DNA from: Anaerolineae bacterium
Lineage (GTDB): Bacteria; Chloroflexota; Anaerolineae; B4-G1
Reading direction: 5' to 3'
DNA: 39,403 nucleotides
Assembly: GCA_016931785.1 (NCBI GenBank)
Contig: JAFGED010000255.1
Span: 1 to 39,403 of the forward strand
Shown: one piece after another, positions 1 to 39,403 of the stretch
Layout of the letters: the number at the start of each line of letters is the position of its first letter
Position numbering within the stretch: the stretch's first letter is position 1
The notes under the pieces: generated by a model
Databases searched by the model: none
Seen by the model: the letters and a program-made list of their open reading frames with translations, nothing else
Told to the model about the DNA's origin: nothing
Program-made: the position numbers and the translations under genes

Positions 1-3000
1 CACCTGGGCCACGACGCCGCCCACCTCCAGCACGTCCTTGCTCAGGATGGTGGTCGCCCGCGCCGCCGCAGCCTGTGCTTGGGCGATCGATTCGTCGATG
101 AACTTGGGATAGTGAGCAGCTCCGGCCATGTACAGCCCGTCGCTGGCGAAATCGACCGGGCGCAGCTTGACGTGGGCCTCCAGGAAAAAGCCGTCCATAT
201 CCTGCGGCACCTTGAGCCGCGTCGCCAGCTCCTCTGCCCCCTCCGGCGGCACCATCGGCATGCTCAAAACCAGTAAGTCGGGGTTGAGCGTCAGCTCTTC
301 TTGCAGCGAGGGCTCCCATGCTGCAATTTGCAATTTGGAATTTGCGATTTGTACTTCCGGCTTGCGATCAAACGTGTACGGCACGAACATCACGCCCTGC
401 TCACGTGCCTCTTGATAGTAGCGCTCCTTGAAGCCGTAGGTGCGCACGTCGGTGTACAGCACCGTGACCTGCGCATCGGGATTGAGCTTTTTGAGGGCCA
501 AAGCGTTCGTAATCGCCGCCGTGCAGCAGACGCGCGAGCAGTACTTTTCGGCAGGGCCGACGCACTGGATCATGACGACGGAAGTTGGTAGACTGGTACT
601 TGGTAAATTGGTAGATTGGTCACCAGTTCCCAGTTTACCAGTTTCCCAACTACCGATTTTCCAACCTGCCAACAGGCTCTCAAATTCATATTGCGTGACG
701 ATCCGCGGGTCCGTCCCATAGCCGTATTCCGGCCCCTTGTACTCCACCGCACCGGTCGCCAGGATGGTCGTGCCGTGGTGTACCTCAATCTCGCCGGCGG
801 GGGTGCTGATGCGCGAGGTAAAGTTGCCCGCAAAGCCGCCGGTCTCCAATAGCTCGCTTCGCGCGTGGACTGTGATCTGTGGGTGGATCTCCACGCGCTT
901 GATCGTCTCGTGCAGAAATTCCTCCTGAGGGTTGCGCCACACGACCTCTTTGGCGTCGGCGTCCCAGCCCAGGCTGTGGCGGATGTTCCACAGGTTGCCG
1001 CCCAGCCGCTCCGATCGTTCCACCAAGTGCACCGGGAAGCCCTGGTCGGCCAGCGTCAGTGCTGCCGTTATCCCCGCTGCGCCGCCGCCGATGACGACGG
1101 CCGCCTTTTGCACCTGAATCTCGGTCACGTGGATCGGCTGCAACTGGACCGCCTTGGACACGGCGGCCCGCACCAGGTCTTTTGCCTTATCCGTGGCCGT
1201 TTCCCAGTCGTGGGAGTGCACCCACGAGCACTGGTTGCGGATGTTGGCCATGTGGAACATGCCCGGATTCAAGCCTGCCTGCCGGATCGAGTCCTGGAAC
1301 AGCGGCTCGTGCGTCAGCGGGGTGCACGAGGCCACGACCACGCGGTTGAGGTTGTGCTCCACCGTCTGCTCGGTAATGCGCTTGATCGAGTCCTGCGAGC
1401 AGGTATAGAGGTTGTGCTCGGCGTGCACCACGCCCGGCAAACTGGCCGCGTAGTGGGCCACGTCCGGTACGTCCAGGTAGCCGCCGATGTTCGATCCGCA
1501 ATGGCAGACAAAGACGCCCACGCGGGCACTCTCCCGCGAGATATCCCGCTCCGGCGGATATTCGGCCTCCTCGGTGCGCGTCCAGCGGGCCGGAGCCAGA
1601 AGCGTGCCGGCCGCCGCTGCTGCGCCGGTGCCCTCGACGACTGATTCGGGGATGTCCTTGGGCTCGCGGAACGGCCCCACGGCGAAAATGCCGTCCCGGC
1701 TCGTCTGCAATGGGTCGAGCATATCGGTGCGGCAGAAGCCATACGCGTCTACCTGCACGTCCAATCGCCGCGCCAGCTCGCGTGTCTCCTGCGGGATCTC
1801 CATCCCGACCGAGAGCACGACCAGGTCAAATTCCTCTTCGACGATTTCTCCTTGTCTCCCTGTCTCTTTGTCCCCTTCTGCTACGTAGCGCACGGCGAGT
1901 CCATGCGTCTCCGGGTTCTCGCGCAAAATCGACACCCGCGACCGCACGTAGCGCACGCCGTATCGCTCCTCCGCCCGGTGGTAGTATTCCAGGTACCCCT
2001 TGCTGAATGCCCGCATGTCCATCATAAAGACGCTGATCTCGGTATCAGGCTCGTGCTCCTTGATCATGATCGACTCTTTGGTGGCGTACATGCAGCACAC
2101 GGCGGAGCAATAGTCGTGCTCTTGATCGCGCGAGCCGACGCACTGCAAGAACGCGATCTTTTTCGGTTTTTCGCCGTCAGAGGGGCGCAGGATGTGGCCC
2201 TCGGTCGGGCCGGAGGCGCTCATCATCCGTTCCAGTTGTAGCGCGGTGACCACGTTGGGGAGGCGGCCCCAGCCGTATTCCTGCGCCTGTTCGGCGTGAA
2301 AGACCTCGTAGCCGGGGGCCATCACGATCGCGCCGACTTCGATGTCGCGCATCTGCTCCACCATGTCGTGGTTGATGGCGCCGGCCTGGCAGGTGTACCA
2401 GCAGCTCAGGCACTCGGAGCAGATGCCGCAGGCCAGGCAGCGCGCTGCTTCCTCCTGGGCCTGCTCGTCGGTGTAGCCGGTTTCGACTTCGGCAAAGTTG
2501 CCTATGCGCTTCTCTACTGGCAGCTCGGGCATGGCGACCCTCGGCGTGACCTTGACCTCGCCCCGGTCGATGCGCTCCTGGATCTCGGCCCGACTCAGAT
2601 CGACCACGGGCAGCTCGGGTTTGAGCGCCGGCTCCAGCTCCTCGCCGCGCAGATAGCGGTGGATCGATTCTGCGGCCTGGTGGCCGGCAGCGACGGCCTC
2701 GATGACGAAGGCGGTGCCGGTGGTGGCGTCGCCGGCGGCAAAGACGCCGGGGCGTGTGGCCGCCATCGTGTTGGGGTTGACGGCGATGGTCTGCTGGCGG
2801 GTGACGCCCACGCCGGCGCTTTCGGGGATGAACCCCAGACCGGCGCGCTGCCCGATGGAGAAGATGACGGTATCGCAGGGGATGATGTGCTCCGAGCCCG
2901 GTTCTGTCTCCAGGGTCAGGCGGCCGGTGGGATCAAACTCCATGAAGGTGACGTTGACGCACTCCAGCCCGCCGACGTGCTCCCCCCCCCTCGTCCCCCC

Positions 3001-4374
3001 CGCTTGCTGGGGGGATTGAGGGGGGGCGGCCACAATGCGCTTGAAGGAGCGGCTGGGATAGATCTGAATCCCCTCGGCTTGACAGGCCTCGATCTCCCAA
3101 TCGTGGGCGGGCATCGTCTCGCGGCTTTCCAGGCAGGCCATGTGCACCTCGGCTGCGCCCAGGCGCACCGCCGTGCGGGCCACGTCCACCGCCACGTTGC
3201 CGCCGCCCAGCACCATCACGCGCTTGCCTGCCACATCGGGCGGGTTATCCAGGCGCACGTCGCGCAGGAAGGAGGTGTTGACCATCACCCCGGCCAGGTC
3301 GGCGCCCTCGATGGGCAGCTTGCGCCCCTCGTGCGCGCCCACGGAGATGAGCACGGCATTGAACCCCGCGTCGAAAATGTCGTCCAGGTTGTCGACGCGC
3401 GTGTTGAGCCGCAGCTCCACGCCGAGATCGACGATATCCTGCACTTCGCGGTCGACGATCTCGGTGGGCAGCCGGTACTCGGGCACGCCCACGCGCAGCA
3501 TGCCGCCCGCCACGGGCAGCGCCTCAAACACGGTGACGCCGTACCCCATCTTGCACAGGTCCTGCGCGGTGGTCAGGCCGCACGGCCCCGCGCCGATGAT
3601 GGCTACGCGCTCCTCGTGGGTGCGCTCCGCCGGTTCCGGGGGCACGCGCTCCTGGGCGTACACCTTATCGGTGACAAAGCGCTTGAGGGCGTGGATGTTG
3701 ATCGGATCGTCCAGCTTGCCTCGGTTGCAGGCATCCTCGCAGCGGTGGTTGCAGATGCGCCCGCAGATGCCGGGGAAGGGGTTATCTTCCTTGATGACGC
3801 GCAGCGCGTCCTCGTAGCGCCCCTCACGGATGAGGGCGATGTAACCCTGGGCGCGCTGGTGGGCAGGGCAGGCGTCGCGGCAGGGGGAGATGCCGCGCTT
3901 TTCGATGGCAAAGGCGTTGGGCACCGCCTGGGGATAAAGCTTGTAGGCGGCGTGCTGTGTCGCCAGCCCCTCGTCGAAGCGGCCGGGGATAATGACGGGG
4001 CACACCTCGCCGCAGTCGCCGCAGCCGGTGCATTTCTCCAGGTCGATGTAGCGCGGGCGGGTGCGCACGCGCACTGTAAAGTTGCCAGCCTCGCCTTTGG
4101 CCTCCAGTACATCGCTGTCCATCAGCAGCTCGATATTGCGGTGGCGGCCGCAGTCGACCAGCTTGGGGCTGATGGTGCACATCGCGCAGTCGTTGGTGGG
4201 AAAGGTCTTGTCAAATTGCGCCATGTGCCCGCCGATGGCCGGTTTCTTATCGACCAGGTAGACCTTGTACCCGGACTCTGCCAGGTCGAGGGACGCCTGC
4301 ATGCCGGCGATCCCGCCGCCGATCACCATCACCGCGCCTACTACGTTTGGGCTTGTTTTTTCGTCACTATTCAT
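1..4374 (-). CDS. hdrA: HdrA-GltD nested fusion flavoprotein, partial (C-terminus beyond left edge)
   Basis: Reading from the ATG at 4374 the frame stays open to base 1, giving 1458 codons with no stop, so the end lies outside the window. Domain order: HdrA FAD domain (GGGIAG at about 19-24, DCAMC at 62-66); a [4Fe-4S] motif C115/C118/C121/C125; a GltD/NfnB-like NAD(P)H oxidoreductase at about 160-640 with N-terminal cysteines C165/C169, an FAD motif GAGPCG near 261 and a second nucleotide motif GGGNVAVD near 390; a CxxCxxCxxC cluster near 690; the rest of the first HdrA module with CCMYATK; the CHCGSN linker; and a second HdrA module. The predicted role is a flavin-based electron-bifurcating subunit that takes electrons from NAD(P)H; this is inferred from domains. 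The start overlaps the upstream stop as ATGA. Four repeat-derived segments are in frame, at residues about 449-464, 833-842, 1233-1264 and 1341-1351. The paralogue is the gene at 15582-20162. Confidence 0.9.
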   Translation of the reverse strand, partial: MNSDEKTSPNVVGAVMVIGGGIAGMQASLDLAESGYKVYLVDKKPAIGGHMAQFDKTFPTNDCAMCTISPKLVDCGRHRNIELLMDSDVLEAKGEAGNFTVRVRTRPRYIDLEKCTGCGDCGEVCPVIIPGRFDEGLATQHAAYKLYPQAVPNAFAIEKRGISPCRDACPAHQRAQGYIALIREGRYEDALRVIKEDNPFPGICGRICNHRCEDACNRGKLDDPINIHALKRFVTDKVYAQERVPPEPAERTHEERVAIIGAGPCGLTTAQDLCKMGYGVTVFEALPVAGGMLRVGVPEYRLPTEIVDREVQDIVDLGVELRLNTRVDNLDDIFDAGFNAVLISVGAHEGRKLPIEGADLAGVMVNTSFLRDVRLDNPPDVAGKRVMVLGGGNVAVDVARTAVRLGAAEVHMACLESRETMPAHDWEIEACQAEGIQIYPSRSFKRIVAAPPQSPQQAGGTRGGEHVGGLECVNVTFMEFDPTGRLTLETEPGSEHIIPCDTVIFSIGQRAGLGFIPESAGVGVTRQQTIAVNPNTMAATRPGVFAAGDATTGTAFVIEAVAAGHQAAESIHRYLRGEELEPALKPELPVVDLSRAEIQERIDRGEVKVTPRVAMPELPVEKRIGNFAEVETGYTDEQAQEEAARCLACGICSECLSCWYTCQAGAINHDMVEQMRDIEVGAIVMAPGYEVFHAEQAQEYGWGRLPNVVTALQLERMMSASGPTEGHILRPSDGEKPKKIAFLQCVGSRDQEHDYCSAVCCMYATKESIMIKEHEPDTEISVFMMDMRAFSKGYLEYYHRAEERYGVRYVRSRVSILRENPETHGLAVRYVAEGDKETGRQGEIVEEEFDLVVLSVGMEIPQETRELARRLDVQVDAYGFCRTDMLDPLQTSRDGIFAVGPFREPKDIPESVVEGTGAAAAAGTLLAPARWTRTEEAEYPPERDISRESARVGVFVCHCGSNIGGYLDVPDVAHYAASLPGVVHAEHNLYTCSQDSIKRITEQTVEHNLNRVVVASCTPLTHEPLFQDSIRQAGLNPGMFHMANIRNQCSWVHSHDWETATDKAKDLVRAAVSKAVQLQPIHVTEIQVQKAAVVIGGGAAGITAALTLADQGFPVHLVERSERLGGNLWNIRHSLGWDADAKEVVWRNPQEEFLHETIKRVEIHPQITVHARSELLETGGFAGNFTSRISTPAGEIEVHHGTTILATGAVEYKGPEYGYGTDPRIVTQYEFESLLAGWKIGSWETGKLGTGDQSTNLPSTSLPTSVVMIQCVGPAEKYCSRVCCTAAITNALALKKLNPDAQVTVLYTDVRTYGFKERYYQEAREQGVMFVPYTFDRKPEVQIANSKLQIAAWEPSLQEELTLNPDLLVLSMPMVPPEGAEELATRLKVPQDMDGFFLEAHVKLRPVDFASDGLYMAGAAHYPKFIDESIAQAQAAAARATTILSKDVLEVGGVVAQV
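322..351. repeat. CAATTTG/GCGATTTG heptamer tract, in frame
   Basis: Imperfect heptamers (GCAATTT, GGAATTT, GCGATTT) translated as about 10 residues. The same family recurs at 19426-19463. Confidence 0.7.
582..674. repeat. TTGGTAGA-type tandem repeat with inverted second half, in frame
   Basis: Units of 7-8 bp (TTGGTAGA, CTTGGTA, AATTGGTAGA) are followed by their reverse complement (CCAGTTTACCAGTTTCCC), so the RNA can fold. It is translated as about 32 residues of the HdrA-GltD protein between the EFES and VVMIQCVG segments. Confidence 0.85.
1848..1876. repeat. TTGTCTCC-type tract, in frame
   Basis: CTTGTCTCC, CTGTCTC, TTTGTCCCC units in HdrA-GltD. The paralogue at 17617-17668 has a related tract at the same protein position. 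Confidence 0.65.
2981..3028. repeat. C-run/G-run palindrome, in frame
   Basis: Runs of C followed by GCTTGCTGGGGGG and further G runs form an inverted repeat. It is translated as Pro/Gln/Gly residues in the GltD-like domain. A relative lies at 18430-18472. Confidence 0.75.
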
Positions 4375-4937
4375 GCGGTTTTTTTCTCCAGTGTTTCTCG
4401 TGCCATCGTGCACGCCGCCTCGCGGATCGTCGTCAGCTTGTTCTTGCGTGTCCAGCGCTTGACCGGGATCAGGTCGAACACATGCCCCTTGACGTGCTGG
4501 ATCCAGCGCTCCATACTCGCCAGGCACGTGATCGTGCCGTTCCCGCTGCCGCCCGCCGCGGCGACGGCGATCACGGGTTTATCGGCCAGTCCGCTCTCGC
4601 TTCCGCGCGTCCCCTCGCAGCGGCGCAGCCGGTCGGCGAACGCCTTGGCGCGCTCGCTCATCTCGCCATAGTAGACGGGTGTGACCAGCACCAGCGCGTC
4701 GGCCTCCAGCACGCGGGTGTGCAGCGCCTGGAACTCGTCGTTCACCTGGCATGCGTGCTCGGTCCGGCACGTGCCCCAGCCGTCGTCGCACGCCTGGCAT
4801 ATACCGACCTGCAGGTCGTTGAGGCGTATCTCTTCAGCCTGCGCGCCTGCCCGGCGCGCGCCTTCGACGGCGGCTGCGGCGCAGGCGGCCGTCAGGCCGT
4901 CTGTGTTGGGGCTCGAGCTGATCACGAGGACGTTCAT
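4371..4937 (-). CDS. Flavodoxin-fold NADPH-dependent FMN reductase / iron-sulfur flavoprotein
   Basis: A 188-residue protein that starts with the flavodoxin-like FMN phosphate loop SSSPNTDG (7-14) and has the PVYYGEMS segment typical of NADPH-dependent FMN reductase and Isf proteins. Between them is a cysteine motif, CxxC-x6-C-x5-C, around residues 48-64. It resembles the compact [4Fe-4S] motif of archaeal iron-sulfur flavoproteins, although the spacing differs. A good Shine-Dalgarno AAGGAG lies 6 nt before the ATG, overlapping the stop of the CBS-ACT gene. Its own stop overlaps the next start (ATGA), so it should be made together with the HdrA-GltD protein. It could be a flavin electron-transfer partner of that protein; the specific substrate is unknown. 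Confidence 0.85.
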   Translation of the reverse strand: MNVLVISSSPNTDGLTAACAAAAVEGARRAGAQAEEIRLNDLQVGICQACDDGWGTCRTEHACQVNDEFQALHTRVLEADALVLVTPVYYGEMSERAKAFADRLRRCEGTRGSESGLADKPVIAVAAAGGSGNGTITCLASMERWIQHVKGHVFDLIPVKRWTRKNKLTTIREAACTMARETLEKKTA

Positions 4938-4940
4938 TGC

Positions 4941-5594
4941 CTACTCCTTGGGCGGCTCCCACACGGTCACGATCTGGATTCCAGCGCTCTCCAGCGCCTG
5001 CACGGCTGCCTCTTTGTCGATCCCCTCCAGGCGCAGGGTGATGACGCGATCTTCCGATTTTTCACCCCAAAAGATGCCCAGCGAGTAGATGTTGGCGCCG
5101 ACGTCCGCCATGCATTTCGTGACCTTGGCCAGACTGCCTATCTCCTCTGGCACGACGACGGTGATGCGCGGTGAGGGGTGCCCGCCGCCCAAGCCCTCGA
5201 CAAAGACGCGAAAGATGTCGGTGTCGCTGATGATGCCTATCAGTTTCTCCCCTTCGACGACGGGCAGGCAGCCGATGCGGTTATCGATCATCATGCGCGC
5301 GGCTTCCTCCAGGGGGAGGTCGGGCTCCACGGCGATGGCCGGGCTGCTCATCACCTGGCCGATCTTGGTATGCGAGAGGATATAGTCGACCTCAAAGACG
5401 CTGAGGGTTGTGGCAGAGGTGGGGGACGAGAGCAACAGGCTGCGCTTGGTGACGATGCCCTTTAGGCTGCCGTCTGCGTCCACCACCGGCAGGTGGCGAA
5501 ACGGGTGGCGCTCAAGAAGCTCAAGGGCCTCCTTGAGGCTCGTTTCGGGCGTGACGGTGAAAGGCTTGGGGGTCATGCGATGTTTGACTAGCAT
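4941..5594 (-). CDS. CBS-CBS-ACT domain protein (AcuB-like)
   Basis: A 217-residue protein with two CBS repeats (about 1-60 and 75-135; motifs FRHLPVVD and IGCLPVVEG, each followed by GI(V/I)(T/S)) and a C-terminal ACT domain (about 143-210, starting RITVVVPEEIGSLAKV). This is the architecture of AcuB-like proteins. CBS pairs usually bind adenine nucleotides and ACT domains bind small ligands, so it may sense energy charge or an amino acid and regulate the Hdr proteins encoded around it; this is inference from location. It sits 4 nt after the mvhD stop and 3 nt before the flavoprotein start, in a tightly packed operon. No DNA-binding domain is visible. Confidence 0.85.
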   Translation of the reverse strand: MLVKHRMTPKPFTVTPETSLKEALELLERHPFRHLPVVDADGSLKGIVTKRSLLLSSPTSATTLSVFEVDYILSHTKIGQVMSSPAIAVEPDLPLEEAARMMIDNRIGCLPVVEGEKLIGIISDTDIFRVFVEGLGGGHPSPRITVVVPEEIGSLAKVTKCMADVGANIYSLGIFWGEKSEDRVITLRLEGIDKEAAVQALESAGIQIVTVWEPPKE

Positions 5595-5598
5595 TGTC

Positions 5599-6045
5599 CT
5601 ATTCCTGTTTCTTCGATTGTGTGGCTTTCAGCGGGCTGGGACCCAACTCCTGGATGCGCTTGGTGATATCGCGAATCGCGTTGGCAAACGTGTTCCCCAT
5701 ACCGCCGGATACAAAGTACATCTGTAGACGCTCGCCGCCCAGTCCGATGTCGTCCAGTATCTTTTTCGCATGCTTCACCCGCGCCAGCCCGCGCTCGTTG
5801 CCGCGCACGTGATGGCAGTTGCCGATGGGGCATCCCACCACGCAGACGCCGTCGGCCCCCTGCTCGAACGCCTCCAGCAGGTAGCGCCGGTCGGTCTTGC
5901 CCGTGCAGGGCAGCTTGATCAGTTTGACGTTGCCCGGATACTTGATGCGCAGCGCCCCGGCGGTGTCGGCCGCCATGTAGGCGCAATAGATGCACATGAA
6001 AACAGTGATCTCGGGTTCGAAGGTGTTTTCGTTGATTGAACTCAT
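5599..6045 (-). CDS. mvhD: MvhD-family [2Fe-2S] electron-transfer subunit (copy 1)
   Basis: A 148-residue protein of the MvhD/FlpD family (methyl-viologen hydrogenase delta subunit), which carries electrons into HdrA in Mvh-Hdr and related complexes. Seen here are C18/C21 (CIYC), C47 (LPCTGK), C68/C72 and C77 (GCPIGNCHH), matching the family cysteines. No hydrogenase large or small subunit is nearby, so the electron source is probably not MvhAG. A Shine-Dalgarno GAGG lies 5 nt before the ATG at 6045. It follows the 1054-residue double HdrA gene after a 38-nt gap made of repeat sequence, and is probably that protein's partner. About half its residues differ from copy 2 at 10752-11180 by eye. 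Confidence 0.92.
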   Translation of the reverse strand: MSSINENTFEPEITVFMCIYCAYMAADTAGALRIKYPGNVKLIKLPCTGKTDRRYLLEAFEQGADGVCVVGCPIGNCHHVRGNERGLARVKHAKKILDDIGLGGERLQMYFVSGGMGNTFANAIRDITKRIQELGPSPLKATQSKKQE

Positions 6046-6058
6046 TCCTACCTCGTGA

Positions 6059-6139
6059 GAATGAACAATGGATCAATGAACAATTAACAACTGGACCGCG
6101 TCTTGTTCATTGGCTCATTGTTCATTGTTAATTGCTCAT
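6059..6139. repeat. AACAATG-type repeat with inverted arms
   Basis: Heptamer-like units (AATGAACAATG, AATGAACAATTAAC) face their complements (TTGTTCATTG, CATTGTTAATTG). It spans the end of the 1054-residue HdrA gene, provides its last residues and stop codon, and fills the gap to mvhD. Confidence 0.8.
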
Positions 6140-9100
6140 CGTCGCCTAACCACGCCCCCAGCGGCAATTCTAGAATTTGCTCGTCGCGGTACGCCACGAG
6201 CTGGATCGCCTTGGCGGGGCACTCGGCCGAGCATGTGCCGCAGCCGGTGCATATCGCCGGGTCGATGTATGCCGCGCCTTTGAGGTTGCCCACACCCGTG
6301 TCTTCGTAACGTATCTTGGGAATCCCAAAGGGGCAGGTGCGCACGCATGTCAGGCAGCCCACGCACTTGCTCTGGTCGACCACGGAGATCACGCCGCCGA
6401 TGTAGAGCTTGGGCGCGGCGAGGATTGTGATCGCCCGGCCCGCCGCTGCCTGGGCGTTGGTGATGCACTCCTCGATGAACTTGGGATAGTGGGCCATGCC
6501 GCAGACAAAGATGCCCTCTCTTGCCATGTCCATCGGGCGCATCTTGATGTGCGCCTCCAGGAAAAAGCCCTCGCTGGAAAGTGGTATGTCCAGGATTTGA
6601 GCCAGTTTTTCGGTGCCCTCGGAGGGCTCGAGCGCCATGCTGAGTGCCAGCAAGCCCGGATGCAGCACGACCTCTTCTTGCAGGGATGGCTCCCAGATCG
6701 TCAACTCCAGGTCTCCCTGAGCGTTTATCTCTGTCTGCGGCATGTGGGCCTCGTCGTAGCGCACAAAGATGACGCCCTTTTCCCGCGCCTCGGTGTAGAA
6801 GCGCTCGCGGAACCCGTAGGTGATGATGTCGCGATAGAGCACGACCACCCGGCAATCCGGGTTGAGCGTCTTGATGCGGATGGCGTTCTTCATCGTGTTG
6901 GTGCAGCATGTGCGGCTGCAATATTCGACCTCGCCGGGCCGCCGCACGCACTGGATGAAAGCGACCTCTTTCAGCCCGGCCAGTTGCTCCAGGCGGTGGG
7001 TGATGATGTCGTCCAACTCCAGGGAGGTGACGACGCGCTCGTCTTTGCCGAGCAGGTACACGTCGCCGCGCCACTCCTGGCCGCCGGTGGCCACGATGGT
7101 CACACTATGCTCGACCGTCATCTCCCCGGCGGGCGTGCGTAGGGTGGAGTGGAACCGGCCCAGGCTGCCCGTGTGGGAGATGACCTCGGAGCGGGTGCGC
7201 ACCTCGATCCGCTGGTGGCCCAACACGCGATTGGTGAGATCGCGCAGCAGGCGCTGGGGGTTATCCCCCTCGGCCACGTAGTAGACGTGCTGCAGGTTGC
7301 CGCCGAGTCCGGCGTCGCGCTCCACCAGCGTGACGTCGAAACCGGCGTCGGCGATGGTGAGCGCGGCCGTCATACCGGAAACGCCGCCGCCTATCACGAG
7401 CGCCCGCCGGGCGGGCTCGATGGCCTGTTTGTGCACCTGTTCCGACAGGCGCGCGCGGGCCACGGCCAGGCGCAGCGTCTCTTTCGCCATGCGGGTAGCT
7501 TTTTCTGGGTTGTCGACGTGGGGCCAGGCGCACTGCTCGCGGATGTTGGCCATCGACAGTAAATAGGGGTTCAGCCCGGCCTGGCGCGTCAGGCGTTGGA
7601 ACAGCGGCTCGTGCGTGCGCGGGCTGCAGGCGGCCACGACGACGCGGTTCAGCTTTTGCTCGCCGATCATCTGTTTGAACGGCTCATGGTACTCTTCCAG
7701 GCAGGCATAGTCCACAGTCTCGACGTGCACCACGCCCGGCAGGGAGGCGGCGAAATTGGCCAGCGCGTCCGTGTCCACGATCCCGGCGATGCTTGGATAG
7801 CAGCGGCAGACGGTCACGCCGATGCGGGGTGGCTCTTCGCTGACATCGCGCTCGGGTGCCAAACCGTCCGATTTCCACAGGAATGGATACTCCCGCGTGT
7901 AGGGCTGGGAGCCCAGCTCGCTGGAGAGCAGGCGCATCACGTCACCCGCCGCGCCGGCCGAGTCCAGGATCGTTTCGGCGATCTCTTTGGGCGAGGAGAA
8001 GGTGCCGCAGACGTAGATGCCGGGCCGGCTCGTCTCCAGCGGGGCGAACTTGTCCGTCGCGCAAAAGCCGTAGGGGTTCAGCTCGATGCCCAGCAGGTCG
8101 GCCAGGTCGCGGGCGTCGTGGGGCGGCCGCGCTCCGACGGAGAGGACGACCATGTCGAACCTGTCCTCGGTGACCTTGCCGTCTTCGCCGGGGTAGCGCA
8201 GGATCAGGTCGTGGGTCTCGGGGTCCTCGGTCACGATCGAGATGCGGCAGCGTGTGTACGCTACGTTGTATTTTTTCCGCGCCTGCTCGTAGTAGGCGTT
8301 GAACTCTTTGTTGAAGGCGCGCTCGTCCATCATAAAGATCTGGCAGTGGACGCTCTCGGGACCCAGCGGGGAGCGCTGCTTTGAAAGCATGGCCTGCTTG
8401 GTGGCGTACATGCAGCAGATGGAGGAGCAGTAGGGGTACTTTTCCGTGCGCGACCCCACACACTGCAGCCAGGCGATGCGCTGCGGCAGCTTGCCGTCGG
8501 AAGGGCGCATCACGACGCCCTCGGTGGGGCCGGAGCGGCTGGCTAACCGCTCGTACTGCATCGAGTGCACCACGTTCGGATAGCGTCCGTAGCCCAGCTC
8601 CTCGAACTCGGATGCGTCGGCGAGGTCGTAACCCATGGAGAGGATGATGGCGCTGACCTGCGCCTCGCGCTCGAAGGTGTCTTCATCCAGGTTTACGGCC
8701 TGGGTGGGGCAGACGGACTCGCAGCGGCGGCACGTCTCGCAGCGCGGCACCTTGTCCACCACGTAGGCATCGGGCAGCGCACGGGGGGCCATCTTGTAGA
8801 TCGCCTTGCGCGCCGTCAATCCGGCCTCGAATGGGCTGGGCAGCGAAACCGGGCAGGCTGCAGCGCACAGCCCGCAGTTGATGCATCTTTTGGCATTCAC
8901 GTAGGTAGGACGGTGGCGCAGCACTACCGTGAAGTCGCCTGCGAACCCCTCGATGTTGATCAGGTCGGTGTTGGTCAGGATTTCGATGTTGGGATGCCGG
9001 TTGTTGTCCAGAAAAGCGGGTGAGATGGCCGGAAGCACGCAGCCGTAGCCGTGGTCGGACGTGCCACGGCACAGCACGCAGTCGTGGGTGGGAAACATGT

Positions 9101-9248
9101 AGCCCACCTGCGCCACGCGACCGCCCAACCAGGGCATGTTCTCTACCAGGTAAACTTTTAGACCGGCTTCGGCCAGGTCGATGGCGGCGCGCATCCCTCC
9201 CACGCCGCCGCCGACGACCAGCACGGCACCTATGGGTTTATGGATCAA
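6084..9248 (-). CDS. hdrA: Double HdrA flavoprotein (two HdrA modules in one chain)
   Basis: A 1054-residue protein. Module 1 has the FAD motif GGGVGG (13-18), two [4Fe-4S] motifs (C122/125/128/132 and C170/173/176/180) and the CCMYATK signature. A linker domain follows, then module 2 with GGGVSGM, and a C-terminal pair of [4Fe-4S] motifs (CVGCLTCVRTC and CTGCGTCSAEC). It should bind two FAD and many clusters and work as an electron-bifurcating hub. Oddities: the usual DCSSC segment is replaced by an expanded one with cysteines at 57, 60 and 70, and the linker CHCG is CRCY. The start is TTG at 9248, preceded by AAAGGAG at 6-nt spacing; no in-frame ATG fits the FAD domain. The last roughly 18 residues are encoded by repeat sequence (6086-6140). 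Confidence 0.92.
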   Translation of the reverse strand: MIHKPIGAVLVVGGGVGGMRAAIDLAEAGLKVYLVENMPWLGGRVAQVGYMFPTHDCVLCRGTSDHGYGCVLPAISPAFLDNNRHPNIEILTNTDLINIEGFAGDFTVVLRHRPTYVNAKRCINCGLCAAACPVSLPSPFEAGLTARKAIYKMAPRALPDAYVVDKVPRCETCRRCESVCPTQAVNLDEDTFEREAQVSAIILSMGYDLADASEFEELGYGRYPNVVHSMQYERLASRSGPTEGVVMRPSDGKLPQRIAWLQCVGSRTEKYPYCSSICCMYATKQAMLSKQRSPLGPESVHCQIFMMDERAFNKEFNAYYEQARKKYNVAYTRCRISIVTEDPETHDLILRYPGEDGKVTEDRFDMVVLSVGARPPHDARDLADLLGIELNPYGFCATDKFAPLETSRPGIYVCGTFSSPKEIAETILDSAGAAGDVMRLLSSELGSQPYTREYPFLWKSDGLAPERDVSEEPPRIGVTVCRCYPSIAGIVDTDALANFAASLPGVVHVETVDYACLEEYHEPFKQMIGEQKLNRVVVAACSPRTHEPLFQRLTRQAGLNPYLLSMANIREQCAWPHVDNPEKATRMAKETLRLAVARARLSEQVHKQAIEPARRALVIGGGVSGMTAALTIADAGFDVTLVERDAGLGGNLQHVYYVAEGDNPQRLLRDLTNRVLGHQRIEVRTRSEVISHTGSLGRFHSTLRTPAGEMTVEHSVTIVATGGQEWRGDVYLLGKDERVVTSLELDDIITHRLEQLAGLKEVAFIQCVRRPGEVEYCSRTCCTNTMKNAIRIKTLNPDCRVVVLYRDIITYGFRERFYTEAREKGVIFVRYDEAHMPQTEINAQGDLELTIWEPSLQEEVVLHPGLLALSMALEPSEGTEKLAQILDIPLSSEGFFLEAHIKMRPMDMAREGIFVCGMAHYPKFIEECITNAQAAAGRAITILAAPKLYIGGVISVVDQSKCVGCLTCVRTCPFGIPKIRYEDTGVGNLKGAAYIDPAICTGCGTCSAECPAKAIQLVAYRDEQILELPLGAWLGDDEQLTMNNEPMNKTRSSC

Positions 9249-9261
9249 TGAGCGCTCCTTT

Positions 9262-9570
9262 TTAGTAACTCATCGATTCAGTGAGGGATGCAAAGAAAAC
9301 GAGTAGTGTAGGCCAGGCGACTATGGCTACTATGGTCAGGCAGCATTGAATCACAAGGGCGACGATGCTTACGATCAGGCAGGCGTTGCCCAGGCTTTTG
9401 GATTCCTGGTCCGGGCGCGATAGGAAGACGATGGCGATGATGATGCCCACCGGGAGTGGCATTGTAAACGCCAGGATGTATAGCAAGGCTTTGAGGCATC
9501 CGCCGTATTGCTGAGCTGGTTGGTAGTAGACGGGCTGTTGTTGCGGGTATTGCGGGTATTGCTGGTACAT
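9262..9570 (-). CDS. Small membrane protein with Tyr/Gln/Pro-rich N-terminus
   Basis: A 102-residue protein. Residues 1-22 are rich in Tyr, Gln and Pro. Two hydrophobic segments follow (about 26-50 and 64-93), separated by a short polar loop (RPDQESKSLGN). This is the layout of many small bacterial DUF4190-like or TM2-neighbour membrane proteins with proline/glutamine-rich tails. The Shine-Dalgarno GGAGG lies 6 nt before the ATG. It interrupts the hdr cluster between the FdhB-like and double-HdrA genes and leaves 13 nt to the next start, so it is probably co-transcribed. I cannot assign a function; anchoring of Hdr proteins at the membrane is only a possibility. Confidence 0.75.
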   Translation of the reverse strand: MYQQYPQYPQQQPVYYQPAQQYGGCLKALLYILAFTMPLPVGIIIAIVFLSRPDQESKSLGNACLIVSIVALVIQCCLTIVAIVAWPTLLVFFASLTESMSY

Positions 9571-9648
9571 TTTGCACCTCCAAATTTGAATTGATTGTCG
9601 TGTCGGTTTGGTTCAGTGGTGTCATCAATGGGTAGCTCTTGTCTCTCT

Positions 9649-10749
9649 TTACTCCTCTCCAATCTCTGCCCACTCGTCCTCGCGGAAGGTGACCAGCGGC
9701 AGGGGGTCGTCGACGCTGCGGCCCGGCACATAGTCAAATGCCGCCTGCACCTGCTGGCCGATGGCGCGAAAGACGCGCCCCACGGGCAGGTCGGCAGGGC
9801 AGTTGCTGGTGCACATACCGCAGCCGACACAGGATAGTACCATATGGTTGAGGCGTGTCAAGTGGAAGAGCATCGTGTCGGCTGGCAGGCGATACGCCCC
9901 TTTGCGTCGCGCCCAGTTTAGATACTGCATCGGCTCGTGGTCGAAGGATGGGCTCTTGAACAGGCAGGTCTTGCAGTAGCAGATCGGGCAGACGGTCATG
10001 CAGTTGTGGCAGCGCACACAGGCGGCCAGCACGCTTTCGATGCCTTCCTCCTCCAATTGCTTTTGCATCTCGGCGAAGCGGGCATCGCGCACCTGCACGC
10101 GGGCAGCGACGATTCTCTCTATGGCTTGGGCACGCTGTTTGTCTTCCTCTACCGGGTTCAGGCTCAGCTTGCTGGCAATCTCGTCGCGGAGCGTGATCGG
10201 AATGCCAGGGGATAGGTCTGTGCCGAAAAGTTCCAGCGTGATGTCGGCTGCTTCTACGTGTGGTTTCTCGCACATCTGGCAGGCGTCGCGCAGATCGGGG
10301 ACTGGGGATTGGAGGTTATCGTAGAGCTCGCGCCACAATCTCTGATCTCCAATCTCTGATCTCTTCTTCAGATAGACTGGCACATCGTACGTTCCGCCGC
10401 AATCCACGCCAATCGTTACCAGGTTCTCCAGGCTGGCCTGCTGCAGCTTGACCAACTCCACCAGCGCGCGCAGCTCGCACGGGCGCAGCACCACCCCAAT
10501 CCGCCCGCGAGGCTCCCGGATCGATACGCGGCCCGCCAGACGCGCCGCGTTCAGCCCCATCACCGGGGCCAGCGGATTCGCCGTGTCCAACAGCGCCGGA
10601 TCGACCACCAGCGCGGGCGTGATTGTACCAGCGGGCGTCTCCATCGGCGCCAGCAGTGCGTCGACCACGTCGGCTTCGAGCAGTTGCCTGAGCAAGCCGC
10701 GGATGGCTGTCAGTGCGTCGCCGTTCTCAACAGGGATCAGCGTTCTCAT
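9649..10749 (-). CDS. FdhB/FrhB-like iron-sulfur subunit (coenzyme F420 hydrogenase/dehydrogenase beta family)
   Basis: A 366-residue protein resembling the beta subunits of F420-reducing hydrogenase and formate dehydrogenase. Signatures are RPCELRAL near 89-96, VTIGVDCGGTY near 111-121, and two ferredoxin-type motifs, C244/247/250/254 and C307/310/313/317, with additional cysteines at 257, 259 and 262. The start is the ATG at 10749, 2 nt after the mvhD stop. The open frame extends much further upstream, but that part reads antisense to no known protein and overlaps mvhD and hdrA. Residues about 128-155 are encoded by an AGATTGG-type repeat tract. It probably transfers electrons between a donor and the neighbouring HdrA/MvhD; whether it binds flavin or F420 cannot be decided here. 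Confidence 0.88.
   Translation of the reverse strand: MRTLIPVENGDALTAIRGLLRQLLEADVVDALLAPMETPAGTITPALVVDPALLDTANPLAPVMGLNAARLAGRVSIREPRGRIGVVLRPCELRALVELVKLQQASLENLVTIGVDCGGTYDVPVYLKKRSEIGDQRLWRELYDNLQSPVPDLRDACQMCEKPHVEAADITLELFGTDLSPGIPITLRDEIASKLSLNPVEEDKQRAQAIERIVAARVQVRDARFAEMQKQLEEEGIESVLAACVRCHNCMTVCPICYCKTCLFKSPSFDHEPMQYLNWARRKGAYRLPADTMLFHLTRLNHMVLSCVGCGMCTSNCPADLPVGRVFRAIGQQVQAAFDYVPGRSVDDPLPLVTFREDEWAEIGEE
10285..10365. repeat. GGAGATT/GGGGATT heptamer tract, in frame
   Basis: GGGGACT, GGGGATT, GGAGGTT and, inverted, CAATCTCTGATCTCC units flank a short unrelated stretch within the FdhB-like gene. It adds roughly residues 128-155. Confidence 0.75.
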
Positions 10750-10751
10750 TC

Positions 10752-11180
10752 CTAGACCGCCCACTTTTGTCGCATCGGGTTTGGCCCTTTTTCCCGCATG
10801 GCTTCCGTCATCTCTGTGACCGTCTCGGCAAAGCGCCCGCCCTCGCTGGCGCTGATCCAGCGCAGCCACACGCGGTCCTCGTCGAACCCGGCGCACTTGA
10901 GGATTTCCTTCAGCGCCACGACGCGCCGCCGCGCCTTGTAGTTGCCCGACTGGTAGTGGCAGTCGCCGGGGTGGCAGCCGCCGATGAGCACGCCGTCGGC
11001 GCCATCTAGCAGCGGCTTGAGCACGTAGGTCGGGTCGACCGAGCCGGAGCACATCAGGCGGATGATGCGCACGTTGGGCGGGTACTGGATGCGCGATGTG
11101 CCTGCCAGGTCTGCCCCCGTGTACGTGCACCAGTTGCACAGGAAGGCGACGATCTTGGGTTCGAAAGTGTTCTCGCTCAT
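10752..11180 (-). CDS. mvhD: MvhD-family [2Fe-2S] electron-transfer subunit (copy 2)
   Basis: A 142-residue, very typical MvhD: CNWCTYTGADLAG (15-27), MCSGSVDP (43-50) and GGCHPGDCHY (67-76) supply the family cysteines C15, C18, C44, C69 and C74. MvhD relays electrons to the FAD of HdrA. The ATG directly follows the hdrA stop (TGAATG), with GGGAG just upstream, so it is translationally coupled to the 584-residue HdrA. The FdhB-like gene follows after 2 nt. The trio HdrA-MvhD-FdhB suggests an electron-input module in which FdhB replaces a hydrogenase. Confidence 0.95.
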   Translation of the reverse strand: MSENTFEPKIVAFLCNWCTYTGADLAGTSRIQYPPNVRIIRLMCSGSVDPTYVLKPLLDGADGVLIGGCHPGDCHYQSGNYKARRRVVALKEILKCAGFDEDRVWLRWISASEGGRFAETVTEMTEAMREKGPNPMRQKWAV

Positions 11181-12935
11181 TCAGACTCCCACCAATGCGT
11201 CGATCTGCGCCAGCACCTGCTCCTCGGTAAAGTGCTGCAAGCGGATGGCTTTGGATGGGCAGGCTGACGCACAAGCCCCGCATCCCTTGCACAGCACCGC
11301 GTTGATGCGTGAGACGCCCCACAGCGGGTGCAGCGCCGGCGCGCCGTAGGGACACACCTCGACGCACATCCCACACCCGGCGCACAGCTCCTCCTCCACC
11401 ACGGCCGTGGCCGATTCCGCCAGCACCGTGCCGCGCAGCAGCGGAATCAGCGCCGACGAGGCCGCCGCCTTGGCCTGGGCGACGGTGTCGGGGATGTCCT
11501 TGGGCCCCTGGCAGCAGCCGGCCAGGAACACGCCGTCCACCGCCGTATCGACCGGGCGCAGCTTGGGGTGCAGCTCCAGGAAAAAGCCATCCGGCGAGCG
11601 CGGCAGCTTGAGCAGTGTGGCGATGCTGTCGGCGTTCGCTCGCGGCTCCATCCCCACGGCCAGCACCACTAGGTCAGCCTCGATCTCGATGGGCTGGCCC
11701 AGCAGCGTATCCTCCGCGATCAGCGCGACGCGATCCCCCCGCCGCACGATCTCCGAAACGTTCCCGCGCCGGTAGATCACGCCTTTTTTACGTACCTCGT
11801 CGTAGAATTCCTCGCCGCCCTTGCCAGAAGTGCGCACGTCCATGTAAAAGACAGCCACGGCGGTTTCGGGCAGCAGATCTTTCACCAGATGGGCCTGCTT
11901 GGCGGCGACCATGCAGCACACCCGCGAGCAGTACGGGTTGCCCACCTGGGCGTCGCGCGACCCGACGCATTTTATAAAAGCCACGCTGCGGATTGCGGAT
12001 TGCGGATTGGGGAGTAGAGATTGGAGATTGGAGACTGGAGATTTTGCCTGAAGCAGGCGCTCCATCTCCAGCGTGGTGATGACGTTGGGATACTGGCCGT
12101 AGCCGTACTCCGGCTTGCGGCGCGGGTCAAAGGCGTCGTAGCCGGTAGCGACGACAATCGAGCCGACTTGGTAGATCGGTAGATCGGTAGATCGGTCACC
12201 TTCACCGGTTTCCCAGTTTCCCAATTTACCAACGCTGACCTCGAAATTGCCCACATATCCCTCTATCTTGGCCACTCGTGAGCCCAGCAGCACCGCGATG
12301 TAGGGATGCGACTGCACGCGCTCGATCAGCGGGTCCAATAGCTCCGCCGCCGACTCCAGGCTGGGGTAGGTGCTGTCGAGTTCGGCCACGCGGCCGCCTA
12401 AGTGATCGCTCTGTTCCACCAGCGTGACCGGGAATCCGGCGTCGGCGATGTCGAGTGCGGCGACCATCCCTGCCAGCCCGCCGCCGATGACGAGTGTGCC
12501 CGGTGTGACCTCGACCTCGCGCGCCTCCAATGGTTCCAACAATGCAGCTCTGGCCACCGCTGAGGCGACCAGCGTCTTGGCCTTTCCCGTCGTCTCCGCA
12601 CCTTTGACGTGCACCCACGCGCACTGCTCGCGGATGTTGGCCATGTCGACCAGGTATGGGTTCAGCCCGGCCTTCTCGGCTGCGCCGCGGAACGTCGGTT
12701 CGTGCATGCGCGGCGAACAGGAAGCCACCACGACCCGGTTGAGGTCGTGTTCCTCGATATCCTGCCGGATCAGCGCCTGTCCTGGATCAGAGCACATGTA
12801 CATATAGTCGCGCGCCACGATGACGCCGGGCAAGCCGGCCGCAAACGCCGCGACTGCCTCCACGTCGACCGTCGCAGAGATGTTCACGCCGCAGTGGCAG
12901 ATGTAGACGCCAATACGAGGTTTTGGATTCAGCAT
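11181..12935 (-). CDS. hdrA: HdrA, single module with N-terminal linker domain and two C-terminal [4Fe-4S]
   Basis: A 584-residue protein. It begins with the HdrA N-terminal cluster domain (CHCGVN from 13, ASCSPR, NIREQCAWVH), then the FAD domain (GGGLAGM), the CCMVAAK signature, and a C-terminal ferredoxin pair (CAGCGMCVEVC, CKGCGACASAC). A TTG 15 nt upstream also opens the frame, but the ATG at 12935 has GAAGAGA before it and fits the family start. Two in-frame repeat tracts interrupt it, at about 233-256 and 297-316. The second lies just before the conserved strand that leads to KCVGSRD. It is coupled to mvhD downstream and follows HdrCB after a 56-nt palindromic gap. It probably complements the 481-residue HdrA, which lacks exactly these N- and C-terminal domains. 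Confidence 0.93.
   Translation of the reverse strand: MLNPKPRIGVYICHCGVNISATVDVEAVAAFAAGLPGVIVARDYMYMCSDPGQALIRQDIEEHDLNRVVVASCSPRMHEPTFRGAAEKAGLNPYLVDMANIREQCAWVHVKGAETTGKAKTLVASAVARAALLEPLEAREVEVTPGTLVIGGGLAGMVAALDIADAGFPVTLVEQSDHLGGRVAELDSTYPSLESAAELLDPLIERVQSHPYIAVLLGSRVAKIEGYVGNFEVSVGKLGNWETGEGDRSTDLPIYQVGSIVVATGYDAFDPRRKPEYGYGQYPNVITTLEMERLLQAKSPVSNLQSLLPNPQSAIRSVAFIKCVGSRDAQVGNPYCSRVCCMVAAKQAHLVKDLLPETAVAVFYMDVRTSGKGGEEFYDEVRKKGVIYRRGNVSEIVRRGDRVALIAEDTLLGQPIEIEADLVVLAVGMEPRANADSIATLLKLPRSPDGFFLELHPKLRPVDTAVDGVFLAGCCQGPKDIPDTVAQAKAAASSALIPLLRGTVLAESATAVVEEELCAGCGMCVEVCPYGAPALHPLWGVSRINAVLCKGCGACASACPSKAIRLQHFTEEQVLAQIDALVGV
11987..12045. repeat. GCGGATT and GGAGATT heptamer tract, in frame
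   Basis: Three GCGGATT units pass into GGAGATT, GGAGATT, GGAGACT, GGAGATT. It is translated in the 584-residue HdrA immediately before the strand leading to KCVGS. Confidence 0.85.
12167..12236. repeat. TTGGTAGATCGG tract with inverted half, in frame
   Basis: AGATCGGT units followed by CCGGTTTCCCAGTTTCCC and CAATTTACC. Same family as 582-674, 15253-15311 and 24263-24334. It adds about 23 residues to the 584-residue HdrA. Confidence 0.85.
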
Positions 12936-12952
12936 GATCTCTTCAAGCAAAG

Positions 12953-12991
12953 CGTGAAGCGTAACACGTAATGCGATCCTTACGTTTCACG
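12953..12991. repeat. Intergenic inverted repeat between HdrCB and HdrA genes
   Basis: Arms CGTGAAGCGTAA and TTACGTTTCACG (one mismatch) sit directly after the HdrCB stop codon. Related in sequence to 29401-29450. Confidence 0.75.
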
Positions 12992-14131
12992 TCACAACGC
13001 CAGGCTCACCAGTTCCATGATATCCATCACCTTGAGCCGTTCCTCCAACCCTTGCACCTTCACCGCATCCTCCAGCGTCAGCAGGCAGAAGGGGCAGGCC
13101 ACGGCCAGGATTTCGGCGCCGGTGTCGGCGGCTTCCTGCACGCGCTGGAAGGCCAGCCGCTCCTCCAGGTTGGTGCCCTCGTTCCACATGCGCCCGCCGC
13201 CGCCTTCGCAGCACAGGCTGCGCTCCCGGTTGCGATCCATCTCCACCAGCTTGACGCCGGGGATGGCGTTCAGGATCGCGCGCGGCTCGTCGAACACGTG
13301 GTTCTGTTTGCCCAGGAAGCAGGGGTCGTGGTAGGTCACAACTCTCTCCACATCTTTCTCCCACGCGCCCACACTCCCGAACTTTAGTTTGCCTTGCTCG
13401 ATCAATTCCGCGACAAGTTGTGTATAATGGAGCGCCTCGACCCCATCCAGCCCATACTCGTTCTTGAACGTGTTGAAGCAGTGGGGCGAGGTGGTCACGA
13501 TGCGGCTGGCCCCCACGCTGCGGAACAGCTCGCCGTTCTCCTCGACCAGCATCTCGAACAGGCCCATCTCGCCCATGCGGCGCACCTCGTTGCCGCAGCA
13601 GCTTTCGTCGGCGCCTAGCGTGCCAAAATTCACCCCTGCCGCAGCCAGTGTTTGCGCCAGCGCGCGGGCGACTGGCTGTACGCGCTGGTCGTAGGAGGGG
13701 ATGCAGCCGACGAAATAGAGCGTCTCGCACCCTTCCTGGGCCGCATTGATCTCTAGCTCCCCTGCCCAGTTGGCGCGGTCCTCGCGCGCGATGCCGGTAG
13801 GATTCCCCTGGCGGAAGATGGCCATCAGCGCCGCGCCGACGGTATCCGGGATGCGGCCGCTCTCCACCAGCTGGCCGCGCAGGGCGATGATCAGCTCCGC
13901 CGGCTCCACGTCCTTGAGACAGCGCTCGACGCAGGTGAAGCAGCAGGTGCAGTCCCACAGCTCCGGATGGGCGTCCACGTCCATCTCCGGTTCGACCAGC
14001 ATGTGGTAGATCAGACTGCGGATGTTGAGCGTCGTCTTGCGCGCCACGGGGCAGCCGCCCGTGCACTTGCCGCACTGGATGCAGCCCAAAAGCTCCAATT
14101 GTTCGACCATCTGAGATGTCTTTACTGCCAT
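12992..14131 (-). CDS. HdrC-HdrB fusion (HdrD-like) with two CCG domains
   Basis: A 379-residue protein. The N-terminal HdrC part holds two [4Fe-4S] motifs (C17/20/23/27 and C61/64/67/71). The HdrB part has two cysteine-rich CCG domains: GCIPS...SCCGNE...PHC and DPCFLGK...CCEGGGGRMW...CPFC. In HdrB these bind noncubane [4Fe-4S] clusters where a disulfide or other acceptor is reduced. It should therefore be the catalytic or high-potential arm of the bifurcating complex. Its substrate in a bacterium without CoM/CoB is unknown. One nucleotide separates its ATG from the hdrA(481) stop, with GGAG 7 nt upstream, so it is coupled. Confidence 0.93.
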   Translation of the reverse strand: MAVKTSQMVEQLELLGCIQCGKCTGGCPVARKTTLNIRSLIYHMLVEPEMDVDAHPELWDCTCCFTCVERCLKDVEPAELIIALRGQLVESGRIPDTVGAALMAIFRQGNPTGIAREDRANWAGELEINAAQEGCETLYFVGCIPSYDQRVQPVARALAQTLAAAGVNFGTLGADESCCGNEVRRMGEMGLFEMLVEENGELFRSVGASRIVTTSPHCFNTFKNEYGLDGVEALHYTQLVAELIEQGKLKFGSVGAWEKDVERVVTYHDPCFLGKQNHVFDEPRAILNAIPGVKLVEMDRNRERSLCCEGGGGRMWNEGTNLEERLAFQRVQEAADTGAEILAVACPFCLLTLEDAVKVQGLEERLKVMDIMELVSLAL

Positions 14132-14132
14132 C

Positions 14133-15578
14133 TCAACGCTCCATAGCGACCGTGGCTTTTTCGCATCGCCTCAGCGCTACCAATGCCGATGCGGCTGCAG
14201 CCTTGGCCTGCGCGACCGCGTCTGGGATGTCCTTGGGTCCCTGGCAGCAGCCCGCCAGGAAGACGCCATCCGCCGAGGTCTCCACCGGATGCAGCTTTGG
14301 GTGCGCTTCCTGGAAGAAACCGTCTGGCGAGCGTTCCAGCCCTGCCAAAGCCGCCAAGTCTGCCGCGTCTTCTCGCGGCACGACCGCCGTCGCCAAGATG
14401 ACCAGGTCCGCCTCGACTTCGACAGGTTGGCCCAATAGCGTATCTTCTGCTGCGACGATCAGCTTACCATTCCGCCGGTACACCTCCGATGGTTCCCCGC
14501 GCCGATACGTGACGCCCTCCTTCCGCACCCGGTCGTAAAACTCTTCGTACCCTTTGCCGCCTGCGCGCACGTCCATATAAAAGACCGTGATCCGCGCGTC
14601 GGGGATTCTATCGCGCACCAGGTGGGCATGCTTGGCCGTGTACATACAACAGATGCGCGAGCAGTAGGGCACGCCGGTGTGCGGGTTCCGTGAAGAAGCC
14701 TGGCGCTCTGCGCCAGAGCTTCTTCCTAAGGAAAAAGCCCTCCGGGCTTTTTCTCGCGACCCCACGCACTTGACCAGCACCACGTCCTTGGGCTCTCTGC
14801 CATTGACCACGATCTTGCCCAGCGTCGGCCCAGATGCGGACGAGAGCCGCTCGAACTCGATCCCCGTCATCACCTCGGGGTACACGCCGTAGCCGAACTC
14901 GGGCTTGAGGCGCGCGTCCAGCAGGTCGAATCCCGTGGCGACGATGACCGCGCCTACCTCCAAATTCACAAACTCCTCTTGCTGCTCGAAATCGATGGCG
15001 CCGGCAGGGCAGGCATCTTTACAAAGAAATGTCTTGCCGCACTTGCCGCGCGTTAGAAACAGGCAGACGCTGGGATCGACCGTGTACTTGAGCGGCACCG
15101 CCTGTGGGAAAGGTACGTAGATCGCTGCCTGCTTGGAGATCCCCTCGTTGAAACGGTTGATGACGCGCCCCTTCATCCTGCAGGCTTCCGCGCACGAACC
15201 GCAGCCTGTACATTTTTCGACGTCCACGTAGCGCGGTTTCTTACGAATTCGTACTTGGTAGACTGACAAATTGGTAGATTGGTCGTTGGTTTCCCGGTCT
15301 GCCAGTTTCGCATCTGCCCTTTCAACAGAGACTACTTCCGAATATGTCATCAGCTCGATGTTCGGGTGATTCCCCACATCCACCATCTTGGGCGTCAGGA
15401 TGCATGACGAGCAGTCCAGTGTGGGAAAGGTCTTGTCCAACTGCGCCATGCGCCCGCCGATGGACGGCTCCCGCTCCACCAGGTAGACCGGATAGCCCGC
15501 GTCGGCGATATCGAGCGCGGCCTGGATGCCGGCGATCCCACCGCCGATGACTAGCGCCGCTGGCTTGCTGCCGTCCAA
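14133..15578 (-). CDS. hdrA: HdrA, short form lacking the terminal cluster domains
   Basis: A 481-residue protein: FAD motif GGGIAGI (12-18), DCSSCILTPKMVD, a ferredoxin motif CTGCGSCAEAC, further cysteines (CLF, CGKTFLC, C near KDACPAG), and the CCMYTAK signature. There is no CHCG linker domain and no C-terminal ferredoxin pair. The start is TTG at 15578, with GGAG 8 nt upstream. It is in the same frame as the preceding 1526-residue gene, separated only by TAG and one AGA codon. Residues about 89-108 and 274-296 are encoded by repeats, the second by two strong hairpins (14692-14753). The function is probably electron bifurcation together with HdrCB and the 584-residue HdrA. Confidence 0.92.
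   Translation of the reverse strand: MDGSKPAALVIGGGIAGIQAALDIADAGYPVYLVEREPSIGGRMAQLDKTFPTLDCSSCILTPKMVDVGNHPNIELMTYSEVVSVERADAKLADRETNDQSTNLSVYQVRIRKKPRYVDVEKCTGCGSCAEACRMKGRVINRFNEGISKQAAIYVPFPQAVPLKYTVDPSVCLFLTRGKCGKTFLCKDACPAGAIDFEQQEEFVNLEVGAVIVATGFDLLDARLKPEFGYGVYPEVMTGIEFERLSSASGPTLGKIVVNGREPKDVVLVKCVGSREKARRAFSLGRSSGAERQASSRNPHTGVPYCSRICCMYTAKHAHLVRDRIPDARITVFYMDVRAGGKGYEEFYDRVRKEGVTYRRGEPSEVYRRNGKLIVAAEDTLLGQPVEVEADLVILATAVVPREDAADLAALAGLERSPDGFFQEAHPKLHPVETSADGVFLAGCCQGPKDIPDAVAQAKAAAASALVALRRCEKATVAMER
14692..14753. repeat. Two adjacent hairpins, in frame
   Basis: First hairpin: GAAGAAGC-CTGGCGC with its complement (one bulge). Second: GAAAAAGCCC-TCC-GGGCTTTTTC, perfect. Both are translated in the 481-residue HdrA right after KCVGSR. 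Confidence 0.85.
15253..15311. repeat. TTGGTAGA-type tract, in frame
   Basis: CTTGGTAGACTG, AATTGGTAGATTGG, then inverted CCCGGTCTGCCAGTTTCG. It adds about 20 residues near residue 89 of the 481-residue HdrA. Confidence 0.8.
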
Positions 15579-15594
15579 TCTCTAATCTCCAATC
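15575..15594. repeat. GGAGATT heptamer tract across a stop/start junction
   Basis: On the minus strand GATTGGAGATTAGAGATTGG carries the TAG stop of the 1526-residue gene and the TTG start of the next hdrA. Confidence 0.7.
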
Positions 15595-18500
15595 GCCACC
15601 GCGTCCAGCATCTCGTACACCTGCACTATCTCAAATCCCCTCTGTTGGCTGGCTTTGTTAGGGCAGGCGACGACGCACGCCCCGCAGCCCTGGCACAGCA
15701 CATCGATCACCTCGGCATAAGCGCCGCCTGGCTCGAGTTCACGCGCGTTATAGGGGCAGACCTCGACGCACAGCCCGCAGGCGGAGCACAGCCGCGGATT
15801 GACGCTGGCCACGATGGGCGTTGCCTCCAACATATCCTTGGCCAGGAGCCCGACCGCGCGCACCGCCGCGCCGTGGGCCTGGGCGATGGTCTCGTCGAGG
15901 AAACGCGGCGAGTGGGCCATCCCGCACAGGTAGATGCCGTCGGCGGCAAAATCGAGCGGGCGCAGCTTGGCGTGGGCCTCGAGGAAAAAGCCGTCCTCGT
16001 TTAGCGGCACCTTGACCAATCGGGCTAACGCGTCATTGTCCAAGTTCGGCTCGATCCCGGCGCTGAGCACCACGAGGTCGGGATGGAGGGTCAATTCTTC
16101 GCCTAGCACTGTATCCCAAACCGCTACCTGCAATCTCGAATCCCCACGGATGTACTCATCCGCAATCTCTACCCTCGGCTTGCGTTCCATCTCGTACTGC
16201 AAAAACATCACACCCTGCCGCCGCGCCTCGCGGTAGTACCACTCTTTGAAGCCAAAGGTACGGATGTCGCGATAAAGGATGGTGACGTCGGTTTCAGGGC
16301 TGCGCGCCTTGATCGCCAGCGCGTTCTTGATCGCCTCGGTGCAGCAGATGCGGGAGCAGTAGGGGTGCTCCTCGTCGCGGGAGCCGACGCACTGGATCAT
16401 CACCACTGATTGCATGTTGGCGGATTCGAGATTTGGGATTTGAGATTCAAACTCACGTTGGGTGATGACGCTTGGATGCTTGCCGTAAAGATACTCCCGT
16501 GGCTCGATCTGCCGTGCGCCGGTGGCGACGACGATGATCCCGTGCTGGATTTCCTCTCGCCGTTCGCCGGCCAGTTCCACGGTCGTCCGGTATTGGCCCA
16601 CGTATCCACCCACATTCACGACCTCGGCACCGGTGAGCACTGCAATGAGCGGGTGCGATGACACGGCCTCGATCGTCTGTCTCAGAAGCGTTTGAGGCTC
16701 AACGCATTGGTCATTGTCAATTGTTGATTGTTCATTCGCTGGCAAAGGCACAAAGATGTGCCGTAAATTTCCTCCCAGTTCTTCCTCCCGCTCGACCAGC
16801 GCGACCGGAAAGCCCTGCTCGGCGATGGAGAGCGCCGCCGTCATTCCTGCAAGCCCTCCGCCGATGACGAGTGCCCGTTTGTTGACCTCAAACGTGCCGT
16901 GCTGGATGGGACGCTGCTTGCACGCCCGTGCGACCGCCATCGCAGCCAACTCCTTGGCCTTGTCTGTCGCGCTGCGGTGATCGTCCCGGTGCACCCACGA
17001 GTCCTGCTCGCGGATGTTGGCCATCTGGAACAGGTGCGGGTTGAGGCCCGCGCCGCGGATTGTCTCCTGGAACAACGCCTCGTGCGTGCGCGGCGTGCAG
17101 GAGGCAACCACGACCCGGTTCAGCCTGTGCTCCTCGATCCGCTCGCGGATGCGCTGCTGCGTGTCCTGCGAGCAGGTGTAGGTGTTCTGCTCGGCGTAGG
17201 CCACGTAGGGCAGGCCCGCGACGTAATCGACGACCTCGGGCACGTCTACCACGGCGCCAATGTTGATGCCGCAGTGGCAGATAAAGACGCCCACGCGCGG
17301 CAGTTCGTCGCTCACGTCGCGCTCCTCCGGCCAGACCTGCTCCTGCGTCAGGGCGCCGCGCGCGTCGGCCAGCAGCGCCGAGGCCCGGGCTGCCGCGCAC
17401 GAGGCTTCAATCACCGTCTCGGGGATGTCCTTGGGCTCGGCGAATGCACCGGCGGCAAAGATGCCCGACCTGCTCGTCTGCGCTGGCTGCATGGCGGGGG
17501 GCTCGGCAAAGCCATAGGCGTTCAACGCGACCCCAATCCGGGAGGCGAGGGATTGCGCGCCCTCTGACGGTTGCAAACCCACCGATAATACCACCAGGTC
17601 GAATTCCTCCTCGACCGGAGATTGGCGATTGGAGATTACACTTGCCCCTTTGTTTCCTTGTCTCTCCATCTCGCCGGCGTACCTCAAAATCACATTCCGC
17701 GTCCCCGGGTCCCCCCGTGCAAACGACACGGCGGAGCGCACGTAGCGCACGCCGTACTCCCGTTCTGCCCGCTCGACGTAACGCTCGAACCCCTTGCCGA
17801 AGGAGCGCATGTCGATGTAGAAAATCGTCGGCTCGACTGCCGGATTGTGCTCCTTGGCGATGAGGGCCTCTTTGGTGGCATACATACAGCACACCGAGGA
17901 GCAGTATCCGTGCGACCGTTCCGGTTGCATGGCGCAAGAGGTATCGCGGGAACCGACGCATTGGATGAAGGCGATCTTGCGCGGATGCTTGCCATCGGAA
18001 GGGCGCTGCACCACGCTGCCCCACGGGCCGGAGGCCGAGAGCATGCGCTCGAACTCGATGCTGGTGACCACGTTGGCGCAGCGCCCGTAGCCCAGCTCGG
18101 GGCGGATGTCGCCCGGCATTGTCTCCAGGCCCGGCGTCAGGATGACCGCGCCCACGTCGAGTTCCACGATTTCTTCGCGCATCTCATGGTCGATGCAGTT
18201 CTTTTGGCAGGCGTAGACGCATTGCAGGCATTCGGAGCAGATGCCGCAGGAGAGGCAACGCGCCGCCTCAACCCGCGCCTCTTCTTCGGTCAGGCCGCCA
18301 TAGACCTCGCGAAAATCCTGCACCCGTTCGGCTGCGGGCGCTTTGGCGACCTCGTGGCGCGGCGCGTCGGACGCTGCACCGGATGAAACCAGCGCTCGCG
18401 CCTCCTCCTCGCTCAACTCGGCCACGTCGCTCTCCCCTCCCGCGAAGCGGGGGGGGCTGGAGGGGGTCTCCTCATGCAGATAGTCGTCGATCGATCGCGC

Positions 18501-20162
18501 GGCCCTGTGCCCCGCGGCAATCGCGTCCACCACAAAACTCGTCCCGGTCACCACGTCGCCGCCGGCAAACAGCCCTGGCACCTCCGTCGCCAGTGTCTGG
18601 GGATCGACCGCTGCCTGCCGCTGGCGCACGGTCACTTTCTCCGGCAGGCACGAGACGTCCGCTTGCTGTCCGATGGCAAAGATCACCACGTCGGTGGCGA
18701 TGATGTGTTCCGTCTCCGGAACCTCGTCAAAGTCGGGCCGCCCATCGACAAAGCCGCGAAAGTCCACCTCGGCGCAGCGCACGCCGGTAACGTGATCGTC
18801 AGCGGACGTGATTTCCTTGAAGGTGCGCGAAGCAAAGACCTCCACGCCCTCTTCCTCGGCGTCGAACACCTCCCAATCGTGAGCGGGCATCGTCTCGCGG
18901 CTTTCGAGGCAGGCCATGCCGACCCAGCTTGCCCCCAGGCGCACGGCGGTCTGCGCCGCGTCTACCGCGACGTTGCCGCCGCCCAAGACCAGGACACGGA
19001 GGTTGGAGACTAGAGATTCGAGATTATCCCCTGCTTTCTCCGTGCCTGCTAACGCTACGTGGCGCAGCAAGTCGGTGGCGGTGATCACTTCCGGCAGAGC
19101 GACGCCGGGGATGGGCAAGCGGACGCCTCGGTGCGCGCCCACTGCGGCAAAGACGGCGTCATAGTCGTTTAGCAGCGCCGCTGCATCCTCGACCTTGTGG
19201 TTGCATTTGAGGTCGATGCCCAGCGCGAGGATGTCATCGACCTCGCGCTGCACCAGGTCGTAGGGCAGGCGATAGGCGGGGATGCCGACGCGCATCATCC
19301 CACCCGGCACCGGAAGCGCCTCGAAAACGGTCACGGCGTGGCCGCCTAGCGCCAAATCCTGCGCGCAGGTGAGTCCCGCTGGCCCAGAGCCGATTACAGC
19401 TACGTTCTTGCCTGAAGACTCTCTTGCTATTTGGAATTTGCGATTTGCGATTTGCGATTTGTTCTCATGCGCCCAGTCAGTGACAAACCGCTTCAGCCGC
19501 ATGATGTTCACCGGCGCGTCCACTTTTGCGCGCGAGCAGGCATCCTCGCACTGATGGTTGCACACGCGCCCGCAGATGGAGGGGAAAGGGTTATCCTCGC
19601 GAATGGTGTGATAGGCGTCGGCGAAGCGGCCCTCGCGGATCAGTGCGATGTAACCTTGGGCGCGCTGGTGGATGGGGCACGCGTCGCGACAGGGGGCGCG
19701 CCCGCGCTTCTCGATCACGTAGGCGTTGGGAATCGCCTGGGGGTAGAGCTTGTAGGCTGCCCGCCGCTCCGACATCTCGATGTTGAACTGGTCGGCGCAA
19801 ACGACGGGGCATACTTGCGCGCAGTCGCCGCAGCCGGTGCACTCGTCTGCGATCACGTAGCGCGGCTTTTGGCGCACGCGCGCCTTAAAGTTGCCTGCCT
19901 CGCCCTGGATACTCTCCAGTTCGGCGTAGGTCATTATTTGGATGTTAAGGTGCCGCCCGCACTCTACCAGCTTGGGCGAGAGGATGCACATGGCGCAGTC
20001 GTTGGTGGGGAACGTCTTGTCGAGCTGCGCCATCGTTCCCCCGATGGCCGGGCTCTCATCCAGCAAGTACACCTTGAACCCGGCTTCTGCCAGGTCCAGC
20101 GACGCCTGGATGCCGCCGATGCCAGCACCGACGACGAGGGCCGCGCCGATTGGGTTTGTCAT
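15582..20162 (-). CDS. hdrA: HdrA-GltD nested fusion flavoprotein, 1526 aa
   Basis: Domain order: HdrA FAD domain (GAGIGGI, DCAMCILSPK); ferredoxin motif C108/111/114/118; a GltD/NfnB-like domain (about 150-640) with CRDACPIHQ, an FAD motif GSGPAGLT near 255 and a GGGNVAVDAAQT motif near 395; CLSCGICSECLQC; the rest of HdrA module 1 (CCMYATKEA); linker domain CHCGIN near 960; HdrA module 2 (GGGLAGM); and a C-terminal ferredoxin pair. This predicts at least three flavins and NAD(P)H use (inference from the fold). In the linker domain the usual REQCxWVH reads REQDSWVH, so a cluster ligand is Asp1054. At least six repeat tracts are translated in frame. It is the complete paralogue of the gene at 1-4374, and starts 7 nt after the GNAT stop. 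Confidence 0.94.
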   Translation of the reverse strand: MTNPIGAALVVGAGIGGIQASLDLAEAGFKVYLLDESPAIGGTMAQLDKTFPTNDCAMCILSPKLVECGRHLNIQIMTYAELESIQGEAGNFKARVRQKPRYVIADECTGCGDCAQVCPVVCADQFNIEMSERRAAYKLYPQAIPNAYVIEKRGRAPCRDACPIHQRAQGYIALIREGRFADAYHTIREDNPFPSICGRVCNHQCEDACSRAKVDAPVNIMRLKRFVTDWAHENKSQIANRKFQIARESSGKNVAVIGSGPAGLTCAQDLALGGHAVTVFEALPVPGGMMRVGIPAYRLPYDLVQREVDDILALGIDLKCNHKVEDAAALLNDYDAVFAAVGAHRGVRLPIPGVALPEVITATDLLRHVALAGTEKAGDNLESLVSNLRVLVLGGGNVAVDAAQTAVRLGASWVGMACLESRETMPAHDWEVFDAEEEGVEVFASRTFKEITSADDHVTGVRCAEVDFRGFVDGRPDFDEVPETEHIIATDVVIFAIGQQADVSCLPEKVTVRQRQAAVDPQTLATEVPGLFAGGDVVTGTSFVVDAIAAGHRAARSIDDYLHEETPSSPPRFAGGESDVAELSEEEARALVSSGAASDAPRHEVAKAPAAERVQDFREVYGGLTEEEARVEAARCLSCGICSECLQCVYACQKNCIDHEMREEIVELDVGAVILTPGLETMPGDIRPELGYGRCANVVTSIEFERMLSASGPWGSVVQRPSDGKHPRKIAFIQCVGSRDTSCAMQPERSHGYCSSVCCMYATKEALIAKEHNPAVEPTIFYIDMRSFGKGFERYVERAEREYGVRYVRSAVSFARGDPGTRNVILRYAGEMERQGNKGASVISNRQSPVEEEFDLVVLSVGLQPSEGAQSLASRIGVALNAYGFAEPPAMQPAQTSRSGIFAAGAFAEPKDIPETVIEASCAAARASALLADARGALTQEQVWPEERDVSDELPRVGVFICHCGINIGAVVDVPEVVDYVAGLPYVAYAEQNTYTCSQDTQQRIRERIEEHRLNRVVVASCTPRTHEALFQETIRGAGLNPHLFQMANIREQDSWVHRDDHRSATDKAKELAAMAVARACKQRPIQHGTFEVNKRALVIGGGLAGMTAALSIAEQGFPVALVEREEELGGNLRHIFVPLPANEQSTIDNDQCVEPQTLLRQTIEAVSSHPLIAVLTGAEVVNVGGYVGQYRTTVELAGERREEIQHGIIVVATGARQIEPREYLYGKHPSVITQREFESQIPNLESANMQSVVMIQCVGSRDEEHPYCSRICCTEAIKNALAIKARSPETDVTILYRDIRTFGFKEWYYREARRQGVMFLQYEMERKPRVEIADEYIRGDSRLQVAVWDTVLGEELTLHPDLVVLSAGIEPNLDNDALARLVKVPLNEDGFFLEAHAKLRPLDFAADGIYLCGMAHSPRFLDETIAQAHGAAVRAVGLLAKDMLEATPIVASVNPRLCSACGLCVEVCPYNARELEPGGAYAEVIDVLCQGCGACVVACPNKASQQRGFEIVQVYEMLDAVAIGD
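16147..16162. repeat. Small palindrome in frame
   Basis: CGGATG-TACT-CATCCG inside the 1526-residue gene, flanked by CAATCTC units. The same protein position carries a different repeat (322-351) in the paralogue. Confidence 0.5.
16420..16452. repeat. GAGATTTG/GGATTTG tract, in frame
   Basis: GCGGATTC, GAGATTTG, GGATTTG, GAGATTC units in the 1526-residue gene, just before the strand leading to IQCVGSR. Confidence 0.7.
16699..16740. repeat. CATTGTCAATTG-type tract, in frame
   Basis: GCATTGGTCATTGTCAATTG followed by TTGATTGTTCATTCG. Related to 6059-6139 and translated near residue 1145 of the 1526-residue protein. Confidence 0.7.
17617..17668. repeat. GGAGATTGGCGATT plus TTGTCTC tract, in frame
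   Basis: Two repeat types side by side, adding about 17 residues before VEEEFDL in the 1526-residue protein. Confidence 0.75.
18430..18472. repeat. C-run/G-run palindrome, in frame
   Basis: CTCCCCTCCCGC and GCGGGGGGGG arms in the 1526-residue gene. Family of 2981-3028. Confidence 0.65.
19000..19028. repeat. GGAGACTAGAGATT tract, in frame
   Basis: GTTGGAGACTAGAGATTCG then AGATTATC, inside the GltD-like domain of the 1526-residue protein. Confidence 0.65.
19426..19463. repeat. GCGATTT heptamer tract, in frame
   Basis: One GGAATTT and three exact GCGATTT units. It adds about 12 residues in the linker before the GltD FAD motif. Confidence 0.85.
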
Positions 20163-20169
20163 ACCGTCT

Positions 20170-20742
20170 TTAGAACTCTCCAGAGCGATCTATCAGTTTT
20201 AGTCCCAGAACCGACATATCCAGGGTTTCCCCGCTGCCGGTCATGAAATAGTCGTGCAGCGTGACTTCGTGTTGAAAGCCCTGGTCCAGGAGGGCCTTGA
20301 TCACGTTGTGCTGCGTGCTGACGACCTCGATGTACAACTGCTGCAGGCCGACGGTGCGGGCGATTTCGATCAGGCTGCGCAGCATGAGCGTGCCGATTCC
20401 CCGGCGGCGATAGTCTTTATCGAGAAAGATGCGCACCCACGCCAGGTGCCGGTGGTATCGCTCGCGGAAGTGGAGGGTGGCGTCGCCCACTATCTTGTCG
20501 TCCACGACGGCTACCAGTGGGTAGACGTTCTTCAGATTTAGATTGTCCACCCAGCTTCCGACCACTGCCGCATCGGCTGCGTCATCTCGAAAGTACTTGA
20601 GCTCCTCCGCGGGAGCCCGGGCAAAAAGGTCGACCAGTGCTTCTTTGTCATCTTTCGACAGAGGTCGCAGCAAGAGCCGCGAGCCGTTAGGTAGGGTCTT
20701 CATCTTGCGGTAATTTGCCAACTGCGCCCAGATATCTCCCAT
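20170..20742 (-). CDS. GNAT-family N-acetyltransferase
   Basis: A 190-residue protein with the GNAT fold: a central acetyl-CoA loop of the R/Q-x-x-G-x-G/A type (RRRGIGTLML, about 113-122) and the C-terminal pattern of an acetyl donor-binding domain. It starts at the ATG 20742, with GGAGG 7 nt upstream. It is the first gene of the left-hand Hdr block and follows a 189-nt gap with an inverted-repeat element, the largest gene-free gap between the two blocks. GNAT enzymes acetylate amino groups of proteins or small molecules; the substrate is unknown. One possibility is lysine acetylation feedback in a cell that makes acetyl-CoA here, but nothing in the sequence proves it. Confidence 0.85.
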   Translation of the reverse strand: MGDIWAQLANYRKMKTLPNGSRLLLRPLSKDDKEALVDLFARAPAEELKYFRDDAADAAVVGSWVDNLNLKNVYPLVAVVDDKIVGDATLHFRERYHRHLAWVRIFLDKDYRRRGIGTLMLRSLIEIARTVGLQQLYIEVVSTQHNVIKALLDQGFQHEVTLHDYFMTGSGETLDMSVLGLKLIDRSGEF

Positions 20743-20840
20743 AGTTGAACCTCCTCGAAACTTCCTTAGGGTTCGTTAAGCAATAATTTCCCTCGCCTTA
20801 GTTTGGGCGGCGTAACCATATGGCTGTCCTTACTGGTTGA

Positions 20841-20930
20841 GACCTGTAAAAGCTTACCAGAATCACCGGATTTGTAGGTCCAAGGTCTCTTCCATAGTCG
20901 CTATTGCAGGAAGTTGTTCTTTTACAGGTC
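20841..20930. repeat. 90-bp element with 12-bp terminal inverted repeats
   Basis: GACCTGTAAAAG (20841-20852) and its exact complement (20919-20930) bound 66 bp of AT-richer DNA in the only larger gap (20743-20931). It sits 1 bp after the HdrCB-like stop. It may be a MITE-like element or a transcription boundary; no target duplication is seen. I see no clear promoter in this gap. Confidence 0.6.
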
Positions 20931-20931
20931 C

Positions 20932-22200
20932 TTAGCCCTCGCTGATCGCCTTTTCCACAGATTGTAATACCAACTCCGTCACATCTTTCACGCGCGTTCG
21001 CGCGCGGCTTGCCTTCTCATGATGGCGCACCGCCCGCATCAGCGTGCGCTCGCACTGCTGGCACGCCGATACGATCGCCTCCGCACCGACCTCGCAGGCG
21101 CGCTCCACACGGCGCAAGCTGACCTCCGATACGATGTCTGGGTCAAAGCTCTCTAGGTTGCCGCCGCCGCCGCAGCACTCGGATATCTGCCCATAGCTGC
21201 CCATCTCCACCAGCGTCAGGCCGGGGATGGATTGCAGAACCCGGCGTGGAGCGTCGAACACGCCGCTCTTGCGCCCCAGGTCACAGGGGTCGTGATACGT
21301 CACCCGCAGATCTAGTTTGCCCAGCTTGATGTCTCTTCCCGCGATCATCTCATCGAGTAGCTCCGTGGCGTGCACGACTTCCAGCCCAATTTCCTCGCCC
21401 AGCACGTCGGGGTAGATGAACTTCCACATGTGGTAGCAGGAGGGGCAGGCGAAGGTGACGCGTGAGGCGCCCAGTGCCTTGACCTGCGCGACGTTGTGTT
21501 CGATCAGCGTCTTGGCTTCCTCAAGCCGCCCCATCGCCAGCAGGGGATAGCCACAGCACCACTCCTGTCCTCCCAGTGTGGTGAAATCGACCTTGCCTGC
21601 TTCCAGGATGGAGACGAAAGCCTGCGGTACGCCGTAGGTGCGGGGGAAGAAAGATGCCACGCAGCCGACAAAGTAGATGACTTTTGCCCCTTGTTTGGCC
21701 TCCAGCCCTTGCGGAATGTGTTCCAGGTTCTGGCTCCAGATCAGCCGGTTGGCGTTATCTTCGCCGGTGATGTTGTGATTGGTCGTGATAGTCTGGCTCA
21801 GTTGGTTGAGCCGCCCGACGCCTTCGCACAGCCGTTCGTCGATGACTGTCTCAGGGCGCACGAGCAGATACTCGGCCAGGAGCTCGCGCAGCTCTTTGCA
21901 GTTTCCCGTTCGATAGCCCCTTTCGCCCGCCGTCTCTTTGAGCGCGATCATCACTTCACCGATATCGATCTCGTTGGGGCAGTGTGCGCCGCACATCTCG
22001 CACTCCAAGCACAACCAAGGATCGCGGCTGGCCAGCACGCGCTCCATCTGCCCGAATTGGATCAGGCGCAGGATGCGGTCAGGGCCGTACTCCATTGCGT
22101 AAGCCGTGGGGCAGCCCGCCGTGCACTTGTGACAGTGATAGCACAGTTGGGTGGCCTGCCCGCTGAGGCTATTGATCTGGCTTTCGAACGAGTCTTTCAT
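20932..22200 (-). CDS. HdrC-HdrB-like iron-sulfur protein (CCG domains)
   Basis: A 422-residue protein. The N-terminus has two [4Fe-4S] motifs (C20/23/26/30 and C64/67/70/74). The C-terminal part has two CCG domains, GCVASF...WCCGYPL...CPSC and DPCDLGR...CCGGGGN...CQQC. A spacer of about 60 residues lies between the HdrC and HdrB parts, longer than in the 379-residue paralogue. It follows folD after 6 nt without a clear Shine-Dalgarno, so it looks coupled to the methyl branch rather than to the HdrA genes. By position it may be an electron acceptor or donor for the methylene-THF step; this is inference. Confidence 0.9.
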   Translation of the reverse strand: MKDSFESQINSLSGQATQLCYHCHKCTAGCPTAYAMEYGPDRILRLIQFGQMERVLASRDPWLCLECEMCGAHCPNEIDIGEVMIALKETAGERGYRTGNCKELRELLAEYLLVRPETVIDERLCEGVGRLNQLSQTITTNHNITGEDNANRLIWSQNLEHIPQGLEAKQGAKVIYFVGCVASFFPRTYGVPQAFVSILEAGKVDFTTLGGQEWCCGYPLLAMGRLEEAKTLIEHNVAQVKALGASRVTFACPSCYHMWKFIYPDVLGEEIGLEVVHATELLDEMIAGRDIKLGKLDLRVTYHDPCDLGRKSGVFDAPRRVLQSIPGLTLVEMGSYGQISECCGGGGNLESFDPDIVSEVSLRRVERACEVGAEAIVSACQQCERTLMRAVRHHEKASRARTRVKDVTELVLQSVEKAISEG

Positions 22201-22206
22201 TACATC

Positions 22207-23268
22207 TTATTCGACCAACCCCGCTGCACGCTCTGCCGAGGTGAGCGTGTTGCGCAAGAGCATGATGATCGTCATCGGCCCCACGCCGCCGGGCACCGGT
22301 GTCAGGTAGCCCGCGACCTCTTTGACGTCTTCAAAGTCTACATCCCCCACCAGTTTGTATTTGCGGTAAAGGTCGATCATCTCGCAGCCCTCGGCATCGG
22401 CCGGCACCTCGTCTTTCAGGTAGATCTTGTCGTGTGTCGCGCAGTACACGCCCATCTTGCGGCGACCCCCTTTGTCCGATTCTTCCTTGCGGTGGGCGAT
22501 AAAGCACTCGCCAGAGGCAGAGCATATCCATTCTCTGTCGGCGGGATGGTCGACCCATACCCGGTTTATCCCGACGTCGATCACAGCCGCGCCCGGCTTG
22601 ACCCAATCGCCCCTGACCATTTCGGGGCGTCCCACCGCGGCGATGAGGATATCGGCCCGGCGGCAGGTAGCGGGCAGGTCCTGCGTGCGCGAGTGGCAGA
22701 TGGTGAGGGTGGCATTCCGGTGCAGCAGCAGCATCGAAACCGGCAGGCCGACGATGTTGCTGCGGCCCAGCACCACGGCCTCCTTGCCCTCGATGGGAAT
22801 GTTGTATCGATCAAGCAGTTCGATGCACCCGGCGGGCGTGCAGGGTACGAACAGCGGCTTGCGGCCCTTCATCGCCAGCCGCCCGATGTTGATCGGATGG
22901 AAGCCGTCTACGTCCTTATCGAGCCCGACGGCCCGCAGGATACGTTCTTCATCCAGATGCTTGGGCAGCGGTAGTTGTACCAGGATGCCGTGTACTGCCG
23001 GGTTGGCGTTCAATTCCGCGACCAGTCCCTCGACCTCCTCTTGAGATGCGTCTTTGGAAAGATAGTGCCCGAAGGATTCGATGCCGACCTCGCTGCAGCC
23101 CTTTTGCTTGGATTGAACGTAGGCCTGAGATGCCGGGTCCTCGCCCACCAGCACCGTCGCCAGGCCCGGCGTGATACCGTGCTCGGCTTTGAGTTTTTCT
23201 ACCTCGGCCTTGATCTCGCTGTGAACGGCGGCAGCAACCACCTCGCCGTCGATGAGTTGTGCGGTCAT
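22207..23268 (-). CDS. folD: FolD, methylene-THF dehydrogenase/methenyl-THF cyclohydrolase with a large insertion
   Basis: This bifunctional enzyme interconverts formyl-, methenyl- and methylene-THF in the methyl branch. The catalytic Tyr50 and Lys54 (YVQSK), VQLPLP (97-102), DKDVDG (118-123), GRSNIVG (168-174) and the C-terminal PVPGGVGPMT are all present. The start is the ATG at 23268, with GGAGG 5 nt upstream; the frame is open further upstream only through a palindromic repeat. The protein is 353 residues, against about 285 usually. The excess is an insertion at about 238-304, between the nucleotide-binding strand end GINRV and KLVGDVDF, with four cysteines (249, 255, 276, 295). This may bind a metal or cluster. 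Confidence 0.95.
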   Translation of the reverse strand: MTAQLIDGEVVAAAVHSEIKAEVEKLKAEHGITPGLATVLVGEDPASQAYVQSKQKGCSEVGIESFGHYLSKDASQEEVEGLVAELNANPAVHGILVQLPLPKHLDEERILRAVGLDKDVDGFHPINIGRLAMKGRKPLFVPCTPAGCIELLDRYNIPIEGKEAVVLGRSNIVGLPVSMLLLHRNATLTICHSRTQDLPATCRRADILIAAVGRPEMVRGDWVKPGAAVIDVGINRVWVDHPADREWICSASGECFIAHRKEESDKGGRRKMGVYCATHDKIYLKDEVPADAEGCEMIDLYRKYKLVGDVDFEDVKEVAGYLTPVPGGVGPMTIIMLLRNTLTSAERAAGLVE

Positions 23269-23287
23269 AGTGTCCTCCTTGTCCCCT

Positions 23288-23317
23288 AGAAACCGGGTTT
23301 TTGTCAAAAACCTTTCT
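23288..23317. repeat. AGAAACCGGGTTTTTG palindrome
   Basis: Imperfect copy (3 bp missing in one arm) of the element at 35524-35556. It lies between the acsE stop and the folD Shine-Dalgarno. Confidence 0.8.
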
Positions 23318-23319
23318 GG

Positions 23320-24243
23320 CTACACGCGCAAGTACGAGTCGGTGTAAATTACCTTGTTCAGCACCACCTGCACCGTCTTCCAGATGTCGGCCTGCGCGGG
23401 ATCGGACATGTCGACGTCGCCAGGCTGCAGTTCTTCCATCGCCGCCACCCGGTCGTGCAGTTTGACCAGCAACCGGTTTAGCGCGCTGCTCTCGTCCCGC
23501 TGCTCGACCACGCGAATCCATTTCTTGAGTTCCTCATCCAGCGGATCGGCGATCACCATGTCGATTCCAGCGCCCATCAGCATCACCATGTAGGTGCGGT
23601 TGAGCAGCGGGCGCATCTCGTGAGGCACGGCATTGGAGACGTTCGAAAGGCCGCCGTTGGTCAATGGAGGCGGATCCCAGGCGAACTTGAGTGTGCGCAC
23701 CGCCTCGATGCACTCCGGGCAGTACTCCTGGCAGCCGGAGACGGTCAGAACCAACGGGTCGATGATCAGGTCGCTGATGGGAAAGTCGATCTCCAGCATG
23801 TGCGGTATCAGCTTCTCCAGCGCGATGCTAACCCGCTCGTCGGACCCAACGGGGATCATGCCCTCGGCCATTGTCAGCGCTACCAGGCGTGTGTTGTACT
23901 TTTTGGCCACGAGGGGCACCGTTTCCAACCGCTCCTCGCGCGCGTCGGTGGAGTTGATGATGGGCTGCGCCTTGGAGACGGTCTCGCAGGCGGCCTCGAT
24001 GGCGGCCAGGTTGGTTGTATCGAAAACCAGCGGTACGTCTACCACTTTCTCGACCGTCTCGACCAGCCAGGGCAGGATTTCGTGCCCGGCTTTCTTTTGT
24101 GGGCCGATGTTGAGGTCGACTGCGTTCGCCCCGGCCTCGACCATCTTGACCGCCATATCCTGGAAGAACTTGCCGTCCCGGTTGGCGATGCCCTCTTTGA
24201 CCTTGGGCGAGATGATGTGGATGTTCTCTGCAATTATGTACAT
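23320..24243 (-). CDS. acsE: AcsE, methyl-THF:corrinoid iron-sulfur protein methyltransferase
   Basis: This enzyme transfers the methyl group of methyl-THF to the cobalt of the AcsC/AcsD corrinoid protein. It is a pterin-binding TIM barrel: DLNIGP (43-48), D75 in FDTTN, IINSTD (95-100), and GLSNVSNAVP (198-207), which contains the asparagine that helps activate the pterin. It has 307 residues against about 262 in the classical enzyme; the extra part is a C-terminal helical extension (about 262-307). The Shine-Dalgarno GGAGG lies 8 nt before the ATG. It lies between cooC and folD, separated from each by a short repeat-filled gap. Confidence 0.95.
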   Translation of the reverse strand: MYIIAENIHIISPKVKEGIANRDGKFFQDMAVKMVEAGANAVDLNIGPQKKAGHEILPWLVETVEKVVDVPLVFDTTNLAAIEAACETVSKAQPIINSTDAREERLETVPLVAKKYNTRLVALTMAEGMIPVGSDERVSIALEKLIPHMLEIDFPISDLIIDPLVLTVSGCQEYCPECIEAVRTLKFAWDPPPLTNGGLSNVSNAVPHEMRPLLNRTYMVMLMGAGIDMVIADPLDEELKKWIRVVEQRDESSALNRLLVKLHDRVAAMEELQPGDVDMSDPAQADIWKTVQVVLNKVIYTDSYLRV

Positions 24244-24262
24244 TCTGTTTGCCTCCTTTGTC

Positions 24263-24334
24263 TTGGTTGGTAGGCTGGTAATTGCTACATTGGTAGACTG
24301 GTTTGGATACCAAGCTGCCAGTTTACCAATTTAC
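24263..24334. repeat. TTGGTAGGCTGG tract with inverted half
   Basis: Fills the cooC-acsE gap. TTGGTAGGCTGG and ATTGGTAGACTGG face CCAGTTTACCAATTTACC, and the cooC stop codon lies in it. Confidence 0.8.
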
Positions 24335-25140
24335 CCGCTCTCGAATATACTTTGTGCGATGTGATTCACTGCTTTGTAAACGGCTGCGTCCGCCGGGAGC
24401 TCCACCAGCGGGCGACCGCTGAACTCGAATTCTGCCATCGCTGGATCCTCCGGCACCGTGCCGATTAACTTCAGCCCGCTCTGCTCAATGGCCTTTGCCA
24501 ACGGCGTGGGCAACCCGGATGCTCCCATATCCCCGCTCTCGCTCCCTTGCACCCGGTTGATGATCAGGTACGTCCGCCCCACGCCGATCTCCAGCCCTGG
24601 CACCATTTCGTGCATCCGCTGCGCGGTGATGAGGCCTCGCTGCGTGGGATCGGTCACCAGCAGCAGCACGTCCACGTCGCGCGTGGTGCGGCGACTGAGG
24701 TGTTCCATCCCCGCCTCGTTGTCGATGACCACGTAGTCGTATTGCTTTCCCAGCCGATCGATAATCACGCGCAGCATCTGGTTGGCCGCGCAGTAGCAGC
24801 CTTGGCCTTCAGGTCGGCCCATCGCCAATAGGTCGACTTTGTCCCCCTCGGTGATGGCCATTTGCACCTGATAGTCCAGGTACTCTTGTTTGCTCATGCC
24901 GCCGGGCATCGAACCGGCCAGCGCGCCGCTGGTTTGCACCATGTCGAGCATATCCTCGCGGATATCTCCTACGTTGCCCTCGATATCCAACCCCAGCACC
25001 ATGTTTAGATTGGTGGCGGGGTCGGCGTCGATGGCCAGGATGGAGCCGTCGTTCTTCTCCATCAAGTAGCGAATCAAAAGCGCCGAGATCGTGGTTTTCC
25101 CGGTGCCGCCTTTGCCTGCCAGTGCAATCGTTGTAGTCAA
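24331..25140 (-). CDS. cooC: CooC/AcsF-type nickel-insertion ATPase
   Basis: A MinD-type ATPase that matures the Ni centres of CODH or ACS. The 269-residue protein has the deviant Walker A KGGTGKTT (10-17), IDADPATN (37-44) and the CYC motif C115/C117, which binds nickel at the dimer interface in CooC. The stop codon lies at the edge of a TTGGTA-type repeat tract that fills the gap to acsE. The upstream gap holds a 15-bp hairpin. Whether it serves CooS or AcsB cannot be decided; it is the only such ATPase in the window. Confidence 0.94.
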   Translation of the reverse strand: MTTTIALAGKGGTGKTTISALLIRYLMEKNDGSILAIDADPATNLNMVLGLDIEGNVGDIREDMLDMVQTSGALAGSMPGGMSKQEYLDYQVQMAITEGDKVDLLAMGRPEGQGCYCAANQMLRVIIDRLGKQYDYVVIDNEAGMEHLSRRTTRDVDVLLLVTDPTQRGLITAQRMHEMVPGLEIGVGRTYLIINRVQGSESGDMGASGLPTPLAKAIEQSGLKLIGTVPEDPAMAEFEFSGRPLVELPADAAVYKAVNHIAQSIFESG

Positions 25141-25162
25141 AAGATGAGTGCCTTTTGATGGG

Positions 25163-25195
25163 GAGCGTAGCGCCTCAGGGTGAGGCGCTACGCTC
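25163..25195. repeat. Perfect 15-bp hairpin between TM2 gene and cooC
   Basis: GAGCGTAGCGCCTCA, 3-nt loop, exact complement. No U-run follows on the minus strand, so it is a stable mRNA hairpin or dispersed palindrome rather than a clear terminator. Confidence 0.85.
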
Positions 25196-25209
25196 TTTGG
25201 GTTGCGTAC

Positions 25210-25416
25210 CTACTTGGCTAGTGGTTTGCCTTCGGCATCTGTCGTCTTGTCCATCAGGATGAGGATGATGTCGATCAACCACCAGAGTCCCAGGCCGCCG
25301 CCGGTGATCAGCTTGAGGATACCCAGCAGGGTATATCCCAAGTAGAACCGGTCGACTCCCAGGCCACCCAGAAGGATGGATAGGATCAATGCTGTACTCC
25401 ACTTTTTTTCCGACAT
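25210..25416 (-). CDS. TM2-domain small membrane protein
   Basis: A 68-residue protein: two hydrophobic helices joined by the TM2 signature GGLGVDRFYLGY, followed by GLWWLIDIILIL. The start is the ATG at 25416, with AGGAG upstream; longer open starts read through repeat sequence and lack a Shine-Dalgarno. TM2 proteins are widespread and of unknown function. Its place inside the acs operon between acsV and cooC is odd, and may be a passenger insertion, because both flanks are palindromic repeats. Confidence 0.8.
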   Translation of the reverse strand: MSEKKWSTALILSILLGGLGVDRFYLGYTLLGILKLITGGGLGLWWLIDIILILMDKTTDAEGKPLAK

Positions 25417-25446
25417 GTGCGTTCTCCTTTCATAAATAGGTTGTTT

Positions 25447-25464
25447 TTGGGGAATTATCCCCAA
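25447..25464. repeat. TTGGGGA hairpin upstream of the TM2 gene
   Basis: TTGGGGA-ATTA-TCCCCAA in the acsV-TM2 gap. Confidence 0.6.
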
Positions 25465-25467
25465 GAT

Positions 25468-25506
25468 AGACTGGTTGCACCAACTACCAGTTTCTCCCAC
25501 TGTTGG
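25468..25506. repeat. ACTGGTTG/CCAGT repeat after acsV
   Basis: Short member of the TTGGTAGACTGG family (ACTGGTTG facing CAACTACCAGT), directly after the acsV stop. Confidence 0.6.
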
Positions 25507-27453
25507 TTACGGGCTTGTCGCCTTGTCGCTTGGCCCCTGTACCGCTACCGATGGAAACAGGCTTTCGTCCGTATGCGGCAAGAACATCGCCGCGTTGAAC
25601 TCGTCGAAAAAGGTGTTGTCTGCGGAGAGTTCCAGGTAAGTCATCATCCCACTTATCCTGCGCACGCGATCGCGCATCTCCCGCGAGACAAGTGCCATAT
25701 AAGCCCCTTTTATCGAGGTGTTGCCCAAGAATTGGAAACTCTCGAAAGGTTTGTCGGGAAGCAATCCAATCTGGATCGCATTCTCCACGTTGATGTACTG
25801 TCCAAATGCCCCGCCGATGAGCACCCGCTCCACGTCTGCCAGGCTCAGGCCCACGCTGCGGGCCAGGATGGAGAATCCGGCATATATAGCGGCCTTGGCC
25901 CGCATCAGGTTGTCGATGTCCACTGCGGTGATGGCGATGTCCTCGCCGGTGGCGCTCTCGTCAGCCCAGGCGACCACGTATTCGGCGCCGTGTTCCCCCT
26001 CCCTCACTCGAGACCTGGCGGGTTTAGAAAAGCCTGCCAGGTCTAGGCGAATATTTCCACTCTTGTCGATCACACCAGAGACGAACATCTCCGCCAACAG
26101 TGAGATCAGCCCGGAGCCGCAGAAGCCGCGCGGTTTGCCGTCTCCTATGACGCGATACGAGACTTCGAAGGACTCGGGGTCAATCCACACTTCCTCGATG
26201 GCCCCGGCTGTGGCGCGCATCCCATGCACGACCCCCGCGCCCTCGAAGGCTGGTCCGGCAGAGCAGGCGCAGGAGATGAGCCACGTGCAGTCTCCCAGCG
26301 CTATCTCACCGTTGGTGCCGATGTCGATAAACAGTGAAAGTGTTCCGGACTTGCACATCTCTGAGCTCACCACGCCGGCGGTGATATCGGCGCCGACGTA
26401 GGAGGCAACCCCAGGCAGGCAGTCCACGCGTCCCACGGAATTGATGTTCAATCCAACCGCGTAGGCTCGCAGCGGAGGAAGTTCGTTGATGGTGGTGATA
26501 AAGGGCATCAAGCGGATAGTCTCTGGTGGGATGCCGGCGAAGAGGTGGATCATCGTGCTGTTTCCGGCGACCACCGCTTTGTAGATCTCGTCCGTGCTGA
26601 TGGAGCGTTCCTGGGCCGCCTCTTCGATCAATCGATTGAGGGTCCCCATAACCAGGCTTTGCAGCTCCTCCAGGCCGTTCCCCTTGGAGGCGTAGATGAT
26701 GCGCGAGATGACATCTTCACCGCGTGCGATCTGCCCGTTGTAATCGGCTTTCTGGGCCATCACCTCGCCGCTGATCAGGTCGACCAGCCAGACGTGGTTA
26801 CTCGTCGTGCCGATGTCGATGGCGACGGCCCACAGGCTTTCCAGGTGCTCCCCCGGGATGATGTCGATGACGCAGGGTGGGCCGTTGGGGCGATCCCATG
26901 CATCCAGTTCCACCACCACAGTGACCGTCCATTCTCCTTCTCGCAGGACGCGCCCCAATTTCTTTAGGACGGCTAGTTGGATTCGCAGCCCTTCGAGGTT
27001 ATAGCGGCGTTCGAGCTCCCTGCGCAGGCGCGACCAATCGTCGGTCTGATCTTGCATCGAGGGCGGGTCCAGCGTGATGGCATATTTGCGCAGCGGCTGA
27101 TCGTGGATGTCGTAGGAGAATGGCAGCTCGACCTTTGCCGCGCGTTTGCCTTCCTTCAGCCGCCGCTCGATCTTTTCCTGCGGCGGGATGCTGACGACCA
27201 GGTCTCCTTCGACCGTCGTCTGGCAGGCCAGGGCATAGCCAGCCTCCACGTCGGCGGCGGAGAGGTGCTGTGTGGAACGCCGCCGCACCGCACCTTCTTC
27301 GACGATAACGGCGCAGCGGCCACAGCGCCCCTGCCCGCCGCAGGGTAGCTGCAGATCGATGCCGGCCTGTTGGGCTGCCTCACTAAGCAAGGTGCCTGTT
27401 GGTATTTCTACACGCTTATCAGCGGGTTTGAAGTGAACTGTGATGGTGTCGAT
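25507..27453 (-). CDS. acsV: AcsV/RACo, ATP-dependent reductive activator of the corrinoid iron-sulfur protein
   Basis: This protein reduces inactive Co(II) corrinoid protein back to Co(I) using ATP. It has an N-terminal plant-type [2Fe-2S] domain (CGGQGRCGRC), a middle linker, and a C-terminal ASKHA ATPase (AIDIGTTSN, DIGTNGE, CSAGPAFEGAG). The frame has no ATG or GTG after the in-frame stop at 27490-27492, and the first TTG (27390) would remove the first beta strands of the ferredoxin fold. An ATC at 27453 stands 7 nt after GGAGG (27461-27465) and restores the full domain (about 648 aa), so I place the start there. This would be a rare AUC start or a base error. An in-frame palindrome lies at 26011-26045. 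Confidence 0.88.
   Translation of the reverse strand: MDTITVHFKPADKRVEIPTGTLLSEAAQQAGIDLQLPCGGQGRCGRCAVIVEEGAVRRRSTQHLSAADVEAGYALACQTTVEGDLVVSIPPQEKIERRLKEGKRAAKVELPFSYDIHDQPLRKYAITLDPPSMQDQTDDWSRLRRELERRYNLEGLRIQLAVLKKLGRVLREGEWTVTVVVELDAWDRPNGPPCVIDIIPGEHLESLWAVAIDIGTTSNHVWLVDLISGEVMAQKADYNGQIARGEDVISRIIYASKGNGLEELQSLVMGTLNRLIEEAAQERSISTDEIYKAVVAGNSTMIHLFAGIPPETIRLMPFITTINELPPLRAYAVGLNINSVGRVDCLPGVASYVGADITAGVVSSEMCKSGTLSLFIDIGTNGEIALGDCTWLISCACSAGPAFEGAGVVHGMRATAGAIEEVWIDPESFEVSYRVIGDGKPRGFCGSGLISLLAEMFVSGVIDKSGNIRLDLAGFSKPARSRVREGEHGAEYVVAWADESATGEDIAITAVDIDNLMRAKAAIYAGFSILARSVGLSLADVERVLIGGAFGQYINVENAIQIGLLPDKPFESFQFLGNTSIKGAYMALVSREMRDRVRRISGMMTYLELSADNTFFDEFNAAMFLPHTDESLFPSVAVQGPSDKATSP
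26011..26045. repeat. AGACCTGGC palindrome, in frame in acsV
   Basis: AGACCTGGCGGGTTT faces AAGCCTGCCAGGTCT. It is translated in the ASKHA part of AcsV, next to LDLAGFSKPARSR. Confidence 0.75.
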
Positions 27454-27478
27454 GACAAAACCTCCACGCGGCGTGCGA

Positions 27479-27973
27479 TCAACACACTCTCAGGCCGTAG
27501 ACCAGGTGCCCGCATTCCCGGCCCTCGAAATCTGCGATTTTGGGCATATGCCCCCACCTGGCAAAGCCGAGCTTTTCCAGCAGCTTGGTGCTGGCGACGT
27601 TGACGTCCAGCACAAGGGCAAGCAGCGTCTTGATGCCGAGCTTTTCGCACTGAGAGGTCGCATGCTGCACCAGCGCGCTGCCGATGCCCATTCTGCGATA
27701 CTCCCCGTGGATATAGTAGCTGATCTCGGCCGTGTACCTTAGCGCCATTCTCCCGCGCCGGTATGGGCTCAAGCTGCACCATGCGACTACCTTGCCGTCA
27801 ACCTCGGCGACGTATATTGGATACTTTTCCGGTACGTGCTCCTCCAGCCATCGCACTCTATCGCCTGGCTCGACGGGATCCAAATCCGCCGTGGCGGATT
27901 TTAGCGCCACAGCCTGATTGTATATCTCTACGATCTGGACGAGATCGGCTTGCCGGGCGATCCTGATTTTCAT
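27479..27973 (-). CDS. GNAT-family N-acetyltransferase (phosphinothricin/RimI-like)
   Basis: A 164-residue protein from the ATG at 27973, where homology-like sequence begins (MKIRIAR, then IYNQAV). It carries YRRMGIGSALV, the acetyl-CoA loop, and a C-terminal EKLGFARWGHMP segment that recalls phosphinothricin acetyltransferases. An alternative ATG at 28030 overlaps the acsC stop as ATGA and would add 19 residues encoded by a palindromic repeat; the GGAGG of that repeat lies 13 nt before 27973. Residues corresponding to 27881-27900 also come from a palindrome. It sits between acsC and acsV; its substrate is unknown. Confidence 0.8.
   Translation of the reverse strand: MKIRIARQADLVQIVEIYNQAVALKSATADLDPVEPGDRVRWLEEHVPEKYPIYVAEVDGKVVAWCSLSPYRRGRMALRYTAEISYYIHGEYRRMGIGSALVQHATSQCEKLGIKTLLALVLDVNVASTKLLEKLGFARWGHMPKIADFEGRECGHLVYGLRVC
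27881..27900. repeat. AAATCCGCC palindrome, in frame in the GNAT gene
   Basis: Perfect 9-bp arms with a 2-nt centre, translated in the GNAT protein. Confidence 0.65.
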
Positions 27974-27981
27974 AAAACTTG

Positions 27982-28019
27982 CCAGACCTCCGGCACATTT
28001 CCAGGTCCCGGAGGTCTGG
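27982..28019. repeat. 12-bp hairpin after acsC
   Basis: CCAGACCTCCGG and CCGGAGGTCTGG around 14 nt, 7 bp after the acsC stop. On the minus strand it is followed by CAAGTTTT, so it could be a weak terminator. It also supplies a GGAGG for the GNAT gene. Confidence 0.75.
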
Positions 28020-28026
28020 GAAAGCG

Positions 28027-29373
28027 TCATGATGCGCTCCACAACTTCAAGTATCCTGGCAGGTCCACTGCCTCCCTCGGGCCGACCTGGATCTCCCAGC
28101 CGGGCAACTCTTCCTCCAGTTCGCCCAGCAGCACCGACACGTGGCCGGGGATGATGAGTTTCTTGTGGCTGAGCTTGCTCGCCATATCGTTGGACTTGAC
28201 CGCCTTGGCGATGCGCTCGGCGTCGAACTTGCCAGCTGCCCAGGCGGTGAGCACGCTCATGCCCTCGGCGTCGGCCACCAGCAGCCAGCCGGGGATGCCT
28301 GAGCCGTCGACCTCGTTCGCCACCGAGAAGTAGGTGATAGAGAAATTGGTCGTCACCAGCAGCGGCGAATCTTCCTTGGGGTCGTGGATCTCGTAGACGC
28401 CGGGCTGAACCTGGATCGGCTTTTGCGGGTCGGTGTAGATGTTGGCGCGCAGCACCAGCAGCGGGTAAACGAGCGCCGGGCTAAAATCATCCAGCACGAC
28501 AAATCCGCCGTACTTGGCGATGGCCTGTGTCGCCGCGATAGAGACCATGCCTGCGTCGTCCGCCATTTCACCGGGAAAGTTGATAATGGGGTAGCCCAAC
28601 GCACGGAACGTGTTCTTGAGCGCCATGCGGCGGGCAAGTGTGTTCATCGAAAGCAGCGATTTCAAGTCGTGCACGCCGGGGTCGAGCACGATGTCCTCTA
28701 CGCCCACGCCCTTGACCTTTTCCGTCAGCTCGGCCAGTTCGTTGAGCGAACTGGCGCGGACCGCCATCGGCGCACCGTGTTTCTTGGCCAGTTCGGCGAA
28801 CGCTTCCCAGGTTTGGGCGGTGGCTCCATGGATCAGTGGTTGCACTTCTCCAGCAGCCTCCAGCCCTTTAGCCATCACTGCCGGGTCGGCGGCGATGAGG
28901 ATCAGCGGCACCTTGGCCGTTTCCAGCACGCCCTTCACGGCGGCAGCAAACGCGCCGCCATCCCTCGTTGCCTCGACCGCCAGGCCGTCGAGCTTTAGTG
29001 TCATGCCGACGTATTCGACGCCATAGTCTGCGGCTTCTTTGGCTTTGGCCTTGAGCGTGTCCAGCGGCTCGCTATCGCGCAGGCGGACAAAGATGCCGCA
29101 CGGGTTGAAGAATGTCTTTTCGTGGCGGAAGAGCACGATCTCGTTCCCTGCCTTGACCTCCCTCTCGTCCGCTCTGAGCGTCACCAGCCGGACGGGTGGG
29201 GCGGCCGATTCGGCCAGTTGCTCCCGTGCCTCGTCAGAGACGTGCGGACACTTGTCCAGATCGGCCTGCTTGGCTGCCAGCTTCATGGCAAAGGCCAGAC
29301 AGGTGGGGAAGCCGCAGTCCTTGCAGTTGGTTTGGGGGAGCAATTTGTAGATTTGAATGCCTGAAAGAGCCAT
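28027..29373 (-). CDS. acsC: AcsC, large subunit of the corrinoid iron-sulfur protein
   Basis: A 448-residue protein. The N-terminal [4Fe-4S] motif is C17/C20/C25/C42 (TNCKDCGFPTC...KCP), followed by a TIM barrel and a C-terminal corrinoid-binding Rossmann-like domain. It carries the methyl-cobalt intermediate between AcsE and acetyl-CoA synthase. Its usual partner, AcsD, is here the C-terminal part of the acsB-acsD fusion encoded just upstream. The Shine-Dalgarno AGGAG lies 7 nt before the ATG. The 87-nt gap to the fusion gene contains a perfect 15-bp inverted repeat. Confidence 0.95.
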   Translation of the reverse strand: MALSGIQIYKLLPQTNCKDCGFPTCLAFAMKLAAKQADLDKCPHVSDEAREQLAESAAPPVRLVTLRADEREVKAGNEIVLFRHEKTFFNPCGIFVRLRDSEPLDTLKAKAKEAADYGVEYVGMTLKLDGLAVEATRDGGAFAAAVKGVLETAKVPLILIAADPAVMAKGLEAAGEVQPLIHGATAQTWEAFAELAKKHGAPMAVRASSLNELAELTEKVKGVGVEDIVLDPGVHDLKSLLSMNTLARRMALKNTFRALGYPIINFPGEMADDAGMVSIAATQAIAKYGGFVVLDDFSPALVYPLLVLRANIYTDPQKPIQVQPGVYEIHDPKEDSPLLVTTNFSITYFSVANEVDGSGIPGWLLVADAEGMSVLTAWAAGKFDAERIAKAVKSNDMASKLSHKKLIIPGHVSVLLGELEEELPGWEIQVGPREAVDLPGYLKLWSAS

Positions 29374-29400
29374 AGTGTGTCTCCTTAAGATCGCGATGGT

Positions 29401-29450
29401 GTAATGCGTGAAACGTAAAGCGCAACAGCGTGTCGCGTTTCACGCATTAC
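29401..29450. repeat. 15-bp inverted repeat between acsB-acsD and acsC
   Basis: GTAATGCGTGAAACG and its exact complement around 20 nt, in the 87-nt gap; a further TTACGCTTTAC unit reaches the acsB-acsD stop. It could stabilise or process the mRNA. Confidence 0.85.
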
Positions 29451-29460
29451 GCTTTACTTG

Positions 29461-32400
29461 TTACGCTTTACCGCACAGTTCGTCAATCATCGCGTTAATC
29501 CGCCGCACCGACTCTGGGTGGCGCAGCACGACGATATCGGCAGCCGACTCGACAAGCGCTGCCGCCGTCGTTGTCTCCCAGTTGATGGCGCGTTCTTTCC
29601 AATCGCCCCAGGCTTCGGGCACGCCCTCGCCAACCTTGGTCTCTTTCTGCCGCCAGGCCTCGTAGCCCACGGTGACGATCATCGGCATCTGGGTCATGCT
29701 GTCGCCCTGCAGGGCCGAAAGTCGCAGCCGCTCCATCACCGAGTAGCCATACTCCATGCCGTAACCCACGCCGGCGCATGTTGGGTCCATGATGATGCGC
29801 TCGGGCGGCAGGCCCATGTCGCTGATGAGAATGTTGAGCTGCTTGGCCAGGTTGACGTCCATTGCCGTGCGGGCAATGACGAGGTGATCGCTCGCCAGGG
29901 CTGATGCGACGATGGTGCGGTAGTTTTTCTCCTCGCAGATACCCAGCAGCAGGCGCTCGCCCTTGGTTACCTCTGCCACGGGGACGAGGAGCTCGTTGTC
30001 GGCGTCTGCTTGTCCTGGACCCAGCACGACCAGCGGCAGACCGGTGGCCCCGAGTACCTTCTTGACGGCGGCCACGGCGTTCTGCGGCGTGTTGGGATTG
30101 CCATCGGCGTCAGTCAGGCTGAGTTGGAGCGCGATGACGTCGGCGCCGGCCTTTTCGGCGGCCTTGGCCCCCTCGCCGGGATCGCTCATCGCGCCGCCCC
30201 AGGCCTCCGCCAGCAGCGGCGACCAATCATCGGGCTTGCGATCTTGGATCTCGACGGCGACCACGGGCTTGTTGGGCAGCGAGCCCTCAAAGTCGAGGAA
30301 GGGCATCGCCGTCTGCCCGCCCACGGTGACTGTCTTGGAGCGTGTGCCGCCTCCATCCGTCGCTCCTAGTGTGACCGTGCGCACCGAGCCCGTCCACTTT
30401 TCCTTGGAAAAGTCCAGAGCCTCGTCGGCTGCGCTCCACTTGGGTGCGGCGACGCGTTCGATCGGTGCGGCCGCCTTTGCGGGTGCCTCTGCCGCAGGCG
30501 CGGGTGCGGCGGTCGGTACGGCGGTGGCGACCGGCGCTACTGTAGCTAACGGCGCCGCAGGTGGGGCGCCGCCTAGCTCCACCAGTGCGGCTTCCAGCGC
30601 GCGCCGGATGGAGCCCATAACGACGTTCGCTGTTGCCTGGACAATGGCCTCCACACTGGCATCTGCAGACAAGCCCGCTGGCGCAGGCGTAGGTGCGGGC
30701 GCTGGTGCCGGTGCAGGCTTTGCTGCAACCGGTGTAGGCGCGGGAGCCGGCTCGGCCTTGGCCTCTGCCTTTGGTGCTGCAGGGGCAGGTTTACTCTCTG
30801 CCGCTGGTGCTTCTTGCTTCTTGCCTCTTGTCTCGTCTGCCGCGATGGTCTTGACCGCTTCAGCAGCGCCGGAGGCGGCCTGCATCACGCCCATCTCCAG
30901 CACGGGGTGGTTCTTTTCCTTGATCCACGCCACCAGCTCATCTACGGTGGTGGCGCAGCGTTCGTCGGCGATGCGGTCGATCAGGTCGGGGATGCCCTCG
31001 CGCTCGGCCACGACCTTGAACTCCTCGGTCATGCTCTCCTTGAGGAAGCTGGACATCCACACGATGCGCTTGAAACCGCCATCGGCGGAGATGAACTTGG
31101 GGCTGGTCAGGTAGAACTTGCCCACGCCCATCACGCCTGGTGTCTGCAGCCCGCCGCCGGCCATGCCGGCCAGCGTCGAGAAGGTCATCCCGGCGGGCGT
31201 CATGCTCGGGTCCTCGCGGCTGACGACCATCACCCCCTCGGCCTCGGGGATGTACATCATGATGCACTCGACGCAGCCACAGGCCGTCATCGGGTTCTCC
31301 ATGATCGAGTACATCGTGACTTCTTGAACAGTGCCGTGCGAATTCTTGACGGCGGTCTTGTTCACGCCGGTGAAGTAGCCCTTCACCGGATCGACGCAGT
31401 CGCCCTTAGGCACCGGCTGGTTGGGGCCGGTGGGGTTGATCTCATAGGACGCCTTGCAGTCCAGCCAGTTGTACGCGCCGCACAGTCCCAGCCGCTGCGG
31501 GCTGACGATACAGACGTGGTTTGGGGCAAAGGACTGGCACAGCGTGCAGTCGTAGAATGTGTCGACCGCTTCGTCGGTCAGGTTGGCCAGGCGCACGTTG
31601 CGGTAGTCGTAGGCTTTGCGCGCCTTCTCCAGCCACTCGGCGTGCATGGCGGGATCGGTGATGATCTTGACCTGCACCTTGTCCACGATGGCGCCAAAGT
31701 CGGCGTGGAAGCGGGCGTGCATGATGTCGCCAAAGTGGCGCAGGGTAAAGCCCTTCTCTGCTGCCGCTTTGCTGATGCGGATCCAGGTGATGTCGCGCTG
31801 GCCGATGTGCTGGATGCCGCTGGCGGCGTTGACAAAGTAGTGCAACTGCCGCTCCAGCACCGGCTCAAAGTCCTCCTGCATCTTGCGCCCGGCGACCTCG
31901 ATCACGAATCCTAGGTCTATCGAGCCACCCTCTTCGACGTCCTCGAACCCGGGGCCGATGATCTCGATCTTGCCGTCCTGGACTTGATCCATTGGGGCCA
32001 TGCGCAGATACTCGTAGGCGCGGCTATTCTTGCCGCCGAACTCGATCCGCATGTCGGCCCGCCGCACCACCTCGCCCTCGAAGGCGGAGCCGTAGGCCAC
32101 GGGGACCGGCACGTCGGTGATCTTGATTTTGACGCCGCGCACCTCGATGGCGCGCTGCACCAGCTTGACCGCCTTCTCGGTGTCGCTCTCGCCTTCGATC
32201 TCGTTCCACGGCATGGAGATGACGTGCTCGTAGCGGGTGACGCCGGTGGGCAGGATCTCGGGGATGACGGTGTCGGCGATGGTGGGGAAGCCGTAGGAGA
32301 TGGCCCCCGCCGCCGCCGCGTACTTCAAGTCGTCCACCTCGCCCAGCGCCAGCACGAAGGCGAACACGCGGAACTTGTTGTAGAGCAGGATCTCGCGCCA

Positions 32401-33144
32401 CTGGCCGGGATGGAGGCCGCCGAAGGTCAGCGCCGACCTGGTGGCGAATCCCATCGGGTAGATGGCGGAGATGGTGTCCTTGCCAAAGGGCACGATGTAG
32501 GTATCGTACCCCATTTCCACGCCTTCCTCCTGCAACTGATCGATGACGGAGCGGCCGTTGGTGTTGCCACACAGGAAGATGAGGATGTTGCGCTTTTGCA
32601 GCTCGCGCACGATGGAGACGGCGGCCTCGTTGGAGCGGGCCGCGCCGACGATGGCGGCAAAGCCCGGCATACGGCCATCGACCAACTGGATGCCCCACGA
32701 GCGCAACTGGATGTCGTCGATGGGGCCGCTCAGGTGGCCGTCGCCCTGCCAGTCGGGATAATCGGTGGAGCCGGTCAGTTCCAGCCCGGGGTAGGCGCCT
32801 GGCTGTTCGCCGTAGACAAAGCGCACCGCCTCGATGGTCTCGGCGGCCAACAGGGTCGCCTGCCCGCTATCGAGCGTCTCGCCCAGGTAGGGCACCCACA
32901 GGCTCTCGTCCGGCACGGGATGCAGCAGCCGCTTGGCGTGACCCAGCACCGGTGGAAGATCTCCCAGGGTAGCCACCTTGTGGTCGAGCATGCCGTAGAT
33001 CACGGGCAGGTAGTAAGCCGTGTTGGGGAAGGCCACGGGTGTCTCTGGCCCCTTTTCTTTCAGGGCCTGGTTGAGCAAGCCTTCTGCCTCGGCGACCAGC
33101 GCGTTGGCGCCCCGGATGGCTCTGGTAGCGATGTAACGTGACAT
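29461..33144 (-). CDS. acsB: AcsB-AcsD fusion: acetyl-CoA synthase joined to the corrinoid protein small subunit
   Basis: A single 1227-residue reading frame. Residues 1 to about 752 are complete bacterial acetyl-CoA synthase, including the N-terminal CODH-docking domain. The A-cluster ligands are C533, C536, C545 and C555, and C622-G-C624, with the same spacings as the Moorella enzyme (506/509/518/528 and 595/597). Residues about 753-905 are an Ala/Pro/Lys/Glu-rich linker with a predicted helical island at about 824-858. Residues about 905-1227 are a full-length AcsD TIM barrel (for example DFEGSLPNKP, IIMDPTCAGVGYG). No stop or frame break is visible across the junction. It starts 2 nt after the acsA stop; GGAGG at 9-10 nt. 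The fusion should tether the methyl donor to the A-cluster. Confidence 0.95.
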   Translation of the reverse strand: MSRYIATRAIRGANALVAEAEGLLNQALKEKGPETPVAFPNTAYYLPVIYGMLDHKVATLGDLPPVLGHAKRLLHPVPDESLWVPYLGETLDSGQATLLAAETIEAVRFVYGEQPGAYPGLELTGSTDYPDWQGDGHLSGPIDDIQLRSWGIQLVDGRMPGFAAIVGAARSNEAAVSIVRELQKRNILIFLCGNTNGRSVIDQLQEEGVEMGYDTYIVPFGKDTISAIYPMGFATRSALTFGGLHPGQWREILLYNKFRVFAFVLALGEVDDLKYAAAAGAISYGFPTIADTVIPEILPTGVTRYEHVISMPWNEIEGESDTEKAVKLVQRAIEVRGVKIKITDVPVPVAYGSAFEGEVVRRADMRIEFGGKNSRAYEYLRMAPMDQVQDGKIEIIGPGFEDVEEGGSIDLGFVIEVAGRKMQEDFEPVLERQLHYFVNAASGIQHIGQRDITWIRISKAAAEKGFTLRHFGDIMHARFHADFGAIVDKVQVKIITDPAMHAEWLEKARKAYDYRNVRLANLTDEAVDTFYDCTLCQSFAPNHVCIVSPQRLGLCGAYNWLDCKASYEINPTGPNQPVPKGDCVDPVKGYFTGVNKTAVKNSHGTVQEVTMYSIMENPMTACGCVECIMMYIPEAEGVMVVSREDPSMTPAGMTFSTLAGMAGGGLQTPGVMGVGKFYLTSPKFISADGGFKRIVWMSSFLKESMTEEFKVVAEREGIPDLIDRIADERCATTVDELVAWIKEKNHPVLEMGVMQAASGAAEAVKTIAADETRGKKQEAPAAESKPAPAAPKAEAKAEPAPAPTPVAAKPAPAPAPAPTPAPAGLSADASVEAIVQATANVVMGSIRRALEAALVELGGAPPAAPLATVAPVATAVPTAAPAPAAEAPAKAAAPIERVAAPKWSAADEALDFSKEKWTGSVRTVTLGATDGGGTRSKTVTVGGQTAMPFLDFEGSLPNKPVVAVEIQDRKPDDWSPLLAEAWGGAMSDPGEGAKAAEKAGADVIALQLSLTDADGNPNTPQNAVAAVKKVLGATGLPLVVLGPGQADADNELLVPVAEVTKGERLLLGICEEKNYRTIVASALASDHLVIARTAMDVNLAKQLNILISDMGLPPERIIMDPTCAGVGYGMEYGYSVMERLRLSALQGDSMTQMPMIVTVGYEAWRQKETKVGEGVPEAWGDWKERAINWETTTAAALVESAADIVVLRHPESVRRINAMIDELCGKA

Positions 33145-33146
33145 GT

Positions 33147-39403: not shown

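Follow-up and report, generated by a model that had tools for sequence, protein, structure and literature searches.

The window (the whole stretch of 39,403 bases that was analyzed) is one entire contig (G000:C232) of a 4.81 Mb draft genome in 481 contigs, and it carries a single gene in which acsB, for the acetyl-CoA synthase (ACS) that forms acetyl-CoA from CO2, and acsD, for the small subunit of the methyl-delivering corrinoid protein CFeSP, are joined in one frame of 1227 amino acids, with an ATG start and the stop included in its coordinates (Table 1). The earlier note had described an uninterrupted 1227-codon frame at 29461-33144; the frame is genuine, with the correction that it belongs to the minus strand and that the same interval contains stops when read on the plus strand. 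Downstream of the fusion lie acsC (whose product has a CdhD-family domain by profile match), then acsV, a CooC-like ATPase gene, acsE and folD; on the other side are acsA, fhs and a DUF166 gene.

Several other features of this neighborhood deserve mention. The DUF166 protein, which is related to DfsP, adjoins fhs and the acs operon consistently across Anaerolineae, and a small open reading frame directly upstream of acsA has a weak heavy-metal-associated domain and a possible role in metal handling. Further along the contig is a run of large heterodisulfide-reductase-like flavin/Fe-S proteins (1054, 578, 589, 379, 481 and 1526 aa), which probably serve the methyl branch as electron-transfer partners; two of them are unusually long and may themselves be fusions.

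Table 1. Features of the window and of intein-bearing or divergent ACS loci in related genomes
Feature	Position	Strand	Evidence
acsB-acsD fusion gene	29461..33144	-	open frame, Pfam/NCBIfam matches
AcsB part, residues 1-753 (A1, middle and C-terminal A-cluster domains)	30886..33144	-	Pfam, NCBIfam, Foldseek
A-cluster cysteine region (C533, C536, C545, C555, C622-G-C624)	31273..31548	-	sequence, alignment
Ala/Pro/Lys/Glu-rich linker, residues about 754-905, mostly predicted disordered	30430..30885	-	composition, AlphaFold2
Conserved helical island, residues 831-856	30577..30654	-	AlphaFold2 helix, conservation, HMM versus shuffles, single copy in genome
Conserved pre-AcsD segment with Trp903, residues 894-917	30394..30465	-	alignment of fused versus separate AcsD
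AcsD part (CFeSP small subunit), residues about 906-1227	29464..30429	-	NF003376, Foldseek
acsC, separate CFeSP large subunit, [4Fe-4S] motif C17, C20, C25, C42	28027..29373	-	Pfam/NCBIfam, sequence
acsV, corrinoid reductive activase	25507..27390	-	Pfam/NCBIfam
CooC/AcsF-like nickel-insertion ATPase (MinD-like)	24331..25140	-	named by position and family
acsE, methyl-THF:CFeSP methyltransferase	23320..24243	-	Pfam/NCBIfam
acsA, CO dehydrogenase, 2 bases upstream of fusion	33147..35156	-	Pfam/NCBIfam
fhs, formate-THF ligase	35563..37347	-	NCBIfam
DUF166 gene	37418-38554	-	
Small open reading frame upstream of acsA	35166-35543	-	
Heterodisulfide-reductase-like run	6084-20162	-	
Intein-bearing AcsB	L029:13429-18765	-	Pfam
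Intein-bearing AcsB	L077:5205-10529	+	Pfam
Intein-bearing AcsB	L078:7904-13501	-	Pfam
Intein-bearing AcsB	L079:4263-11402	+	Pfam
Further intein-bearing AcsB	L081, L082, L084, L161, L162		Pfam
Divergent ACS paralogue	G006:C46:34655-36382		search of relatives
Divergent ACS paralogue	G009:C339:6312-8174		search of relatives
Divergent ACS paralogue	L025 (G033:C217)		search of relatives

Each half of the protein is an ordinary member of its family; the novelty is the architecture. In the AcsB half, PF18537 (the A1 domain) matches at 21-110, PF03598 at 347-499 and PF19436 at 512-753, all over their cut-offs, giving the three-domain form of bacterial ACS, and the half scores 970 bits against NF040764 (cut-off 800). 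The AcsD half scores 370 bits against the NCBIfam model NF003376 over residues 911-1224 (cut-off 280). A Foldseek search with an AlphaFold2 model of residues 28-1227 placed the first part with the ACS structures 8cjc_B and 1ru3 and the last part, a TIM barrel, with the CFeSP small subunit 4djd_D (TMt 0.93). Thus the proposal of a complete AcsB followed by a complete AcsD in a single frame is borne out, domain order included. So is the proposal that all A-cluster cysteines are present at the Moorella spacing: the six from C533 to C624, with the CGC motif, are 3, 9, 10, 67 and 2 residues apart, identical to the spacing of Cys506/509/518/528/595/597 of the Moorella enzyme, and they are invariant among 11 aligned fused chains.

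A genome-wide search found neither a second AcsB C-terminal domain nor a stand-alone AcsD. The genome's sole AcsD copy is therefore the C-terminal part of the fusion and not the separate chain that is usual, if not strictly defining, for this subunit. We also considered whether an independent AcsD might start within the linker and rejected the candidates, which are in-frame GTG, TTG or ATG codons at 825, 831, 843, 855 and 921 lacking an obvious Shine-Dalgarno sequence; none of the possible start codons from the island up to AcsD is preceded by an obvious ribosome-binding site.

A search for proteins spanning both domains, as the earlier note had advised, returned 20 distinct fused chains, and the fusion is present, well beyond what chance would give, in 20 or more distinct genomes that were assembled independently, with order, reading frame and style of linker all preserved. 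Nearly all are Anaerolineae (Chloroflexota), and some of the loci come from other isolates. Among 40 relatives, most genomes of the same family that encode ACS carry it (G001, G002, G004, G006, G007 and G009, the copies of G002 and G009 being interrupted by contig ends), as do two from another family (G023 and G035), while G003, G011, G015, G025, G027 and others have separate acsB and acsD. As samples and not a census, the class-wide counts were 139 ACS-bearing genomes of 346, with the fused frame in about a dozen (at least seven family groups) and separate genes in most ACS-bearing Anaerolineae; none of 38 ACS-bearing genomes from other Chloroflexota classes and none of 92 from Bacillota had the fusion. 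Six further AcsB frames, additional to the 20 chains, reach the end of their contigs either inside a tail that resembles the linker or shortly after AcsB ends. One fusion (L098:5995-9735) belongs to a genome labeled Thermoguttaceae (Planctomycetota); because that order is otherwise almost without ACS (2 of 78 sampled genomes), horizontal transfer or misbinning is the likely explanation. The genes acsC, acsV and acsE are kept beside the fusion in relatives. In most separate-gene cases acsB and acsD are adjacent in the operon, so that fusion would have been a short step.

The linker (residues about 754-909) measured about 156 aa, of which Ala makes up 36% and Pro 16%, in agreement with the Ala/Pro-rich stretch of about 150 residues that had been proposed; linkers are Ala/Pro-rich in all fused chains and vary in size (about 140-290 residues), none being short. 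The proposed helical island at about 824-858 likewise proved real in prediction and conservation: AlphaFold2 gives one linker helix, at 831-856 (pLDDT about 60-70), flanked by stretches below 50, and the island is conserved far more than its flanks, with a mean pairwise identity of 0.76 in its core versus 0.17-0.46 in most of the flanks. The core, S-x-RRAL-x-AAL-x-ELGG, extends to residue 859, and R847, A849, L850, A852, A853, L857, G858 and G859 are invariant in the 11 aligned fusions, which come from both of the main clades (A and B) that the fused forms make up, together with outliers, in the AcsB tree. An island HMM built on clade A scored 48.1 bits on G049 and 13.8-23.8 bits on four clade-B linkers (two of them at 22.7 and 23.8), with shuffles at most 6.7, and matched the G266 island marginally. 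It did not recognize the linkers of four other clade-B members (L095, L096, L129 and L151), whose island is an amphipathic helix of different sequence. In clade B only (these four and G306, G322 and G268), a second short helix-like stretch of the DVIAQAEAVVEA type lies near the linker start.

The island did not prove to be a known domain, as a PDB search with the linker gave only a low-complexity bactofilin match (E 0.32), and no second copy was found in the window's genome. The AlphaFold2 models gave no confident island contact or docking site. Its conservation, at the level of sequence, is compatible with the docking or oligomerization role that had been suggested for it. The second conserved element, the pre-AcsD segment, has a tryptophan (Trp903) that is found in every fused chain and in no separate AcsD; separate AcsD begins near the IPxEKW motif, typically as MPVEIPxEKW. 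The AcsB end is also distinctive, mostly HPVLxMG in fused and HPALxMPP in separate forms, and separate, untruncated AcsB stops soon past HPAL. Split intermediates, with an island on a stand-alone AcsD or AcsB, were sought among the separate chains and none was seen. Residues specific to fused forms, sought as pointers to a docking partner but confounded by phylogeny, are few in AcsB, AcsD and AcsC and absent in AcsA.

A single clade of fused forms is strongly rejected by the AcsB data (p 9e-64) but not by the AcsD data (p 0.28). Taken with the shared Trp903 and island, these results would fit any of three histories: fusion on two occasions, a single fusion that was later split in some lineages, or recombination affecting the acsD-linker portion.

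Two further observations on ACS came out of these comparisons. The AcsB proteins of several Anaerolineae, fused or not, contain inteins exactly before A-cluster cysteines, at site a before C536 or site b before C622 in fusion numbering (Moorella Cys509 and Cys595); Pfam recognizes their splicing domains (PF14890) and, in some, LAGLIDADG_3. L078 and L079 have inteins at both sites, and G266 combines the fusion with both inteins in a single 2380-codon frame. We found no description of inteins at the AcsB A-cluster among open-access papers. In addition, a divergent second ACS paralogue, with 36-39% identity to residues 138-795, stands beside or replaces the main ACS in some relatives.

Bacterial CFeSP carries its corrinoid on its large subunit, AcsC, in a C-terminal domain that is mobile, and in an AlphaFold3 model of ACS-CFeSP that fits an extended-state map, ACS touches both AcsC and AcsD; formation of that complex required high CFeSP concentrations, which crowded the micrographs (PMC12289521). 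The earlier note had the methyl carrier itself tethered to the synthase, and this holds only in part: because AcsC bears the corrinoid and is encoded by a separate, intact gene here, AcsD having none, the carrier would be tethered only indirectly, through the AcsC-AcsD heterodimer. With that amendment, we think it probable from the sequence comparisons that the fusion is a flexible-arm tether of CFeSP to ACS, a covalent counterpart of the archaeal ACDS association. AcsC would bind the AcsD end of the fusion to form CFeSP, and each ACS would therefore have a CFeSP to itself, held by a flexible arm. Such an arm would hold CFeSP near the A-cluster without putting the methyltransferase AcsE or the activase AcsV out of range, so that one A-cluster would tend to receive methyl groups time after time and CFeSP could still visit both of these enzymes; the fusion would also fix the ACS:AcsD ratio at 1:1. 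Docking is the probable role of the helix and the Trp903 segment, which would position the arm by binding either a partner or one another. By a rough polymer estimate, the linker would have an rms span of about 7-12 nm and could reach about 50 nm at most, and the effective local CFeSP concentration would be about 0.2-1.5 mM.

Other readings have to be weighed against this one. The fusion could be mainly a device for stoichiometry and co-assembly, with equal AcsB and AcsD from each translation, a passive linker and no kinetic tethering; the poor conservation of the flanks beside the island core and the neighboring position of acsB and acsD in most separate-gene operons would suit such a role, but it leaves the conserved helix and the invariant Trp903 unexplained, as well as a linker that has never collapsed in any fusion, and we regard it as unlikely. 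Disordered Ala/Pro linkers are prone to proteases in vitro, so one could envisage a polyprotein from which cleavage within the linker releases AcsB and AcsD as ordinary separate proteins; we consider this very improbable, as the linker has no conserved cleavage-like motif besides the island and Trp903 segment, and a conserved internal helix would be unexpected in a linker that is to be discarded. An assembly or sequencing artefact joining two neighboring genes might be suspected, since all members come from metagenome assemblies and the window from a draft in many contigs. We reject misassembly because the fusion recurs in so many distinct genomes, from different samples, with AcsD parts that are 61-78% identical, linkers that differ and fused-specific residues that are conserved; the chance that an artefact explains it is negligible.

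A further reading is compatible with the tether and goes further: the island and the Trp903 segment may be an oligomerization or docking hub that gathers a number of ACS-CFeSP units into an ACDS-like multienzyme particle, perhaps together with CODH or AcsE. Both clades keep an amphipathic island, whether of the same sequence or only of the same kind, and heptad-like helices (VEQRVERLERAVTTLIGSLVGALAELG) occur in some clade-B members; methanogenic ACS, moreover, has a C-terminal extension beyond its A3 domain with a proposed role in the CODH-CFeSP swing, thought to be important inside the 2.2 MDa ACDS (PMC11474084). On the other side, no relative of the island could be detected in the PDB or elsewhere in the genome, and the hub is to us a tentative possibility. 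The fuller picture, a tethered multimeric CODH/ACS/CFeSP machine in Anaerolineae in which the linker helix and Trp903 assemble several ACS-CFeSP units, is rather doubtful as it stands. If true, bacteria would have a covalent equivalent of the archaeal ACDS, its methyl carrier on a swinging arm and its linker common to two AcsB lineages.

The tether, if such it is, sets this protein apart from the systems known so far. The CODH/ACS of Moorella, Carboxydothermus and C. autoethanogenum has the same three-domain ACS with its A-cluster, the same AcsD fold and the same operon partners (acsA, acsC, acsE and acsV), but in these bacteria AcsB is not joined to AcsD and CFeSP is a transient partner, whereas here one chain includes both, together with the linker, the helix and the Trp903 segment. 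The archaeal ACDS (alpha2-epsilon2, beta, gamma-delta) likewise holds ACS and CFeSP together, but it does so non-covalently and its ACS is without the A1 domain that is present here alongside the covalent AcsD link. The E2 of 2-oxoacid dehydrogenases, to which the earlier note had likened the linker, offers an analogy in its Ala/Pro arms and small helical element linking carrier to core. The likeness stands for the long Ala/Pro linker; it is one of principle only, because the fusion protein has no Pfam match to a lipoyl or peripheral subunit-binding domain, and it differs further in that the corrinoid is in a separate subunit and there is no sequence relation to E2. The note's author knew of no described case of such a fusion, and we found no account of one in the open-access literature, the scope of our search (subscription papers and preprints lying outside it).

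In the bacteria studied to date, the methyl-transfer complex of CFeSP and ACS is transient and hard to capture, and the fusion would provide a natural 1:1 tethered complex for structural work. It would also make it possible to ask directly whether the Wood-Ljungdahl pathway is limited by corrinoid-protein shuttling, and it offers a design idea for engineered CO2 fixation. For the biology of these organisms, it suggests that bacteria and archaea reached different means of holding ACS and CFeSP together.
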